The notes under the pieces: model-generated | The model's database searches: none | What the model was told of the DNA's origin: nothing | Seen by the model: only the letters and a program-made list of their open reading frames with translations | DNA from: Sphingomonas sp. SORGH_AS_0879 | Lineage (GTDB): Bacteria; Pseudomonadota; Alphaproteobacteria; Sphingomonadales; Sphingomonadaceae | DNA: 64,000 nt | Assembly: GCF_030819175.1 (NCBI RefSeq) | Contig: NZ_JAUTBJ010000002.1 | Coordinates: 2,800,001-2,864,000 of the forward strand | Direction of reading: 5' to 3' | Shown here: positions 1 through 64,000 of the stretch, piece after piece | Layout of the letters: each line of letters starts with the position of its first letter | Position numbering within the stretch: the first letter of the stretch is position 1 | Program-made: the position numbers and the translations under genes

Positions 1-1005
1 GCCGACCTCACCCTGACAGCCCATTTCCGCCGCCGAAATGGACGCCCGCTTCTTGTAGAGCATTCCCACCGCCGCCGCCGTCAGCAACAGCGTGCGCACC
101 CCGTCGCGCGTCGCGCCGTGAACGAAGGTTTCGTAATAGCGCAGCACCGCCGGGATCACCCCCGCCGCGCCGTTGGTGGGGGCGGTGACGACACGGCCGC
201 CCGCCGCATTCTCCTCGTTCACCGCCAGCGCCCAGAGGCTGACCCATTCGAACACCAGGCTGGGATCGGATCGCGGCCCCCGTTCGAGCAACTTCTGCTT
301 GATCGCCTGGGCACGACGCTGAACCTTCAGGCCGCCGGGCAATATGCCCGATGCGGCACAGCCCCGCTCGATCGCGCCGCACATCGCATCTCGCACCCGA
401 TCGAGAAACGCGTCCGTCTCAGCGTCCGCGCGCCACGCCGCCTCGTTCGTGCGGACGATCTGGGCGATAGACAGGCCGGTTTCCACCGTGCGCTCCAGCA
501 GTTCCGCGCCCGAGGCGAAGGGATGCGCCAGCCGCCGGTTGGACCGCATCGGCTCGGCGCCCTCCATTCGGATCGCCCCGCCACCGATCGAATAGAAACG
601 CCGCACCACCGCGCTGCCGTCAGCCAGAAAGGCGGTGAAGACCATGCCGTTGGGGTGCGCGGGCAGGAAACCCGGGCGGAACAGCAGGTCGGTCTCATAG
701 TCGAAGGCCATGGGATGCCGCCCATCCAGCGCAATCTCCCCCGACCGCGCGATATCCGCCAACAGGCCTTCGATCGCATCGGGGTCGACCGTCTCCGGCG
801 TTTCCCCCGCCAGCCCGAGCAGGACCGCCCGGTCGCTATGATGTCCCCGCCCGGTCAGCGAGAGCGAGCCGAACAGTTCCGCCTGTACGCGGTGCGGGAT
901 CAGGCCGGTGTCGAGCATCTCGGCGGCAAAGGCCTTGGCCGCGCGCATCGGTCCCACGGTATGCGAGCTGGACGGGCCGATACCGATGGTGAACAACTCG
1001 GTCAC
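1..1005 (-). CDS. sdaA: L-serine ammonia-lyase (L-serine dehydratase), C-terminus cut by window edge
   Basis: Iron-sulfur enzyme that deaminates L-serine to pyruvate and ammonia in the cytoplasm. The reverse frame opens with [20 protein letters not shown], the hallmark N-terminus of the single-chain SdaA family, followed by [18 protein letters not shown] sequence (here [15 protein letters not shown]) and later the glycine/alanine-rich catalytic segment ending [11 protein letters not shown] at the window edge. About 335 residues are visible of a usual 450-460, so the C-terminal part lies outside. The start is uncertain: GTG at 1005 matches the usual family N-terminus, but the frame stays open to about 1071 with other GTG/TTG codons and no convincing ribosome binding site. 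It lies just downstream of the PilZ-like gene on the same strand and may be cotranscribed with it. Confidence 0.85.
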
Positions 1006-1104
1006 GCTGACGGCGGCAACGCTGTCTTCGCCACGCGGCAAGGCGATCACGGGGGTGGCGGACAGGGTCAAGATCGTTCCAATTGTTACGGCTTTACCCG
1101 TTGA

Positions 1105-1461
1105 CTAGCCCAACTCCCTGCGGCTGGCCAGCCACGCCTTTGCAATCTCCCAATTCTGCGACGACAGCTGATCCAGCAATTCGGGGGACAGCGGTCGACG
1201 GAACCGGCACCGGGCGGAAAAATCGGATGCGGACACGACCCGCGCCATGACCCCACCGGTATCCGGCAGATACAGACGGATGACCGATCCCAGGACAAGC
1301 GGAATATAGGTCTGAAGCTGAACGCCTTCGCGCGATAGCTGCAACACCTTGCACAGCGCCCTTGCGAGGCCGTCGGTCGCGGGCTCCGCCGCCGTTGCCG
1401 TCGCGTCCATCGAACGACGACGGCGTCTGAAGGTGACGGTCTCGAACTCGGCGGCGAACAT
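1105..1461 (-). CDS. PilZ-domain-like protein, possibly degenerate
   Basis: Small 118-residue cytoplasmic protein with the layout of a single PilZ domain, the usual bacterial receptor for cyclic di-GMP. An arginine run (FRRRRRS, residues 11-17) stands where the RxxxR motif belongs. The segment LQLSREGVQL (about residues 40-49) occupies the place of the (D/N)xSxxG motif, and the following hydrophobic strands and FRRPLS ending fit the beta barrel. The first position of the second motif is Gln rather than Asp/Asn, so nucleotide binding is not assured. An internal ATG just after the arginine run is an alternative start that would remove the RxxxR motif. Immediately upstream is the rpmE terminator, so this gene and sdaA form a separate unit. 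Confidence 0.6.
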   Translation of the reverse strand: MFAAEFETVTFRRRRRSMDATATAAEPATDGLARALCKVLQLSREGVQLQTYIPLVLGSVIRLYLPDTGGVMARVVSASDFSARCRFRRPLSPELLDQLSSQNWEIAKAWLASRRELG

Positions 1462-1533
1462 CCGGTAAAGGCTATGGATTGCTGGTTAAGGAAGGGTTTA
1501 GGATGGCCCTTCCGACCCTTTGCGGCACGCATG

Positions 1534-1567
1534 AAAAAACCCGGCGCCTCCAGAGGAGGCACCGGGT
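1534..1567 (-). terminator. Intrinsic terminator of rpmE
   Basis: On the minus strand a GC-rich stem (ACCCGGTGCCTCC pairing with GGAGGCGCCGGGT, one G-T mismatch position, three-base loop) is followed by a run of six T. It lies 33 bp beyond the rpmE stop, so it ends the rpmE transcript before pilZ. Confidence 0.85.
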
Positions 1568-1599
1568 CCTTTCCGCATTCGCTCCAAAGAGCGACGCGA

Positions 1600-1830
1600 T
1601 TACTTGCGGAGCGTGAGACCGCCGCCGAAACGCTTGTTGAAGCGCGCGACCTGACCGCCGGTGTCCAGCAGCGAGCCACGGCCGCCGGTCCACGCCGGAT
1701 GCGCCAGCGGATCGATGTCCAGTTGCATCGTGTCGCCTTCCTTGCCCCAGGTGGAGCGGGTTTCGAACACGGTGCCGTCGGTCATCTGCACCTTGATCAT
1801 GTGATAGTCGGGATGCGTATCGGTCTTCAT
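1600..1830 (-). CDS. rpmE: Large ribosomal subunit protein L31
   Basis: 76-residue ribosomal protein of the 50S subunit, located near the central protuberance. The N-terminus [19 protein letters not shown] and the C-terminal [13 protein letters not shown] are typical of L31. No cysteine is present, so this is the zinc-free (C-minus) form, in which the CxxC metal site of E. coli L31 is replaced by other residues. It has a good ribosome binding site (GGAG, 8 nt before ATG), its own promoter-like boxes upstream and a strong terminator downstream, so it is a monocistronic unit. It lies between the fabZ end of the envelope operon and pilZ. Confidence 0.97.
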
Positions 1831-1883
1831 GATATTGCTCCGGAAATGGCTGGTTCCGACCAGCCTGAAAGCGGGAAGCGCGG

Positions 1884-1912
1884 CCCATAGCGGACCGCGC
1901 TCCCTTAGTCAA
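1884..1912 (-). promoter_or_regulatory. Promoter of rpmE
   Basis: On the minus strand TTGACT (1912-1907) and TATGGG (1889-1884) are separated by exactly 17 bp, about 55 bp upstream of the rpmE start. The boxes resemble the vegetative promoters in front of rpsB and pyrH in this window. Predicted from pattern only. Confidence 0.65.
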
Positions 1913-1937
1913 AGTACGAACCCGTTAGAGCGCGCCG

Positions 1938-2390
1938 TCAGGCGGCCTTGGGCGGATCGGCGATCATCGCGGTGAAGTTCGCCTCGGCGACGGTCATACC
2001 GTCGATCTTGGCGACACCGGCGAACTTGCAGACGCTCGACCGCTTCTGGACGAATTCGACCTCCAGATGGAGCAGGACGCCGGGTTCCACGGGCTTGCGG
2101 AACTTGGCGCCGTCGATCGCCATGAAATAGACGAGCTTGCCCGAACCGGCGAGGCCCAGGCTCTCCACCGCCAGGACACCGGCGGCCTGCGCCAGCGCCT
2201 CGACGATCAGGACGCCCGGCATGATCGGACGACCGGGAAAATGCCCCTGGAAGAAGCCTTCGTTGATCGTCACCGCCTTCACCGCACGGATCGACGTGTC
2301 GAGGACCAGTTCCTCGACACGATCGACCAGCAGCATCGGATAGCGGTGCGGCAGGGCCGCCATGACCCGCCCGATATCGAGCGGGCCCAT
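1938..2390 (-). CDS. fabZ: 3-hydroxyacyl-[acyl-carrier-protein] dehydratase FabZ
   Basis: Cytoplasmic hot-dog-fold dehydratase that removes water from beta-hydroxyacyl-ACP in fatty acid elongation. The protein contains [13 protein letters not shown] with the catalytic His, [20 protein letters not shown] with the catalytic Glu, and the conserved KFRKPVEPG segment. From ATG 2390 it is 150 residues, the normal family length, and GGAG lies about 10 nt upstream. A GTG at 2414 would add eight residues and leave only 7 bp between genes. It is the last gene of the pyrH-to-fabZ operon, following ompH, the usual order where lpxD/lpxA come next; those lpx genes are not present here. Confidence 0.97.
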
Positions 2391-2421
2391 GGTGGTCTTC
2401 TCCGTCTCGCTCACGGACGGA

Positions 2422-3093
2422 TTACCGGCCGCTGTTCTGACGACGCGCGGGCGCCGGAGCGGCGGCGGCCGGAGCGGTGGCGGCGGGGGCCGCACCCTGC
2501 TGCTGACCCTGCTGGCCGGGCTGCCAGTTGGCGGGCGGCGTGATGCTGACGGTCGGGACCAGCTTGTCCAGCTCGGCGGTCACTGCCGAGGTGATGTCCG
2601 CGGTCGGCTGCATGAACAGTACGGCCTGCGGGCTGACCAGCAGGCTGACATTCTTGGCGCGGACGGCATTCTGCACCGCTTCGCCGAGGCGCGCCTGGAT
2701 CTGCTCCACCGCATAGGTCTGCGCACGGACGGCGGGCTGGGTCAGGCGCGCCAGTTCCTGCTCGGCGGTCTGCTGCTTGGTCTGGATCGCCTGTGCCTGG
2801 GTGCGCAGCGCCGCTTCGTTGGCATTGGGGGCCGAACGTGCGGTCTGGAACGCCTGGACCAGCGGCTCCAGCTCACGGCTGAGCGCGGTGCGGCGGGTTT
2901 CGGCCTGATCGAGCTGCGCCTTGTAGGTCGTCTCGATCTGCTGGCGGGCGGCCGTCCAGGCACGCGAACCGGCGATCGCACCCTGCGGGTCGGCGACGGC
3001 GACGCCGTTCACCTGGGCCTGGGCGGTGGTCGCAACGGTCGCCGCCGGAGCGACGAGGGCCGCCGCGAGGAAAAGCTTCGTCATGGTCTTCAT
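2422..3093 (-). CDS. ompH: OmpH/Skp family periplasmic chaperone
   Basis: 223-residue secreted protein with a clear signal peptide ([20 protein letters not shown], cleavage near AQA). The central region, about residues 45-140, is an Ala/Gln/Arg-rich helical stretch expected to form the coiled-coil tentacles of Skp-like chaperones, which hold unfolded outer membrane proteins on their way to BamA. The tail, from about residue 185, is a low-complexity Gln/Ala/Pro-rich segment that is not part of the chaperone core. The start codon overlaps the bamA stop (TGATG), so the two are translationally coupled, matching their shared role in outer membrane protein assembly. Confidence 0.93.
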
Positions 3094-5822
3094 CAGAACT
3101 GCGTCCCTACGTTGAAAGTAATAAGCTTGGGGTCATCCCCGGGTTGCGTGATCAGGGCCTTGGCCAAATCGATGCGCAGCGGTCCGAACGGCGAGTTCCA
3201 GTTCACGCCGATACCGATCGACACGCGCGGCTTCCACGTGCCGCCGTAGAATTCCTCGACGGCATAGCTCGTGTTCTGAAGCGCGATGTTGGTCGTGGTG
3301 CCCGAGCATGCGCCGCCCGCGGTCGACGAATAGCCGGTGGCGCAGGTGGTTTGCAAATTGGCGATGCTGGCATCGGCGGTGCTGGGCACCTGATAAATCT
3401 GCCGCCCCTGCCCGTCGACCAGGGGCGCGGGGGCCAGCGTCGGCGAACCGTCCTTGTTGAACAGCGGATTGCCGTTGGCGTCACGCGCCTGCGGGAAGTT
3501 GAGCGACGGCAGCGGACGGGTAACGCCCCACAGGCTGCCCGCCTGGACATAGATGCTGGGACGCAGGCCCATCTCACGGGCGCCCGAACCCAGCGGCAGT
3601 TCCAGCTCGGCGCGGGCGAGGTAATAAGCCCGGCCGCCCAGCGAGTCGTCGACGATCTGATCCCGATCGGTCTGCTTCGACTGGCTGCCATCCGCAGCGA
3701 CGACATAGGGCACGCGCAGCACGCGCGGACCGACGCCGCGAATGTCGAAGCCGCGGAACTGCGGCTCGCCCAGATAGAAGCGGTCGACGATGCGGACCGG
3801 ATCGATACCAGGCCCACGGCTGCCTTCCAGCGAGTGAATATAACCGCCCTCGCCGAGCAGCGAGAAGACGAAGCCCTTGCCCAGACCCATGAACTTCGCG
3901 CCCTCGGCCCGGGTGCGGATATATTTCACGTCGCCGCCCAGACCGGCAAAGTCCTGGCTGAACGAGAAACGATGTCCGGCGGTCGGACGCAGGCGGCTGT
4001 TCAGGCTGTCATAGATCAGCGAATAGCCGACCGACGAGGTCCAGCGATTGCCGATCGAGTCGCAGAGATAGCGGCCCGCCGTCTGATAGTTGCAGGTGCC
4101 GTCGGCGTTGAAGAAGGACGAATCCAGACCGACCTCGTCATAGGTCAGGCCGTAACGCCCGGACAGCGACCAATATTCGGTCAGCGGCACGCCCGCACGC
4201 ACCTGGAACCCGGTCGACACCTGGCTGTAGGTCGTCTGGCGCGTCGTGCCCAGATAGTTGAACGAGTTGAAATCGCGGCGGAAAACGTCGACGCCCAGCG
4301 CGATATTCTTGTCGAACACATAAGGCTCGGTAAAGCCCAGCTCGATCGACTTGGAATAGGCCGAATAGTTGACGCCCGCGCGCAATTCCTGGCCCTTGCC
4401 GCGGAAATTGCGCTGGGTGATGTTTGCCTGGATGATGAAGCGTTCCAGCGAGGAATAACCCGCCGACAACTGGAGCGAGCCGGTCGACTGTTCCTCGACA
4501 TTGGTTTCCAGGACGATGCGGTCCGGCGTCGAACCCGGATTCTGCTTGATCTCCAGCTTTTCCTGGAAATAGCCGAGCGAGTTGATGCGGTCCTGGCTGC
4601 GGCGGACCTGGAAGCTGTTGAAGGCGTCGCCCTCGGCCACGCGGATTTCGCGGCGGACGACCTTGTCCTGCGTCTGCGTGTTGCCGTTGATGTCGATCCG
4701 CTCGACATAGGTGCGCTTGGCTTCGGCGATGTTGAAGGTGATCGACATGGTCAGCGCTTCCTTGTCGCGCTGGAAATTCGGTTCCACGTCGGTAAAGGCA
4801 TAGCCGAACAGGCCCGCCGTCTGGCTGAGGCTGTCGATCGAGTCCTCGATCAGCTTGGCATTGTACCAGTCGCCCTTCTTCATGGGCAGCGACTGGGCGA
4901 GCTTGTCATTGTCGAAGTCGCGGATCTGGCTGTCGACCTTGACGTCGCCGAACTTATAGCGCGGCCCTTCCTCCACCACATAGGTGATGATGAAGTCCTT
5001 CTTGTCCGGCGTCAGCTCGGCCACCGCGCTGGTCACGCGAAAATCGGCATAGCCGTTGCTGAGATAGAAGGCGCGCAGCTTCTGCTGGTCGGCGGCCAGG
5101 CGATCCTGGTCGTAGCTGGTGGCCGAGGATAGGAAGCGGAACCAACGCGACTGCTTGGTGTACATCGCACCGCGCAGCTCGTCGTCGGAGAATTTCTCGT
5201 TGCCGATGATGTTGATCTGGCGGACCTTGGACTTGGGGCCCTCGCTGATCTCGAACACCACGTCGACGCGGTTCTGGTCGAGATTGACCATCTTCGGTTC
5301 GACCACCGCGCCGAACCGGCCCTGGCGGCGATAGAGTTCGACGATGCGCGCCACGTCCTGGCGAACCGCGGTCCGGGTGAAGATCTGACGCGGAGACAGC
5401 TTGATCTCCTTCTTGATCTTGTCTTCCTTCAGGCGCTTGTTGCCCTCCAGAATGACCCGGTTGATGATCGGGTTCTCGCGCACGCGCAGGACGATATCGC
5501 CGGATTCGACGCCGGAGATCGAGAAGTCGGCGAACAGCTCCGACGCCTGAAGGTCCTTCAGTGCCTGGTCGAGCGTTTCGGGGGTATAGGGAATGCCGAC
5601 CCGCAGCTTGGTGTAGGACAACACCGTCTCGGGCTCGATACGCTGGGCCCCTTCGACGCGCAGCGTCTTGATCGTCCGCACCGGTGCGGGCGCGACCGCC
5701 GGAGCCGGGGCGGCGGCGGTGCCGGGCGCGGCCGGTGCGGTCTGCGCCCAGACGGGGACGCCGGACAGCATGGTGCCCGCCAGCAATATGGCGCCCGCGC
5801 GCACTGTCTTCATACCCGTCAT
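3093..5822 (-). CDS. bamA: Outer membrane protein assembly factor BamA
   Basis: Essential outer membrane insertase. The protein has a signal peptide (VRAGAILLAGTMLSG, cleavage near VWAQ), five POTRA repeats over about residues 45-420 (for example IKTLRVEGAQRIEPETVLSY and NRVILEGNKRLKEDKIKKEI), and a C-terminal 16-strand barrel ending in FNVGTQF with the aromatic last residue recognised by the Bam machinery. A VRGF-like motif occurs as PQFRGFDIRGVGPR in loop 6. Start choice is uncertain: the frame opens at GTG 5840, with ATG at 5822 and 5813; I use 5822. It lies 70 bp after rseP and overlaps ompH by one base. Confidence 0.97.
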   Translation of the reverse strand: MTGMKTVRAGAILLAGTMLSGVPVWAQTAPAAPGTAAAPAPAVAPAPVRTIKTLRVEGAQRIEPETVLSYTKLRVGIPYTPETLDQALKDLQASELFADFSISGVESGDIVLRVRENPIINRVILEGNKRLKEDKIKKEIKLSPRQIFTRTAVRQDVARIVELYRRQGRFGAVVEPKMVNLDQNRVDVVFEISEGPKSKVRQINIIGNEKFSDDELRGAMYTKQSRWFRFLSSATSYDQDRLAADQQKLRAFYLSNGYADFRVTSAVAELTPDKKDFIITYVVEEGPRYKFGDVKVDSQIRDFDNDKLAQSLPMKKGDWYNAKLIEDSIDSLSQTAGLFGYAFTDVEPNFQRDKEALTMSITFNIAEAKRTYVERIDINGNTQTQDKVVRREIRVAEGDAFNSFQVRRSQDRINSLGYFQEKLEIKQNPGSTPDRIVLETNVEEQSTGSLQLSAGYSSLERFIIQANITQRNFRGKGQELRAGVNYSAYSKSIELGFTEPYVFDKNIALGVDVFRRDFNSFNYLGTTRQTTYSQVSTGFQVRAGVPLTEYWSLSGRYGLTYDEVGLDSSFFNADGTCNYQTAGRYLCDSIGNRWTSSVGYSLIYDSLNSRLRPTAGHRFSFSQDFAGLGGDVKYIRTRAEGAKFMGLGKGFVFSLLGEGGYIHSLEGSRGPGIDPVRIVDRFYLGEPQFRGFDIRGVGPRVLRVPYVVAADGSQSKQTDRDQIVDDSLGGRAYYLARAELELPLGSGAREMGLRPSIYVQAGSLWGVTRPLPSLNFPQARDANGNPLFNKDGSPTLAPAPLVDGQGRQIYQVPSTADASIANLQTTCATGYSSTAGGACSGTTTNIALQNTSYAVEEFYGGTWKPRVSIGIGVNWNSPFGPLRIDLAKALITQPGDDPKLITFNVGTQF

Positions 5823-5892
5823 TGCTGTCACCAAACCCACCCCAGAAAAGTCGAACCGACCCCTGTCGTAACCGCGCCCTGCCCCATCGTCG

Positions 5893-7029
5893 TCAACCGA
5901 TCAAGCCAGCGATATTCCGCCAAAGCCCCAAATTGCCAAGATCGTTGAATGTAACGAATAGCATCAGGGCCAGAATGGCGATCAAACCGCCGCGAAATGC
6001 CCATTCCTGAGCCGCAGGCTCCAGGGGGCGTCGCCGCACCGCTTCGATCGCATAGAAGAGAAGATGCCCGCCATCCAGCATCGGCACTGGCAACAAATTG
6101 ATGAACCCGAGATTGATGGACACCAGCGCCACGAAGAAAACAAAGGCGTCGACGCCCAGCGACATCTGTTCGCCGGATACCTTGGCGATGGAGACCGGGC
6201 CGCCCAGTTCCTTGACCGAGCGGCGGCCGGAAATCACCTGGCCCAGCGTTTCGACCATCATCCGAACGATCTCACCGGTGCGCTGGACCGCGACGACAGG
6301 CGCGCGCAGCAGGCCGACCGGACGGAGATCGACCTCGCCCGAGCCGCGAAGCCCCAGGCGTCCGATGCGATACACATTGCCGAATCGGTCGCGCTGCTGC
6401 TCGGTGCCGATGACGGCGTCCGTGGTGAAGCGGCGCCCGCCGCGCTCGGCGGTGATCGTCACCCGCTCGCCCGCGCGGATCTGCACATAGCGGGCGATAT
6501 CGGCGAAATCGGTCACGTTGCGGTCGCCGATCGCCGTCACCCGGTCCCCTGCGCGCAGGGTCGTCGTCGCCGCCGCGCTGCCGGGCATGACCTGACCGAC
6601 CACCGGGGGGATCACCACTTCGCCATAGGCATAGGCGAAACCGGCAAGGATCAGGATCGCGGCGAAGAAGTTGATCGCCGGGCCCGCCGCGACGATGATC
6701 GCGCGCTGCCACACGGGCTTCGCCTGAAAGGTCCGGGCGCGTTCCTCCGGCGGGAGCGAGAGCCAGGCGGCATCGGCCTGGCTGGCTGGGTTCATGTCAC
6801 CGGCGAACTTGACGTAACCGCCCAGCGGCAGCCAGCCGACCTTCCACCGCGTGTCGCGCCTGTCGGTGAAACCGAAAATCTCCCGGCCGAAACCGATCGA
6901 GAACGTCTCCGCCTTCACCCCGAACCAGCGACCGGCGAGGTAATGGCCCATCTCGTGCACGAACACGAGCGGACCGAGAGCGAGAACGAAGGCCAGGATG
7001 GTCAACAACAGGCCGGGAGTTTCGATCAA
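5893..7029 (-). CDS. rseP: RIP metalloprotease RseP (site-2 protease)
   Basis: Inner membrane zinc protease that cleaves transmembrane segments, classically anti-sigma factors in the envelope stress response. HEMGH at residues 25-29 is the zinc motif within the first membrane helix, a PDZ domain spans about residues 115-200 (VIPPVVGQVMPGSAA, LRAGDRVTAIGD), and NLLPVPMLDGGH near residue 315 supplies the third zinc ligand. I choose the TTG at 7029: it overlaps the dxr stop as TTGA, like the GTGA and ATGA junctions elsewhere in this operon, and a GAGG sits about 10 nt upstream. A TTG at 7038 is open but badly spaced. Confidence 0.95.
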   Translation of the reverse strand: MIETPGLLLTILAFVLALGPLVFVHEMGHYLAGRWFGVKAETFSIGFGREIFGFTDRRDTRWKVGWLPLGGYVKFAGDMNPASQADAAWLSLPPEERARTFQAKPVWQRAIIVAAGPAINFFAAILILAGFAYAYGEVVIPPVVGQVMPGSAAATTTLRAGDRVTAIGDRNVTDFADIARYVQIRAGERVTITAERGGRRFTTDAVIGTEQQRDRFGNVYRIGRLGLRGSGEVDLRPVGLLRAPVVAVQRTGEIVRMMVETLGQVISGRRSVKELGGPVSIAKVSGEQMSLGVDAFVFFVALVSINLGFINLLPVPMLDGGHLLFYAIEAVRRRPLEPAAQEWAFRGGLIAILALMLFVTFNDLGNLGLWRNIAGLIG

Positions 7030-8183
7030 ACGACGCAATCCTCAACACGCTCGGCCGCCAGCACCCGCGTTTCCGCATCGATCGCGATCACCGCATCGAG
7101 CGTTTCCGGCGGGGCCGGGTCGTAGCGATGGAGAACATGTTCGACGATTGCGGCAATTTCGAGGAAGCCGATGCGTCGCGCGAGAAAAGCCGCGACCGCG
7201 ATCTCGTTCGCGGCGTTCAGAATGGCCGGTGCCGCTCCCCCCGCCTCCAGCGCGGCACGGGCGAGCCGCAGCGCGGGAAAGCGCACCGGATCGGGTGCGG
7301 CGAAGTCCATCCGCCCCAGCGCGACCAGATCGAGCGGCGCCATCGGTGTCGGCATCCGGTCCGGCCAGGCCAGGCAATGCGCGATGGGCACGCGCATGTC
7401 GGAAGGGCCAAGCTGCGCCAGCATCGATCCGTCGACGTAATCGACCGCCGAATGGATGACCGATTGCGGATGGAGCACGATCTCGATCCGGTCGGCGGGG
7501 ATGGGAAAGAGGCGCGCCGCCTCGATCAGTTCCAGCCCTTTGTTCATCATCGTCGCCGAATCGACCGAAATCTTGGCACCCATCGACCAGTTGGGATGCG
7601 CCACCGCCTGTTCGGGGGTGACATGGGCCATCTCTTCGGTGGTCGATTCACGGAACGGACCGCCGCTGGCGGTCAGGACGATCCGCCGCACCCGCTCCGG
7701 CCGGGCGAAGTCGAAACATTGATAGATGGCGTTATGCTCGCTGTCGGCGGGCAGCAGCGTCGCCCCCGCCCTGGCCGCCGCCGCCAGCACGACCTCGCCC
7801 GCCGACACCAGAGGCTCCTTGTTGGCAAGCACGACGGTGCCGCCATTGGTGATCGCCGCCATGGCGGGCTCCAGACCCGCGCAGCCGACGATCGCGCCCA
7901 TGGTCCAGTCGGCGTGCAGCGCCGCCGCCTCGATCAGCGCCGCGCGACCGCCCGCCACGCGCGTCGCGGTGCCCGCCAGCGCCTCGCGCAAATCGGGGAG
8001 GCAGCGTTCGTCGGCGACCACCGCCAATTCCGCCTCGGTCCGCTTCGCCGCCGCCGCCAGCTTGGCGACGTCGCCATTGGCGGTCAGCGCGCGGACACGG
8101 TAGCGGTCGGGCTCGCGCTCGATCAGGTCAAGGGTGGAGGTGCCGACCGAGCCGGTCGCTCCCAAGATCGTCACGCTGCGCAT
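7026..8183 (-). CDS. dxr: 1-deoxy-D-xylulose 5-phosphate reductoisomerase
   Basis: Converts DXP to 2-C-methyl-D-erythritol 4-phosphate with NADPH, the committed step of the non-mevalonate isoprenoid pathway in the cytoplasm. The N-terminus MRSVTILGATGSVGTSTLDL is the dinucleotide-binding loop, ANKEPLVSAG and PADSEHNAIYQC carry metal and substrate residues, and TASGGPFRE plus WSMGAKISVDSATMMNKGLE are the family signatures. At 385 residues it has normal length. The start overlaps the cdsA stop by one base (TGATG) and the stop overlaps the rseP start. Its product feeds UppS three genes upstream. Confidence 0.98.
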   Translation of the reverse strand: MRSVTILGATGSVGTSTLDLIEREPDRYRVRALTANGDVAKLAAAAKRTEAELAVVADERCLPDLREALAGTATRVAGGRAALIEAAALHADWTMGAIVGCAGLEPAMAAITNGGTVVLANKEPLVSAGEVVLAAAARAGATLLPADSEHNAIYQCFDFARPERVRRIVLTASGGPFRESTTEEMAHVTPEQAVAHPNWSMGAKISVDSATMMNKGLELIEAARLFPIPADRIEIVLHPQSVIHSAVDYVDGSMLAQLGPSDMRVPIAHCLAWPDRMPTPMAPLDLVALGRMDFAAPDPVRFPALRLARAALEAGGAAPAILNAANEIAVAAFLARRIGFLEIAAIVEHVLHRYDPAPPETLDAVIAIDAETRVLAAERVEDCVV

Positions 8184-9007
8184 CAGAACAGGTCCGGCAG
8201 GAAGATCAGGAACGCCGCCACCGGCGCGACGGGCACGATGCCGTCCAGCCGGTCCATCACACCGCCATGGCCCGGCAGGACATTGCCGCTGTCCTTCACG
8301 CCCGCCCGACGCTTCAGCCAGCTTTCGAACAAGTCGCCCATCTGCGCCAGCACCGCCAGGAACGGCGTCGCGATCACCAACGGCAGGGGCAGGTCATGGC
8401 CCCAGCGCATCAGCATGGCCAGCAGCGTCGCCGCCGCGACACCTCCGATCAGGCCGGACCAGGTCTTGGCCGGACTGATCGTGGGAGCCAGCTTCGGCCC
8501 GCCGAATTGCCGCCCGACGAAGAAAGCGCCGCTATCGCAAGCCCAGACGATCGCCATCGCCCAGAGCGACAGCGCCAGCCCGTCTTGATGCAGACGGATC
8601 GCCAGCAGCGAAAAGACCGGCAGACCGACATAGAGCGCGCCCGCGCCATAATCGGGGCGACGCGAAATGATGGTCAGGAAGAAGAAGACACCCGCGATCA
8701 GCCCCAGCGCGAAGAAGCCCGGCCCCGCCGCCAGTCCCGGCGCCATGATGGCGAGCGGCACCGACAACGCGAATTGCGCCAACCGCTTGCGCGAAGGATC
8801 GACTTTCAACAGGTCCGACCACTCGGCCATCATGAACAGCCCGACCACGACCGCCAGCAGCCAGAAGGCCAGGCCGCCCAGCGCCAGGCACAGGCTGGCC
8901 ACCGCGATCATCACGATACTGGCGAGCACCCGCTTGGTCAGATTCGACATGCTCTTGACCGGGGCCGCTTCGGGCGCCCGGGTCGTCGGGATTTCGGGGT
9001 CGGTCAC
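8183..9007 (-). CDS. cdsA: Phosphatidate cytidylyltransferase (CDP-diacylglycerol synthase)
   Basis: Integral membrane enzyme that makes CDP-diacylglycerol from phosphatidate and CTP for all phospholipids. The protein has repeated hydrophobic segments, and the C-terminal signature SWLKRRAGVKDSGNVLPGHG followed by GGVMDRLDG, which is diagnostic for CdsA. I take GTG 9007 as the start because it forms a GTGA overlap with the uppS stop, giving 274 residues; ATG at 8950 (MSNLTKRV) would give 255 residues and remove a Pro/Ala-rich lead. The much longer open frame upstream is only the shadow of uppS. Its product is used by PssA, encoded at 13.8-14.7 kb. Confidence 0.95.
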   Translation of the reverse strand: MTDPEIPTTRAPEAAPVKSMSNLTKRVLASIVMIAVASLCLALGGLAFWLLAVVVGLFMMAEWSDLLKVDPSRKRLAQFALSVPLAIMAPGLAAGPGFFALGLIAGVFFFLTIISRRPDYGAGALYVGLPVFSLLAIRLHQDGLALSLWAMAIVWACDSGAFFVGRQFGGPKLAPTISPAKTWSGLIGGVAAATLLAMLMRWGHDLPLPLVIATPFLAVLAQMGDLFESWLKRRAGVKDSGNVLPGHGGVMDRLDGIVPVAPVAAFLIFLPDLF

Positions 9008-9765
9008 AGGCCGCCGAAACGCCTGTGCCGTCGGCCGAACTCTGCCACCGCATCCGCCAGCGCCGCTTCGTCGAAATCGGGCCAGAGCGTGTCGACGAAC
9101 AGCAATTCGGCATAGGCGGCCTGCCACAGCAGGAAGTTGGACAGACGCTGCTCGCCCGAGGTGCGGATCACCAGGTCGAGCGGCGGCAGGCCGTTGGTCT
9201 GCAACTCGCCCTCGATCGCCTCCGGCGTGATCGCGTCCGCCGTCATCTCGCCGGCGGCGACCTTCGATGCCAGCCGCCGGGTCGCCTCGACCAGCTCGGC
9301 CTGCGCGCCGTAATTCAGCGCGATGGCCAGGATGGGACCGGTATTGGCGGACGTCCGCGCGATCGCATCGTCGATCATCGCGACCAGATCGGCGGGAAAC
9401 CGGCGATAGTCGCCGATCACCCGCAGCCGGACATTGTCCGACACCAGCTCGGCGAGATCCTTGCGCAGGAAGATGCGGAGCAGACCCATCAGGTCGCTGA
9501 TCTCGGTCTCGGGCCGCCGCCAATTCTCCGAGGAGAAGGCATAGAGCGTCAGCGCCTCGATCCCCAGCGCACGCGCGGCACGGGAGATTCGGCGCACCGC
9601 CTCCACCCCGGCCTTGTGACCGGCGAAACGGGGCAGCAGACGGCGCTTGGCCCAGCGGCCATTGCCGTCCATGATGATCGCGACGTGACGCGGGACCGCA
9701 CCCGTATCGGGCACGGCCACCAGCGACCCCAGAGCCGTCTGGGCCGAGGCGGCCGGAGGACTCAC
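9004..9765 (-). CDS. uppS: Undecaprenyl diphosphate synthase (cis-prenyltransferase)
   Basis: Condenses isopentenyl diphosphate onto farnesyl diphosphate to make the C55 lipid carrier for peptidoglycan and polysaccharide synthesis. [16 protein letters not shown] near residue 28 contains the catalytic Asp, [11 protein letters not shown] and the C-terminal [19 protein letters not shown] region are the other family signatures. At 253 residues it is typical. The GTG start at 9765 overlaps the frr stop (GTGA). Confidence 0.97.
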
Positions 9766-10319
9766 TTGCCCAGGATTTCCTTTTCCTTGGCCGCCGCCGC
9801 CGCATCCAGCTCGGCGATGGTGGCGTCGGTCAGCTTCTGAACTTCGGTTTCGTGGCGCTTGCGCTCGTCCTCGCCGAACACGCCCTTCTTCTCGTCGGTC
9901 TTCAGGCTATCCATGCCGTCGCGACGGACATTGCGGACCGCGATACGCGCGCTCTCGGCATATTTGTTCGCCAGCTTGGCCAGTTCCTTGCGGCGCTCCT
10001 CGGTCAGGTCGGGGATCGGCAGGCGCAGCGTCTGGCCGTCATTGATCGGGTTGAGGCCCAGCCCGGCCGAACGGATCGCCTTTTCGACCGAGGACACGTT
10101 CGACTTGTCCCACACCTGCACCGACAACATGCGCGGTTCCGGCGCGGAAACGGTCGCGACCTGGTTCAACGGCATGTGGCTGCCATAGACCTCGACGGTG
10201 ACCGGATCGAGCAGAGCCGTCGACGCACGGCCGGTACGCAGGCCGTTCAGGTCGTGCTTCAGCGACTCGACCGCGCCCTGCATACGGCGCTCGAGGTCGG
10301 ACTTGTCATAGGCTGCCAT
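9762..10319 (-). CDS. frr: Ribosome recycling factor
   Basis: 185-residue cytoplasmic factor that, with EF-G, splits post-termination ribosomes. The protein matches RRF along its length: [20 protein letters not shown] near the N-terminus, the helix-hinge [35 protein letters not shown], and a charged C-terminal helix. It begins 3 bp after the pyrH stop and is coupled to uppS by a 4-bp overlap. Confidence 0.98.
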
Positions 10320-10322
10320 GAA

Positions 10323-11048
10323 TTACGCTCCTTGGTTCTGGACGATCGTCGACACGCCTTCGCCGGCGAGCACGGCACCGAAATTGCCATGTTCGCGGAT
10401 ATTGAAGACGACGATCGGAATATTGTTGTCACGGCACAGCGCGATGGCCGAGGCGTCCATGACCTTCAGGTCGTCGGACAGGACCTTGGAATAGCTGACC
10501 GTGTCATAGCGGGTGGCGGTCGGCACCTTCTTGGGGTCGGCGTCGTACACGCCATCGACGCTGGTGCCCTTGAACAGCGCGTCGCACTTCATCTCCGCGG
10601 CACGCAGCGCGGCGCCGCTGTCGGTGGTGAAGAAGGGCGAACCCACGCCCGCCGCGAAGATCACCACGCGGCCCTTTTCCAGATGCCGCTCGGCGCGGCG
10701 ACGGATGAAGGGCTCGCAGACGCTCGCCATCGGGATCGCCGACTGAACCCGCGTGTCGACGCCGATCTGCTCGAGCGCGTTCTGCACCGCCAGCGCGTTC
10801 ATCACCGTCGCCAACATGCCCATATAGTCGGCGGTCGCCCGCTCGAACCCCTTGGCCGCCGCCGACAGGCCACGGAAGATGTTGCCGCCACCGACCACGA
10901 TGCACAGCTCATAACCCTGGGCCCGCACATCGGCGATCTCCTGCGCCACGCGCGCGGTGATCTCGGGCGAGATGGCCAGCCCGCCCTCACCCATCAGGAC
11001 CTCGCCCGAGAGTTTCAGCAGGATTCGTTTAAAGCGCGGGGTCGTCAT
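10323..11048 (-). CDS. pyrH: UMP kinase
   Basis: Phosphorylates UMP to UDP; hexameric cytoplasmic amino-acid-kinase-fold enzyme. From ATG 11048 the protein is 241 residues, the family norm, and begins [20 protein letters not shown], with GGGNIFRG, the uridylate-binding region [20 protein letters not shown], and [10 protein letters not shown]. The frame is open about 120 bp further upstream, but that part is unlike UMP kinase and would span the predicted promoter. It is the first gene of the operon running through fabZ. Confidence 0.97.
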
Positions 11049-11082
11049 CGTTTCTCGGATCTTGGTGATGAAAGTGGCGCGG

Positions 11083-11111
11083 ACCTTAGGCGGCGACCGG
11101 GCTACGGGCAA
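11083..11111 (-). promoter_or_regulatory. Promoter of the pyrH-fabZ operon
   Basis: Minus-strand TTGCCC (11111-11106) and TAAGGT (11088-11083) are separated by 17 bp, placing the start of transcription about 28 nt before pyrH. The boxes closely resemble those in front of rpsB (TTGCTA, 17 bp, TAAGGG). Predicted from pattern only. Confidence 0.6.
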
Positions 11112-11225
11112 CCACGCAGCGGCAGGTTGCGGGGATTTTCGTGGGACATGCGTCGGATATCCACCACCCACAGACCACGTCCGGCTTGGCGAATATAGAG
11201 AGGAAAGCCTTATTCCCCCAACCGC

Positions 11226-11300
11226 CGTTCAGGCTGAGCGAAGTCGAAGCCCATGGAGATGCGTTCACCCCTTGCCCTTCGACTTCGCTCAGGGCGAACG
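11226..11300. repeat. Inverted pair of a short sphingomonad-type intergenic repeat
   Basis: Two 24-bp arms, at 11226-11249 and 11277-11300, are inverted near-copies sharing CTGAGCGAAGTCGAAG and a CGTTC outer end, with a 27-bp spacer. They lie in the 350-bp gap between tsf and pyrH, which otherwise holds the pyrH promoter and a terminator-like hairpin; I see no gene in it. I recall this core as a widely dispersed intergenic repeat in sphingomonads. Confidence 0.75.
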
Positions 11301-11329
11301 GAGTTTGGACGGGCCACCCCACACGCAAA

Positions 11330-11359
11330 GGGAGCGGCCACCATGCGGCAACCGCTCCC
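11330..11359 (-). terminator. Probable terminator of rpsB-tsf
   Basis: An 8-bp perfect stem (GGGAGCGG/CCGCTCCC) with a 14-base loop lies 40 bp downstream of the tsf stop. On the minus strand it is followed by only three T, so termination may be partial or assisted. Confidence 0.5.
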
Positions 11360-11398
11360 CTATCACCTTGACCGTCCCGTCAAAGGACAGCGCAGGAA

Positions 11399-12334
11399 TT
11401 ACGCCTTCTGCGGAACGCCCGAAGCCGCAGCCACCTCGGCCGCGAAGTCCGACGCTTCCTTCTCGATGCCCTCGCCCAGCTGGAAGCGGACATAGTCCAC
11501 CAGCTTGATCTCGGCACCGGCGTCCTTGCCGGCCTTCGCCACGACGTCGCTGATCTTGGTCTTGCCGTCGATCACGAACAGCTGGCTGACCAGCGCGTGC
11601 TCCTTGCGGTACTTGGCGATCGAGCCTTCGACCATCTTGGCGATGATGTCGGCGGGCTTGCCCGATTCGGCGGCCTTCTCGGTCGCGATCGCGCGCTCAC
11701 GCTCGATCTCGGCCTCGTCCAGGTCTTCCTCGTTCAGCGCCTTGGGGAAGGCGGCGGCGATGTGCATCGCGAGCTGACGGCCGAGTGACTGGAGCGTCTC
11801 ATCGGCGGCTTCCGACTCCAGTGCGACCAGCACGCCGATCTTGCCCATGCCCGGCGCCTGCTGGTTGTGGACATAGGACACGACCGCGCCCTTCGACACT
11901 TCGAGGCGCTTGGCGCGACGCAGCGACTGGTTCTCACCGATGGTGGCGACGTTGTTGGTCAGCACTTCGGCGACAGTGCCGCCCTGCGGCATCGCCTGGT
12001 TCTTCAGCGCCTCGATATCGTCGCCGGACTTCAGCGCGATCGCGGTCACGTCGCGGACGAACGCCTGGAACTGGTCGTTCTTGGCGACGAAGTCGGTTTC
12101 CGAGTTCACTTCGACGGCGGCGCCGACGGTGCCGTTGGTGGCGACGCCGACCAGGCCTTCAGCGGCGGTACGGCTCGACTTCTTCTGCGCGGCCGCGAGG
12201 CCCTTCGTGCGCAGCCAGTCCAGCGCGGCGTCCATGTCGCCATTCGCCTCGGCCAGCGCCTTCTTGCAGTCCATCATGCCCGCGCCGCTCTTTTCGCGCA
12301 GGTCCTTGACCATCGCTGCGGTGATATCGGCCAT
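11399..12334 (-). CDS. tsf: Elongation factor Ts
   Basis: Guanine nucleotide exchange factor for EF-Tu, cytoplasmic, 311 residues. The N-terminal UBA-like region [29 protein letters not shown], the core [18 protein letters not shown], and the C-terminal [13 protein letters not shown] module are all present. The second dimerisation-domain half ([18 protein letters not shown]) is also intact. It follows rpsB in the usual order, with a 160-bp spacer that contains two hairpins. Confidence 0.98.
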
Positions 12335-12370
12335 TGTCTCAATCCTCTGTCTGAAAAGGGGGATGCGGGT

Positions 12371-12420
12371 AGGGCCGCCCCATCGGAGGCGGCCCTTAGC
12401 ACGGCTTGCATGTCAAGCCG
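12371..12420 (-). promoter_or_regulatory. Two tandem hairpins in the rpsB-tsf spacer
   Basis: A 9-bp perfect stem (AGGGCCGCC/GGCGGCCCT, 12371-12396, 8-base loop) and a 7-bp perfect stem (CGGCTTG/CAAGCCG, 12402-12420, 5-base loop) lie next to each other between the rpsB stop and the tsf start. Neither is followed by a T run, so they could be RNA-processing or stabilising structures or a weak attenuator that sets the S2 to EF-Ts ratio. Confidence 0.55.
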
Positions 12421-12494
12421 ATGTCACCGACCGAAGGGTTGCCCCGTCCGGTCGACGATCGCCCCGCCCGCACCGCGGGGCATGTTCCACGCGA

Positions 12495-13304
12495 TTATGC
12501 GTCGATCTGGCGCTCGGCCTCGACGGCCTGCTCGGCGACTTCGGTCGGCGCGACGGTCAGCGCTTCCTCGACGGGCGGCTCGGCCATCGCACCGAAGTCG
12601 GTGCCGCTGCGGCGCTGCTGCTCGTTATTGCCACGGGTCGCGGCGATCGCCACGGCCTCGCAGTACAGGCGGATCGCGCGGCTGGCGTCGTCATTCGCCG
12701 GAACCGGGAAGGCGATGCCGTCGGGCGAGACGTTCGAATCGAGAATCGCGACCACGGGGATGCCCAGCGTGTTGGCTTCCTTGATCGCCAGCTCTTCCTT
12801 GTTGGCATCGATCACGAACATGACGTCGGGCACGCCGCCCATGTCGCGGATGCCGCCCAGCGACAGTTCGAGCTTGTCGCGCTCGCGGGTCAGGTTCAGC
12901 ACTTCCTTCTTGGTCAGGCCGTGCGTGTCGCCCGAAAGCTGCTCTTCGAGAGTCTTGAGGCGCTTGATCGAGTTCGAGATCGTCTTCCAGTTGGTGAGCA
13001 TGCCGCCCAGCCAGCGATGGTTGACGAAGTGCTGGCCCGCACGGCGAGCGGCCTCGGCGACCGGCTCCTGCGCCTGGCGCTTGGTGCCGACGAACAGGAC
13101 CTTGCCACCGCCCGCGACGGTCGAGCTGATGAACTCCAGAGCGCGCGCGAAGAGCGGCACGGTCTGCGACAGGTCGAGGATGTGGACGCCGTTGCGGTCG
13201 CCGAAGATGTAGGGCTTCATCTTCGGGTTCCAGCGGTGGGTCTGGTGGCCGAAGTGCGCGCCGGTTTCGACCAGCTGCTGCATGGTGACGACGGGTGCCG
13301 CCAT
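12495..13304 (-). CDS. rpsB: Small ribosomal subunit protein S2
   Basis: 30S protein S2, 269 residues from ATG 13304. The start follows a strong ribosome binding site (GGAAGGA, 8 nt upstream) and the protein begins [20 protein letters not shown], with [13 protein letters not shown] and [11 protein letters not shown] as family signatures, and [12 protein letters not shown] near residue 185. The last 45 residues are an acidic, Ala/Glu-rich extension longer than in E. coli S2, which is common in alphaproteobacteria. The longer open frame upstream overlaps the leader and is not used. Confidence 0.97.
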
Positions 13305-13407
13305 AAGATAATTCCTTCCGGTTAGTCCTCTGGGAAGCGGATGACGCGGCGGGCGAAGCCCATGCGCACCGAAATATGATGCTTCCCATGCGGTGTTGAG
13401 GGGCGCG

Positions 13408-13436
13408 CCCTTAGCCCAGCCGAAACGCGATAGCAA
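13408..13436 (-). promoter_or_regulatory. Promoter of rpsB-tsf
   Basis: Minus-strand TTGCTA (13436-13431) and TAAGGG (13413-13408) are spaced 17 bp apart, about 100 bp before rpsB, leaving a leader long enough for autoregulation by S2. Same style as the pyrH promoter. Confidence 0.65.
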
Positions 13437-13471
13437 GCGCCATACGCCGTTCGCATTTGTTCCAACGCCGC

Positions 13472-13500
13472 TTGACACAGGAACAACAGCGGAACATAAA
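13472..13500 (+). promoter_or_regulatory. Plus-strand promoter overlapped by a LexA-like box
   Basis: TTGACA (13472-13477) and CATAAA (13495-13500) are spaced 17 bp apart and point toward the small membrane protein gene at 13673. Between them, at 13481-13495, is GAAC-N7-GAAC, the reverse complement of the alphaproteobacterial LexA box GTTC-N7-GTTC, so a bound repressor would cover the promoter. The 368-bp gap between rpsB and the small gene (13305-13672) holds only this and the rpsB promoter. Confidence 0.45.
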
Positions 13501-13672
13501 GAGGCCGCAAGGGAGAACAGACCTTGATTGCGGTGAATCGCTATCGAAACATCGCGAAATTGGCACCGTTCGACCTGCTGTCACGAGGGCAGCGACGGAA
13601 CTGATCAAAATTTTCAATGGTTACGATCCGGTTAATAGGCCGGACCGTAGCGGACGGCAGGAGGCGGGCATC

Positions 13673-13912
13673 ATGATGATCGTGGTGAGTGTTCTGGTTT
13701 TCATGGGCGCGCTGATCGCCGCTATTGGTACCATTGTCATGATGATCGCGCCACAATGGCGTCGCATCCTTCATCTGGCCACCGGCCATGTCGAACCGGC
13801 CTTCACGCCGCTCGCGACCCTGGTCGTCGCCGAGCGTCGTATTGCGGTCAGGCGCTGGGCGGCGAGTTCGCCGGTCCCTTCGTCGCTGGCACGCCGCCGC
13901 GCTGCCGCTTGA
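13673..13912 (+). CDS. Small single-pass membrane protein of unknown function
   Basis: 79-residue protein starting at ATG 13673 behind an excellent ribosome binding site (AGGAGG, 8 nt upstream). Residues 1-26 are a hydrophobic membrane segment (MMIVVSVLVFMGALIAAIGT and on), and the rest is basic, with several arginines, probably cytoplasmic. I do not recognise the family. The 3' end overlaps the end of pssA, which lies on the other strand, by 65 bp. An upstream in-frame start at 13457 is open but lacks a ribosome binding site and would cross the promoter. A LexA-like box about 180 bp upstream suggests damage-inducible control, reminiscent of the small SOS-induced membrane division inhibitors of Caulobacter (SidA); that parallel is inference only. 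Confidence 0.55.
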   Translation: MMIVVSVLVFMGALIAAIGTIVMMIAPQWRRILHLATGHVEPAFTPLATLVVAERRIAVRRWAASSPVPSSLARRRAAA

Positions 13913-14675
13913 GCCGGGCATAGGCCAGCATCGTGAAGGGTATGCTGATCAGATAGGCGAGGCACAGCGCGGTCAGGGCATGCCACGGTGCTGAGATCAA
14001 CGCGACGCCGACGAGTACGATGATCGCCAGCGCCTCGAACCGGACATGGCGGCGCAGGCGGAACGAGGTCCAGGATAAGGTCGCCAGGCTCGACACCATG
14101 AGCAGTGCCACGAAAGCGACCCAGGGCGCCACGAGATAGGGTGAGGCGAAAATAGGCTCGCCCGTCCAGAACCACAGATAGAGCGGCAACATGGCCAGCC
14201 CGGCCCCGGCGGGAGCCGGGACACCGGTGAAGAAGCCCGCCGTCTTGCGTGGCTGGTCGGTCACATCGAGTTGCGAGTTGAACCGCGCCAGTCGCAGCGC
14301 GCAGAATACCGCCTGAAGCACCGCGCAAATCCAACCGATCCGCGGCAGATGCTCCAGCGACCAGAGATAGAGGATCAGTGCGGGCGCCACGCCGAAGGAA
14401 ATGGCGTCGGACAGGGAATCGAGTTCCGCCCCGAACCGGCTTTCCCCGCGCAGCAACCGGGCGATGCGACCATCCAGCCCGTCGAGCACGGCGGCGACCA
14501 TGATCATCGTCACCGCCGCTTCCCAGGAGCCGGCGATGGCGAACTTCACGCCGGTCAGACCGGAAACCAGCGCCAGCGCCGTCACCGCATTGGGCGCGAT
14601 CGCGCGCAATGGAAGCCCTCTGGGGGGCAGGCCGTCGGTCGAGGCGCGACGCGCGAAGCGGGGGGAAATGGCCAT
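13848..14675 (-). CDS. pssA: CDP-diacylglycerol-serine O-phosphatidyltransferase
   Basis: Inner membrane enzyme that joins CDP-diacylglycerol and serine into phosphatidylserine. The CDP-alcohol phosphatidyltransferase motif DG-x2-AR-x8-G-x3-D-x3-D is complete at about residues 66-90 (DGRIARLL then GAELDSLSD), and several membrane segments follow. The length of 275 residues is normal for the type II membrane family. It lies 12 bp downstream of psd on the same strand, so the two steps from CDP-diacylglycerol to phosphatidylethanolamine are encoded together. Confidence 0.97.
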   Translation of the reverse strand: MAISPRFARRASTDGLPPRGLPLRAIAPNAVTALALVSGLTGVKFAIAGSWEAAVTMIMVAAVLDGLDGRIARLLRGESRFGAELDSLSDAISFGVAPALILYLWSLEHLPRIGWICAVLQAVFCALRLARFNSQLDVTDQPRKTAGFFTGVPAPAGAGLAMLPLYLWFWTGEPIFASPYLVAPWVAFVALLMVSSLATLSWTSFRLRRHVRFEALAIIVLVGVALISAPWHALTALCLAYLISIPFTMLAYARLKRQRGGVPATKGPANSPPSA

Positions 14676-14687
14676 GCCGCTAAAGGC

Positions 14688-15410
14688 TTATTGGGCGATG
14701 CCGCTCATCGGCTTGCCGCCGACACGGCCCAGCACCGTTTCCCCGGCGACCGAGCGCTGACCCAGGCAAACCTGCGGCGTGACGTCGTCGGGCAGATAGA
14801 CGTCGACCCGGCTGCCGAAGCGGATCAGGCCGACCCGCTGGCCGGCCGCGACCATGTCCCCAGGCTTCACGAAGCCGACGATGCGCCGCGCGACCAGCCC
14901 TGCAATCTGGGTGAAGCCGATCTTGCGACCGTCGCGCCCTTCGACCACGAAATGCTGGCGCTCATTCTCGTCCGACGCCTTGTCGAGATCGGCGTTGAGG
15001 AACTTGCCGGAGATATAGACGACCTGACGGATCACGCCCGCCACGGGCGTCCGATTGATATGCACGTCGAACACCGACATGAAGATCGACACGCGCACCA
15101 GCGGCGCCTCGCCCAGTTCGCCGACCAGCTCACGCGGGATCGGCACGCGCTGGATCATCGTGACCAGGCCATCGGCGGGCGCGACGATCAGGTCGTCGCC
15201 CTGGGGCGTGGTGCGGATCGGATCGCGGAAAAAGGCCGCGATCCAGATGCACAGGCCGACAAAGGGCCAGAACAGCACCTTGGTGACCAGCGTCGCGAGC
15301 AGGGTCAGGCCCGCCCCGATCAGCACATATTTGCGCCCTTCGGGATGGACGGCGGGAAAGCGCCACTTGACGGTGGTGGTCGCGATGGGAGGCTTTTCGA
15401 GCGAAGGCAT
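14688..15410 (-). CDS. psd: Phosphatidylserine decarboxylase proenzyme
   Basis: Pyruvoyl-dependent membrane-associated enzyme that makes phosphatidylethanolamine from phosphatidylserine. The 240-residue form is the short (Psd-B like) type. [12 protein letters not shown] near residue 198 contains the Gly-Ser self-cleavage site that generates the pyruvoyl group. A membrane segment lies near residues 24-60 ([20 protein letters not shown]), and [17 protein letters not shown] is the conserved core. First gene of the psd-pssA unit, divergent from icd. Confidence 0.96.
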
Positions 15411-15489
15411 TAGGCCTGTCTACCGGTCCGCCGGCCATCGCACAATGATTTCGGTTCACCCCGGCTCCGCCAGCCCGCGCCACAGGTGG

Positions 15490-15518
15490 TTGATCCGCCG
15501 CGCCCCCTCCCCTAGACG
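15490..15518 (+). promoter_or_regulatory. Candidate icd promoter
   Basis: TTGATC (15490-15495) and TAGACG (15513-15518) are spaced 17 bp apart, about 35 bp before the icd start. The -10 box is a poor match to consensus. Confidence 0.4.
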
Positions 15519-15552
15519 CATGCCCAAACCTGCCAATCTGAAGGATGCGCAT

Positions 15553-16773
15553 ATGGCGAAGATCAAGGTGAACACGCCCGTCGTGGAGATCGACGGCGAC
15601 GAAATGACCCGGATCATCTGGGAATGGATTCGCGAACGCCTGATCAAGCCGTATCTCGACATCGAGCTGGCCTATTTCGACCTGTCGGTCCAGAATCGCG
15701 ACGCCACCAGCGACCAGATCACGATCGACAGCGCCCATGCGACCCAGAAGTACGGCGTCGCGATCAAGTGCGCGACGATCACCCCCGATGAGCAGCGCGT
15801 CGAGGAATTCGGCCTGAAGAAGATGTGGAAGTCGCCCAACGGCACGATCCGCAACATCCTGGGCGGCGTGGTGTTCCGCGAGCCGATCGTCATCAAGAAC
15901 GTCCCCCGCCTCGTTCCGGGCTGGACGCACCCGATCGTCGTCGGCCGCCATGCCTTCGGTGACCAGTATAAGGCGACCGACTTCAAGGTTCCCGGCAAGG
16001 GCAAGCTGACCCTGAAGTGGGAAGGCGAGAATGGCGAGTCGATCGAGGAGGAGGTGTTCGACTTCCCCAGCGCCGGTGTTGCCATGGGCATGTACAATCT
16101 CGACGACTCGATCCGCGACTTCGCGCGCGCCTCGATGAACTATGGCCTGAATCGCGGCTGGCCGGTGTACCTGTCAACCAAGAACACGATCCTGAAGGCC
16201 TATGACGGCCGCTTCAAGGACATCTTCCAGGACGTGTTCGACGCCGAGTTCGCCGAGCAGTTCAAGGCGGCGGGCATCGAATATCAGCATCGCCTGATCG
16301 ACGACATGGTCGCCTCGGCCCTCAAGTGGCACGGCGAGTTCGTCTGGGCCTGCAAGAATTATGACGGCGACGTCCAGTCGGACACGGTAGCGCAGGGCTT
16401 CGGCTCGCTGGGCCTGATGACCTCGGTGCTGATGACCCCGGACGGCAAGACGATCGAGGCGGAAGCGGCGCATGGCACCGTGACCCGTCACTATCGCCAG
16501 CACCAGCAGGGCAAGGCGACCTCGACCAACCCGATCGCCTCGATCTTCGCCTGGACGGGCGGCCTGAAGTATCGCGGGAAGTTCGACAACACGCCGGACG
16601 TGGTGCGCTTCGCCGAGACGCTGGAAAAGGTCTGTATCCAGACCGTCGAGAACGGCCAGATGACCAAGGATCTCGCCATCCTGATCGGCCCGGACCAGCC
16701 CTGGATGACCACCGAGCAGTTCTTCGAGGCGATCCGCGTCAACCTCGAAACCGCGATGGCCGATTGGCAGTAA
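15553..16773 (+). CDS. icd: NADP-dependent isocitrate dehydrogenase, eukaryote-like type
   Basis: TCA-cycle enzyme converting isocitrate to 2-oxoglutarate with NADP in the cytoplasm. From ATG 15553 (GAAGGA about 8 nt upstream) it is 406 residues and begins [20 protein letters not shown], which is the mitochondrial/alphaproteobacterial type II form rather than the E. coli type. The segments [33 protein letters not shown] and [20 protein letters not shown] carry the substrate and cofactor sites. It stands alone between the divergent psd unit and a strong terminator. Confidence 0.98.
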
Positions 16774-16827
16774 GGTCCGTTTCGGTCCGGTCACCGATAG
16801 GCGACCGATCGCGACGCGCGCAATCTG

Positions 16828-16858
16828 GACCCGGGGGGCATGCCTCCCGGGTCTTTTT
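16828..16858 (+). terminator. Intrinsic terminator of icd
   Basis: GACCCGGGGGG pairs with CCTCCCGGGTC (one mismatch, CATG-type loop) and is followed by five T, 55 bp after the icd stop. Confidence 0.9.
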
Positions 16859-16885
16859 GCGTATCGCTCGATCGGGAGACATCGA

Positions 16886-17428
16886 ATGGATCTGGGAAGT
16901 TACAGCTGGCTGACAACCATCGGCACACTGCCGCGCATGGTGTCGGAAACGCTGAAAATCTGGGGCACGGAGGAAGTGCTAGGCGACACAAACAATCCCG
17001 AAATTCTGAAATGGGCTCAGGAAGTCGGCGGCGACGTCGGCAAATCCTACAAGGCCGATTCCACCCCTTGGTGTGGCCTGACTATGGCGCTCGTGGCGCG
17101 CCGCGCGGGCAAGACGCCGCCCGCCGAGCCCCTATGGGCACTTAATTGGCGCAAATTTGGAGAACCCAGCGGCCAGCCCGACCTTGGCGATATCGTCACC
17201 CTCACGCGCAACGGCGGCGGCCATGTCGGACTCTATGTGGGTGAGGACGAAAGCCGCTATCATATACTGGGCGGCAATCAGGGGGACAAAGTATGTATAC
17301 GTCCCTACGCCAAGGAGCGCTTCGTCGAGGCCCGCAAACCGCTCTATATGACCCCGCCTGCGACAGCGGTTCCCATATTGCTGCACGGCGATGGACAGCG
17401 GCCAGCCAATATGGTGGCAACCTTCTAG
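16886..17428 (+). CDS. Phage-like NlpC/P60-CHAP-type cell-wall peptidase (TIGR02594-like)
   Basis: 180-residue protein resembling the TIGR02594 family, small cysteine peptidases found in prophages and gene-transfer elements. A likely catalytic set is visible: Cys63 in STPWCGLTMALVARRAG, His113 in GGHVGLYVGED and Asn131 in LGGNQGD. There is no signal peptide, as expected for a holin-dependent or phage-derived enzyme. The ribosome binding site is good (GGGAGA, 7 nt upstream). The last 35 residues are not part of the family core. Several stretches, such as those around 17140-17300, are AT-richer than the neighbouring genes, consistent with acquisition by transfer. No other phage gene is adjacent, so it is an orphan. 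Confidence 0.7.
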   Translation: MDLGSYSWLTTIGTLPRMVSETLKIWGTEEVLGDTNNPEILKWAQEVGGDVGKSYKADSTPWCGLTMALVARRAGKTPPAEPLWALNWRKFGEPSGQPDLGDIVTLTRNGGGHVGLYVGEDESRYHILGGNQGDKVCIRPYAKERFVEARKPLYMTPPATAVPILLHGDGQRPANMVATF

Positions 17429-17459
17429 CGGCGATCGACGTTCACGCTGACTTTGACGC

Positions 17460-17912
17460 CTATCTGGAGCCGCCCTCGCGCTCCAGATAGGCTATCACAT
17501 CGGCCCGTGCGAGCGGATCGGGCAATCCCGCGAAGGTCATCCTCGTGCCCGGTGCGAAGCGCTGCGGCGAGGTCAGCCAGCGATCCATCGTCGCCCGGTC
17601 CCAATGGCCGCCCGCCCGCATCAAGGCGGCGGTATAGCCGAAGCGATCGCTGCCCCCCGCCACCGGCTTGCCCATGATGGCGTGCAGGTTCGGCCCGGCG
17701 CGATCCAGTTCGCCCTTGCCGATCGTGTGGCAGGCCAGGCATTGCCCGAAGGTCCGCGCCCCCGCATCGGCATCCGCGACCCGCATCAGCGTCTCCAGCG
17801 ACGGATGGGGCCCGGCCTTCTTCAACCGCTCCGCCCGGCCATCGTCCCCGCACCCCGCCAGGAACAGCAGTGACAGCAAAGGCCCGGACAGCGAGAGGCG
17901 ATAATCGATCAT
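17460..17912 (-). CDS. Lipoprotein class I cytochrome c
   Basis: 150-residue exported electron carrier. Residues 1-21 form a lipoprotein signal peptide ending in the lipobox LAGC (Cys21), so the protein is probably membrane-anchored in the periplasm. Heme attaches at Cys58 and Cys61 with His62 as axial ligand (CLACH), and the Met of GTRMTFAG near residue 124 is the likely sixth ligand, in the style of cytochrome c2/c552. Its redox partner is not encoded nearby. It is convergent with the peptidase gene and divergent from the antiporter gene. Confidence 0.9.
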   Translation of the reverse strand: MIDYRLSLSGPLLSLLFLAGCGDDGRAERLKKAGPHPSLETLMRVADADAGARTFGQCLACHTIGKGELDRAGPNLHAIMGKPVAGGSDRFGYTAALMRAGGHWDRATMDRWLTSPQRFAPGTRMTFAGLPDPLARADVIAYLEREGGSR

Positions 17913-18025
17913 CGCCGCCCCCCTATCCCCGCGGCAGCCGCACCGTCAGTGGACCGATCGTCCCATCCCCGTTACGCGCCATTAACGACCTGACAAGGGC
18001 GTCCAAGCCGGGTTAGTGTGTCGCC

Positions 18026-19804
18026 ATGGCATTACGGCTCGACAATCAAGGCTTCTCCGATGCGCTGGTCATCCTGGGCTCTGCCGGGATCGTCATTCCG
18101 GCCTTTGCCCGTTTTCGGGTCAGCCCGGTCATCGGGTTCATTCTGGTCGGATTGCTGGTCGGCCCGGCGGGGCTGGGTTCGCTCGTCCCGCATGCGCCAT
18201 GGCTTTATTATCTGACCATTTCCAGCCCCGAGTCGATCGAACCCTTTGCCGAGTTCGGCATCATATTATTGTTGTTTTCCATCGGTCTGGAGCTGTCTTT
18301 TCGCAGGCTTTGGGCAATGCGGCGACTGGTGTTCGGGACCGGCGCGGCGGAGTTGCTCGGCTCGGCCGCATTGATCGGCATCGCGCTGCATCTGATCGGA
18401 CAGAGTTGGGCCGGGGCGATCGGGCTGGGGCTGGCATTGACCCTGTCCTCGACCGCGCTGGTGCTGCCGCTTGTCGGGACGACCAGCCCGGTCGGGCGGG
18501 GCGCCTTCGCGATGCTGTTGTTCGAGGATCTGGCGCTGGTCCCGATCATCTTCGCGCTGGGGGCGATGGCGCCGACCGCGACCGATGAGGGCTGGGTCGG
18601 CATCGCGGGCGTCGCCTTGCGCGGTGGCCTGACGGTGGTCGCCATGTATGTGGGCGGCAGGATCGTCCTGCCCCGCCTGTTCGCCCAGGCGGCACGGACC
18701 AAGAGCCCGGAATTGTTCCTCGCCGCCTCGCTGCTGGTCGTCATCGTCGCCAGCGTGGCGACCACGGCGGCGGGCCTGTCGCCGATCGTCGGGGCGCTGC
18801 TTGCCGGATTGTTGATCGCCGAGACCGAATATCACTCGGAGGTCGAGGTGATGACCGCGCCGTTCAAGGGGCTGGCGCTGGGCGTGTTCCTGATCACGGT
18901 TGGCATGAGCCTGGACCTGCGGCTGATAGCGAAGAACTGGGACATGTTGTTGCTGGCGGTGGTCGGCGTGGTCGCGGTGAAGGCGATCGTCACCTATCTG
19001 CTGCTGCGCGTCGCCCATGCCCGGCGCGGGGTGGCGGCGGAGACCGGGTTGCTCATGGGCAGCCCGTCCGAGACCACGCTGATCGTGCTGGGCACCGCCG
19101 CGCAGGCGCAGTTGATCCTGCCCTCGACCGCCAGTTTCTGGCAGACCGTGACCGCGATCGGCCTGACCATCACGCCGCTGCTCGCCAAGACGGGGCGGGT
19201 CATCTCCCGCCGGATCGAGGCGCGGAGCACCGACGGGCCGCCCGCGCCAGAGCCGGAGGCGGATGGCGGGCGCACCGTCATCATCGGCTTCGGGCGCGTC
19301 GGCAAGATGATCGCCGACATGCTGACCGTGCATGGCCAGGCCTATGTCGCGGTCGAGGCGGATATCGATTCGGTCAGCGAGGCGCGGCGGGCCGGCTATC
19401 CGGTGCTGTTCGGCGATGTTTCGCGCGCGGAACTGGTCGACCGGCTGAACCTGCCCGCCGCGCGCGCGCTGATCCTGACGATGGACGATCCGGTGCTGAC
19501 CGTGCGGCTGGCACGGCGCATCCGCGAGGCCGCGCCAGACCTGCCGATCATCGCGCGTGCAAGGGATATGGCGCATGCGACCGAGCTATACCGTGCGGGC
19601 GTCAGCGAGGCAGTGCCCGAGACGCTGGAAAGCTCGCTGCAATTGTCGGAGGCGGTGCTGGTCGATCTGGGCGTCGCGATGGGGCCGGTGATCGCCTCGA
19701 TCCACGAGAAGCGCGATGAACTGCGTCAGGTGATCCGGCGCGAGGCGCAGTTGCAGCGGGAGCCGCGAATCCGGCGGCTGCGGCGGTTGGGGGAGCAGGC
19801 CTAA
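18026..19804 (+). CDS. CPA2-family monovalent cation:proton antiporter with TrkA-N domain (KefB-like)
   Basis: 592-residue inner membrane transporter. Residues 10-390 form a Na+/H+-exchanger-type membrane domain with about 12 helices (PFAEFGIILLLFSIGLELSF is the conserved CPA2 stretch). Residues 415-530 form an RCK/TrkA-N nucleotide-binding domain with the glycine motif VIIGFGRVGKMIAD. A charged C-terminal tail follows. The family exports K+ or Na+ in exchange for protons and is gated by nucleotides or glutathione adducts; which ion moves here is not readable. The start at 18026 has only a weak ribosome binding site. Confidence 0.9.
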   Translation: MALRLDNQGFSDALVILGSAGIVIPAFARFRVSPVIGFILVGLLVGPAGLGSLVPHAPWLYYLTISSPESIEPFAEFGIILLLFSIGLELSFRRLWAMRRLVFGTGAAELLGSAALIGIALHLIGQSWAGAIGLGLALTLSSTALVLPLVGTTSPVGRGAFAMLLFEDLALVPIIFALGAMAPTATDEGWVGIAGVALRGGLTVVAMYVGGRIVLPRLFAQAARTKSPELFLAASLLVVIVASVATTAAGLSPIVGALLAGLLIAETEYHSEVEVMTAPFKGLALGVFLITVGMSLDLRLIAKNWDMLLLAVVGVVAVKAIVTYLLLRVAHARRGVAAETGLLMGSPSETTLIVLGTAAQAQLILPSTASFWQTVTAIGLTITPLLAKTGRVISRRIEARSTDGPPAPEPEADGGRTVIIGFGRVGKMIADMLTVHGQAYVAVEADIDSVSEARRAGYPVLFGDVSRAELVDRLNLPAARALILTMDDPVLTVRLARRIREAAPDLPIIARARDMAHATELYRAGVSEAVPETLESSLQLSEAVLVDLGVAMGPVIASIHEKRDELRQVIRREAQLQREPRIRRLRRLGEQA

Positions 19805-19807
19805 CAT

Positions 19808-19935
19808 ATTCCTCCCCAAGCTATGCTTGGGGAGGGGGACCATCGCGAAGCGATGGTGGAGGGGCTTTTGCCCCTCGCCCCTCCACCCCGCCCTTCGGGC
19901 GCGGTCCCCCTCCCCATCTGACGATGGGGAGGAAT
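19808..19935. repeat. Long imperfect palindromic intergenic element
   Basis: About 128 bp of nested inverted repeats: outer arms ATTCCTCCCC/GGGGAGGAAT (19808-19817, 19926-19935), then GGGGAGGGGGACC/GGTCCCCCTCCCC, then GGTGGAGGGGC/GCCCCTCCACC around a TTTTG-containing centre, plus small internal hairpins (CATCGC/GCGATG). It fills the gap between the convergent antiporter and valS genes and could serve as a two-way terminator. Elements of this look are dispersed in sphingomonad genomes, as far as I recall. Confidence 0.8.
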
Positions 19936-19939
19936 TGGA

Positions 19940-22612
19940 TTAGCCGAGCCGCCCTAGCGCAGCGTGCAACCGCGCCGCTTCGGCCATCTTGTCGGCATGG
20001 TCCGCACGCGCCTTTTCCACCGCTTCCGGTTTTGCGCGCTCAACGAAGCTCGCGTTGCTCAAACGCCCGCCCAGCGCGTCACGCTCCTTCTCCACCGCCG
20101 CGATCGCCTTCGTCAGGCGCTGGCGTTCGGCGTCGAGGTCGATCACGCCCTCCAGCGGCAGGACGAAGGTCGCCTCGTCCACCACCACCTGGGCCGCACC
20201 GCCCGAGGCTTCGCCCTCGGCCGCATCGACACGGGCGAGCCTCGCCAGTGCAGAGGCCTGGCGAACCAGTCGCGCCTGCGTATCGGCATGGGCATCGCGG
20301 ACGTGCATCGGCAGGCGCGCGCCCGGCGGTACGTTCAGCTCGGTCCGCGCGGCGCGGATTTCGCTGACCAGACGGATCAACCAGTCGATCTCACGCTCCG
20401 CCTCGGGGTCGAGCGCGCGGGCGTCGGCCATCGGCCACTGGGCCACGATCAGGTCGTGATCGCGCGCGCCCATGGCGTGCCACAGTTCCTCGGTGATGAA
20501 GGGCATGAACGGGTGCAGCAGGACCAAGATCTGGTCGAGCACCCAGCCCGCCACCGCGCGGGTTTCGTCGCCGCCTTCTTCGCCGCCCTGCAACACCGGC
20601 TTGATGAGTTCGAGATACCAGTCGCAGAAGCGGCTCCAGACGAACTGGTAGATCGCATTGGCGGCACCGTCGAACCGGTAATCGGCCAGCGCCAGATCGA
20701 CCGCCTGCACGGTCTTCACCGTCTCGGCGATGATCCACTTGTTGACCGCGAGCGTCGCGTTCGGAGCCTCCAGCGTCGCCGAAGCGCCGATGCCGTTCGC
20801 CTGGGCGAAGCGCGCGGCGTTCCACAGCTTGGTCGCGAAGTTGCGATAGCCTTCGACGCGGCGCTCATCCATCTTGATGTCGCGGCCCTGGCTCTCCATC
20901 GCCGCCATGAAGAAGCGCAGCGCGTCGGCGCCGTACTGGTCGATCAGGCCGAGCGGATCGACCGTATTGCCCTTCGACTTCGACATTTTCGAGCCGTCGG
21001 CGGCGCGGACAAGACCGTGGAGATACAGCGTCTTGAAGGGCACATCTTCCATGAAGTGCATGCCCTGCATCATCATCCGCGCATCCCAGAAGAACAGGAT
21101 GTCGAAGCCGGAGATCAGCACATCGTTCGGGTAACGCCCCGCCAGCGTCTTGTCGCCATTGTCCGGCCAGCCCAGCGTCGCGAAGGGCCAAAGCGCCGAG
21201 GAAAACCAGGTATCGAGCACGTCCGGGTCGCGGGTCAGGATCACGCCCTCGCCCGCTTGTCCTTGCGCCTGTTCCTCGCTCTCGGCGACGAACACGCGGC
21301 CATCCTCGGCGAACCATGCCGGGATCTGGTGCCCCCACCAGAGCTGGCGGCTGACGCACCAGGGCTGGATATTCTCCATCCAGTTGAAGAAAGTCTTCTC
21401 CCAAGCCTGCGGCACAATTCTGATCTTGCCCGAGCGCACCGCTTCGATCGCGGGTTGGGCGAGCGTCTTGGCATCGACATACCATTGATCGGTCAGCCAA
21501 GGTTCGATCACCACCCCCGAGCGGTCGCCGAACGGCGTCTGGATCGTGCGCGGCTCGGCGTCATGCTCTTCGCCATCCTTGTCGATGTGCGGGATGAGGA
21601 CGCGCTCGTCCTTCAACCGCGCGACGACGGCCTTGCGCGCGTCGGCCGTCGACAGGCCGAGGAAGGCGTCGGGGATCAGGCCGTCCGAAGTCTGGCAGAT
21701 ATGCGCCTTGGCATCGAGCATGTTGAGCATGTCGCGCGCCTCGATCCCTGCGCGGCGGCCGACCTCGAAATCGTTGAAGTCGTGGCCGGGCGTGATCTTG
21801 ACCGCGCCCGATCCCAGTTCGGGGTCCGCATGTTCGTCGGCGACAATCGGGATCAGGCGGCCGGTGATCGGCAGCCGCACCTGCTTGCCGATCAGCGCGG
21901 TGTAGCGCGCATCGTCCGGGTGGACCGCTACCGCCATGTCGGCGAGCATCGTCTCGGGGCGCGTCGTCGCGACCTCGATAAAGCCCGATCCGTCGGCGAG
22001 CGGGTAGCGTAGACGCCAGAAGCTGCCCTTGACCTCGCGGGTTTCGACCTCCAGGTCGCTGATCGCGGTGCCAAGCCCGGAGTCCCAATTGACCAGCCGC
22101 TTGTCACGGTAGAGCAAGCCTTGGGCGTGCAGGTCGACGAACACCTTCAGCACCGCCTTGCTGAACCCCTCGTCCATGGTGAAGCGCTCGTTCGCCCAGT
22201 CCATCGAGCAGCCGAGGCGACGCAACTGGCCGGTGATCTGGCCACCGCTCTCCGCCTTCCACGTCCAGACCTTCTCGAGGAACTGTTCGCGGGTAAAGTC
22301 GGTGCGCTTCTCACCGCGCGCGTTCATCTGTCGCTCGACGACCATCTGGGTCGCGATGCCCGCATGGTCGGTGCCAACGACCCACAACGCATCCTTGCCC
22401 TTCAACCGGGCGTGGCGGACCAGGATATCCTGCAACGTGTTGTCGAGCGCATGGCCGATATGCAGGTTCCCGGTGACGTTGGGCGGCGGATTTACGATCG
22501 TCCAGGGCTCGGCATTCGGGCGATCGGGGCGGAACAGGCCCTTTTCCTCCCAATGGCCATACCAGCGGGCTTCGATTGCGGCGGGGTCGAACGTCTTGGG
22601 CAGCTCAGTCAT
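19940..22612 (-). CDS. valS: Valyl-tRNA synthetase
   Basis: Class I aminoacyl-tRNA synthetase, 890 residues, cytoplasmic. The HIGH signature is in [14 protein letters not shown] near residue 50, the editing (CP1) domain lies in the middle with [17 protein letters not shown], and the KMSKS loop is in [17 protein letters not shown] near residue 545. The anticodon-binding domain and the C-terminal valyl-specific coiled coil ([20 protein letters not shown]) complete the usual order. It is shorter than the E. coli enzyme but normal for the alphaproteobacterial form. Confidence 0.98.
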
Positions 22613-22654
22613 GCCGCTGCCTTAATCAGCCGCGCCCGCTTGCGCCAGATGCTA

Positions 22655-24283
22655 TCAGGTACGAGCCCCCGGTCGGTCGAGCACCGCGCGAATCCGCTCG
22701 TTCAGTTCCGCCCGGCGATAGGGCTTGCGGATCAGTTCGTAGGACCGCGCGCCCTCATCGATCGCCTCGTCGGCGTAACCGGTGGTCAGCAGGACGCCCA
22801 GGCGCGGATAATCGCGCCGCACCGCCTGGGCCAGCGCCACGCCGTTCATGCCGCCGGGCATCAGGATATCGGTGAACAAGAGTTGAAAGTCGCTGTCTCG
22901 CGACAGATGATCCAGCGCCTCGCGCGCGCTGCGGGTCAGGACGACGTCATAACCCAGATCTTCGAGCATGGACTTGCCCAGATCGCCGACATCGTCCTGA
23001 TCCTCGACCATCAACACACGCTCGGCCCCGCCGCTGCGGGCGGGCTGTACCGGGACAGAGCGGCGTTCGGACGTGCCCGCCGCCGCACGCGGGAAATAGA
23101 GCGACAGCGCCGTCCCCCCCGCCTCGCTCGGCTCGACCGCCGCCAGCCCGCCCGACTGACGCATGAAGCCATAGACCATCGCCAGGCCGAGCCCCGCGCC
23201 CTTTCCCATCTCCTTCGTCGTGAAGAACGGGTCGAAGACCTTGTCCGCGATCTGCGCATCGATCCCCGGTCCGTCATCGGCCACGCGCACCACGACATAT
23301 TCGCCGGCATCCAGATTAGCCGGACCTTCGGGCTGGTCGGCGGACTGGATCATGTTGCGGGTGGTGATGGTGATCTCACCCCTATGATCGGTACGGGCGA
23401 TGGCTTCGCGGGCGTTGGTGACGATGTTGAGCAGCGCCATCTCCGCCTGGACCGGGTCGATCCGGCAGTTCCAGAGATTTTCCTCCAACCGCTGGCGCAG
23501 CACCACCCCGTCCCCCGCCGTGCGGTTCAGGATCGGCCGGAAATCCTCGATCAACTGGTTGAAGTTGAGCAACCGGTCGCGAAGCTCCTGCTTGCGCGCG
23601 AAGGCGAGCAGTTGCTGGGTCAGGGTCGCGCCGCGCGCGGCGGCGGCGGCGATCGCCTCGACCGCGCGGCGTCCGCTTCGGTCGCCCTGGTCGACCCGCG
23701 CCTCCAATATGTCGGAATAGCCGATGATGACCTGCAACAGATTGTTGAAGTCGTGCGCGATGCCGCCGGTCAGCTTGCCGACCGCCTCCATCTTCTGCGC
23801 CTCATGCAGCGCGTCCTCCGCCTCGCGGCGGCGCGAAATGTCGAGCTGGCTGCTGAAGAAATAGACCAGTTCGCCCGCATCGTCATAGACCGGCGAGACG
23901 AACAGCGCGTTCCAGAAGGTGGACCCGTTCTTGCGGTAATTGAGCAGCTCGACCGCGATCTCGTCGCGCCGGTCGATGGCGGCGCGGATCTGCGCCACCA
24001 CGTCGCGGTCGGTCTCGGGACCTTGCAGGAACCGGCAATTGGTGCCGAGGATCTCGTCCTCGGAATAGCCGGTCATGAAGCTGAAGGCTTCGTTGCAGAA
24101 GACGATCGGATTGTCAGATTGCCGGGGATCGGTGACGATCATCGGCATCCGCGTGGTCTTCACCGCTGCGAAGAAGATGTCCGACTGGCCGGAATGCGGC
24201 TGCTTCGAATCGGATATGGGGGGCGACGACACGGCGGAACGCGTCGACTTCTCGGCATCGGGCGTTTCGGGCGTGAGGGTCAT
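22655..24283 (-). CDS. LOV-domain blue-light hybrid histidine kinase
   Basis: 542-residue soluble signalling protein. Residues 35-150 are a LOV domain with the photoactive cysteine in GTNCRFLQG (Cys83) and the flavin-contact pattern NYRKNGSTFWNALFVSPV and SSQLDIS. A HisKA domain has the phosphorylated His177 in GGIAHDFNNLLQV, followed by an ATPase domain (ADDGPGIDAQIADKVFDPFF, GAGLGLAMVYGF) and a receiver domain with the acceptor Asp in LLFTDILMPGG. This is the LOV-kinase-receiver order known from Pseudomonas syringae. The start is uncertain: ATG 24283 or GTG 24289; there is no clear ribosome binding site, and a candidate EcfG promoter lies so close that the mRNA may be leaderless. Confidence 0.92.
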   Translation of the reverse strand: MTLTPETPDAEKSTRSAVSSPPISDSKQPHSGQSDIFFAAVKTTRMPMIVTDPRQSDNPIVFCNEAFSFMTGYSEDEILGTNCRFLQGPETDRDVVAQIRAAIDRRDEIAVELLNYRKNGSTFWNALFVSPVYDDAGELVYFFSSQLDISRRREAEDALHEAQKMEAVGKLTGGIAHDFNNLLQVIIGYSDILEARVDQGDRSGRRAVEAIAAAAARGATLTQQLLAFARKQELRDRLLNFNQLIEDFRPILNRTAGDGVVLRQRLEENLWNCRIDPVQAEMALLNIVTNAREAIARTDHRGEITITTRNMIQSADQPEGPANLDAGEYVVVRVADDGPGIDAQIADKVFDPFFTTKEMGKGAGLGLAMVYGFMRQSGGLAAVEPSEAGGTALSLYFPRAAAGTSERRSVPVQPARSGGAERVLMVEDQDDVGDLGKSMLEDLGYDVVLTRSAREALDHLSRDSDFQLLFTDILMPGGMNGVALAQAVRRDYPRLGVLLTTGYADEAIDEGARSYELIRKPYRRAELNERIRAVLDRPGART

Positions 24284-24291
24284 GACCACCG

Positions 24292-24316
24292 AACCCAGCG
24301 GAACGCGCGCGGTTCC
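24292..24316 (-). promoter_or_regulatory. Candidate EcfG-type (general stress) promoter of the LOV kinase
   Basis: Minus-strand GGAAC (24316-24312) and GTT (24294-24292) are separated by 17 bp, matching the alphaproteobacterial EcfG consensus GGAAC-N16/17-(C)GTT. It ends only 8 bp before the ATG. Confidence 0.4.
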
Positions 24317-24370
24317 GCTCCGCCGGCGATCAATATCCCGAAACCGCGCGTCCCACGGCCCGCGAAAGGC

Positions 24371-24955
24371 TTAGCGCCCCTCGCGCGTGATCCGGGCGAT
24401 TTCACGGGCGACCATCGCCTCGACCATCCCCGGCAGATGGGTGTCCAGCCATTCGCGCAGCATCGGGCGGAGCATGTCGCGAACCAATCCTTCCAGGGTT
24501 CCGTCGCTGCTCGGTTCGGGCTTGACCATCATCCGGCTGAGCGCCTCCAGGGAACCGCGGCTGGCCTCGGCCGCACGGGGGCTGACGATCGCCTCTTCGC
24601 CATCGTCCATGGCTTGTGCCTCTGCCTTGGCCGCCGGGGCCGGAACCGGCGCAGGTGTAGGTGCCTGGGCCACCGGTTCGGAGGCCTGGGCCATCGCGGC
24701 CTCTACCGCCGGGCGCAGCGCCGATTCGGCGGCACGAGCGGCGGCGGCCTCGACCTTCATGCGCAGGGGCATGGGATCGCTCAGTTCCAGAACCTCGGGC
24801 GAATCATCCTCATCGACCGGCGAAGCTACGGGGCGCGGCTGGCGACGCTGACGCGCGGGCACCTCTCCCTCTTCGGCGATGATCCTTTTGATCGAGGAAA
24901 GGATTTCCTCCATCGACGGCTCGGCGCTGATCTCACCCATGACCGCAATCCCCAT
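24371..24955 (-). CDS. popZ: PopZ-like polar organising protein (DUF2497)
   Basis: 194-residue acidic protein. The N-terminal helix EPSMEEILSSIKRIIAEE (about residues 12-29) and the C-terminal helices LVRDMLRPMLREWLDTHLPG and VEAMVAREIARI match PopZ, the self-assembling alphaproteobacterial protein that anchors ParB-bound origins and other factors at the cell pole. Between them lies a Pro/Ala/Glu-rich disordered linker of about 100 residues, as in Caulobacter PopZ. Start may be ATG 24955 or ATG 24940; the latter gives a terminus closer to the family. In many alphaproteobacteria popZ lies next to valS and a TolC-like gene, as it does here apart from the inserted kinase. Confidence 0.9.
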   Translation of the reverse strand: MGIAVMGEISAEPSMEEILSSIKRIIAEEGEVPARQRRQPRPVASPVDEDDSPEVLELSDPMPLRMKVEAAAARAAESALRPAVEAAMAQASEPVAQAPTPAPVPAPAAKAEAQAMDDGEEAIVSPRAAEASRGSLEALSRMMVKPEPSSDGTLEGLVRDMLRPMLREWLDTHLPGMVEAMVAREIARITREGR

Positions 24956-24984
24956 TGAAGCCCCCCAAGGCCCCCTGCCCGGCG

Positions 24985-26505
24985 TTATTGCCGGCTCGGT
25001 GCCGATGCACCTGTGGTTAATGCGGGGCTCCTGTCAACAGGGGCATTCACATCGGCGTCGAGCGGACGGGTGATCGCCGCCGTCTGGGCCGGGGTTCCGG
25101 CGGTGGTGCTGGCCACCGGCGCAGGCTCGCCATCGCCGCCCCAGTCGTTGATCCTGTTGCGGACACGCTGGTAATTGACGACCGGATCGTAGAGCGCGCC
25201 GCCGTCCAGCCCCAGATCGCGCGCCTCGGCATTACCCATCACAGCGATCAGCGCGAAGCCCGCGACATAGGCGTCGCGCCGCGCGGTCACCAGCGTCACC
25301 TGGCTGTTCAGCAACTCCTGCTCGGCGTTCAGGATGTCGAGCACGGTGCGGGTGCCGACGCTATTCTCGGCCCGCACCCCTTCCAGCGACAGCGAGTTGG
25401 CGCGCACCGCCGATTCGGCGGACTGGATGACCTCCTGCGAGGATTGCCATACGGCATAGGCGGAGCGAACCTGCGCCACCACCTGACGCTCGGTCCCGGT
25501 CGCGTTCTCCAGCGCCTGTCCACGCAGAGCCTCGGCCTGGCGGACCTGCGCCGCCGGGCGACCGCCCTGGAACAGCGGCATGGTCAACTGCGCACCGACG
25601 GTCGCGTTCACACCCGATACCGGCACGCCGGGGACGTTCAGCGACCCCAGATAGTTGAAATAATTGCCGCTCGACACCGCCGCGATACGCGGCAGCCGGT
25701 TGGCGCGCGCGACGTTGATGTCATAGCGGGTCGCATCCGCCGACCGACGCGCGGCGATCAACTGGGGGTTCTGGTCCAGCGCCACCGCCACCGCCTGGTT
25801 CGGCGATGCGGGCAGCGCGGGCAGCGCGGGCGGCTGTTCCAGCCCGACCGGGGCGACACCCACCACCGCGACGTAATTCTCGCGGCTGGAGATCAGATTG
25901 GCCTGGGCCGACTGAAGCTGTGCGCGCGCCTGGGCCAGGCGCGCTTCGGACTGCGCCACGTCGGTGCGGGTCAGGTCGCCGACCTGGAACCGGTCGCGCG
26001 AGGCTCGCAGGTTCGTCTCCAGCACATTGACGTTGCGGGTGTTGAGGTTGACGATCGCCTCGTCGCGGATGACGTTCATATATGCCGCCACGACATTGGT
26101 GAAGAGGTTCGCCTCCACCCCGCGTAGCTGGGCGCGGCCCGCATCGACCCGCGTCTCGGCCGCGCGCACCGCGTTCCTGACCGCCCCGCCCTGATAGAGC
26201 GGCACCGACAGCTGCAACGATCCGGTGCCGGTGCGCTCGGGATTGAGGAAGTTGTTGTTGGCGACGACGATATTGTCGGTGAACTGGGCCGAGCTTTGCA
26301 GCGACGGCAGGCCGTTCGACCGTGCGATCGGCACATTCTCATCGGTGGCGCGCTGGGCGGCGCGCTGGCCGGTGATCGTCGGGTTGCTCTGATAGGCACG
26401 CACCATGGCTTCCCGCAACGTCTCGGCCGAGGCCGCCCCGCCCATCAACAGGGTCGAGCCGATGAGAATGCGGGAGGTCAGTCGGGAAGTCAGGTGCAGG
26501 CGCAT
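24985..26505 (-). CDS. TolC-family outer membrane efflux protein
   Basis: 506-residue outer membrane channel for type I secretion or drug efflux. A signal peptide (ILIGSTLLMGGAASA) precedes ETLREAMVRAYQSNPTI, the standard TolC start, and two outer-membrane-efflux repeats follow, with the helical-hairpin stretches EARLAQARAQLQSAQANLIS and EVIQSAESAVRANSLSLEGV. The C-terminal 60 residues are a Pro/Thr/Ala-rich extension beyond the core. Located between pcm-like and popZ, an arrangement seen for the TolC needed with type I exporters. It lies 6 bp after the methyltransferase gene, so the two are cotranscribed. Confidence 0.94.
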   Translation of the reverse strand: MRLHLTSRLTSRILIGSTLLMGGAASAETLREAMVRAYQSNPTITGQRAAQRATDENVPIARSNGLPSLQSSAQFTDNIVVANNNFLNPERTGTGSLQLSVPLYQGGAVRNAVRAAETRVDAGRAQLRGVEANLFTNVVAAYMNVIRDEAIVNLNTRNVNVLETNLRASRDRFQVGDLTRTDVAQSEARLAQARAQLQSAQANLISSRENYVAVVGVAPVGLEQPPALPALPASPNQAVAVALDQNPQLIAARRSADATRYDINVARANRLPRIAAVSSGNYFNYLGSLNVPGVPVSGVNATVGAQLTMPLFQGGRPAAQVRQAEALRGQALENATGTERQVVAQVRSAYAVWQSSQEVIQSAESAVRANSLSLEGVRAENSVGTRTVLDILNAEQELLNSQVTLVTARRDAYVAGFALIAVMGNAEARDLGLDGGALYDPVVNYQRVRNRINDWGGDGEPAPVASTTAGTPAQTAAITRPLDADVNAPVDRSPALTTGASAPSRQ

Positions 26506-26511
26506 GGACCC

Positions 26512-27180
26512 TCAGAATTGGAAGGCGCGAGGACGGGCAAAGCCCGGCAGGACGGTGCATTCGGCATCGGCGAAGGCGCGGACGCCGTGGCCGCCTTCGG
26601 TCCGGCGACCGCTGGCCAGCCGGGTGACGCCGTTCTCGACCAGGCCGGTGACGATGCGGCCGCCGACCTTGACCTGCTCGACCAGAGCGGCGGGCAGTTC
26701 CTCCACCGCGCCGTCGATCACCAGCACGTCATAGGGCGCACCGGAGGGTTTGCCCGACGTCAGCGGTGCCTCGACGATCTCGACCTTCGGCTCACCCGCC
26801 AGCGCGGTGCGCGCGGCGGCGACCAGCTCGGCCTGTTCCTCCACGGCGACGACACCGGCGACGATCCCGGCCAGCAGCGCAGCGGTATAGCCGGTCGCCG
26901 CGCCGATCAGCAGCACGCGGTCGCCCGCCTCCAGATAGGCCTCGGTCAGCAGGCGGCCCGTCGCCATCGGCAGGTTGATCGCCCGGCCATGGCCCAGGTC
27001 CAGCGTCCCGTCGCGATAGGCCACCGCCCGCAGAGCCTCGGGCGTGAAGACCTCGCGCGGCACCCGCGCCATCGCGGCCACGACCCGCTGGTCGCTGACC
27101 GCCGTGGTGCGCAGCTGGCTCACCACCATGGCGTGGCGCATCGCGGCGAAATTCGAGGAGTCGTTGCTGGTCGTCATCAT
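26512..27180 (-). CDS. Protein-L-isoaspartate O-methyltransferase family protein
   Basis: 222-residue SAM-dependent methyltransferase fold. VSQLRTTAVSDQRVVAAMARVPREVF at the N-terminus and the SAM-binding motif VLLIGAATGYTAALLAGIV near residue 85 match the PCMT family, which repairs damaged aspartyl residues in proteins. The classical GTGSGY motif reads GAATGY here, so activity may differ; such relatives precede tolC in many alphaproteobacteria. I place the start at ATG 27180 (AGGGA, 8 nt upstream) rather than the longer open frame, which would run back into the upstream region. Confidence 0.85.
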   Translation of the reverse strand: MMTTSNDSSNFAAMRHAMVVSQLRTTAVSDQRVVAAMARVPREVFTPEALRAVAYRDGTLDLGHGRAINLPMATGRLLTEAYLEAGDRVLLIGAATGYTAALLAGIVAGVVAVEEQAELVAAARTALAGEPKVEIVEAPLTSGKPSGAPYDVLVIDGAVEELPAALVEQVKVGGRIVTGLVENGVTRLASGRRTEGGHGVRAFADAECTVLPGFARPRAFQF

Positions 27181-27395
27181 GGCCCATCCCTGTCGCACAG
27201 CCGTTTTAGTTGTGCAATACACTAAATTGGTTCCCGCCGCTTCTATCGCGCAAGGGCTTTTCCGCCAAGCGGACTGCACACCCCCAGCATAAGGATTTGG
27301 CCATATTGCGGCATCCGGCGGCATAATCGCTTGGAGCGACCCTCAGGCCGGAAAGACCGGGAGCGAGTTTTTGGCGCGCAATCGCATCCTGCCTG

Positions 27396-27424
27396 TTGAC
27401 GCCGCGCGAAAAACCGCACACATG
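27396..27424 (+). promoter_or_regulatory. Candidate promoter of tRNA-Cys
   Basis: TTGACG (27396-27401) and CACATG (27419-27424) are 17 bp apart, with the mature tRNA starting 20 bp downstream. The -10 box is weak. The rest of the 263-bp gap before the tRNA shows nothing else I can name. Confidence 0.4.
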
Positions 27425-27443
27425 CCCGCCTCCCACGTATCGA

Positions 27444-27517
27444 GGCGCGATGGCGGAGTGGTGACGCAGAGGACTGCAAATCCTTGCACCCGGGTTCGAT
27501 TCCCGGTCGCGCCTCCA
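27444..27517 (+). tRNA. tRNA-Cys (anticodon GCA), CCA encoded
   Basis: A 74-base cloverleaf: acceptor stem GGCGCGA/TCGCGCC, anticodon stem GAGGA/TCCTT around loop CTGCAAA with anticodon GCA, T arm CCGGG-TTCGATT-CCCGG, discriminator T and encoded CCA. Confidence 0.97.
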
Positions 27518-27688
27518 GATTTTCCTGACATATCACTTGGATAAGACGCCGCCCGGCGAAAGCGACGGCGTTGTGGCCCTGCGATTCGCCGCTGCCCCGA
27601 AATAGAGCCCGGCCGCGCGCACAAAGCGGTGGACCCCGTCATTGCTCCGCGCTTAAGTCCGCCCTCAATCGAGTGAAGGGGTTCGGGC

Positions 27689-29560
27689 ATGCGGATATGG
27701 GCGATGACGGCGGCATGGGCGCTGGCGAGCACGGCGCTGTCCCCGGTCGCGGCGCAGCAGGCCCGCCCCTCCCCCAAGGCTTCCGCGCCATCGGCGGTGG
27801 AATATGACATCGCCTTTCCGCATCCGGACCATCATGAGGCGCAGGTCAGCGTGACCTATCGCGGGCTGGATAGCCAGCCCGTCCGCTTCCAGATGGCCCG
27901 CTCCTCGCCCGGTCGCTACGCGCTCCACGAGTTCGCCAAGAACGTCTATTCGGTGTCCGCCGTCGATGGGGCCGGACGCCCGCTGACCATTTCGCGGACC
28001 GATCCCTATGGCTGGACGGTGCCCGGTCATGACGGCACGGTCACGGTCCGCTACACGCTGTTCGGCGATCGCGGCGACGGCACCTATGCGCAGATCGACC
28101 CGACCCATGCGCATCTGAACATCCCCGCGACCTTCATGTGGGCTGCGGGGCAGGACGACCGGCCGATCCGCGTCCGCTTCCACCCGCTCGCGGGATGGAA
28201 GATCGCGACGCAGCTTGCGCCGACCGGCGACCCCGCCGTCTTCACCGCGCGCGACCTGCAATATTTCATGGACAGCCCGGTCGAGATGTCGGCCTGGGAC
28301 ATGCGGAGCTGGACGGTGGGCGACGGCGCCAAGCGCTATACCATCCGCCTGACCGCGCATCATGACGGCAGCCCCGCCGATCTCGACCGGTTCGCCGAGA
28401 TGGCGAAGAAGGTCGTGGCGCAGCAGATCGCGATCTTCGGCGAGGCGCCGCCTTATGACTATGGCACCTATACCTTCCTGGCCGATTACATGCCGCAAAT
28501 CAACGGCGACGGGATGGAGCATCGCAACTCGACGGTGATCAGCATGCCGAAATCGCTGGCGGCGGCGAAGTTCGCGCAGATCCAGACGCTGAGCCACGAA
28601 TTCTTCCATGCCTGGAATGTCGAGCGCATCCGCCCGGCGGAACTGGAGCCGTTCGACTTCACCCGCGCCAATGCCACGCCGTCGCTGTGGCTGGCCGAGG
28701 GCTTCACCCAATATTACGGCCCGCTGGCGGTGGTCCGCGCCGAACAGATGCCGCTGGACGACTATATCGCCCAGCTCTCCGCCACGCTGAACGCGCTGCT
28801 GATCACGCCGGCGCGCCGTTACGGCGGGCCGCAGGAGATGAGCCTGCGCGCACCCTTCGTCGATGCGGCGCAGTCGATCGACCCGACCAATCCGAATATC
28901 TTCAAATCCTATTATGCCTATGGCGCGGTGCTGGCACTGGCGCTCGACTTGGAGTTGCGACAGGCTTTTCCGAAGCTGACGCTGGACGATTATATGCGCC
29001 AGCTCTGGCGCAACCACGGCAAGCCGGAGCGCAGCTATCGCCCCGACGACCTCCGCGTCGCCCTGGCGCAGGTGACGGGGGATCAGGGCTTTGCCGACCG
29101 CTTCTTCGCGCGCAGCGTAACGGGCAGCGCGCTTCCCGATTTCGCGCCGCTGCTGGCCCAGGCCGGTCTGACGCTGCGTCCTCAGCATCCCGATGCCGCC
29201 TGGGTGGGCGGAACCCCGGCAAAGGGCGATGGCGGCCTGACGATCGGCGCATCGACCGCGCCGGGCACGCCGCTCTACGAAGCCGGGCTGGACAAGGGTG
29301 ACGAGATCGTCAGCGTCGATGGCCGCCCGGTCGCGGATGCGACGGCGTGGAGCGCGTTGCTCGCCGCGCACAAGCCGGGCGACCGGCTGCCCATCGTCTA
29401 TCGCCAACGGGGGAGCGAACGGCGGGCGACGATGACCCTGATCGCCGATCCCAATATGGAGATCGTGCCCGACGAGCGGATCGGCCGGACGCCGACGCCC
29501 GAACAGATTCGCTTCCGCCGATCCTGGCTGGGGCCTCGACCGGTGGCGACCGCATCCTGA
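27689..29560 (+). CDS. Secreted M61-family metallopeptidase with C-terminal PDZ domain
   Basis: 623-residue exported peptidase of the glycyl aminopeptidase (M61) family. A signal peptide ends near SPVAAQ, an N-terminal beta domain covers about residues 35-200, and the gluzincin zinc motif HEFFH (His303, Glu304, His307) with a downstream Glu in LWLAEGFTQYYG forms the active site. A PDZ domain lies near residues 525-600 (GTPLYEAGLDKGDEIVSVDG). Such enzymes trim peptides with N-terminal Gly or Ala in the periplasm or at the surface. It lies alone between tRNA-Cys and the photosensory operon; GAAGGGG lies upstream of the start. Confidence 0.93.
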   Translation: MRIWAMTAAWALASTALSPVAAQQARPSPKASAPSAVEYDIAFPHPDHHEAQVSVTYRGLDSQPVRFQMARSSPGRYALHEFAKNVYSVSAVDGAGRPLTISRTDPYGWTVPGHDGTVTVRYTLFGDRGDGTYAQIDPTHAHLNIPATFMWAAGQDDRPIRVRFHPLAGWKIATQLAPTGDPAVFTARDLQYFMDSPVEMSAWDMRSWTVGDGAKRYTIRLTAHHDGSPADLDRFAEMAKKVVAQQIAIFGEAPPYDYGTYTFLADYMPQINGDGMEHRNSTVISMPKSLAAAKFAQIQTLSHEFFHAWNVERIRPAELEPFDFTRANATPSLWLAEGFTQYYGPLAVVRAEQMPLDDYIAQLSATLNALLITPARRYGGPQEMSLRAPFVDAAQSIDPTNPNIFKSYYAYGAVLALALDLELRQAFPKLTLDDYMRQLWRNHGKPERSYRPDDLRVALAQVTGDQGFADRFFARSVTGSALPDFAPLLAQAGLTLRPQHPDAAWVGGTPAKGDGGLTIGASTAPGTPLYEAGLDKGDEIVSVDGRPVADATAWSALLAAHKPGDRLPIVYRQRGSERRATMTLIADPNMEIVPDERIGRTPTPEQIRFRRSWLGPRPVATAS

Positions 29561-29588
29561 CGACGCGGCCCCCGGTGGCGACCACCCT

Positions 29589-29614
29589 GGAACGTGCGCG
29601 GCCTTTTCCGGGTT
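29589..29614 (+). promoter_or_regulatory. Candidate EcfG-type promoter of the LOV-CheBR operon
   Basis: GGAAC (29589-29593) and GTT (29612-29614) with an 18-bp spacer, or GGTT with 17, about 60 bp upstream of the short LOV gene. Fits the alphaproteobacterial general stress promoter apart from G in place of C before GTT. Confidence 0.35.
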
Positions 29615-29675
29615 TATCCATGTGAATTTTTCGGGGGCCGCCGGTCGTCTCGGCACTTGCGGAGGGATGGACGCC

Positions 29676-30266
29676 ATGCGAATGCGCGTCAGGGAGCCAG
29701 ATTGCGTGAACGATATCGATATTCCGACCCATCTGGCCAGCTATTTGGACCAGTCGCCGATCGCCCTGGCCTTGGCCGATGCGTCGGACGACAACCCGCT
29801 CATCTTCATCAATCACGGTTTCCGCGAACTGACCGGTTATACCAGTGAGGACATGATCGGCCGCAATTGCCGTATGCTTCAGCGGGACGCCGACAATATC
29901 GAAGCGCGCGATCGCATTCGCGAATTCCTGGCCAATGATCGCCAGTTGAACGTTCGCACCATGCTGGTCAATTTCCGCAAGGACGGCTCGCCTTTCATCA
30001 ATCTGCTCTACATGTCGAAGCTGCGGCAGCTGGGCGGCAAGATGCCCTATATCTTCGCCTCCCAATTCGACGTCAGCCGGTCCCAGCCGGAGCGGCTGGC
30101 CGCCTATGACGCCGAACTGGGCAAGACGCTGGGTCGCCTGACCCCCATCCTGGCCGAAAGCGGCATCGTGCTGGAGGGATCGCTGACCGCGATCGCCAAC
30201 ACCGCGGCCACCATCGCCCAGGCCAAGCTGACGCTATCGGATCTCGACCGAGCGGCCTTTCCGTGA
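29676..30266 (+). CDS. Short LOV-domain photoreceptor protein
   Basis: 196-residue protein consisting of a LOV domain (about residues 20-130) and a C-terminal helical tail. The photoactive cysteine is Cys65 in GRNCRMLQR, where the canonical Phe is replaced by Met. NFRKDGSPFINLLYMSKL and ASQFDVSR match the flavin-contact strands. There is no effector domain, so it probably signals by protein contact with the kinase encoded next. ATG 29676 has GGAGGG 9 nt upstream; GTG 29706 is an alternative with AGGGAG upstream. The stop overlaps the next start by 4 bp (GTGA). Confidence 0.85.
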   Translation: MRMRVREPDCVNDIDIPTHLASYLDQSPIALALADASDDNPLIFINHGFRELTGYTSEDMIGRNCRMLQRDADNIEARDRIREFLANDRQLNVRTMLVNFRKDGSPFINLLYMSKLRQLGGKMPYIFASQFDVSRSQPERLAAYDAELGKTLGRLTPILAESGIVLEGSLTAIANTAATIAQAKLTLSDLDRAAFP

Positions 30267-33200
30267 GTGACGCCTCGGCCCGGACCGGGACGACATCGAC
30301 GGACGGACGCGGCGGCATGACGGTGCCGATCGTCGGCATCGGCGCATCCGCCGGCGGGCTGGAGGCACTGCGCGAGATGCTGACGCCCGCCCATGCGCCG
30401 ACCGGCATGGCGTTCGTGGTGGTCCAGCATCTCGACCCCAATCACGAAAGCATGTTGGCCCAGTTGCTCGACCGGCACACCAACCTCGAAGTGCGCCAGT
30501 GCGAGGGGTCGGAGCGGATCGAGGCCGACCATGTCTATATCATCCCGCCAGGCCGGGGGCTGGCCATTCGCGGCGGCGTGCTGGAGCTGACCGACTTCGT
30601 CCAGCCGCGCGGGCTTCGCCGTCCGATCGACGATTTCTTCCTGTCGCTGGCCAGCGACCAGCAGGCCAATGCCGCCTGCGTCATCCTGTCGGGCACCGGT
30701 GCGGACGGCACCACGGGCCTGCGCGCGATCAAGGAGAATGGCGGCGTCGGCGTCGTCCAGAAGCCGGAGAGCGCACGCTATGACGGCATGCCGTTGTCGG
30801 CGGTGGGCACCGGGCTGGTGGATTTCATCAAGCCCGCGGGCGAGATCGTCGCATGTCTCCAGGCCTTTTTCGCGCGCCGCTCGGGCGATCCCAAGGAGCA
30901 TGAGGCGGAGGTCGTCGCCGATCATATCGACGATCTGTGCCGCGTGCTGCGCAACGCCATCGGCCATGACTTTTCGGGTTACAAGCGCACGACGCTGGTG
31001 CGCCGGGTCGAGCGGCGGATGCATGTGCTGGGGATCGGCACCGGCTCGGCCTATCTGGCGCGGGTCAAGAGCGACGCCGACGAATGCGAGGCGCTGTTCC
31101 GCGACCTGCTAATCAACGTCACCCGCTTCTTCCGCGATGCCGAGCTGTTCGAGACGCTGCGGACCAAGGCGATCCTGCCGCTGATCCGCGCGCGCGACCC
31201 GGACGAGGACATCCGCATCTGGGTACCCGGCTGCTCCAGCGGCGAGGAAGCCTATAGCATCGCGATGATGTTCGCCGAGGCCACGCGCGAGGCGGGACAG
31301 CCGCTGGCGGTGCAGATCTTTGCGACCGACATCGACGAACAGATGCTCCAGATCGCGCGCGACGGCACCTATCCCGCCGCCGCGCTGGCCGACATTCCGG
31401 CGCCTTTGCGCGAACGCTACACCATTCCCCATGCGGAGCGGTTCACCATCGCGGGTTCGATCCGGGACATGATCCGCTTCTCGAACCATAGCCTGGTCAA
31501 GGACCCGCCCTTTTCGCGGATCGACCTGGTGTCGTGCCGCAACCTGCTGATCTATTTCGACGATCGGTTGCAGCAATCGGTGCTGCCGCTGCTCCATTAC
31601 GCGTTGCGGCCGGGCGGCTATCTGTTCCTGGGGCCGTCGGAGAGCGTGGGGCGGTTCGACCATCTCTTCCCCGCGATCGACAGCCATGCCCGGCTGTTCG
31701 AGCGGTCCGCCGCCTCCCCCTCCTACCCCATCGACCTGCCCGGCGCGATGAGCCGCACCACCCGGCGACGCGGCGAGCGGGGCGAGCGTGACGGCGGCCA
31801 TGTCAGCAGCGACGAGGGCGTGGCGCTGCGTCGGATCGTCGATCGCTATGCCCCGCCGAGCATGGTGGTGGATCAGGATGGCGGCATCCTGGCCGCGTTC
31901 GGCAAGCTGAGCCGCTATTTCACCTTCCCCGTGACCCGTGCGGGCGGGTCCAGCGCGACCACGCTGGCGCGCCCCGGTCTGCGCGAAGTGATGGGCCCGA
32001 TGCTGCGCCAGGCGCGCGACGCCCGCAAGCGGATCGCCGCGCGCGACGTGGCGGTGACGACCGAGTTCGGCATCCAGAAGATCGAGGTGATCTGCGATCC
32101 GCTGACCGACGGATCGCTGCTCTTCCTGTTCCGCGATACCGAGCCGTTCAGCCCGGTCGAGATGAGCGACCTGGCCGATCTGGAACCTGGCGACGATCAT
32201 ATCGAGGCGCTGGAGGACGAACTGCGCCTGACCCGCCACCGGCTGCGCTCGACCGTCGAGGAGCTGGAGACGGCGAATGAGGAGTTGAAGAGCTCCAACG
32301 AAGAAATGATGTCGATGAACGAGGAGCTTCAATCGACCAACGAGGAACTGTCGACCGTCAACGATGAGTTGAAGACCAAGGTCGATCAACTCACCCTCGC
32401 CAATTCCGACCTGCGCAATTTCTTCGAATCGACCGATCTGGCGGTCGTCGTGCTCGACCGGCATCTGCGGGTGCGCAGCTATACCGAGGCGGCGCGCTCG
32501 ATCTTCCCGCTCCAGCCAAGCGACCGGGGCCGGTTGCTGGCCGATGTATCGACGCGGCTCGCCAACACGGATTATCTGGGCGGCGCGGAGGCGGTGGCCG
32601 CAGGGGGCCCGCCGTCGCAGCAGCGCGTGACCACGCGGGACGGCGAACGGACGCTGTCGCTGCGCATCCTGCCCTATCGGACGCAGGGCGACGGCATCGA
32701 CGGCGCGACGCTGGTCCTGACCGACATCACCGAGGCACTGAGCCTGGAGCGCGAACTGGCGGCGGAGCGCGAGCGGCTGGACCTCGCCATCAAGGCGGGC
32801 GGCATCGGCGTCTGGGAATATCGCGCGGGCACCGGCGAGATGATCCTGGACGACACCGGACGCCATCTGTTCGGCTTCGACGGCCCCGACAAGGCCGATC
32901 GCGTCGCGCAGGTGTTCGACCGGATCGTGCCCGAGGATCGGCCCGGCGTCGAACTCGCCTTGGCCGAGGCGATGGCGGGTCGCAGCGATTTCGAAATGAC
33001 CTTCCGCCTCGACCTGGACGGCAAGGAACGCTGGATCAAGGGCTTCGGTCGGGTCGTCACCACGGCCGCGCCGCATCGCATGGTCGGCGTGTCGATCGAC
33101 GTCACCGCCGAATATGCGATCGCCGAGACGCGCGAGCTGATGCTGCGCGAGATGAACCACCGGGTAAAGAACCTGTTCGCCATCATCTCCGGCATCGTCT

Positions 33201-33712
33201 CCGCCGCCGCGCGGTCGCATGGCGACGTGACCGAGATGGCCGAGGATGTGCGCGAGCGGATCGCGACGCTGGGCCGCGCCCATTCGCTGGCATCCCCGGC
33301 GGGCGAGCAACAGGCGATCGAACTCGGTTCGTTGGTCGACGCGACCATCGCCCCCTATAAGGGTCAGTCGAAGATCGAGATCGACGGTCCCCGCCTGCTG
33401 GTCGACCGCCGCTGCCTGTCGCCGCTGGCGCTGATCCTGCACGAATGGGCGACCAACTCGGTCAAATATGGCGCACTGGCGCTGCGCGAGGGGGAATTGT
33501 CGGTCGGCTGGATCGTCGCCGATGGCAAGCTGACGCTGCAGTGGAGCGAAACGGGCGGCGAGAGCGCGACCGAGGACAATGCCAAGGGCTTCGGAACATT
33601 GCTTGTTCAGACGTCTTCGCGACAATTGGGCGCGCAGTTGGAGCGGAAAAGCATCGGCGGACGTTTCATGCTGACCCTGACACTGCCGGAGACGGTGCTC
33701 TCGAATGACTAA
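30263..33712 (+). CDS. CheB-CheR-PAS-HWE histidine kinase fusion
   Basis: 1149-residue multidomain signalling protein. Residues 20-200 are a CheB methylesterase domain with its triad Ser29 (GASAGG), His56 (VVQHLDPNH) and Asp148 (GTGADG). Residues 220-480 are a CheR methyltransferase domain (WVPGCSSGEEAYSIAM, FATDIDEQML, CRNLLIYFD). A long coiled coil (ELETANEELKSSNEEMMSMN and on) leads to two PAS domains and a C-terminal HWE/HisKA_2 kinase with phospho-His966 in REMNHRVKN and His1060-Glu1061 in ILHEWATNSVKYGAL. CheB and CheR domains without a chemoreceptor gene nearby suggest a non-chemotaxis role. Start is GTG, overlapping the LOV gene by 4 bp. Confidence 0.93.
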   Translation: MSDASARTGTTSTDGRGGMTVPIVGIGASAGGLEALREMLTPAHAPTGMAFVVVQHLDPNHESMLAQLLDRHTNLEVRQCEGSERIEADHVYIIPPGRGLAIRGGVLELTDFVQPRGLRRPIDDFFLSLASDQQANAACVILSGTGADGTTGLRAIKENGGVGVVQKPESARYDGMPLSAVGTGLVDFIKPAGEIVACLQAFFARRSGDPKEHEAEVVADHIDDLCRVLRNAIGHDFSGYKRTTLVRRVERRMHVLGIGTGSAYLARVKSDADECEALFRDLLINVTRFFRDAELFETLRTKAILPLIRARDPDEDIRIWVPGCSSGEEAYSIAMMFAEATREAGQPLAVQIFATDIDEQMLQIARDGTYPAAALADIPAPLRERYTIPHAERFTIAGSIRDMIRFSNHSLVKDPPFSRIDLVSCRNLLIYFDDRLQQSVLPLLHYALRPGGYLFLGPSESVGRFDHLFPAIDSHARLFERSAASPSYPIDLPGAMSRTTRRRGERGERDGGHVSSDEGVALRRIVDRYAPPSMVVDQDGGILAAFGKLSRYFTFPVTRAGGSSATTLARPGLREVMGPMLRQARDARKRIAARDVAVTTEFGIQKIEVICDPLTDGSLLFLFRDTEPFSPVEMSDLADLEPGDDHIEALEDELRLTRHRLRSTVEELETANEELKSSNEEMMSMNEELQSTNEELSTVNDELKTKVDQLTLANSDLRNFFESTDLAVVVLDRHLRVRSYTEAARSIFPLQPSDRGRLLADVSTRLANTDYLGGAEAVAAGGPPSQQRVTTRDGERTLSLRILPYRTQGDGIDGATLVLTDITEALSLERELAAERERLDLAIKAGGIGVWEYRAGTGEMILDDTGRHLFGFDGPDKADRVAQVFDRIVPEDRPGVELALAEAMAGRSDFEMTFRLDLDGKERWIKGFGRVVTTAAPHRMVGVSIDVTAEYAIAETRELMLREMNHRVKNLFAIISGIVSAAARSHGDVTEMAEDVRERIATLGRAHSLASPAGEQQAIELGSLVDATIAPYKGQSKIEIDGPRLLVDRRCLSPLALILHEWATNSVKYGALALREGELSVGWIVADGKLTLQWSETGGESATEDNAKGFGTLLVQTSSRQLGAQLERKSIGGRFMLTLTLPETVLSND

Positions 33713-34091
33713 GACGGTTTTGCTGGTCGAGGACGAGTTTTTCGTCGCCTTGGATCTTCAGTCGATTATCGAGGATGGCGGCTATGAGGTCGACGGCCCC
33801 TATGTCAGCGTCGAAGAAGTGCTGGCGCATCTTGACGGCGATCGGCCTCAACTGGCCTGCGCCATCCTCGACGTGCGCTTGCGCGACGGGGAGGTCTTCC
33901 CCGCGGCGGAGCGGCTGAGCCAGGCGGGCGTGCCGCTGATCTTCCATTCCGGCCATGCGGATGAACAGGCGCTGCAATCGCGCTATCCGGGTGCGGCGGT
34001 GTGCGGCAAGCCCTGCTCCCCCTCCCTGCTCCGCCGCACCCTGTCGATGGCGGTATCCGGCCCCGACCAGGACGACCGCGAGGCAGGCTGA
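33705..34091 (+). CDS. Single-domain response regulator
   Basis: 128-residue stand-alone receiver domain. Acidic pocket Glu9-Asp10, phospho-acceptor Asp56 in AILDVRLRDGE, Ser82 and Lys102 in VCGKPC are in place. It has no output domain and therefore acts as a phosphate shuttle or sink or by binding a partner, as LovR does for LovK in Caulobacter. The ATG lies inside the kinase gene (8-bp overlap), so kinase and regulator are coupled. Last gene of the LOV operon. Confidence 0.92.
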   Translation: MTKTVLLVEDEFFVALDLQSIIEDGGYEVDGPYVSVEEVLAHLDGDRPQLACAILDVRLRDGEVFPAAERLSQAGVPLIFHSGHADEQALQSRYPGAAVCGKPCSPSLLRRTLSMAVSGPDQDDREAG

Positions 34092-34097
34092 CCCCCT

Positions 34098-34124
34098 TGC
34101 TCCTCCCCGCCGGGGGGAGGAGCA
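34098..34124. terminator. Two-way hairpin between convergent operons
   Basis: Perfect 11-bp stem TGCTCCTCCCC/GGGGAGGAGCA with a 5-base loop between the response regulator and the convergent TolC-like gene. No long T run on either strand, so strength is uncertain. Confidence 0.6.
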
Positions 34125-34134
34125 TCCCCGCCGC

Positions 34135-35415
34135 TCAGTCGAACGCCCCCCGCCCCATCCGGCCCGTCGCCCGCAGAAGTGCGGCCTGCGCGGTCAACAC
34201 ATCGACCTGAGCCCGCGCCACTGCGAGTTGAGCGGAGCGATAGCTTTGGTCCGCGACCAGAATGTCGATGGTCGAGCGCAGGCCGAAGCCATATTCCGCC
34301 CGCACGCCCTTGAGCGCCAGGTCCGCCGCCTTCAACCCGTCCGCACTGGCCTTCAGCCGCCCCTCGGCGGCGGTCAGCGAGGCCCAGGCGGTATCCGCCG
34401 CGCGCACGACCGCGCGCGAGGCGGTATCGACATCGAACCGCTCGGCCCGGCGCAGCGCCTCGGCCTGACGCACCCGCGACGCGACCAGCCCCCCGGTCAG
34501 CAGCGGCACCCGCAGCGACAGCCCGGCATTGGCCGCACTGTCGAAGCCGGTGGCATTGCCCCCCACCCATTGCACGCCGCGTCCATAGCTGCCCGCCAGA
34601 TCGAGCGCGGGGGCGCGTTCCGCCCGCGCCTGATCGATCCGCGCGGTCGCCGCATCGACACGGCGTTGCTGCGCCAGCAGAACCGGATTGCTGGTTTCCG
34701 CCGCCTCCCGCGCATCGGCCAGGCTGCGCGGCAGGGCGGAGGGCGGCGCGATGCTGGCCTCCAGCGTCCCCGCATCCCGACCGACCACCGCCCGATAGGC
34801 CGCCGCCGCCGTCGCGGCTTCACCCTCCGCATCGACCAGGTTCGACACGACGCTCGCCCGCTGTGCCTCCAGCTGGGCGACGTCGGTCTTGGTCGCCTGA
34901 CCCAGGCCGTAACGCGAGCGGGCCTCGGCCACCTGGCTGTCGAGCCGCTCGATCCCGACCCGCGCCACCTCGACCGCCTGCTGGGTGTAGAGCAGATCGG
35001 CATAGGCCGCGACGACGCGCTCCAGCACATCGGCCTCGGCATCGCGCAGGGCCTCCCCGCCCGCCGCGACATCGCCGTTCGCCGCCCGCACCGCCGAGGA
35101 AACGCGCCCGCCGGTCCAGATCGGCAGCGTCGCCGATAGGCCGCCCAGCGCGCTGCTCGCGCCGGTGCGCACGCCCGTCTGATCGTAGCCGAGCCGGTCA
35201 TAGCCCGCATTGCCAGTCGCCTCTGCGGTCAGCCGACCCGCCGCCCGGGCCTGGCTGGGGGTTTCGGCCAGCGCATCCTGCCGGGCACGGGCGGCGGCGA
35301 GTTCGGGATTGCCGTCCCACGCCGCCGCGATCGCGTCGCGCAACGTCTCCGCTGAGGCCGGGGTGACCGCGATCAACGCCACCCCGATCAGCAACCATCT
35401 ACCCCGCTTAATCAT
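34135..35415 (-). CDS. TolC-family outer membrane protein of the efflux operon
   Basis: 426-residue outer membrane efflux protein. A signal peptide (RWLLIGVALIAVTPASA) leads into ETLRDAIAAAWDGNPELAAARA, and two helical-hairpin repeats follow. It is the last gene of the adaptor-ATPase-GIN-permease-TolC operon, and overlaps the permease stop by 8 bp when started at ATG 35415. An upstream start at 35442 is open but would overlap more and put residues before the signal peptide. Presumably provides the outer membrane exit duct for the upstream ABC module. Confidence 0.9.
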   Translation of the reverse strand: MIKRGRWLLIGVALIAVTPASAETLRDAIAAAWDGNPELAAARARQDALAETPSQARAAGRLTAEATGNAGYDRLGYDQTGVRTGASSALGGLSATLPIWTGGRVSSAVRAANGDVAAGGEALRDAEADVLERVVAAYADLLYTQQAVEVARVGIERLDSQVAEARSRYGLGQATKTDVAQLEAQRASVVSNLVDAEGEAATAAAAYRAVVGRDAGTLEASIAPPSALPRSLADAREAAETSNPVLLAQQRRVDAATARIDQARAERAPALDLAGSYGRGVQWVGGNATGFDSAANAGLSLRVPLLTGGLVASRVRQAEALRRAERFDVDTASRAVVRAADTAWASLTAAEGRLKASADGLKAADLALKGVRAEYGFGLRSTIDILVADQSYRSAQLAVARAQVDVLTAQAALLRATGRMGRGAFD

Positions 35416-37831
35416 GACGCAACGCCCAGGCGGGAGCGGCACGACTGGCCTTGAGCGACTGGCCCAGCACGGTCAGCACTGCGACGGTCAGCGCCACCGC
35501 CGTGGCCGCCGCGAAGTAGAAGGGCGACAGGGTAATGCGATCCTCGAACCCCGCCAGCCACGTCCGCATCGCCACGAAGGCGAGCGGCCAGGCGACCAGA
35601 TTGGCGATCAGCACGGGCCGCAGGAACTGTCCGACCAGCAGCTTGACGATGTCCGTCGCGGACGCCCCGAGGGTCTTGCGGATGCCGATCTCCTTGGTCC
35701 GCCGCGCCGTGTTGAAGGAGGCCAGGCCCCAGAGCCCGACACAGCCGATCAGAACGGCGAGCCCCGCCCCGATACCGAACAGGCGCGTTGCCCGGTCATC
35801 GGCTTCGTAGAACTCCTCCAGCTTCTTCTCCGCCGTGGCGGCGTCGAAGGGCACGTTCGGGACCATCTGCTGCCACAGATGGCGCACCGCCGCCGTCATC
35901 GCCCGTGGATCGCCCTGGAAGCGGATCGTCGCCGCCGAGCCGCCGAGATTGTCCTCGGGCTTGCCATAATAGGTGTAGTAGGTCGCATCATTGGGCGCAC
36001 GCGGCGAAAAGAAGCGCATATCGTCCACCACGCCGATGATCGTGCGCGGCCTGTCCCCGCCTACCGTCTTGCCGACCGCGTCCTCCGGCGTGGTGAAGCG
36101 CAGGGTCGAAAGGGCGCGGCGGTTGATGATGATATTGTTGGGCTGGCCCTTCGCCGACTGCAACACATCGTCGCCGCGATGCTGGTCGTCAAAGAAGCGT
36201 CCTGCGATCAGCCGCGTTCCATATGTCTTGAAGAAGTCCGGTCCGGTTCCGATCCGACGCAATGATGGACCATCTCCGGGGACGCCGGGCAGCGGTACGT
36301 TGTCGGCATTGTTCTGCCCACTGCCACCGACCGCACTATCGCCCAAGGTGGCACTGGTCACGCCCGGCAGCCGTCGAATGGCCTCCAGCACGGCCCGCCG
36401 ACGGGGCGCATCCACCATGGAGTCGCCGATGGATTGCACGACGAGCAACCCGTCTCGACGGAAGCCGAGGTCCGTCGACCGGACATGGCGGGTCTGTGCG
36501 ACCAATATCAGCGTTCCGATCATGAAGGCGATGGCAAGGCCGAATTGAAAGACGACCAGCGCCTCGCGCACGCGAGTGCCCGCACGACCACCGCCGGGCG
36601 CGCGCGCCGACGCCAGCACGCTGGCCGCCGGAAAGCGGGACAGCAGGACCGCCGGATAGACACCCGCCAAGCATCCCACGATCAGGGCCAGCACGGTCAG
36701 GGCTGGGACGACGACGAGATAGGGGATGGCAAGACGCAATCCTCCAGCCGAATTGACCAGCGGCAAAGCGATCTCGGCCAGGATCAAGCCGCCCAGCGCC
36801 GCGATCGCGACGGTCAGGATCGCTTCGCCCAGGAATTGCGCGATCAGGGCGGAGCGGCTGGCACCCAGCACCTTGCGCATCGCGACTTCACGCGCCCGCA
36901 GACCGGATCGGGCGGTGGCCAGGTTCACATAGTTCACGATCGCGATGACCAGTGTCAGGATACCGACCAGCCCCAAGGTCACCATGGTCAGCTTGCGGCT
37001 GGCGCTTGCCTGCCCCTCGGGTTCGAGGTGCATCTTCTCGATCGGCATGACACCGATGCTCACCGATTTGGAGGCATCCTTGCCCATGTCGGCCAGGGCC
37101 CGACGATCGGTGAACCCCGGCATCTTTCCGGTAAAGGCGCTCGCCGCTTGCGGCGTGTCGAACCGCAGGAAGGTCTGGAGGGACGTACTGCCCCAGTGAT
37201 TCCACCACTTCGCGGCATAGGCGGGTGGCGTGCGGGGCAGCGGTAGAAGGATCGTGATCTTGAGTTCGCTATTGTCGGGCAGATCCTTGAAGACGCCCGC
37301 GACCCGGTAGCTGGCAACATCATCCATGGCGATCGTGATGGACCGTCCGACAGGATCGGCCCCTCCGAAATATTTCCGCGCCATCTTCTCGCTGATCAGC
37401 ACATTGGTCGGCGCGCGCAAGGCGTCCCGAGAACCGCGAACCAGCGGGAGATCGAACACGCGAAAGAAGTCGGGATCGACGCGGACGACGTCCTCACTCG
37501 TCGCGACACGCCCCTGGACCACCGTTCCGCCGGTTCGGATACGCGTGCCCACCACGCCGGGGAAATCTTCTCGCAACTGATCGAGCAGACCGCCCATCGT
37601 CCAATTGCTGGGCCCGTTGAACGGGCTTTCCGGCATGTTCCATATCGTCTGGACGACATAGATCTTCCGATACTCCGGCAGCCATTTCTCATAGCTGGTT
37701 TCGAACCGGACATAGAGGCCCAGCACCAGGAAGACGGCGATGCCCACCGCCAGCCCCCCGATATTGAGCGCGGCGAACAGCTTGTGGCGCACAAGCGAGC
37801 GATAGAGCGACAGAAGCGCGAAGCGGTTCAT
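35408..37831 (-). CDS. FtsX/MacB-type ABC transporter permease (two FtsX modules)
   Basis: 807-residue inner membrane protein. Each half has a MacB-like periplasmic domain followed by an FtsX three-helix module; the first helix (FAALNIGGLAVGIAVFLVLG) follows a short cytoplasmic start and the C-terminal module contains TKEIGIRKTLGASATDIVKLL. The conserved VAMRKVLGASRSALIAQFLGE stretch in the middle is the coupling-helix signature. Such permeases belong to the mechanotransmission (type VII ABC) class that drives efflux or lipid/lipoprotein handling without moving substrate through the membrane domain. Start ATG 37831 has GGGGGA 9 nt upstream. The ATPase is encoded separately at 38628-39305. Confidence 0.93.
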   Translation of the reverse strand: MNRFALLSLYRSLVRHKLFAALNIGGLAVGIAVFLVLGLYVRFETSYEKWLPEYRKIYVVQTIWNMPESPFNGPSNWTMGGLLDQLREDFPGVVGTRIRTGGTVVQGRVATSEDVVRVDPDFFRVFDLPLVRGSRDALRAPTNVLISEKMARKYFGGADPVGRSITIAMDDVASYRVAGVFKDLPDNSELKITILLPLPRTPPAYAAKWWNHWGSTSLQTFLRFDTPQAASAFTGKMPGFTDRRALADMGKDASKSVSIGVMPIEKMHLEPEGQASASRKLTMVTLGLVGILTLVIAIVNYVNLATARSGLRAREVAMRKVLGASRSALIAQFLGEAILTVAIAALGGLILAEIALPLVNSAGGLRLAIPYLVVVPALTVLALIVGCLAGVYPAVLLSRFPAASVLASARAPGGGRAGTRVREALVVFQFGLAIAFMIGTLILVAQTRHVRSTDLGFRRDGLLVVQSIGDSMVDAPRRRAVLEAIRRLPGVTSATLGDSAVGGSGQNNADNVPLPGVPGDGPSLRRIGTGPDFFKTYGTRLIAGRFFDDQHRGDDVLQSAKGQPNNIIINRRALSTLRFTTPEDAVGKTVGGDRPRTIIGVVDDMRFFSPRAPNDATYYTYYGKPEDNLGGSAATIRFQGDPRAMTAAVRHLWQQMVPNVPFDAATAEKKLEEFYEADDRATRLFGIGAGLAVLIGCVGLWGLASFNTARRTKEIGIRKTLGASATDIVKLLVGQFLRPVLIANLVAWPLAFVAMRTWLAGFEDRITLSPFYFAAATAVALTVAVLTVLGQSLKASRAAPAWALRHD

Positions 37832-37856
37832 GGTTGCGTTCCCCCGGACGAAGCGG

Positions 37857-38615
37857 TCATTGGCCGCAGGCGATGCGGGCGAGCCCGCTCTTGGAGACGG
37901 TGCACTGCGGATCGCCCGCGACGGAGACGTTCGCCATGCCACTTGCGCCGACCTGCGCCCGTTGCGCGCTTCCGGTGCGGACCTTGGCCGTTCCGCTCGC
38001 ACCGATCGTCACGTCGGGCGCGGACAAGCCGCGGGCATCCACATCGCTGGCCCCGCTGCTGTCGATGGTAAGCCGACGTACGGAGCCTTCGACGCGGAGG
38101 ACGCTGGCCCCCGAGGTGCCGAGGCTCGCCCGCTCGGCCTGGAGGCTGCGGACCGTCACCACGCTCGCCCCCGACAGACCGAAGCTGGCCGCATCGCTTC
38201 GCAGGGCGGGCAGGCGGACCACGCCCGCCCCGCTCGCATTGAGCGCGAAGACGGGGTGGTCGAGCGCGGGCAGGTTCATTTCCGCCGCGCCGCTCACGTC
38301 CACGGCCTTCAGCGCCGGAAGGGTGACCGCGATCGCCACGCGCCGGTCATGGCCGTTGCAGCTATCATTCCGGCGACGGATACGCAGGGTCGAGCCATTG
38401 GTATCGATGCGCAGATTGTCGATATTGGCGGCACGCCCCCGCGCCGTCACGGCATAGGCCGATCCCAGCGCCACGGTGACGATATCGCACCCGCCCAGTT
38501 CGATGCGGTCGAAGCCGCGCATGTCGAAACCCCGCGAGACCTGCGTGCCTTCCTGCGCCGACGCCGCGACGGCGGCGAGCGACAGAAGGGCGATGGCGGA
38601 CATCATCTTCATCAC
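37857..38615 (-). CDS. Secreted GIN-domain (DUF2807) protein
   Basis: 252-residue exported protein. The signal peptide (MSAIALLSLAAVAASA) is followed by GFDMRGFDRIELGGCDIVTV, typical of the head GIN domain, a right-handed beta-solenoid built of short repeats; repeats are visible as LNASGAGVVRLPAL, FGLSGASVVTVRSL, LGTSGASVLRVEG, IDSSGASDVDARG and IGASGTAKVRTG. Binding target unknown; the family is common in Bacteroidetes and sphingomonads. Two cysteine pairs near both ends may form disulfides. It lies between ATPase and permease genes, 12 and 25 bp from its neighbours, so it is probably a periplasmic partner of this transporter. Confidence 0.88.
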   Translation of the reverse strand: MMKMMSAIALLSLAAVAASAQEGTQVSRGFDMRGFDRIELGGCDIVTVALGSAYAVTARGRAANIDNLRIDTNGSTLRIRRRNDSCNGHDRRVAIAVTLPALKAVDVSGAAEMNLPALDHPVFALNASGAGVVRLPALRSDAASFGLSGASVVTVRSLQAERASLGTSGASVLRVEGSVRRLTIDSSGASDVDARGLSAPDVTIGASGTAKVRTGSAQRAQVGASGMANVSVAGDPQCTVSKSGLARIACGQ

Positions 38616-38627
38616 GAATTCCCCTTG

Positions 38628-39305
38628 TCAGATCGCGCGCATGGCGCTGGCGACGATGCGGCCGTCGAGCATGTCGATGCGCCGCTTGGCGAGGTCGGCA
38701 TGGCTGGGCGAGTGGGTCACCATTACGATGGTCGCGCCCGCTTCGTTCAGGCCGGTCAGGATGTTCATCACCTGCTCGCCATTGGCAGTGTCGAGGTTGC
38801 CGGTCGGCTCGTCCGCCAGGATCAGCTTGGGATCGCCGACGATGGCGCGGGCGATGGCGGCGCGCTGCTGCTGACCGCCCGAAAGCTGGTGCGGGAAGTG
38901 ACGGGCGCGGTGGGCGATGCCGACCTTGTCCATCGCCGCCGCCACCCGGCCGCGTCGGTCACCGACATCGCGGCGATAGGCCAAGCCCAGCGCCACATTC
39001 TCCTCGATGGTCAGTTCGTCGATCAGGTTGAAGCTCTGGAAGACAAAGCCCAGCGTCTCGGCACGGAACTTGGCCAGTTCCTTCTCGTCCATCGCTGCCA
39101 GGTCGCGGTCGCCGAACATGTACCGCCCGCCGGTCGGCCGATCGACCGTGCCCAGGGTGTTGAGCAAGGTCGACTTGCCGCAGCCCGAGGGGCCCATGAT
39201 GGCCAGGAATTCTCCTTGCGCGACATGCAGGTCGATATCGTGGAGCGCGGTCGTCTCGACCTCGTCGGAGACGTAGCGGCGCTGAATATTTTCCAGTCGG
39301 ATCAT
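38628..39305 (-). CDS. ABC transporter ATP-binding protein (MacB/LolD class)
   Basis: 225-residue ATPase that powers the FtsX-type permease two genes downstream. Walker A is GPSGCGKST near residue 40, the signature motif LSGGQQQRAAIARAI near residue 140, and Walker B with the extended LILADEPTGNLD near residue 165; the H-loop is in IVMVTHS. ATG 39305 has AGGGGG 9 nt upstream and MIRLENIQRRY is the normal start of this class; the longer open frame is not used. Confidence 0.96.
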   Translation of the reverse strand: MIRLENIQRRYVSDEVETTALHDIDLHVAQGEFLAIMGPSGCGKSTLLNTLGTVDRPTGGRYMFGDRDLAAMDEKELAKFRAETLGFVFQSFNLIDELTIEENVALGLAYRRDVGDRRGRVAAAMDKVGIAHRARHFPHQLSGGQQQRAAIARAIVGDPKLILADEPTGNLDTANGEQVMNILTGLNEAGATIVMVTHSPSHADLAKRRIDMLDGRIVASAMRAI

Positions 39306-39319
39306 GATGCAGGTCCCCC

Positions 39320-40624
39320 TTATCGGATGTTCAATATGTCGCCCTTCACGGACGAGGTGTTGCTGATGACGATGCGTTCGCCGGGATTGAGGCCGGACAG
39401 GATCTCGACCTGTTCGGGGTTGCGGCGCCCGATGCGGACGGCCCGGCGGCGGGCATGGGCCCCGTCGGCATCGAGCACGAAGGCCGAACTGCCGCCTGCT
39501 TCCAGCCAGCCGCCGACCGGCGCCACCACCGCACGGCTCGCAGCGCCCAGGGTGATGCGGATATCGATGGTCTGCCCGCGATTGAGGCCCTGAGGCGCAC
39601 GGTCGAAGGTCAGCTCCACCTGGAACCGCCCGTCCTTCACGGCGGGCAGCACCTTCGACACGGTCAGCTTCGCGCCGTCCGAGGTCGTCGCCCTCTGCCC
39701 CACCGCGACGCGGCCCAGATAATATTCGTCGACCTGCGCGACCAGCTTCCACGAGCCTTCGCTGTCGACCTGTCCCGCCGGATCGCCGGGCTTCAGCGTC
39801 TGCCCCGGCTGGATGACGAAGTTGGTCAGCCGACCGCCGGACGGCGCGCGAATGGTCAGCCCTTCGAGCCCCGCGCGCACCGCCGCCATATTGCCCGACA
39901 ACCGCGTCTGGGTGTCGGACAGGCGGGCGGCCTGGGTCGCGGTGATCCGCGCCTCGGTCGCGCGGCCCGACTTCAACTGGGCGAGGCGCTTCTCCTGATA
40001 AGCCGCCTCTTCCTCGAAACTCTTCACGCCCGCATCCGACAGGAATCCCTGGTCGTGAAGCTGACGGCGAATGCCCAGGTCGCGGCGCGCCTTGATGAGA
40101 TCATATTCGGCCTGCGCGACCTGGCCCGCCCGGTCGAGCTTGTTGCGCTCGATCCCCAGCCCTTCGCTCGCCACGCCGCCCAGCTGGCTGGCGATCTGCG
40201 CCTCACGGGTCAGCACGTCGAGCTTGAGTTGCGGGTTGGCCAGGGTGGCGAGCGGCTGTCCCTCGGTCACCATCTGGCCGTCCTGCGCCAGCAGCTTCTC
40301 GACCTGCCCGCCCGACAGCACGCCGACCAGCGTCGTCACGCGCGGGGTGACGGTGGCGCGCACCGGCAGGTAATCGTCGAAGGCGGCGCGCGTGACCTCC
40401 CCCGTCTCGATATTGGCGGAGGCGATGTCGGTGGAACCGGCGGCCGGCAGGAAGCGCCAGATCAGCGCTGCCGCCACGATCACCAGCGCCGCGATCATCA
40501 CCGGCTTGCGCCGCCACCAGGGCGTCGCCTTGCGCGCGATACGGCGATCCATCGCCGCCCCCGGAGCCGGTCCGCCGTCCCCGGCAGCGGAAGTGTTTGC
40601 GCCTGTGCTGTGTTCGGTCATCAT
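39320..40624 (-). CDS. Periplasmic adaptor (HlyD/MacA-like membrane fusion protein)
   Basis: 434-residue inner-membrane-anchored adaptor. A cytoplasmic lead of about 38 residues and one membrane helix (PVMIAALVIVAAALIWRFLP) are followed by a lipoyl half (VLSGGQVEKLLAQDGQMVTEGQPLA), a long helical hairpin around residues 120-240, the second lipoyl half with IRAPSGGRLTNFVIQPGQTL, and beta-barrel and membrane-proximal domains at the C-terminus. First gene of the efflux operon, 14 bp before the ATPase, and divergent with a 42-bp gap from the two-component regulator genes that probably control it. Confidence 0.93.
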   Translation of the reverse strand: MMTEHSTGANTSAAGDGGPAPGAAMDRRIARKATPWWRRKPVMIAALVIVAAALIWRFLPAAGSTDIASANIETGEVTRAAFDDYLPVRATVTPRVTTLVGVLSGGQVEKLLAQDGQMVTEGQPLATLANPQLKLDVLTREAQIASQLGGVASEGLGIERNKLDRAGQVAQAEYDLIKARRDLGIRRQLHDQGFLSDAGVKSFEEEAAYQEKRLAQLKSGRATEARITATQAARLSDTQTRLSGNMAAVRAGLEGLTIRAPSGGRLTNFVIQPGQTLKPGDPAGQVDSEGSWKLVAQVDEYYLGRVAVGQRATTSDGAKLTVSKVLPAVKDGRFQVELTFDRAPQGLNRGQTIDIRITLGAASRAVVAPVGGWLEAGGSSAFVLDADGAHARRRAVRIGRRNPEQVEILSGLNPGERIVISNTSSVKGDILNIR

Positions 40625-40666
40625 GGGATCAATGTCACCCAGGACGGCCGAAAAACCTAAAGCACT

Positions 40667-41983
40667 ATGAAACCGCCACTTTCCTCCACCGCCGCCGAAT
40701 CGGACCGTTCGGGACCGAACGCACCGTCCACAAATGGACGGTCAGAAGACGGGTCAAGCCCGCTTTCGATCCTGCTCATCGACGACAATCCGCGCATCGC
40801 CGAATCGCTGGCCATCGCGATCGATCTGGCCGGGCACAGGCTGGACGTGGCGAACGGGCCGGAAGAGGGTTTCTCGCGGCTGGCGGCGCGCCGATACGAT
40901 GCGATCCTGCTCGACCTGAACTATGCCGCCGGTCGCACCGATGGCGGCGAAGGGCTGACCATGCTTGCCCGGCTGCTGGCGGACGATCCCGCCGCCTGCA
41001 TCATCGTCATCACGGCGCATAGCGGCATCCGGCTGGCCGTCACCGCGATGCAGGCGGGCGCGCGCGACTTCGTGATGAAGCCGTGGCGCAATGCCGAACT
41101 GATCGCCAAGATCGAGGTCGCGGTCCGGCGACGCCCGGCGCCAGCGGACCAGGCCCATATCGCCGACGCCCCGTCCCCCGCCGCCGATCCCGTCCGCCTG
41201 CTGGGCGACAGTGCCGCGATCGAGCATGTCCGCACGATGATCCGCCGGATCGCCCCGACCATGGCCGGGGTGGTCGTTACCGGGCCATCGGGCGCGGGAC
41301 GCAGCCTGATCGCCGCCGCGATCCACGCCGCATCGGCGGGGGCGGATCGACCCATGACGCGGATCGACCTGCGCGACCCGCTGGCCTGGGAACGGCTGGA
41401 CGGGAGCGGCAATGGCGCGACTTGGCTGCTGCGCCACCCGGATCAACTCGATGCGATCGGACAGGCGCGGCTGCTCGACCGGCTGTCGGCGGCGGATCGC
41501 TTCATCGCCATCGCCGACGATGCCCGCGCCATCACCCCCGGGCTCGCCCGGCGGATCGCGACGGTGGAGATCGCCGCCCCCTCGCTCGACCAGCGACGCG
41601 CCGACATCCCCGTCCTCGCCCGCCATTTCGCGCGGGTCGCGGCGGAGCGGCATGGCCGCCCCCTGCCCCGCTTCACCCCCGCCGCCGAGGCGCTGTTCGC
41701 CACCGCGCATTGGCCCGACGAAGCCCGAGGGCTGGCCGCCGCGATCGAGCGGGCGTTGCTGCTCGGCGATGACGGCGTGATCGAGGCGGCGCTGCTCGCC
41801 CCCGCCGCGCCCATCGCTTCGGCCGCCGCTCCGGGCCGGGTGAGCTTCGACCTGGATGAAACCGAGCGGACGATGATCGAGGCCGCGCTGGTCGAGCATC
41901 ATCACAATGTCACCCAGGCGGCGCATGCGCTGGGGCTCAGCCGGGGTGCGCTGTATCGACGGATGGCACGACATGGGCTTTGA
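40667..41983 (+). CDS. NtrC-like response regulator with degenerate AAA+ domain
   Basis: 438-residue regulator: receiver domain (Asp83 in AILLDLNY, Lys138 in FVMKPW), an AAA+ domain about residues 175-385, and a Fis-type helix-turn-helix at the C-terminus (NVTQAAHALGLSRGALYRRM). The AAA+ part is worn: Walker A is GPSGAGRS with Arg212 in place of Lys, the GAFTGA loop that contacts sigma-54 is missing, and the Walker B segment lacks its acidic pair (GNGATWLLRHPDQL). It therefore should not open sigma-54 promoters and probably acts as a DNA-binding regulator at ordinary promoters. It overlaps the kinase gene by 11 bp and is divergent from the efflux operon. Confidence 0.9.
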   Translation: MKPPLSSTAAESDRSGPNAPSTNGRSEDGSSPLSILLIDDNPRIAESLAIAIDLAGHRLDVANGPEEGFSRLAARRYDAILLDLNYAAGRTDGGEGLTMLARLLADDPAACIIVITAHSGIRLAVTAMQAGARDFVMKPWRNAELIAKIEVAVRRRPAPADQAHIADAPSPAADPVRLLGDSAAIEHVRTMIRRIAPTMAGVVVTGPSGAGRSLIAAAIHAASAGADRPMTRIDLRDPLAWERLDGSGNGATWLLRHPDQLDAIGQARLLDRLSAADRFIAIADDARAITPGLARRIATVEIAAPSLDQRRADIPVLARHFARVAAERHGRPLPRFTPAAEALFATAHWPDEARGLAAAIERALLLGDDGVIEAALLAPAAPIASAAAPGRVSFDLDETERTMIEAALVEHHHNVTQAAHALGLSRGALYRRMARHGL

Positions 41984-43112
41984 TCGGGCCCATGCCCGGA
42001 TGATCGCGACCGCGCTCACCGCGCTGGCGCTGACCGGCAGCGGGGCGCTGCTGGTGCTGGCATGGCAGAACGGCATGTTCGCGTCGGTGCTGGGGCTGAG
42101 CCTGTGCTCCGTCTGGGCGATCCTGGCGGCGTGCTGGACGATCGCGCGGCGGCCCGCTTCGCCCGGATCGTCCGAAGCCGTGCGGACCACCGACGATCGC
42201 CCGCCGCTGGCCGCGCTGGTCGACCAGATCCCCCTGCCCCTGCTGCGCATCGATCGCGGGCGGGCGCGGGCGATCAACCGGGCCAGCCGCACCCTGTTCG
42301 CGACCGACGATCGGCTGACCCCGACCCCGCCCGCGCTGCTCGATCCCCGGGAGAGCCGGTTGCGCCACGAAGGGCGAAGCTGGCGCATCGAGCGGGTCGC
42401 GAGCAGCGAGCAGGCGCTGGTGATCCTGATCGATATCGAGGTGGAGCGGCGCGCGGCGGAGGCCCATGCGGATAACGAGATGATCGATATCCTCGGCCAC
42501 GAACTGCTCAACGGATTGTCACCGATCGTCTCGCTGGCGGACAGCGCCCTGGTCGCGGCGGAGCGGTCCGACCGACGGCTGCCAGGCATATTGGCGACGC
42601 TGGCGCGGCGGATCGAGGGGCTGGAGCGCTTCACCCGCGCCTATCGGACGCTCGCCCGCCTGCCGATGCCGGTGCGCACGCCGCTGCTTCCCGTCATATT
42701 GGCGGAGGATTTGGGACGCCTGTTCGCCGAACGCTTCGAGGGGCGCGTCGCCCTGTCGATCCGCGTGCCACCGGGCATCATCGGCACTTGCGACCGGGAT
42801 CAGATGACCCAGGCGGTCTGGGCCCTGCTCCAGAACGCGGCGGAGGCCGCGCTGGAGGGGGCGGTCGCGCCCAGGGTCACCCTCTCCTTCCAGGGGGATG
42901 GCAAAAGCTTCCGGGTCAGCGTGGCCGATAGCGGGGGCGGTGTCGCAGCGCCCGAACGAGCCCGCATCTTCCGCCCCTTCCACACCACCAAGCCCGAGGG
43001 ATCGGGCATCGGCCTGACCCTCGCCCGCCGGATCGCCAGGGCGCATGGCGGCGACCTGACGCTGCTGCCCATCGCCGAGACGACCTTCGAGATGACGATC
43101 CCGGCGGCCTGA
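41973..43112 (+). CDS. Membrane-bound sensor histidine kinase, partner of the NtrC-like regulator
   Basis: 379-residue kinase. Two membrane helices near residues 10-30 and 38-56 are joined by a very short loop, so the signal is probably sensed within the membrane. A small PAS-like region follows, then the dimerisation domain with His176 in ILGHELLNGLSPIV and the ATPase domain with the N box LLQNAAEAAL, DSGGGVAAPERARIFRPFHTT and GSGIGLTLARRIA. ATG 41973 lies inside the regulator gene, so the two are translationally coupled. Confidence 0.9.
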   Translation: MGFDRAHARMIATALTALALTGSGALLVLAWQNGMFASVLGLSLCSVWAILAACWTIARRPASPGSSEAVRTTDDRPPLAALVDQIPLPLLRIDRGRARAINRASRTLFATDDRLTPTPPALLDPRESRLRHEGRSWRIERVASSEQALVILIDIEVERRAAEAHADNEMIDILGHELLNGLSPIVSLADSALVAAERSDRRLPGILATLARRIEGLERFTRAYRTLARLPMPVRTPLLPVILAEDLGRLFAERFEGRVALSIRVPPGIIGTCDRDQMTQAVWALLQNAAEAALEGAVAPRVTLSFQGDGKSFRVSVADSGGGVAAPERARIFRPFHTTKPEGSGIGLTLARRIARAHGGDLTLLPIAETTFEMTIPAA

Positions 43113-43127
43113 CGGGCCGGGGCCGGT

Positions 43128-44618
43128 TCACACAGCAGGGGCGAGCGTCCGCGCCACCGCATCGCGCCATCCCGCCACCAAGGGCGCGCGCGCCTGCTCG
43201 GTCATTGCGGGCTCGAAACATCGCTCGCGCGACCAGAGCCGCTCCAATTCGCCCAGCCCCGACCACAGCCCGATCGCCAGCCCGGCGTGAAAGGCCGCCC
43301 CACGCGCGGTCGTCTCCAGATCGGCGGGGCGCTCCACCGGCGTGTCGATCATGTTGGCGAGGAAACCGCAGAGCCAGTCGTTCGCGGCCATCCCGCCATC
43401 GACGCGCAGGATCGCGGGGCCCTCGCCCGCATCGGCCTTCATCGCCGCGACCAGGTCCATCGTCTGATAAGCGACGGACTCCAGCGCCGCACGCGCCAGA
43501 TGCGCCGCGCTGGCCCCCAGCGTCAGGCCATAGATCGCACCGCGCGCATCCGGCTGCCAATAGGGCGCTCCCATGCCGACGAATGCGGGGACCATATAGA
43601 CGCCGTGGCTGTCGGGCACCTGGGTCGCCAGATCGTCGGTCTGGCTGGCATGGGTGATGACGCCCAGCCCGTCGCGCAGCCACTTCACCGCCGCGCCCGC
43701 GACGAAGATCGATCCCTCCAGCGCATAGGTCGTCACGCCGTTCAGCCGATAGGCGGGCGTGGTCAGCAGCCGGTGGCGCGAGGCGACCGCCGTCTCGCCC
43801 GTATTGAGCAGCAGGAAACAGCCGGTGCCGTAGGTGGACTTGGCCATGCCATGCCGGAAACAGGCCTGTCCGAACAACGCCGCCTGCTGATCCCCCGCCA
43901 TCCCCGCAATCGGGATCGCCGCATCCAGCAGGTCGGGCACGGTGGTGCCATGGACATGCGCATTGTCATGGACCTGCGGCAGCATCGCCATGGGCACGCG
44001 CAACAGGCGGCAGAGGTCTGCGTCCCATTCGCCGCGATGAATGTCGAACAGCATCGTCCGGCTGGCATTGGTCGCGTCGGTCGCGTGCACCGCCCCGCCG
44101 GTCAGCCGCCAGAGCAGGAAGCTGTCGATCGTCCCAAAGGCCAGTTCGCCCCGCTCCGCTCGTTCGCGCGCGCCATCGACATGGTCGAGCAGCCAGGCGA
44201 GCTTGGTCGCGGAGAAATAGGGATCGATCAGCAACCCGGTCCGCTCGCGCACCAGTTCCTCCGCCCCATCGGCCTTGAGGGTCTGGCAAAGAGCGGTGCC
44301 GCGCCGATCCTGCCAGACGATCGCCCGGTGGATCGGCGCGCCCGTGGCCCGGTCCCAGACCAGGACCGTCTCCCGCTGGTTGGTGATGCCGATCGCGGCT
44401 ATCCCGGCGGCCCCGACGCCGCTTTCGGCGATGGCCCGGCGCGCGGTGGCGAGCACGTCGCGCCATATGTCCTCCGGGTCATGCTCGACCCAGCCGCGTT
44501 CGGGATAATGCTGCGCGAATTCGGTCTGGGCGATGGCGACGCGACGTGCCGTGCGGTCGAAGACGATGCTGCGGGTGGAGGTCGTCCCCTGATCGATAAC
44601 CAGAATATGCGACGCCAT
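43128..44618 (-). CDS. glpK: Glycerol kinase
   Basis: FGGY-family kinase that phosphorylates glycerol in the cytoplasm, 496 residues. [15 protein letters not shown] is the N-terminal phosphate-binding motif, [25 protein letters not shown] and [10 protein letters not shown] are substrate-site segments, and [13 protein letters not shown] and [17 protein letters not shown] complete the ATP site. A strong ribosome binding site (AGGAGGGG) precedes the ATG. It is divergent from glpD by 77 bp, so one control region may serve both; no glycerol facilitator gene is present. Confidence 0.97.
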
Positions 44619-44695
44619 CGCTGACCCCTCCTGTCGTTTTCGCTTATGCCCGGCATGGTGTAGCCTTGCCGCCGTAAAGGATAGGGACAGGCGGC

Positions 44696-46204
44696 ATGGC
44701 GGACCAGAGCGAAGAGACGGTCGATCTGCTGATCGTCGGCGGCGGGATCAACGGGTCCGGGATCGCCCGCGATGCCGCCGGGCGCGGCCTGTCCGTCCTG
44801 CTGGTCGAGCAGGAGGATCTGGCCAGCCACACCTCCTCCGCCTCGACCAAGCTGATCCATGGCGGGCTGCGCTATCTGGAATATGGTGAGTTCCGCCTGG
44901 TGCGAGAGGCGCTGATCGAGCGCGAAAGGCTGTTGGCGATCGCCCCGCACATCATCTGGCCGCTGTCCTTCGTCCTGCCGCAGAACCGCTCGCCGCGCCC
45001 TGCCTGGATGGTCCGCCTGGGGCTGTTCCTCTACGATCATCTGGGCGGCCGGGTTCGTCTGCCGGGAACACGGACGATCCGGCTCGACCGGTCGCCGCTG
45101 GGCACCGGACTTTCCGCGCGGACCGGCAAGGCGTTCGTCTATTCGGACTGCTGGGTCGAGGACAGCCGCCTGGTCGTCCTCAACGCGCTCGACGCGGCGG
45201 AGCATGGCGCAAGGATCGAGACCCGAACCCGCCTGATCGAGGCACGGCGAGAGGGTGGCGGCTGGATCGCGACGATCGAGGGAGAAGGCGGCCTCCGCAC
45301 GGTTCGGGCCCGCATCCTGGTCAACGCATCGGGCCCCTGGGTCGTCGATGTGATCGGGCGGACGCACGGTACGCGAAGGGATCGCGGCGTGCGGCTGGTC
45401 AAAGGCAGCCATATCGTCGTGCCGCGCCTCTATGACGGCGAACATGCCTTCATGCTCCAGAATGACGATCGGCGGATCGTCTTCGCCATCCCCTATGAGG
45501 GCCGCTTCACGCTGGTCGGCACCACCGACCAGCCCTGGACCGAGGCTCCGGCCAAGGCATCGATCAGCGCGGGCGAAACCACCTATCTGCTCGACACCAT
45601 CAACCGCTATTTCACCGTGAAGACCGGCGAGGCGGACATCGTGTGGAGCTATGCCGGTATCCGCCCGCTCTACGACGATCACGCCGCCGACGCCTCGGCC
45701 GTGACGCGCGACTATGTCCTCGACCTCGATATCGGTCCGGCGGGTGAGGATCATGCGCCGATGCTCAACATATTCGGCGGCAAGATCACTACCTATCGCA
45801 AGCTGGCCGAACATGCGCTGTCCGAACTCGCCCCCTTCCTGCGCCAAGCGGGCGGCGACTGGACGGCGGGGGCGGCCCTGCCCGGCGGCGACATGGCGGA
45901 TGCGGATTTCGAGCATTTCCTCAGTGAGCTACAGGCTAAATGTCCCGTCCTGCCGCCCGGCCTTTTGCGACGGCTGGCGCGCGCCTATGGGACGCGGGTC
46001 GCCGACCTGCTGGGTACGGCGCAGACCGTGGCGGACCTGGGGCCCGATCTGGGCGGCGGCCTATATGGCGCAGAAGTCGATTATCTGGTCCGCGTCGAAT
46101 GGGCGCGGACGGCGGAGGACATTCTCTATCGCCGAAGCAAGCTGGGCCTGCATGTTCCACATGGCACGGTCGAGTGCCTGACGGAGTATCTCACCGCCGG
46201 ATAG
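44696..46204 (+). CDS. glpD: Glycerol-3-phosphate dehydrogenase (aerobic, FAD-dependent)
   Basis: Membrane-associated flavoprotein that oxidises glycerol 3-phosphate to dihydroxyacetone phosphate and passes electrons to quinone, 502 residues. [21 protein letters not shown] is the FAD-binding start, [20 protein letters not shown] is the GlpD signature, and [17 protein letters not shown] lies near the C-terminal domain. Works directly after GlpK. Confidence 0.97.
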
Positions 46205-46257
46205 GCTCGCTCTGTCCGACGCAAATGCTTGACCGATATGCGTCGACGCCGCCAATA

Positions 46258-47022
46258 ATGGTCGTGATGGACAATACACCCACGACGCAGGACCGCCTCT
46301 ACCGGGAACTGGCCCGCACGCTGATCGCCGAACTGGTCGAAGGCCGCTATCCGGTCGGGACGCGCATGCCCGCCGAGCGCGAGCTGGCGGCGCGCTTCGA
46401 CGTCAGCCGTCCGGTCATCCGGGAAGCGCTGATCGCGTTGGAGGTACAGGGTTTTATCGAAGTCCGCATCGGTTCCGGCGCGCATGTCGTCGCCCTGCCC
46501 GGCCAAGGCGAAACCCCCGATTTTGACGTGTCCGCCATGGAAGTCGCCGAGGCGCGCCTGTTGTTCGAACCCGAATCGGCAGCACTCGCCGCGTCGCAGA
46601 TCACCGATGCCGAACTGGACGAACTTGCCGCGCTGGTCGACGCGATCGAGAAGGAGAATAACGAGGTCGGTGGCGCTTTTCGGGCCGACCGCGCCTTCCA
46701 CACGCTGATCGCGCGGGTCACCCGGAACAGCGCCATTCTGGAAACGATCGACCGGCTGTGGGAACAGCGGGAACGATCGGCGGAAAGCGCTTTGCTCGAT
46801 GCCAAGGTGCGCGCCATCGACGTGCGTCCCATCGTCGAGCATCACGCCGCCATTCTGGAAGCGCTGCGGGCGCGGAACTCGCTGGCCGCGCGTGCTGCGA
46901 TGCAACGGCATCTGACGGCGGCGCTCGAAGGCCTGCTGATCGCCAGCGAAGCCCGCGCGGTCGCCGAAGTGAGACAGGCGCTCGCGGCGAAGCGCGATCG
47001 AACCGCGCATCTGAAAATCTGA
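46258..47022 (+). CDS. FCD-type GntR-family transcriptional regulator
   Basis: 254-residue regulator. Residues 13-75 are a winged helix-turn-helix (GRYPVGTRMPAERELAARFD, VSRPVIREALIALEVQGFIE), and residues 100-225 an FCD ligand domain, an all-helical fold that usually binds a metal and an organic acid; the candidate metal residues include Asp in AFRADRAFHTLIAR and the His pair in VEHHAAILEAL. FCD regulators usually sense sugar acids and control their catabolic genes. It stands just upstream of the TonB receptor locus, whose promoter region contains inverted repeats that could be its operators. The start could also be ATG 46267; neither has a clear ribosome binding site. Confidence 0.92.
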   Translation: MVVMDNTPTTQDRLYRELARTLIAELVEGRYPVGTRMPAERELAARFDVSRPVIREALIALEVQGFIEVRIGSGAHVVALPGQGETPDFDVSAMEVAEARLLFEPESAALAASQITDAELDELAALVDAIEKENNEVGGAFRADRAFHTLIARVTRNSAILETIDRLWEQRERSAESALLDAKVRAIDVRPIVEHHAAILEALRARNSLAARAAMQRHLTAALEGLLIASEARAVAEVRQALAAKRDRTAHLKI

Positions 47023-47179
47023 TCCGCCGGCTTGACCGAAGCCGAAGGACACGCACCCTCCATCGATCCGGCTTGTTGGGGCGAGCGGGTGTCGCCCCAT
47101 GGCGTGGCGATTCGCTCGCGACGTCGGACGCCCGCGAGCCGCCATATCGCCACGACGACGCGATCAGCCGCACAGCCCA

Positions 47180-47226
47180 ATTGGCCGAACCAATAGTAGC
47201 AATACCAATTGAGACTCAGCATTGGT
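47180..47226. promoter_or_regulatory. Paired ATTGG/CCAAT inverted repeats, candidate regulator operators
   Basis: ATTGG-N5-CCAAT at 47180-47194 and ACCAAT-N11-ATTGGT at 47204-47226. Both are symmetric around a short spacer as expected for a dimeric GntR-family regulator, and they lie 160-200 bp downstream of the FCD regulator gene. Binding is inferred. Confidence 0.35.
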
Positions 47227-47402
47227 CGTGGTTCCGATAGGATGGCAAACAATTACGTGGGATGGGTCATCATCAGGACTTTCGGGCGTATAGCGCTACC
47301 ATGAAAAAATCTTCACATTCATCATCCCATTGAACAAAAACGATAAAATCGGGGTGCGCATTGTCCCGACCAATTTTGTGGCGAAACCGATTGTCGCCCC
47401 GT

Positions 47403-47427
47403 TGACATGCATGACCATTCCATGTCA
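47403..47427. promoter_or_regulatory. TGACATG inverted repeat overlapping a TTGACA box
   Basis: TGACATG (47403-47409) and CATGTCA (47421-47427) form a perfect 7-bp dyad with an 11-bp spacer. The left arm overlaps TTGACA (47402-47407), but no good -10 box follows at 16-18 bp, so an operator is more likely than a plain promoter. Confidence 0.35.
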
Positions 47428-47720
47428 CCGATAAGACCATAAGATAACAACACCGTGATGCAGGAAGAAACTTTCGGTCTTTCGACCGCGATCGGCGCAC
47501 ATGACCCATAGGTCGGGCGGCGGGCGCAGCGATGGACTTCGGAAGGGTTCCGCGTCCTGACGCAGCAGAAGTGACGGCCCATCCCGATCCGCGAACGCCA
47601 CCGCGTTCCGGTCGATGACGGCCCCTGCCTGCCCGACGGTCACGCACGCCCTATCCACAAAAGTCTCGGGGAAGCCCGGCGCGATCTGCTTCGCGTCGGG
47701 ATCAGAGGGAGGGAATGAGC

Positions 47721-50495
47721 ATGACGATCTCACCGCGCAAGGACGTGTCGCGTCTCCGGCGCAAGCGGTTGCTTCAGACGACGGCGTTTACGGCGGCCTG
47801 GATGGCCTCGGCGATGATCGCGACGCCAGCCCTGGCGCAGACTGCCGCCGCCACGACCGCCGCCACCGTTACCGCCGATACCGGACAGGCGACGCCGCAG
47901 GTCGATACGGCGGGCGACGCCAGCCAGAGCGAGATTACCGTCACCGGCTATCGCCAGAGCATCGCCTCCGCGCTGGCCGCCAAGCGCAACGACATCCGCA
48001 TCACCGACGGCATCTCGTCGGAGGATATCGGCAAGTTTCCCGCCCAGAACGTGACCGAGGCGATCCAGCGGATCGCGGGTGTCCAGATGTCCAACATCAA
48101 CGGGCGCGGCTCGACGATCAGCATCCGTGGCCTGGGCCCGCAATATGCGCGCACCACGATCAACGGCCAGACCTTCGCCAGCGCCGACTTCAAGGACGGC
48201 TTCCGCTACGACATCATCCAGACCGATCTGGCGAGCGCGATCCAAGTCATCAAGTCGCCGACCGCCGACATGGACACGGGCGGCCTGGCGGGCACCGTCA
48301 ACATCGATACGGTCAAGCCGCTCGCCTATAAGGGCCCCAGCTTCATCGCGGGGGTGAAGGCCTATCATTCCGACTATCGCGGCGGCGTCACGCCCAAGGT
48401 CAATGCCGCCTATATCAAGCGCTTCGCCAACGACACGATCGGCGTCATGCTGGATGTCGGCTATCAGAAGCTGAAGGATCGCGGCGACTATCTGTTCATC
48501 AAGAACTGGTATCAGCCGGGCGCGGTGGCGGGCGCCCCCGATGCGCAGGTGCCCGGCAATCTCCGCTACCGCCGGATCGACCGCGATACCGAGCAACTGA
48601 TGGGCAGCGGCGCGATCCAGTGGAAGCCGCAGGACAATTTCGAGGTCCTGCTGCAAGGTGAATATTCGCGTGACCACACCCGTTACGATACGCGCCAGAT
48701 GGTCTTCGGCCGCTGGGCGGCCTCGGCGGTGACGGTCAACAGCACCGCCAACGGCGTCGCCGACAAGATTTCGATCAGCAACTTCAACGTCGACAACAAC
48801 GACCAGCCCGAACTGCGCAAACTCCAGACCCAGGCCTATACCGGCACCGTCAACTGGAGCCCGACCGATACCACGCATATCAAGGCGATCGGCCATTATA
48901 CCCAGGGTGACGCCAAGCTGTACGAATGGGCGACGATCGACGAGGTCCGCTTCGCGAACGGCGGCACGCTCGACATTTCCGATCCGTTCAACGTCAAGTG
49001 GAACACCGCCAGCCTGACCGACGGATCGATCTACAATATGGCGAACCGCACCTGGTACGCCTTTGTCGACGGCGCGACGCATATCCAGTCGGCGCGTGAC
49101 CGCGCGATCCAGACCGACCTGACCCAGGATCTCGACTTCCACGGGATCAAGGCGCTGGTCTTCGGCGCGAAATATCACCATGAGAGCTTCGACACCAAGG
49201 CCTATCGCCACGACCGCGACGCCGATGTCAGCGATCCCGTGACCTATCCCGAATTCGCCTGGATTCCCGACCTGTCGAAGACCGGCGTGCTGGTGAACGA
49301 CTTCCTGGGCGGATCGATGGCGATCCCGGGCAGCTTCCTGTCGGTCAATGCGCCGCTGTGGCAGCAGATCCTGCGCGACAAGGGGATCAGTGTGCCCGAC
49401 ACGCCCGACTGGCCCAACACCTATCGCGTCGACCGTTACATTCCGGCGGTCTATGCGATGGCGAATATCGACGGCACGCTCTTCAACCTGCCGGTGCGCG
49501 GCAATGTCGGCGTCCGCTACGAGCACACCCACCAGAACGTCACCAGCAGCCTGACCAACGGCACCGACAGCAACGCGACGCTGCTCGGCCAGCAGCATGT
49601 CGTGCAGGATTATGGCAACGTCCTGCCCAGCGCCAGCTTCGCACTGGACCTGACGCCGCGCCTGGTCGCCCGCATCGCCGCCGCCAAGGTGCTGGTCCGC
49701 CCGCTGCTCAACAGCCAGACGCAGATGGCCGACACCATCACCCGCGTCACCACCAGCCTGCGCCCCAGCGTCTCCGTCGCGCAAGGCGAGAGCCGCCTGA
49801 AGCCGCTGACCGCCAACCAGTTGGATCTCAGCCTGGAATTCTACCACGGCAAGGGCAATTCGATCAGCGTCGCGGGCTTCTACAAGGCGGTGAAGAACGG
49901 CACCTTCACGCAATTCTACTGCCCCGGCTCGTTCGACGGGGTGGCGCTGAACGGCGTGGTCAGCGATTGCCAGTCGGCGGACCTGAAGACCGATTACAGC
50001 TTCAGCCGGGTGCTCAACGACGACCGGGTCATCCATATCAAGGGCGTGGAATTCTCGGCCTCGCAGAATTTCGATGCCATCCTGCCGGTCAAGGGCTTCG
50101 GCGCGGTCGGCAACGTCACCGTGGTCGATACCGATGCCAGCGCGATCGGCACCGGCTTCAACCTGCGCGACCTGTCCAAGCTGACCTGGAACCTGACGCC
50201 CTATTGGGAAAACGAGATGTTCAGCGTGCGGCTGTCGGTCAATCACCGCAGCTCCTATGTCCAGGACGCGGCGTCGAGCTTCTTCGTCAATGGCGGCCTG
50301 ACCCATGTGGTCCGTCCGCGCACCCAGATGGACCTGGCGCTGGGCTTCAATCCACTGAGCTATCTCAGCTTCACGGCGGGCATCATCAACCTCAACAACA
50401 CCCATGAGGATGCCTATCAGACCAATGCCGACACCTTCCAGTTGGCCAGCCGGACGGGTCGCACCTTCTACCTCTCGGCCTCGACGAGGTTCTGA
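47721..50495 (+). CDS. TonB-dependent receptor, Caulobacter/Xanthomonas (TIGR01782-like) type
   Basis: 924-residue outer membrane transporter driven by TonB. A long basic lead and signal peptide end near ATPALAQ, a TonB-box-like SEITVTGYRQSI follows, and the plug domain shows QNVTEAIQRIAGVQMSNING and ISIRGLGPQYARTTINGQTF. The rest is a 22-strand barrel ending in FYLSASTRF with the terminal Phe. This class usually imports oligosaccharides in gammaproteobacteria and alphaproteobacteria rather than siderophores. I choose ATG 47721 because the GGGAGG site has 7-nt spacing there, against 1 nt for ATG 47715. The GH89 gene follows after a terminator. Confidence 0.93.
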   Translation: MTISPRKDVSRLRRKRLLQTTAFTAAWMASAMIATPALAQTAAATTAATVTADTGQATPQVDTAGDASQSEITVTGYRQSIASALAAKRNDIRITDGISSEDIGKFPAQNVTEAIQRIAGVQMSNINGRGSTISIRGLGPQYARTTINGQTFASADFKDGFRYDIIQTDLASAIQVIKSPTADMDTGGLAGTVNIDTVKPLAYKGPSFIAGVKAYHSDYRGGVTPKVNAAYIKRFANDTIGVMLDVGYQKLKDRGDYLFIKNWYQPGAVAGAPDAQVPGNLRYRRIDRDTEQLMGSGAIQWKPQDNFEVLLQGEYSRDHTRYDTRQMVFGRWAASAVTVNSTANGVADKISISNFNVDNNDQPELRKLQTQAYTGTVNWSPTDTTHIKAIGHYTQGDAKLYEWATIDEVRFANGGTLDISDPFNVKWNTASLTDGSIYNMANRTWYAFVDGATHIQSARDRAIQTDLTQDLDFHGIKALVFGAKYHHESFDTKAYRHDRDADVSDPVTYPEFAWIPDLSKTGVLVNDFLGGSMAIPGSFLSVNAPLWQQILRDKGISVPDTPDWPNTYRVDRYIPAVYAMANIDGTLFNLPVRGNVGVRYEHTHQNVTSSLTNGTDSNATLLGQQHVVQDYGNVLPSASFALDLTPRLVARIAAAKVLVRPLLNSQTQMADTITRVTTSLRPSVSVAQGESRLKPLTANQLDLSLEFYHGKGNSISVAGFYKAVKNGTFTQFYCPGSFDGVALNGVVSDCQSADLKTDYSFSRVLNDDRVIHIKGVEFSASQNFDAILPVKGFGAVGNVTVVDTDASAIGTGFNLRDLSKLTWNLTPYWENEMFSVRLSVNHRSSYVQDAASSFFVNGGLTHVVRPRTQMDLALGFNPLSYLSFTAGIINLNNTHEDAYQTNADTFQLASRTGRTFYLSASTRF

Positions 50496-50506
50496 CCTCC
50501 CCACTG

Positions 50507-50547
50507 AAGGGCGGACCGCCGTGCGGGCCGGTCCGCCCTTCCCTTTT
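50507..50547 (+). terminator. Intrinsic terminator or attenuator between receptor and GH89 genes
   Basis: Perfect 12-bp stem AAGGGCGGACCG/CGGTCCGCCCTT with a 10-base loop, followed by CCCTTTTC, 11 bp after the receptor stop and 20 bp before the GH89 start. Likely reduces, rather than abolishes, read-through into the enzyme genes. Confidence 0.75.
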
Positions 50548-50565
50548 CGACATTTGCCGGGGACA

Positions 50566-52860
50566 ATGCTGTCCGTGATGACCTCTTCCAAAGCGCTGGG
50601 CCTGATCGGCACCCTGTTTCTCACCGCGTCCGTCGCCCATGCGCAGGCGGATGGCGGTCAGGCCGCCCGGGCGGCGCTGCAAAGGCTGGGCGTGCCGGAA
50701 CGGCAGGTGGCGGTGACGATCCAGTCCTCCCCTACCCCCCGTTACCGGGTGCGGGTGGATCATGATCGCCTGACCGTCCAGGCCTCCTCGCCTGTGGCCG
50801 CCATACGCGGGGTCGCCGCGACCTTGCAGGCGGAGGGGCGGCTGTCGATCAGTTGGGAGGGCCGGCGCGTCGGCCCGATGACCGGGCTGGCCGCGCGGGA
50901 CAGCGGCTGGGTCTCCTCGCCCTTCGGCTTTCGCGCCTATCTGAACACCTGCACCTATGGCTATACCACGCCCTGGTGGGGCTGGCCCCGCTGGGTGCGG
51001 GAGATCGATGACATGGCGGTGCACGGCGTCGACATGCCGCTCGCCATGGAGGGGCAGGATTATGTCTGGCGCAAGCTATGGCGCGAACAGGGCCTGAGCG
51101 AAGCGCAGATCGCGCGGCATTTCTCCGGTCCCGCCTTCCTGCCGTGGCAGCGCATGGGCAATATCGAGGGGTATCGGGCGCCCCTGCCGACCGGGTGGAT
51201 CGACAAGAAGCACGACCTGCAAAAGCATATCCTCGCCCGGATGCGCGATCTGGGCATGACCCCGATCCTGCCCGCCTTCGCCGGTTACGTGCCCAAGGCC
51301 TTTGCCGAGGCGCATCCGAAAGCACGCATCTACAAGATGCGGTCCTGGGAGGGGTTCGAGGGGACCTATTGGCTCGACCCGTCCGATCCGCTCTTCGCGC
51401 CGCTCGCCCGGCGGTTCCTGGAACTCTACACCGCCGAGTACGGGCCGGGGCGATATTATCTGGCCGATGCCTTCAACGAGATGGTGCCGCCGATTGCCGA
51501 GGACGGCAGTGATACCGCCCATGCCTCTTACGGCGATGCGACCGCCAACACCCCCGCACTCGACGCCGCGACCAAGGCGGCGGCACTGCCCCGCGAGGTT
51601 CGCGACGCCCGGCTGGCCGCCTATGGCCAGCGTCTTTATGCCGCGATCGCCGCCGCCGCGCCGGGGGCGACCTGGGTCATGCAGGGCTGGCTGTTCGGCG
51701 CGGACAAGAAATTCTGGACGCCCGACGCCATCGCCGCTTTCCTCAAAGACGTGCCCGACGAGAAGATGCTGATCCTCGACATCGGCAATGACCGCTATCC
51801 CGGCATCTGGAAAACCACCAAGGGCTTCGACGGCAAGAATTGGGTCTATGGCTATGTCCATAATTATGGCGGCAGCAACCCGGTCTATGGCGCGCCCGAT
51901 TTCTACCGCCGCGACGTGGCGGCGCTGTTCACCGACCCGGCGCGCGGGAATGTGCGCGGGTTCGGCATGTTCCCGGAAGGGCTGCACAGCAACAGCCTGG
52001 TCTATGACTATGCCTATGACGTCGCATGGCCGGGCGGCGACATGGCGCTTGGCCCCTGGCTGAGCCGTTACGCCGCCGCGCGCTATGGCCGCAGCGACCC
52101 GGCGATGGTCGCGGCGTGGCAGGATGTGGTCGCGGGCGCCTATGACGTGCGCTACTGGACCCCGCGCTGGTGGAACGAACGGGCGGGCGCGTACCTCTTC
52201 TTCAAGCGCCCCGCCGCCGACGCACCGACCTATCCCGCCGAACCGGGCGACCGCGCGAAACTGCGTGCCGGGATCGAGGCGATGCTGAAACTCGCGCCCG
52301 CTTATAGTCAGAGCCCACTCTACCGCTACGATCTGGTCGACCTGACCCGCCATGCCGCCAGCCTGTCGCTGGACGACAGCGTCAAGGCCGCCGTCGCCGC
52401 CTATCAAAAGGGAGACGTCGCCGCCGGGGACCGGGCGACGGTGCGGATCAAGGCGCTGGCACTCGCCATCGACCATCTGATCGGCGGGCAACAGGAAAGC
52501 CTGGCCAGTTGGATCGCCGATGCGCGAGCCTATGGCGACACCCCTGCTGAAAAGACTGCCTATGAACAGAACGCCAAGGCGCAGGTGACGATCTGGGGCG
52601 GGCGCGGCCATCTGGGCGATTATGCGTCCAAGGCCTGGACGGGCATGTATGCGCACTATTACCTGCCGCGCTGGACCCGCTATCTGACCGAGGCCCGCGC
52701 CGCCGCCCTGGCCAGGCGGCCCGTCGACGATGCCGCCTTCACCGCGAAGCTGCTCGACTGGGAAAAGGCGTGGGTCGCCGATCCCCGCCCCTATAAGGCC
52801 AGCGCGCCTGCCGATCCGGTGGCCGAAGCCCGCGCCCTGATGACGGAGACCGACCGGTGA
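50566..52860 (+). CDS. GH89 alpha-N-acetylglucosaminidase (NAGLU-like)
   Basis: 764-residue secreted glycosidase (signal peptide LIGTLFLTASVAHAQ). It resembles human lysosomal NAGLU over its whole catalytic part: YTTPWWGWPRWVREIDDMAV, the acid/base candidate Glu305 in DAFNEMVPP, WVMQGWLFGADKKFW, YVHNYGGSN and the nucleophile candidate Glu471 in FGMFPEGLHSN, then a C-terminal helical domain. The family removes terminal alpha-linked N-acetylglucosamine, as found in heparan sulfate and some mucin glycans; the acetyl group is required. ATG 50566 follows CGGGGAC; ATG 50578 is an alternative. It overlaps the acetyltransferase gene by 4 bp (GTGA), so the two are made together. Confidence 0.95.
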   Translation: MLSVMTSSKALGLIGTLFLTASVAHAQADGGQAARAALQRLGVPERQVAVTIQSSPTPRYRVRVDHDRLTVQASSPVAAIRGVAATLQAEGRLSISWEGRRVGPMTGLAARDSGWVSSPFGFRAYLNTCTYGYTTPWWGWPRWVREIDDMAVHGVDMPLAMEGQDYVWRKLWREQGLSEAQIARHFSGPAFLPWQRMGNIEGYRAPLPTGWIDKKHDLQKHILARMRDLGMTPILPAFAGYVPKAFAEAHPKARIYKMRSWEGFEGTYWLDPSDPLFAPLARRFLELYTAEYGPGRYYLADAFNEMVPPIAEDGSDTAHASYGDATANTPALDAATKAAALPREVRDARLAAYGQRLYAAIAAAAPGATWVMQGWLFGADKKFWTPDAIAAFLKDVPDEKMLILDIGNDRYPGIWKTTKGFDGKNWVYGYVHNYGGSNPVYGAPDFYRRDVAALFTDPARGNVRGFGMFPEGLHSNSLVYDYAYDVAWPGGDMALGPWLSRYAAARYGRSDPAMVAAWQDVVAGAYDVRYWTPRWWNERAGAYLFFKRPAADAPTYPAEPGDRAKLRAGIEAMLKLAPAYSQSPLYRYDLVDLTRHAASLSLDDSVKAAVAAYQKGDVAAGDRATVRIKALALAIDHLIGGQQESLASWIADARAYGDTPAEKTAYEQNAKAQVTIWGGRGHLGDYASKAWTGMYAHYYLPRWTRYLTEARAAALARRPVDDAAFTAKLLDWEKAWVADPRPYKASAPADPVAEARALMTETDR

Positions 52861-53984
52861 CGACGACCATGCCCAAGCCGGAGCGCTTCGCCTCGCTCGA
52901 CATGTTTCGCGGCGCGACCATCTTCCTGATGATCGTCGTCAACACGGCGGGCGCGGGCGGCGCCTTCACCCAGTTGCAGCATGCGCCATGGTTCGGTTTC
53001 ACACTGGCCGACCTGATCTTTCCGACCTTCCTGTTCGCGGTCGGCAACGCGATGAGCTTCGCGCTCACCCGCCCGATGCCGGAGCACGTCTTCCTGCGCC
53101 GGGTGTCTAAGCGGGCCGCGCTGATCTTCCTGCTCGGCGTGCTGATGTACTGGTTTCCCTTCGTCACCCATCAGGCGGACGGAAGCTGGGTCGCCAAGCC
53201 CTTCGCCGACACGCGCCTGACGGGCGTGCTGCAACGCATCGCGCTTTGCTATCTGCTGGGGTCGCTCTGCGCGCGCTATCTGCGGCCGAGCCATTTGCTG
53301 TGGGTCGCGATCGGGCTCGTCCTCGCGCACTGGGCGATCCTGGTCAGGCTCAGCCCGGCGGGCGAGGCGTTCGGGCGATACCGGAACGCGGGCACCTTGT
53401 TCGATCTGTGGCTGATCGGCCCGGCGCATCTCTATACCAAGGATCACGGCTTCGATCCCGAGGGACTGCTCGGTACCCTGCCCGCCACCGCCAATGTGAT
53501 CGCGGGCTATCTGACCGGCCTCGCCATCCAGCGTTGGGGCAAGCACATGGCCACGGTCGGGCGGCTGGCGGCGATCGGGGCGGGGCTGGTCATCGTCGCG
53601 CTGCTGCTGTCGCCCGTGCTGCCGATCGGCAAGAAGCTGTGGACCGGGTCGTTCGTCGCGCTGACGGTCGGGATCGACCTGATCCTGCTGGGCGTGGCGC
53701 TATGGCTGGTCGAGGTGCGCGGCGTCCGTTTCGGGCGCTCCTTCCTGCAGATGCTGGGGCGCAATCCGCTGGCCATCTATCTCTTCTCCGAACTGCTGGT
53801 CGTCGCGCTGGAACTGATCCATGTCCGGCCCGATACGGGCCTGTACACCTGGGTCGGCGAGACGGTGTTTCAGGGATTCACGACGGGGCCGGTCGGGTCG
53901 CTGCTCTGCGCGCTCGCCTATACGTTGATCTGCTGCGCATTCGGCTGGGCGCTCGACCGGCGCGGGATCATCCTCAAGGTCTGA
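52857..53984 (+). CDS. HGSNAT/NagX-like membrane acetyltransferase (DUF5009 family)
   Basis: 375-residue protein with about ten membrane helices. LDMFRGATIFLMIVVNTAG and LADLIFPTFLFAVGNAMSF align with the start of human HGSNAT, and His42 in QHAPWFGFT matches the active-site His of that enzyme (KHASWNG context). HGSNAT carries acetyl from cytosolic acetyl-CoA across the membrane onto terminal glucosamine of heparan sulfate. Bacterial relatives near N-acetylglucosamine genes are often called NagX and assumed to be transporters, with little direct proof. The GTG start overlaps the GH89 stop. Topologically, acetylation on the periplasmic face would create the substrate for GH89. Confidence 0.88.
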   Translation: MTTTMPKPERFASLDMFRGATIFLMIVVNTAGAGGAFTQLQHAPWFGFTLADLIFPTFLFAVGNAMSFALTRPMPEHVFLRRVSKRAALIFLLGVLMYWFPFVTHQADGSWVAKPFADTRLTGVLQRIALCYLLGSLCARYLRPSHLLWVAIGLVLAHWAILVRLSPAGEAFGRYRNAGTLFDLWLIGPAHLYTKDHGFDPEGLLGTLPATANVIAGYLTGLAIQRWGKHMATVGRLAAIGAGLVIVALLLSPVLPIGKKLWTGSFVALTVGIDLILLGVALWLVEVRGVRFGRSFLQMLGRNPLAIYLFSELLVVALELIHVRPDTGLYTWVGETVFQGFTTGPVGSLLCALAYTLICCAFGWALDRRGIILKV

Positions 53985-54126
53985 ACGACCGGCGGGCGGA
54001 ACGGACCAGGAAGAAGGTTCGCTCCCCCCGTGCCGGCCCCTCGCCCGTTTCACGACCGGCGGAGGATCAAATCGACCAGCAGGACTTTATCGTCGGCGAG
54101 GGACCGTCGAACGAGAGGCAAAGCCG

Positions 54127-55404
54127 ATGAATGCCGCAGATGTCTTCACGAAACTGGACGTCGAACTCAAACCCGATCCCTCGCGCACGGTGCTTCGGCC
54201 GTTCAGCTTCGGCTATCCGGCCGCCTTCGATCGCAAACCGACCCGTGCGCAGGATGTGGCGCGGCGCGTCATGGCGCTGGACGCGGAGACGCGCGACCGG
54301 ATGCTGGAACTGCTGCAAGCCGCGATGGAGAAAAGGCATCGCAACGTCGACGGCGTCTTTCTCCGCCGCTTCGACGAGGTGAAGGACGATCTGGGCGATA
54401 TCGCCATCGGGGAAAAGCGCGACCGGCTGCTGCTCGGCGCCTATTTCAGCCAGGAATATGCGTTCGAATCCGCCGCCCTGTTCAACCCCAGCATCGTGAC
54501 CGTGCCCGACCAGAACCCCGATGACGACGATATCCGCTTCCTCCTGTCGCTGCGCGGCGTCGGTGAGGGGCATATCTCCTCGGTCACCTTTCGCACCGGC
54601 AGTTGGGATGGCGGCACCGGCCTCGTCGTCGATCCGCCGAGCCCGCAAGGCGTGCCGCCCCGGATCGAGAGCAAAGAGGGCGGCTGGGTCCGGATGCTCG
54701 CCGACGACAGCGCGGACGTGTCCGAGACGGTGATCTTCCCCATCCTGCCCAGCCAGCGCCAGGGTGTCGAGGATTTGCGGCTGGTGCGTTTCACCGACCA
54801 TGACGGGGTGGAAAGCCTGATCGGCACCTATACGGCATTCGACGGCAATATCGCCCGTTCGGAGATGTTGCGCGGGATCAACCAGCAGCGCTTCGAAATG
54901 CGCGCCCTGGCCGGGGCCTTGGCGGAATATAAGGGCATGGCGCTGTTCCCCCGCCGGATCGGCGACCGCTTCGCGATGATCGGGCGGCAGGACAATGTGA
55001 ACCTGTGGCTGCTCTATTCCGACGACCTGCACATATGGGACGAAGGGATGCGCATCATGGGTCCCAAATATCCGTGGGAGTTCGTGCAGATCGGCAATTG
55101 CGGCTCACCGATCGAGATCGATGAGGGCTGGCTGGTCTTCACCCACGGCGTCGGCATGATCCGGGGCTATTGCGTCGGTGCCTGCCTGCTCGACAAGGAC
55201 AACCCGGCCAAGGTGCTGGGCCGGACCCACTCGCCCCTGCTCTTACCCTCCGCCGAGCAGCGGGGCGGCTATGTCCCCAACGTCACCTATAGCTGCGGCG
55301 CGCTGCTCCACAAACGTCGCATCCTGCTGCCCTATGCGATCGGGGACCAATATACCGCCTTCGCGACCGGCAGCGTCGACGACCTGTTGTCGGTCATGGA
55401 GTGA
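54127..55404 (+). CDS. GH130-family glycoside phosphorylase or hydrolase
   Basis: 425-residue protein without a signal peptide, hence cytoplasmic. FSQEYAFESAALFNPSIVTV, RFLLSLRGVGEGHISSVTFR and FVQIGNCGSPIEIDEGWLVF are characteristic of the five-bladed propeller family GH130, most members of which phosphorolyse beta-mannosides (for example beta-1,2-mannobiose or mannosyl-glucose), while some hydrolyse them. The subfamily and the linkage cannot be told from motifs alone. The start has GAGAGG 8 nt upstream. It is separated from the acetyltransferase gene by 142 bp and may have its own promoter. Confidence 0.88.
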   Translation: MNAADVFTKLDVELKPDPSRTVLRPFSFGYPAAFDRKPTRAQDVARRVMALDAETRDRMLELLQAAMEKRHRNVDGVFLRRFDEVKDDLGDIAIGEKRDRLLLGAYFSQEYAFESAALFNPSIVTVPDQNPDDDDIRFLLSLRGVGEGHISSVTFRTGSWDGGTGLVVDPPSPQGVPPRIESKEGGWVRMLADDSADVSETVIFPILPSQRQGVEDLRLVRFTDHDGVESLIGTYTAFDGNIARSEMLRGINQQRFEMRALAGALAEYKGMALFPRRIGDRFAMIGRQDNVNLWLLYSDDLHIWDEGMRIMGPKYPWEFVQIGNCGSPIEIDEGWLVFTHGVGMIRGYCVGACLLDKDNPAKVLGRTHSPLLLPSAEQRGGYVPNVTYSCGALLHKRRILLPYAIGDQYTAFATGSVDDLLSVME

Positions 55405-55678
55405 ATCCCCCACCCCTTTCGGCGGACGATCCGGCGGATCGCGCATAGTCCCGGAATCGGTCATCTGGGCCCCGGTCGTTGCGACCGAACCGGGTCCAAG
55501 CCCTTGCGCATCCGGCTTTCAGCGGCGACAAGGCGGCCATTCGTCGCAAATGCGGTTTACGGCATAGGACGAGAGGCCAAGAGGCTCCGGGGTTTCACGT
55601 TGGACACCGCATCGTCCGAAATCCGCACGCCCGTTCATCATCTGCTGAAGACCAAGCCATCAACCATAAGGGGCCGAT

Positions 55679-56611
55679 ATGAAGCTGGAATATTCACGAC
55701 CCGGATCGCACGGCAACTTCGGCGACGATCTGAACGAGTGGTTCTGGGACGAGGTGGCGCCGGGTCTGCTCGACGATGACGATTCGACGATCCTGCTGGG
55801 CATGGGCACGATATTCAGCCGCTGGTTCACCGACCAGTTGCCCGCCGACAGCCAGAAGATCGTGATCGGCAGCGGCGGCGGCAAGGCCGGCGGTCCGCCT
55901 CATCTCGATGACAAGTGGCATATCTATGGCGTCCGGGGGCCGCTGACCGCCGCCTATTCGGGGCTGGGCCAGGAAACCGTCCTGACCGACCCGGCGATGC
56001 TGCTGCGCGACTTTCCCGAATTCTCCGATCTGGGGCCCCGGCGGGGCATCGGCTTCATGCCGCATATCTGGAGCCTGGATCACTGGGACTGGGAAAAGAC
56101 GACCAGGGAGCTCGGACTGGAGTTCATCAATCCGCGCGACGAGGCGAAGGGAACGGTGCGGCGCATCGGCCGCCTGGAGGGCCTGATTACCGAGGCCATG
56201 CACGGTGCGATCGTCGCCGACGCATTCCGCACGCCCTGGATCGCGGTGGGGATCGCACCCGGCTTCGAAACCTCCAAATGGTGCGATTGGGCGGCGTCGC
56301 TGGGCATGGCGATGACGTTCCATTCGGTGCGCGACGTCTATGCGCCGAAACGCTCCACCTCGCTCCGCATCATCAAGGGCGCGATCAAGGAAGGCCTGCA
56401 CCGTGTCGGCATCAAGGCGGGCAAGCGGGCCCGTCCCCGCAGCGGGGAATGGGATGTGGCGGACATGAAGGGCCGACTGCGCTCGCTCATCGAACAGAAG
56501 CCGTACCAGTTGAGCGACGAAGCCAAGCTGGACGCCGCACTCGAACGGACCAGGCAGGCGATCGCCCGGCTGAGGCAGGATGCGGCGTCGGGCAAGTTCG
56601 CCCGGAAATAG
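55679..56611 (+). CDS. Polysaccharide pyruvyl transferase family protein (ExoV-like)
   Basis: 310-residue cytoplasmic protein. SHGNFGDDLNEWFWDEVAPG at the N-terminus, IVIGSGGGKAGG, YGVRGPLTAAYSGLGQETVLTDPAMLL and LEGLITEAMHGAIVADAFRTPWIAVG are the family signatures of pyruvyl transferases that add ketal pyruvate to sugars of exopolysaccharides, such as ExoV in succinoglycan synthesis. No other polysaccharide assembly gene is nearby, so its partner is elsewhere or it works on an intermediate from this locus. AAGGGG precedes the ATG. The 274-bp gap before it shows no gene or clear structure. Confidence 0.88.
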   Translation: MKLEYSRPGSHGNFGDDLNEWFWDEVAPGLLDDDDSTILLGMGTIFSRWFTDQLPADSQKIVIGSGGGKAGGPPHLDDKWHIYGVRGPLTAAYSGLGQETVLTDPAMLLRDFPEFSDLGPRRGIGFMPHIWSLDHWDWEKTTRELGLEFINPRDEAKGTVRRIGRLEGLITEAMHGAIVADAFRTPWIAVGIAPGFETSKWCDWAASLGMAMTFHSVRDVYAPKRSTSLRIIKGAIKEGLHRVGIKAGKRARPRSGEWDVADMKGRLRSLIEQKPYQLSDEAKLDAALERTRQAIARLRQDAASGKFARK

Positions 56612-56625
56612 GATCGACCGGTTCC

Positions 56626-56653
56626 CGCAGGTGCGGCCATGGCCGCACTTGCG
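56626..56653. terminator. Two-way hairpin between convergent genes
   Basis: A 13-bp stem centred on GTGCGGCC-AT-GGCCGCAC lies between the pyruvyl transferase gene and the FGE gene, which run toward each other. No T run follows, so function is presumed from position. Confidence 0.55.
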
Positions 56654-56665
56654 GATGGGAATCGG

Positions 56666-57541
56666 CTATCCCCGCCCGTCCAGCCGATGGTCGGGTCCTG
56701 CGGGATAGGCCACGCGAAACCCGATATGCGATGTCGGCAGGTCACGCTCCTGCGCCTGATAGGCGGCGGGTCGGAAATTGGCGCAATAGTTCATCGCGCA
56801 CAGATAGCTCCCGCCCTTGACCAGCCCGACCTGCCCGTCGCCCGCCACCCATTCCCAGACATTGCCGACCATGTCGTACACCCCCAGGTCGTTCGCCTCG
56901 AAACAGCCGACCGGCGCGATCCCCGCATAGCCGTCATCACCGGTGTCGCGGATCGGAAACACCCCTTCCCAGACATTGGCGCGGGGTTTGCCGTGGTCGA
57001 AGGCCCATTCGACCGGATCGCGAGCGGCGTTCTGGTTGCCGCGCGCCGCCCGCTCCCATTGCTCGGTACTGGGCAGCGCACCTCCCGCCCAGCGCGCATA
57101 GGCGGCGGCATCGTCGCGGTCGACATGGACGACCGGCTCGTCCGCCCGCCCCGTCAGGTCGCTACCCGGCCCCTTAGGATGCCGCCAGTCCGCTCCCTTG
57201 GTCCAGCGCCACCAGCGCGACGCATCGTCGAGCGACACCGGCTGGGTCGGCGCGACGAACAGCGCCGAGGCCCCTTCCCGCTCGGCGCGGGTGCGATGGC
57301 CGGTCGCCGCGACGAAGGCCGCGAACTGGCGGTTGGTCACCTCATGCGCATCGATGCGGAACGCCGCGACATGCACTGCCCGTCCCGGCCGATCCGTGCC
57401 ATCCTCCCCCAGCAGCACCGTGCCCGCCGCAACGGTCACGATCCCATCCCGCGCGATGCAGCGCCGCACCGGCTCGGCCGCCCGCGCGCCCAGCGTCACG
57501 CTGGCCGCCAGACCCAGTAGCAGCGCCGCCGCGATCCTCAT
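56666..57541 (-). CDS. Formylglycine-generating enzyme (SUMF1-like), exported
   Basis: 291-residue protein with a signal peptide (IAAALLLGLAASVTLGARA). FGE oxidises a cysteine in sulfatases to the catalytic formylglycine. The copper-binding pair is present as Cys248 and Cys253 in VKGGSYLCAMNYCANFRPAA, with GVYDMVGNVWEWVAGD upstream and SHIGFRVAY at the end, so unlike many SUMF1-fold relatives this one looks catalytically competent. An extra Cys pair (28 and 213) could form a disulfide. Its ATG overlaps the sulfatase stop by 4 bp (ATGA), and the sulfatase has the matching CxPxR site, so enzyme and client are produced together and mature in the periplasm. Confidence 0.93.
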   Translation of the reverse strand: MRIAAALLLGLAASVTLGARAAEPVRRCIARDGIVTVAAGTVLLGEDGTDRPGRAVHVAAFRIDAHEVTNRQFAAFVAATGHRTRAEREGASALFVAPTQPVSLDDASRWWRWTKGADWRHPKGPGSDLTGRADEPVVHVDRDDAAAYARWAGGALPSTEQWERAARGNQNAARDPVEWAFDHGKPRANVWEGVFPIRDTGDDGYAGIAPVGCFEANDLGVYDMVGNVWEWVAGDGQVGLVKGGSYLCAMNYCANFRPAAYQAQERDLPTSHIGFRVAYPAGPDHRLDGRG

Positions 57542-59307
57542 GGCCGCGCCGCCGGTGCGGGTGCCTGCGCATCGGCGGGGAGCGGCACCACGCCCTTCGC
57601 CCGGGCATAGCGTTCATACGCGCCGACCAGATCGGCGAGCCGCCGGGGTTCGGCGGCGGCGAGGTCCTTGGTTTCGCCGGGATCGGTCGCCACGTTGAAC
57701 AATTGCCATCGCCCGGTGCTGACCCCGCCGCGCGTATAATTGTTGGTCGGGGCGGGCAGGAAGACGACCTTCCAGTCGCCCTTGCGCAGCGCCCGGCGGA
57801 AGAACAGCTCGTAACCCAGCGTCTCGTCGGCGGAACGCACGCCGTTCGCGTTGGCGGCAAGAACGGGGCGCAGGCTATGCCCTTCATGCCGCAGGATCGC
57901 ATGGCCCGCGAAGGTGCCGGGCTGGCGAAGCCCCGCATAGTCGAGCAACGTCGGCGCGACGTCGCGCACGTCCAGATTGGCATTGGCGATCCGCCCGCCG
58001 CCCTTCACCCCGCGCCCGGCGGCGAAGGCGCTGACGCGGATTCCTCCTTCGGTCGTATAGCCCTTGACCAGCCAGGACGGCACCGAGTTGGCCTGGGCCC
58101 AACCGGGGCCATAGCCGACATAGCTGGTCGGCTTGCCGATATTGTCCAGGCTGTTGTCGATGCCCAGCGCCTCGGCGGGCGGTAGCGCCGCATCGGGCGA
58201 GCCGACCTTGAACCGGGGACTGGGTGCCTTGATCTCGTTGCCCTCCGGGCCGTTGTCGGCGAAGAACAGGATGACCGTGTTGTCGAGCCGCCCTTGCGCC
58301 TTCAACGCGGCGATGACGCGACCGACATTCTGGTCCATCCGGTCGACCATCGCGGCATAGACCTCCATCTTGCGCGCCTCGACCGCGCGCTCCTCGGGAC
58401 TCAGCGACGCCCAGGGACGAGCCAATTCGACCGAATGCGCCACCGCATCGGCGGGGACCAGACCCAGCGCCTTTTGCCGCTCGAGCCGCTCGGCCCGCAG
58501 CGCTTCATAGCCCGCATCGTACCGCCCCTTATATTTGGCGATCGTCTCCGCCGGAGCCTGTAGCGGCCAATGCGGAGTGGTGAAGGGCAGATAGGCGAAG
58601 AAGGGCCTTTTGTCCCCCGCCTTGGCCGAGGCGTCCAGATAGCCGATCAGGCGGTCGGCGAAATAATCCGCCGAATAGGCACCCTTGGGCAAGGCCGCAG
58701 GCTTGCCGTCGTCGCGGTAGGTGGGAGCGAGCCCGGCCTTGGTCCAGGCCTCGTTCTGGTCCGCGCCGAAATGGTTGGACAGGCCCTGGAGCAGCGCGAA
58801 GCTATGCTCGAACCCACGCGCGGCGGGCTCGCGGTCGGGGGTCAGGCCCAGATGCCATTTGCCCGCCATCAGCGTGGCATAGCCGCCCGCGCGCAGCAAT
58901 TCGGCGATAGAGGCGACGCGGTCGTTCAGATACCCCTCATAACCCGGTTGCCCGCGCGTCGCCGGGCCCAGCAACTCCGCCATGGTGCCCAACCCCGCCT
59001 CGTGATTGTCGACCCCGCTCATCAGCATCGATCGGGTCGGCGAGCAGGTCGGCGCGGTGTGGAAGCCGGTGAAGCGCACGCCCGAGAGCGCCAGCGCATC
59101 CAGATTGGGGGTCGCGATCTCGCCCCCGAACGCACCCAGATCGGACCAGCCGAGATCGTCCGCGACGATGACCAGGAAGTTGGGCGCGTCCCTGGGCGCC
59201 TGTTGCGGAGCCGCCTCCGCCGGACTGCCGGGCACCGGCTCCGCCAGAAGCGGCGTGGCCAGGATCAAGGCCGGGAGGGCAACTGCCAGGAATTTTCCGC
59301 CGATCAT
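57538..59307 (-). CDS. Exported arylsulfatase (formylglycine-dependent, AtsA-like)
   Basis: 589-residue sulfatase with a signal peptide (FLAVALPALILATPLLAE). VIVADDLGWSDLGAFGG holds the first metal ligands, Cys88 in CSPTRSMLMSG is the residue converted to formylglycine, and MAGKWHLGL and FADNGPEGNEIK carry further site residues. The whole chain closely follows Pseudomonas AtsA (for example YDAGYEALRAERLERQKALGL and NSLDNIGKPTSYVGYGPGWA), which cleaves aryl and alkyl sulfates; that protein is cytoplasmic, this one is exported. Substrate here is open: a sulfated glycan or a small sulfate ester. AGGGGAAG lies 6 nt before the ATG. It is divergent from the second TonB receptor by about 180 bp. Confidence 0.94.
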   Translation of the reverse strand: MIGGKFLAVALPALILATPLLAEPVPGSPAEAAPQQAPRDAPNFLVIVADDLGWSDLGAFGGEIATPNLDALALSGVRFTGFHTAPTCSPTRSMLMSGVDNHEAGLGTMAELLGPATRGQPGYEGYLNDRVASIAELLRAGGYATLMAGKWHLGLTPDREPAARGFEHSFALLQGLSNHFGADQNEAWTKAGLAPTYRDDGKPAALPKGAYSADYFADRLIGYLDASAKAGDKRPFFAYLPFTTPHWPLQAPAETIAKYKGRYDAGYEALRAERLERQKALGLVPADAVAHSVELARPWASLSPEERAVEARKMEVYAAMVDRMDQNVGRVIAALKAQGRLDNTVILFFADNGPEGNEIKAPSPRFKVGSPDAALPPAEALGIDNSLDNIGKPTSYVGYGPGWAQANSVPSWLVKGYTTEGGIRVSAFAAGRGVKGGGRIANANLDVRDVAPTLLDYAGLRQPGTFAGHAILRHEGHSLRPVLAANANGVRSADETLGYELFFRRALRKGDWKVVFLPAPTNNYTRGGVSTGRWQLFNVATDPGETKDLAAAEPRRLADLVGAYERYARAKGVVPLPADAQAPAPAARP

Positions 59308-59489
59308 AGTCTTCCCCTTTCGGGCCGCTCACGCGGCTGCACGCCTGGCATAGCCAGCACCGGCCGGGGGACAATGAACATTCTCTACTACTCCGATAGG
59401 AATTACTTCGTTCGCTTCGGACAACGACATTCATAGCCCTATGCGGGCGGCGCCTGCCGCGCTCCCCGCCACCGTCCGAGGACTTGCTG

Positions 59490-61883
59490 ATGCCGATACC
59501 GAACGCTCCTGGCCGCCGTGCAGCCCTGCTGGCGGGCGCGATGATCCTGACGACACCCGCGCTGGCGCAGCAGGCGCTGGTCGCGCCCGGCACGATCGAT
59601 GAACCGGGTTCGGTCGCCGAGCCGGTGGCCCAGTCCGACGACATCCTGGTCACCGCACGCCGTCGGACCGAGAAGAGCCAGGACGTGCCGATCGCGATCA
59701 ACGCCTTCGGATCGGCGCAGATCGAATCCACCCGCACCTTCAACCTGCGCGACCTTCAGCAACTGACCCCCAGCCTGGTCGTCACCAACACCAATCCACG
59801 CAACACCAGCATCAACATTCGCGGCCTGGGCAACAATGTCGCGGTCTATAATGACGGGCTGGAACCGGCGGTCGGCGTCTATCTGGACGGAGTGTATCTG
59901 GCGCGCCCCGGCCAGACGGTGTTCGACCTCGCCGATCTGGAGCGTATCGAGGTGCTGCGCGGGCCGCAGGGCACGCTGTTCGGCAAGAACACCTCGGCGG
60001 GCGCCGTGGTCGTGACGACGAAGCAGCCGACCTTCGACTGGCAGGCGGGCGGCGATGCCAGCCTGGGCAATTATGATTTCCGACAGCTTCACGCCTATGT
60101 CTCGGGGCCGTTGACCGACACGCTGGCGACGCGGCTGTTCGTGTCGAAGACCGACCGCGACGGCTTCACCCGGAATCGCTTCGACGGACGCTATGGGCAG
60201 GACTTCCACGACCTCAACCTGCGCGGCCAGTTGCTCTACAAGCCGACCGATATTCTCAGCTTGCGGATCATCGGCGATTGGGGGCGGCAGAACAGCTTCA
60301 CGGCGGGCAATATCCTGCTCGGAGCGATCCGGAGTTACGACAATGGCACCCTGTTCCCGAACAACTATTACGACCGCGCCGCCCGATTGGGATACAGCCC
60401 CGTCGCCGCCGATCCCGCGCTTCGAACGACCGACACCGACGCCAACCCGCGCTACCGGATGAACCAGCACGGGGTGAACGTCACCACCGATTGGGATATC
60501 GGCCCCGCCACGCTGACCTCGGTCACCGCCTATCGCGCGTGGAACTGGTATCCGCACAATGACGGCGACGGCACCAGCATCGATGCGGGGGCGGACTTCC
60601 ACCAGAGCAACGAGCAGCGCCAGGTCAGCCAGGAACTGCGCATCGCCTCCAACGGGAACCGCCGTGTCGATTATGTCGCCGGGCTCTATTATCTCTACCA
60701 ATCGATCGAGGCGGAGGCGGTCAATCGCTATGGCAGCCGCGCCGCCGACTGGTTCCTGCCGCCGACCACCAATGCGGCGGTCGGCGCGGCGGCGCTGAAC
60801 GGCTATAACGTCGTCAGCCATTCGCGGCCCGTCACCGACAGCTATGCCGCCTTCGCCCAGACCATCTGGCACATCACCGACGCGGTCGATCTGACCACCG
60901 GCCTTCGTTACACCTATGAAACCAAGTCCGGCTATTTCGACCAGACGGCGACGGGCGCGTCGCTCGCCGGACTGACGGCGGCGCAGCAGGCCGCGGCACA
61001 GACCATCCGTTCCCGCTACGGCGTCACCAATTATTACGAAGCCCGGACCGAGGCGGGTCGGCTGTCGGGGCAGGCGACCCTGTCGTGGAAGGTCGCCGCG
61101 CCGATCCTGGCCTATGCCACCTATGCCCGGGGCAACAAGTTCGGCGGCCTGAACCTCGCCAACATCACCACCACCGGCCAGTTCGCCGCCAACCCCGTGA
61201 TCCGTCCCGAGACGATCGACAGCTATGAGGTCGGGGCCAAGACCACATGGGCGGACGGACGCATCACGGCGAATATCGCGGCCTTCTGGACCGATGTGAA
61301 GGATTACCAGACCACCATCATCGACGTGGAGCGGAACGGCGTCAGCTTCTTCACCAATGCCGCCAAGGTCCGCACGCGCGGGATCGAGGCCGATGTCCGC
61401 GCGACGCCGACCCGCTGGCTGACGCTGTACGGATCGGGCACCTATGACGATGCGCGCTACATCTCCTACGCCAACGCCCCCTGCCCCATAGAGATCACCG
61501 GGCAGACGCTGTGCGACCTGAGCGGACAGCGCCTGCCCGGCGTCTCGCGCTGGGCCGCCTCCGCCGGTGGAGAGGTTCGCACGCCGCTGGGCATGAATTT
61601 CGGTCATGAGGCGGAGCTTTATGCCGGGTCGGACTATAGCTATCGCTCGGGTAGCAACAGCACCGCCAGCCTCAGCCGCTATTCCGATATTCCGGGCTAT
61701 GATCTGCTCAACCTGCGGTTCGGCATCCGGTCGCTGGACGGTCGCTATGACATTCAGTTCTGGGGCCGGAACGTGACGGACTCGACCTATTATCTGTCGC
61801 TGGCGGCCAACAACACGGGGGCGATTTCGGGGACGCTGGGCGATCCCCGGACCTATGGCCTGACGCTGCGGACCAAATGGTAA
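59490..61883 (+). CDS. TonB-dependent receptor
   Basis: 797-residue outer membrane receptor. A signal peptide (RAALLAGAMILTTPALAQQ) is followed by a TonB-box-like DDILVTARRR, the plug with TFNLRDLQQLTPSLVVTNTN, INIRGLGNNVAVYN and LERIEVLRGPQGTLFGKNTS, and a barrel ending in YGLTLRTKW. This is the common sphingomonad type, which covers iron complexes, aromatics and other small substrates, and differs from the first receptor. ATG 59490 has GAGG 9 nt upstream; a TTG at 59484 is also open. Its divergent arrangement with the sulfatase suggests a role in taking up the sulfatase substrate. Confidence 0.92.
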   Translation: MPIPNAPGRRAALLAGAMILTTPALAQQALVAPGTIDEPGSVAEPVAQSDDILVTARRRTEKSQDVPIAINAFGSAQIESTRTFNLRDLQQLTPSLVVTNTNPRNTSINIRGLGNNVAVYNDGLEPAVGVYLDGVYLARPGQTVFDLADLERIEVLRGPQGTLFGKNTSAGAVVVTTKQPTFDWQAGGDASLGNYDFRQLHAYVSGPLTDTLATRLFVSKTDRDGFTRNRFDGRYGQDFHDLNLRGQLLYKPTDILSLRIIGDWGRQNSFTAGNILLGAIRSYDNGTLFPNNYYDRAARLGYSPVAADPALRTTDTDANPRYRMNQHGVNVTTDWDIGPATLTSVTAYRAWNWYPHNDGDGTSIDAGADFHQSNEQRQVSQELRIASNGNRRVDYVAGLYYLYQSIEAEAVNRYGSRAADWFLPPTTNAAVGAAALNGYNVVSHSRPVTDSYAAFAQTIWHITDAVDLTTGLRYTYETKSGYFDQTATGASLAGLTAAQQAAAQTIRSRYGVTNYYEARTEAGRLSGQATLSWKVAAPILAYATYARGNKFGGLNLANITTTGQFAANPVIRPETIDSYEVGAKTTWADGRITANIAAFWTDVKDYQTTIIDVERNGVSFFTNAAKVRTRGIEADVRATPTRWLTLYGSGTYDDARYISYANAPCPIEITGQTLCDLSGQRLPGVSRWAASAGGEVRTPLGMNFGHEAELYAGSDYSYRSGSNSTASLSRYSDIPGYDLLNLRFGIRSLDGRYDIQFWGRNVTDSTYYLSLAANNTGAISGTLGDPRTYGLTLRTKW

Positions 61884-61919
61884 GGGCACCCGCCGACCGG
61901 CGGCCTTCCCGACATCTGA

Positions 61920-62468
61920 TCACACTATGCCGAGAATGCGCTGCAACGCCGCCTGGAAATGATGGGTGAGCGCAGCCGCCGCCGCCGCCGGATCGCGCGC
62001 AAGGCACGCCTCCAGCACGTCCAGATGCTCGCGGATGGTACGGATCATGCGCGGCGGCGTTGCAGTCAGGTCGAGCCGGATTACCGCGACATAGTCTTTC
62101 AGCCGCCGCGCCGTCGTCTCGATCATCGGGTTGGGCAAGGATGCGATGATGCTGCCGTGAAAACGCTGCTCCAGCGACTCCATCTCCTCCGCCGTGCTCT
62201 CCACCGACGCGCCGTCTTGCAGCCGTTCGAGCAGCGTGCGGTGGTCCGCGATCAGCTGGACGATCTCGCCCGTCTCGGCGGTCTCGGCATAGGTGCGCGC
62301 CGCCGACCGCTCGATGATCGAGCGGAACTGATAGGTGGAGCGCGCCAGCTCCAGATCGGCCTTCAGGAACTCGATGCCCGATCGGGCATGGATCTTAAAA
62401 ATGCCCTCGGTCTCCAGCACGCGCAGCGCATCGCGCAGCGGCTGGACGGGCAGGTTGAACAACTGCAT
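61920..62468 (-). pseudogene. Truncated FCD-type GntR regulator (lacks the first half of its DNA-binding domain)
   Basis: The reverse frame encodes the second half of a winged helix (FNLPVQPLRDALRVLETEGIF) and a full FCD domain (FRSIIERSAARTYAETAETG to HHFQAALQRILGIV). The first 40 or so residues expected of a GntR regulator are absent: just upstream the sequence becomes the end of a beta-helix gene in another frame. An ATG at 62468 could still start a 182-residue product, but it would lack helices needed to bind DNA. The junction near 62470 looks like a deletion end point. Functional copies of such regulators would control this locus. Confidence 0.7.
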
Positions 62469-62939
62469 CAACCCAGCCCCAGCCGATGTCGATCCCGTCA
62501 TAGGGCGCATCGGACACGTCGTTATGCGTGACGACCGTCCCCGCCGCATAGGTGACCAGGATCGCGGCCTGTTCCTTGTAATCCTGCGACACGGTTTCGA
62601 TGCGATTGTCGGCGATGACGACATTGCGCACGCCCATTTCGGGGCGGGGCGGATGATGTGCGTCGGGCAGGATGCTGCCGACCATGATCGCGCCGCGCGC
62701 CAACTGGCCGAAGCGGCTGCGGCGCACCTCGCCCCCCGCCGCGCCATATCCGACGCCGCTGTCATTGGCCTCCGGATTGTTGCCGATACCCAGCGCCACC
62801 TGCCCCAGCTGGGTGAACTCGGCGCGGTCGAAGGTCACGCACACCGCCGCCGCGACCTGAACGGCGGCAATTGCTGGGCCGCCGCGTCCAAGGGCATGGA
62901 CAGCAGCAGGAGCCCGGCTCCGGCGAAACGCGATGTCAT
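62469..62939 (-). pseudogene. Remnant of a secreted right-handed beta-helix protein, frameshifted and truncated
   Basis: ATG 62939 with a good ribosome binding site (AGGAGA, 6 nt) begins a signal peptide (MTSRFAGAGLLLLSMPLDAA), but that frame stops after 34 residues at 62835. From about 62860 another frame continues with beta-helix-like sequence (LGIGNNPEANDSGVGYG, VVIADNRIETVSQDYKEQA, TVVTHNDVSDAPYDGIDIGW) and ends abruptly at GWGW, where the FCD regulator remnant starts. The intact proteins of this kind are several hundred residues long, so both the middle and the end are lost. The GWGW ending resembles beta-helix glycosidases such as GH141-type proteins. It lies 60 bp downstream of the MFS gene and was probably in its operon. 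Confidence 0.7.
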
Positions 62940-62999
62940 GGGGTATCTCCTGCCGAAGGTTCGTGAAAAGGCTGCGCCTGGCCTGCGATCGACGTCATC

Positions 63000-64000
63000 T
63001 CAGCGGACCGACCGGATCGGCAGGACGAGGAAGGAGCCGACCAGCACGAAGACGCCCGACACCACGAACAACACGGTATAGTTGTTGCCCGTCGAGGAGA
63101 GCAGCGCAGCGGCCATCACCGGGCTGAGGATCTGGGGCACATTGACGGCGGTGGTCAGGATGCCCAGGTCCTTGCCGGTCGCATCCTCCGCGCCCGGCTT
63201 GTGCTTGGGCAGCACCTGCGTCATCAGCGCCAGGTCGACCGACATGAACGCGCCATATCCCAGGCCGATCAGCACCGCATAGGCAAACATGCCCTGTGCC
63301 GTGGGCACGATCAGCGGCATGGCCACCGCCGCCGCCATGACGAGACTGGCGAGGAAGACCAGCGGCTTTCGCCGTCCCAGTCGATCGGACAGCACGCCCG
63401 AGCCCAGCCCCGAGACGACCAGTGCGACGAAGGTGATGATGGACATGCTGGCGATCATCCGGTTCGCGCTCGCCTGGCTCATCGCGATATGGTCCTGCAG
63501 GATATAGAGCAGATAGGTCAGGATCGCCTGATAGCCCATATAGATGGCGAACCGGCCGAGGAACGCCCAGGCGAAGTGGGGATGCTCGCGCGGGGAAATC
63601 CAGAAGCCTGTCAGGAACGTCCCCAGCTTCAGCGGCGTGGCGGGCGGCAGGACGACACGCGGTTCCGGATTGATCACCACGAACGCCAGGCACACGACGA
63701 TGATCGCCGTGCCGACGATGCCGTAGGCCAGCGGAATCCGGCTCGCCAGCATCCCTGCGAAGAAGGTGCCGAACGACACCCCCGCCGTCATCGCGCCGCC
63801 GACGACGCCCGATGCGAGTCCCCGTTCCTCGGGCGGAAAGCGGTCGGCCACCAATGTCGTGATCACGGGCTGCATCGAATTGAGGGTGACGACCGACACC
63901 AGCCAGATCGCGGTGATTCCCACTAGCCCGCCGCCATAAGGCGTCAGGATGATCGCCACCCCACCGATGGTCGCGCCGATGACGATCCAGGGCGTGCGCC
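63000..64000 (-). CDS. MFS transporter, N-terminus outside the window
   Basis: The frame is open to the window edge, showing about 333 residues of a major facilitator family transporter. Membrane helices are clear, and the cytoplasmic loop signature SGVLSDRLGRRKPLVF marks the start of the second half. RTPWIVIGATIG at the edge belongs to a helix, so the start lies beyond. The class includes exporters and importers of sugars and organic acids; substrate unknown. Its place in the scavenging locus suggests uptake of the sugar or sulfate-free product from the periplasm. Confidence 0.88.
   Translation of the reverse strand, partial: RTPWIVIGATIGGVAIILTPYGGGLVGITAIWLVSVVTLNSMQPVITTLVADRFPPEERGLASGVVGGAMTAGVSFGTFFAGMLASRIPLAYGIVGTAIIVVCLAFVVINPEPRVVLPPATPLKLGTFLTGFWISPREHPHFAWAFLGRFAIYMGYQAILTYLLYILQDHIAMSQASANRMIASMSIITFVALVVSGLGSGVLSDRLGRRKPLVFLASLVMAAAVAMPLIVPTAQGMFAYAVLIGLGYGAFMSVDLALMTQVLPKHKPGAEDATGKDLGILTTAVNVPQILSPVMAAALLSSTGNNYTVLFVVSGVFVLVGSFLVLPIRSVR

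Follow-up and report, generated by a model that had tools for sequence, protein, structure and literature searches.

The closest described counterpart of the gene pair analysed here is the human pair HGSNAT (PF07786, TmAT superfamily) and NAGLU (GH89), which carries out two successive heparan steps in the lysosome, belongs to the same two families and has the same catalytic residues and the same chemistry at terminal glucosamine (GlcN) or N-acetylglucosamine (GlcNAc). The glucosamine is alpha1,4-linked to glucuronate (GlcA) in heparosan, and likewise in the plant glycosylinositol phosphoceramides (GIPCs). Human HGSNAT has 663 amino acids, whereas the bacterial protein has 375 and is devoid of the HGSNAT luminal domain; the bacterial genes overlap, and their neighbours point away from heparan. 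A second relative of the membrane protein is NagX (NCBIfam NF046061), which was proposed in 2022 to be a transmembrane glucosamine transacetylase on the basis of fitness data in five bacteria (PMC9007349). An acetyltransferase role for proteins labelled NagX, which the initial annotation had put forward as a testable enzymatic role, is therefore not new. NagX is homologous to the membrane protein, the catalytic His is conserved, and genes for GlcNAc use are found near many of the pair loci; however, NagX sits in clusters for chitin or free glucosamine (PMC9007349), whereas the membrane protein is paired with GH89 and scores 131.8 bits against the NagX equivalog model, below its cut-off of 480. 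A bacterial GH89 active on GlcNAc-alpha1,4-GlcA is likewise known, Bt3590 of Bacteroides thetaiotaomicron, but it belongs to a gut glycosaminoglycan setting, and the main text of its description (PMC8225759) nowhere uses the term acetyltransferase.

The gene pair and its products

The window, that is the whole stretch of 64,000 nucleotides that was analysed, comes from Sphingomonas sp. SORGH_AS_0879 (contig NZ_JAUTBJ010000002.1). The features that concern the pair are the following.

47715..50495, + strand, TonB-dependent receptor of the Xanthomonas-Caulobacter type (TIGR01782, 575.7 bits, cut-off 310)
50566..52860, + strand, GH89 alpha-N-acetylglucosaminidase, 764 aa (PF05089, PF12972, chain 4xwh; Glu305 and Glu471)
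52857..52860, + strand, 4-bp stop/start overlap GTGA between the GH89 gene and the membrane-protein gene (sequence)
52857..53984, + strand, HGSNAT/NagX-like transmembrane N-acetyltransferase, 375 aa, about 10 transmembrane segments, N-terminus inside (PF07786, match to human HGSNAT, residues, topology)
54127..55404, + strand, GH130-family protein, beta-mannoside phosphorylase-like (PF04041, 80.6 bits)

A sequence check found both open reading frames of the pair, and the 4-bp overlap between them, where the initial annotation had placed them. The GH89 protein starts with a putative Sec signal peptide, MLSVMTSSKALGLIGTLFLTASVAHAQ, judged by eye, and matches PF05089 (396.5 bits, 1.1e-118, Pfam cut-off 25.5) and PF12972 (193.9 bits, 5.5e-57, cut-off 25), the small PF12971 domain staying under its Pfam cut-off (21.9 versus 28.3 bits). 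The nearest PDB chain is 4xwh, human NAGLU (4.3e-107), in which the glutamates aligned with Glu305 and Glu471 are those that we take to be the catalytic E316 and E446. Both residues, the two catalytic candidates named at the outset, are present, and they are invariant in 13 aligned GH89 homologues and also in 77 loci, window included.

Only NAGLU domains were found in the GH89 homologues listed (120 of the 969 found). A 1721-aa open frame in Xanthomonas arboricola (L081 and L091) had looked like a GH2-GH89 fusion, an idea that was rejected: Pfam shows GH89 domains only, and what lies upstream of them is probably the GH2 gene read out of frame. Similarly, the JGI name 'alpha-N-acetylglucosaminidase' on NagX-like proteins hinted at a GH89-NagX fusion, none of which is present among the homologues listed.

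The membrane protein scores 35.7 bits against PF07786 (HGSNAT_cat, Pfam cut-off 22) and matches human HGSNAT at 7.8e-18. Its His42 falls on the catalytic His of HGSNAT, in the same context as had been noticed by inspection, and the alignment equates H42 and D52 with the His-Asp dyad (H297 and D307) and N29 with the Asn at the acetyl group (N286). Counted by hand on the alignment, R10, R18, M25 and R86 correspond to the acetyl-CoA ligands R267, R275, M282 and R345, and R120 and E202 to the glucosamine ligands R372 and E499, the roles in acetyl-CoA and glucosamine binding, gating and catalysis being those described for human HGSNAT (PMC11199644). R10, R18, M25, N29, H42, D52, F58, R86, R120 and E202 are invariant across 77 loci, F55 being the exception among the key residues. 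A simple hydropathy analysis gave 10 segments, with 20 Lys and Arg inside and 8 outside when the N-terminus is placed inside. In this topology His42, Arg120 and Glu202 face the periplasm. The assignment to DUF5009 (PF16401) made initially did not hold, as the protein scores 20.3 bits against a Pfam cut-off of 25, and no match to this family was found in the genome at E 0.001.

It is very improbable that the membrane protein is a GlcNAc transporter devoid of acetyltransferase activity. No result supports such a function, which goes back to the earlier remark that NagX proteins usually carry a transporter label; the catalytic and ligand residues of HGSNAT are conserved, and separate uptake genes are present at many of the best 80 of 508 loci (MFS transporter in 17, PTS in 9). 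The genome also encodes a paralogue (C2:3780433, 40% identical), accompanied by genes for a GH20 hexosaminidase and a TonB receptor, as well as a third HGSNAT_cat protein (C2:3915800) beside a sugar MFS gene and copper genes.

Conservation of the pair and its surroundings

The pair was surveyed in the best 80 of 508 GH89 relatives, the other 428 and the GH89 proteins of Bacteroidota lying outside the survey. The membrane gene adjoins GH89 in 79 of these 80 named loci, the 80th contig stopping at GH89, so that the pair is indeed present elsewhere, as had been thought possible. An in-frame start at the ATGA or GTGA position is found in 57 of the 78 pairs that have the membrane gene downstream, and the distance matrices of the two proteins correlate with r = 0.91 over 77 loci (window included in both counts). 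Relatives sharing more than 50% identity with the membrane protein occur in three of 196 genomes from the order, the same three that hold this type of GH89, and PF05089 occurs in four; the domain was found in 1 of 385 genomes of the class and in 1 of 369 of the gammaproteobacterial sample, both of these matches being query centres. Of the four genomes, G082 (locus L012) encodes a different type of GH89, which has no membrane gene beside it and scores 523 bits against the GH89 subfamily model compared with at least 1150 for the others when whole, and the pairing therefore belongs to one GH89 subfamily. This pairing exceeds chance.

Together with the conserved residues and the periplasmic side of His42, Arg120 and Glu202, the pairing upholds the part of the initial interpretation in which an HGSNAT-type acetyltransferase is coupled to a NAGLU-type glycosidase. 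Judged from sequence, GH89 and the HGSNAT-like protein have a good chance of forming an acetylate-then-cleave module, and the two overlapping genes would probably enable plant- and water-associated bacteria to acetylate a terminal glucosamine before removing it. An unlikely though serious alternative is that the membrane protein acetylates free periplasmic glucosamine, as proposed for NagX, and that GH89 is merely co-expressed and frees GlcNAc from ends that are already acetylated. The NagX fitness data do concern free glucosamine in five bacteria (PMC9007349), the nearest NCBIfam family of the membrane protein bears the name glucosamine N-acetyltransferase, and the paralogue C2:3780433 has a TonB receptor and a GH20 hexosaminidase with it. 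However, the membrane subfamily occurs only in GH89 carriers in the order sample and is tightly paired, which a plain salvage enzyme need not be, and that same paralogue is already available to this genome. In addition, the known GH89 activity releases GlcNAc and not GlcN, so that free GlcN would need another source.

Carbohydrate utilisation loci unite a TonB receptor, exo-glycosidases, a regulator and sugar catabolism in one cluster. The pair loci have the same make-up; they differ in that one enzyme would use cytosolic acetyl-CoA to modify the terminal sugar first and in that, in some related genomes, GH115 and inositol catabolism are present as well. The TonB-dependent receptor of the window lies 70 bp upstream of GH89 and is presumed to be the outer-membrane entry for the glycan; members of its cluster occur in the window and in 62 of the 80 named loci, the best of 508 (63 of the 82 sequences compared). 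Also among the best 80 of 508, genes for NagA (25 loci) and a NagB-II-like SIS protein (22 loci) lie beside the pair, GH115 alpha-glucuronidase is found near it in 19 loci from four genera and GH92 in few loci only, and labelled neighbour families other than TonB receptors are absent in 18 loci, some of whose contigs are short.

In counts over 50 pair genomes, which are phylogenetically correlated, GH115 lies within 25 kb of the pair in at least 17, compared with 0.82 expected, and the myo-inositol catabolic genes iolC and iolD occur together in the same 10, iolD being absent from the other 40. Six of these 10, belonging to three genera, carry iolC at a distance of 4.3-15.1 kb from GH89. The chance value of this proximity is about 4e-5 when counted once per genus and before allowing for the roughly two dozen neighbour families considered. 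GH115 is present at all six iol loci, GH92 at five of them and a phosphatase at three, and at L062/L107 the iol genes score above the NCBIfam cut-offs. Six related genomes, which represent three genera, bring GH89, the acetyltransferase, GH115 and inositol catabolism together within about 25 kb, and in Sphingomonas sp. Leaf10 the pair, the iol genes and GH115 share one region. The genome of the window does not show this arrangement: it has no DUF2090-type iolC and no iolD, and its single GH115 is located about 900 kb from the pair, with about 40% identity to the GH115 proteins found beside the pair elsewhere.

Candidate substrates

The heparan part of the initial interpretation, according to which the pair copies two lysosomal steps on heparan or heparosan oligosaccharides, is poorly supported and improbable. 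The shared chemistry and conserved catalytic residues speak for it, as do the cleavage of heparosan oligosaccharides, with their GlcNAc-alpha1,4-GlcA repeat, by the Bacteroides GH89 Bt3590 (PMC8225759) and a sulfatase accompanied by an FGE-type protein about 3.6 kb from the pair in the window. Hepar_II_III proteins (PF07940) occur in 44 of the 50 pair genomes and, being found in so many, say little. The two heparinase-family proteins of the genome are encoded about 140 kb and 2.6 Mb away from the pair and have no tblastn match (E 1e-5) in any of the best 80 of 508 loci. GH88, which is needed after heparin lyases, is absent from 25 of the 50 pair genomes, including this one. The window sulfatase is nearest to the arylsulfatase 1hdh (566 bits), presumably from Pseudomonas, and besides the window itself only L014 and L052, of the best 80 of 508 loci, were found to have it close to the pair. 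A heparin-lyase family, GH88 and glycosaminoglycan sulfatases together with the pair would mark a heparan-degradation locus, a picture that these results do not give.

The GIPC headgroup shares its terminal disaccharide with heparan. GIPCs have the structure GlcN(Ac)-alpha1,4-GlcA-alpha1,2-inositol-phosphoceramide (PMC6151786) and occur in amine and N-acetyl forms (PMC11907402, PMC9113257). The neighbours in related loci, GH115 and inositol catabolism, suggest the GIPC head rather than heparan. The best explanation is a two-step acetylate-then-cleave module at the inner membrane and in the periplasm, most likely for plant GIPC headgroups, with a probability of roughly 0.48. Speaking against it are that the genome of the window has neither the iol genes nor a GH115 close to the pair, that the window neighbours are of other kinds, that 40 of the 50 pair genomes have no iolD, that 18 of the best 80 of 508 loci are without labelled neighbours other than TonB receptors, and that the membrane protein stays below the NagX equivalog cut-off. 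Given the module, GIPC would be the main substrate with somewhat better than even odds for the lineage as a whole, and with lower odds for this genome.

In the scheme that we propose, where activities, order of steps and substrate are inferred from the families, residues, conserved pairing and neighbours, the TonB receptor would import a short glycan ending in alpha-glucosamine or alpha-N-acetylglucosamine. The HGSNAT-like protein would take cytoplasmic acetyl-CoA into its pore and N-acetylate an unacetylated sugar end on the periplasmic side, with the His42-Asp52 dyad at work, Asn29 holding the acetyl carbonyl and Arg120 and Glu202 the glucosamine. GH89 would then remove GlcNAc, which would enter ordinary nag catabolism, and in the fullest related loci the glucuronate would fall to GH115, the phosphate to a phosphatase and the inositol to the iol operon. 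No ceramide-side phospholipase or other enzyme freeing the head from ceramide was identified, and the head may therefore be freed by plant or fungal enzymes.

A glucosaminyl-inositol glycan of the GPI-anchor type or another such glycan (Man-GlcN-alpha1,6-inositol, as in plant arabinogalactan proteins), in place of GIPC, is a rather improbable substrate. PMC6151786 gives the core glucosamine of GPI as GlcN without an acetyl group, and this would account for the acetyltransferase; the GH92, phosphatase and inositol genes around the pair agree with such a substrate too. Furthermore, the GH115 at L019, the one beside the pair that was compared with the PDB, is closest to BtGH115A, which acts on arabinogalactan (PMC13059095), so that GH115 could point elsewhere than to GIPC. 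However, glucuronate is missing from the core as PMC6151786 gives it, although GH115 lies close to the pair at every one of the six iol loci and in four genera, and GH92 is as scarce among the surveyed loci as stated above.

The GIPC reading can be extended to the tentative proposal, for which we see slightly less than even odds, that alpha- and gammaproteobacteria possess loci dedicated to consuming the sugar-inositol head of GIPCs, the 'major sphingolipids on Earth', from the outside in by HGSNAT-like acetylation, GH89, GH115, phosphatase and iol enzymes, with GH92 for the mannose form, and that lysosomal HGSNAT-NAGLU is the same two-step solution to GlcN-alpha1,4-GlcA. Neither bacterial use of GIPC headgroups nor a GH89-NagX pair appears among the literature matches listed, which cover titles and the starts of abstracts, with preprints and most subscription papers outside. 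If true, bacteria of leaves and roots would be equipped to exploit, by a defined route, the head of a major lipid of plant membranes, the enzymes of the pair could serve as tools for plant lipid work, and a bacterial pair would be at hand for HGSNAT and NAGLU chemistry, free of lysosomal complications. Plant pathogens have NLP toxins that bind to the terminal GIPC hexose (PMC6743777), and trimming by resident bacteria could therefore matter.

The neighbours of the pair in the window are the GH130-family protein, a pyruvyltransferase-like protein, the FGE and the arylsulfatase-like protein. The role of the GH130 protein with the pair is uncertain; among the best 80 of 508 loci it is found near the pair, at E 1e-30, only in the window, where it lies downstream, and in L014.

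Organisation and conservation of the gene pair

The contig holding the window accounts for 4.2 Mb of the 4.33-Mb genome, and the window's closest relatives, among the matches listed, are from Sphingomonas. The genes considered here are the following.

Genes at and around the pair (window coordinates)
43128-46204: glycerol kinase and glycerol-3-phosphate dehydrogenase genes, found by eye, upstream of the regulator
46312-47022: GntR/FCD regulator
70 bp upstream of the GH89 gene: TonB receptor, Xanthomonas-Caulobacter type (TIGR01782)
50566-52860: GH89 alpha-N-acetylglucosaminidase
52857-53984: HGSNAT/NagX-like membrane protein, 375 aa, its start overlapping the GH89 end by GTGA
downstream of the pair: GH130-family protein
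55679-56611, + strand: polysaccharide pyruvyltransferase-like protein, downstream of the GH130 gene (25.7 bits, barely above the cut-off of 25.3)
56666-59307, - strand: FGE-like and sulfatase genes, overlapping by 4 bp
59484-61883: second TonB receptor, beside the FGE-like and sulfatase genes

Among the loci compared, a pyruvyltransferase-like gene lies near the pair only in the window and in locus L014, which also contains two ORFs matching the glycerol kinase and glycerol-3-phosphate dehydrogenase genes in lengths and layout.

GTDB contigs were scanned for GH89 relatives, and the best 80 of the 508 found were retained. These 80 come from Sphingomonas, Novosphingobium, Sphingobium, Croceibacterium, Niveispirillum, Azospirillum, Asticcacaulis, Caulobacter, Phenylobacterium, Xanthomonas, Stenotrophomonas and a few other genera. 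The membrane protein gene adjoins the GH89 gene on the same strand in 79 of them (77 downstream, 2 upstream), and in the 80th (L085) the contig stops at GH89. Of the 78 downstream pairs, the window counted, 57 have an ATGA or GTGA overlap with a start codon in frame. The pair is real and strongly conserved. The distances of the two proteins are correlated (r = 0.91, 77 loci), as expected if they travel together, with shared species history contributing to the value. Among 196 genomes sampled from the order, relatives of the membrane protein (E <= 1e-20) were found in 20, and only 3 exceeded 50% identity; these are the same three genomes that hold this type of GH89. The fourth GH89 genome of that sample has a different GH89 type, with no partner membrane gene adjoining it. 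In two Xanthomonas loci (L087 and L091), one gene of the pair is broken across two frames. The JGI name 'alpha-N-acetylglucosaminidase' is carried by several proteins of the membrane acetyltransferase family (P0015, P0018, P0034 and others), perhaps an annotation error taken over from the neighbouring GH89.

Residues, topology and paralogues of the membrane protein

Glu305 and Glu471 of GH89, both invariant in 77 loci, align with glutamates of 4xwh. HGSNAT residues reported in PMC11199644 were placed on the membrane protein by counting along a phmmer alignment: R267, R275, M282, N286, H297 and D307 correspond to R10, R18, M25, N29, H42 and D52, and F310, F313, R345, R372 and E499 to F55, F58, R86, R120 and E202. 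All but F55 (F in 61 loci, Y in 16) are invariant in the same 77 loci (window included). Hydropathy divides the protein into ten segments; the greater positive charge lies on the side of the N terminus, which places H42, R120 and E202 outside and R10, R18 and R86 inside. Since the residues are kept and the predicted topology fits, the protein would, as far as its sequence tells, be equipped as a transmembrane glucosamine N-acetyltransferase.

The acetyltransferase idea is not new, since fitness data from five bacteria had already led to the proposal that NagX is a transmembrane glucosamine transacetylase, His72 of Shewana3_3111 being matched by alignment with HGSNAT His297 (PMC9007349). A 2025 study groups DUF5009 with HGSNAT and states that the function of none of the DUF5009 proteins is confirmed (PMC12423673). 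No description of the coupling to GH89 was found among the matches listed in the literature surveyed.

Two further HGSNAT_cat proteins are encoded in the window's genome.

HGSNAT_cat paralogues
L008:4282-11536 (C2 about 3774282-3781536): cluster of the second protein, 40% identical, alongside TonB receptor, GH20 beta-hexosaminidase and GDSL hydrolase genes; LacI/MFS pair nearby on the other strand
L009:10734-11915 (C2 about 3915734-3916915): third protein, 53.1 bits, beside sugar MFS and copper-resistance genes

By analogy, the GH20-associated cluster may be a parallel acetylate-then-cleave arrangement for beta-linked GlcNAc.

Neighbouring genes and heparan as an unlikely substrate

Clustering of the genes around the 80 loci revealed GlcNAc catabolism (NagA in 25, SIS/NagB-II-like in 22, GntR-UTRA in 21, MFS in 17, PTS in 9), glycosidases (GH2 in 30, GH115 in 19, GH29 in 11, GH43 in a few) and inositol genes (in 5); in 18 loci none of the labelled families was present, TonB receptors aside.

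The initial annotation had read the pair as a copy of the two lysosomal heparan steps. Its enzymology appears plausible, as the pair is conserved and the HGSNAT and NAGLU residues are kept, but the substrate was probably misjudged. A bacterial GH89 is reported to cleave heparosan (PMC8225759), and PF07940 proteins are present in 44 of 50 pair genomes (the window's own and others chosen by us from the 80); however, neither of the two heparinase-family proteins encoded in the window's genome had a tblastn match in the 80 loci. GH88 is present in 25 of the 50 but absent from the other 25, including the own genome. The sulfatase ~3.6 kb from the pair has an arylsulfatase (1hdh) as its closest match, and a sulfatase of this type lies near the pair elsewhere only in L014 and L052 among the loci compared. 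Together with the second TonB receptor, the FGE-like and arylsulfatase-like genes look like a separate unit scavenging sulfate esters.

Inositol genes and the GIPC headgroup as a candidate substrate

Four genera (Sphingomonas, Novosphingobium, Asticcacaulis and Caulobacter) have GH115 genes near the pair; Caulobacter vibrioides DSM 9893 has GH89, the membrane gene, a histidine phosphatase gene and GH115 in that order. The 50 genomes contain 64 copies, found within 10 kb of the pair in 11 genomes versus 0.4 expected around a random point, and within 25 kb in at least 17 versus 0.82; formal probabilities are too small, because the genomes are related.

IolC with DUF2090 and IolD occur in the same 10 of the 50 genomes. 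In six (Sphingomonas sp. Leaf10, Asticcacaulis solisilvae, Caulobacter sp. BK020, A. biprosthecium, Asticcacaulis sp. AC460 and A. benevestitus), iolC lies 4.3, 5.3, 5.4, 10.5, 11.6 or 15.1 kb from GH89; the remaining four genomes carry the iol genes on different contigs, with one exception, where the distance is ~350 kb. Loci L062/L107 encode, above NCBIfam cut-offs, IolG, IolC-aldolase, IolD, IolE, IolB and the methylmalonate-semialdehyde dehydrogenase subfamily; a sugar ABC transporter is also encoded there. Most of these genes have homologues in the Leaf10, BK020, A. biprosthecium and AC460 regions; the search in A. benevestitus covered iolC and iolD only. All six iol-proximal genomes have GH115 within ~25 kb of the pair, five of the regions have GH92, two an alkaline phosphatase and one a histidine-type phosphatase. 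Counting once per genus, a proximity of this kind would arise by chance at least once in each of the three genera with a probability of ~4e-5, before allowing for the many families inspected. The position of the pair relative to the iol genes varies among genera, which suggests repeated or rearranged clustering.

According to a legend and a cited title (Hsieh et al. 1978) in PMC6151786, the plant GIPC core is GlcNAc(alpha1-4)GlcA(alpha1-2)myo-inositol-1-phosphoceramide. Its R1 group is drawn as hydroxyl, amine or N-acetylamine in a figure of PMC11907402, GlcN forms are predicted to derive from deacetylation of the GlcNAc form (PMC9113257), and Botrytis-infected tomato leaves are reported to release inositol-phosphate glycans in two forms, an acetyl group apart (PMC11496612). 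The fullest loci have a putative matching gene for each sugar bond of this headgroup, the phosphate and the inositol; a ceramide-side enzyme freeing the headgroup was not identified in them. We know of no other common glycan combining alpha-GlcN(Ac), alpha-1,2-GlcA and inositol. Against GIPC as the substrate, the window's genome has no iol genes and lacks the type of GH115 that relatives have beside the pair, and the only pair-adjacent GH115 compared has an arabinogalactan-active enzyme as its closest match. The window's pair may therefore harvest only GlcNAc or serve a related glycan. Of most interest are the loci of its relatives, which are candidates for the use of plant sphingolipid headgroups.
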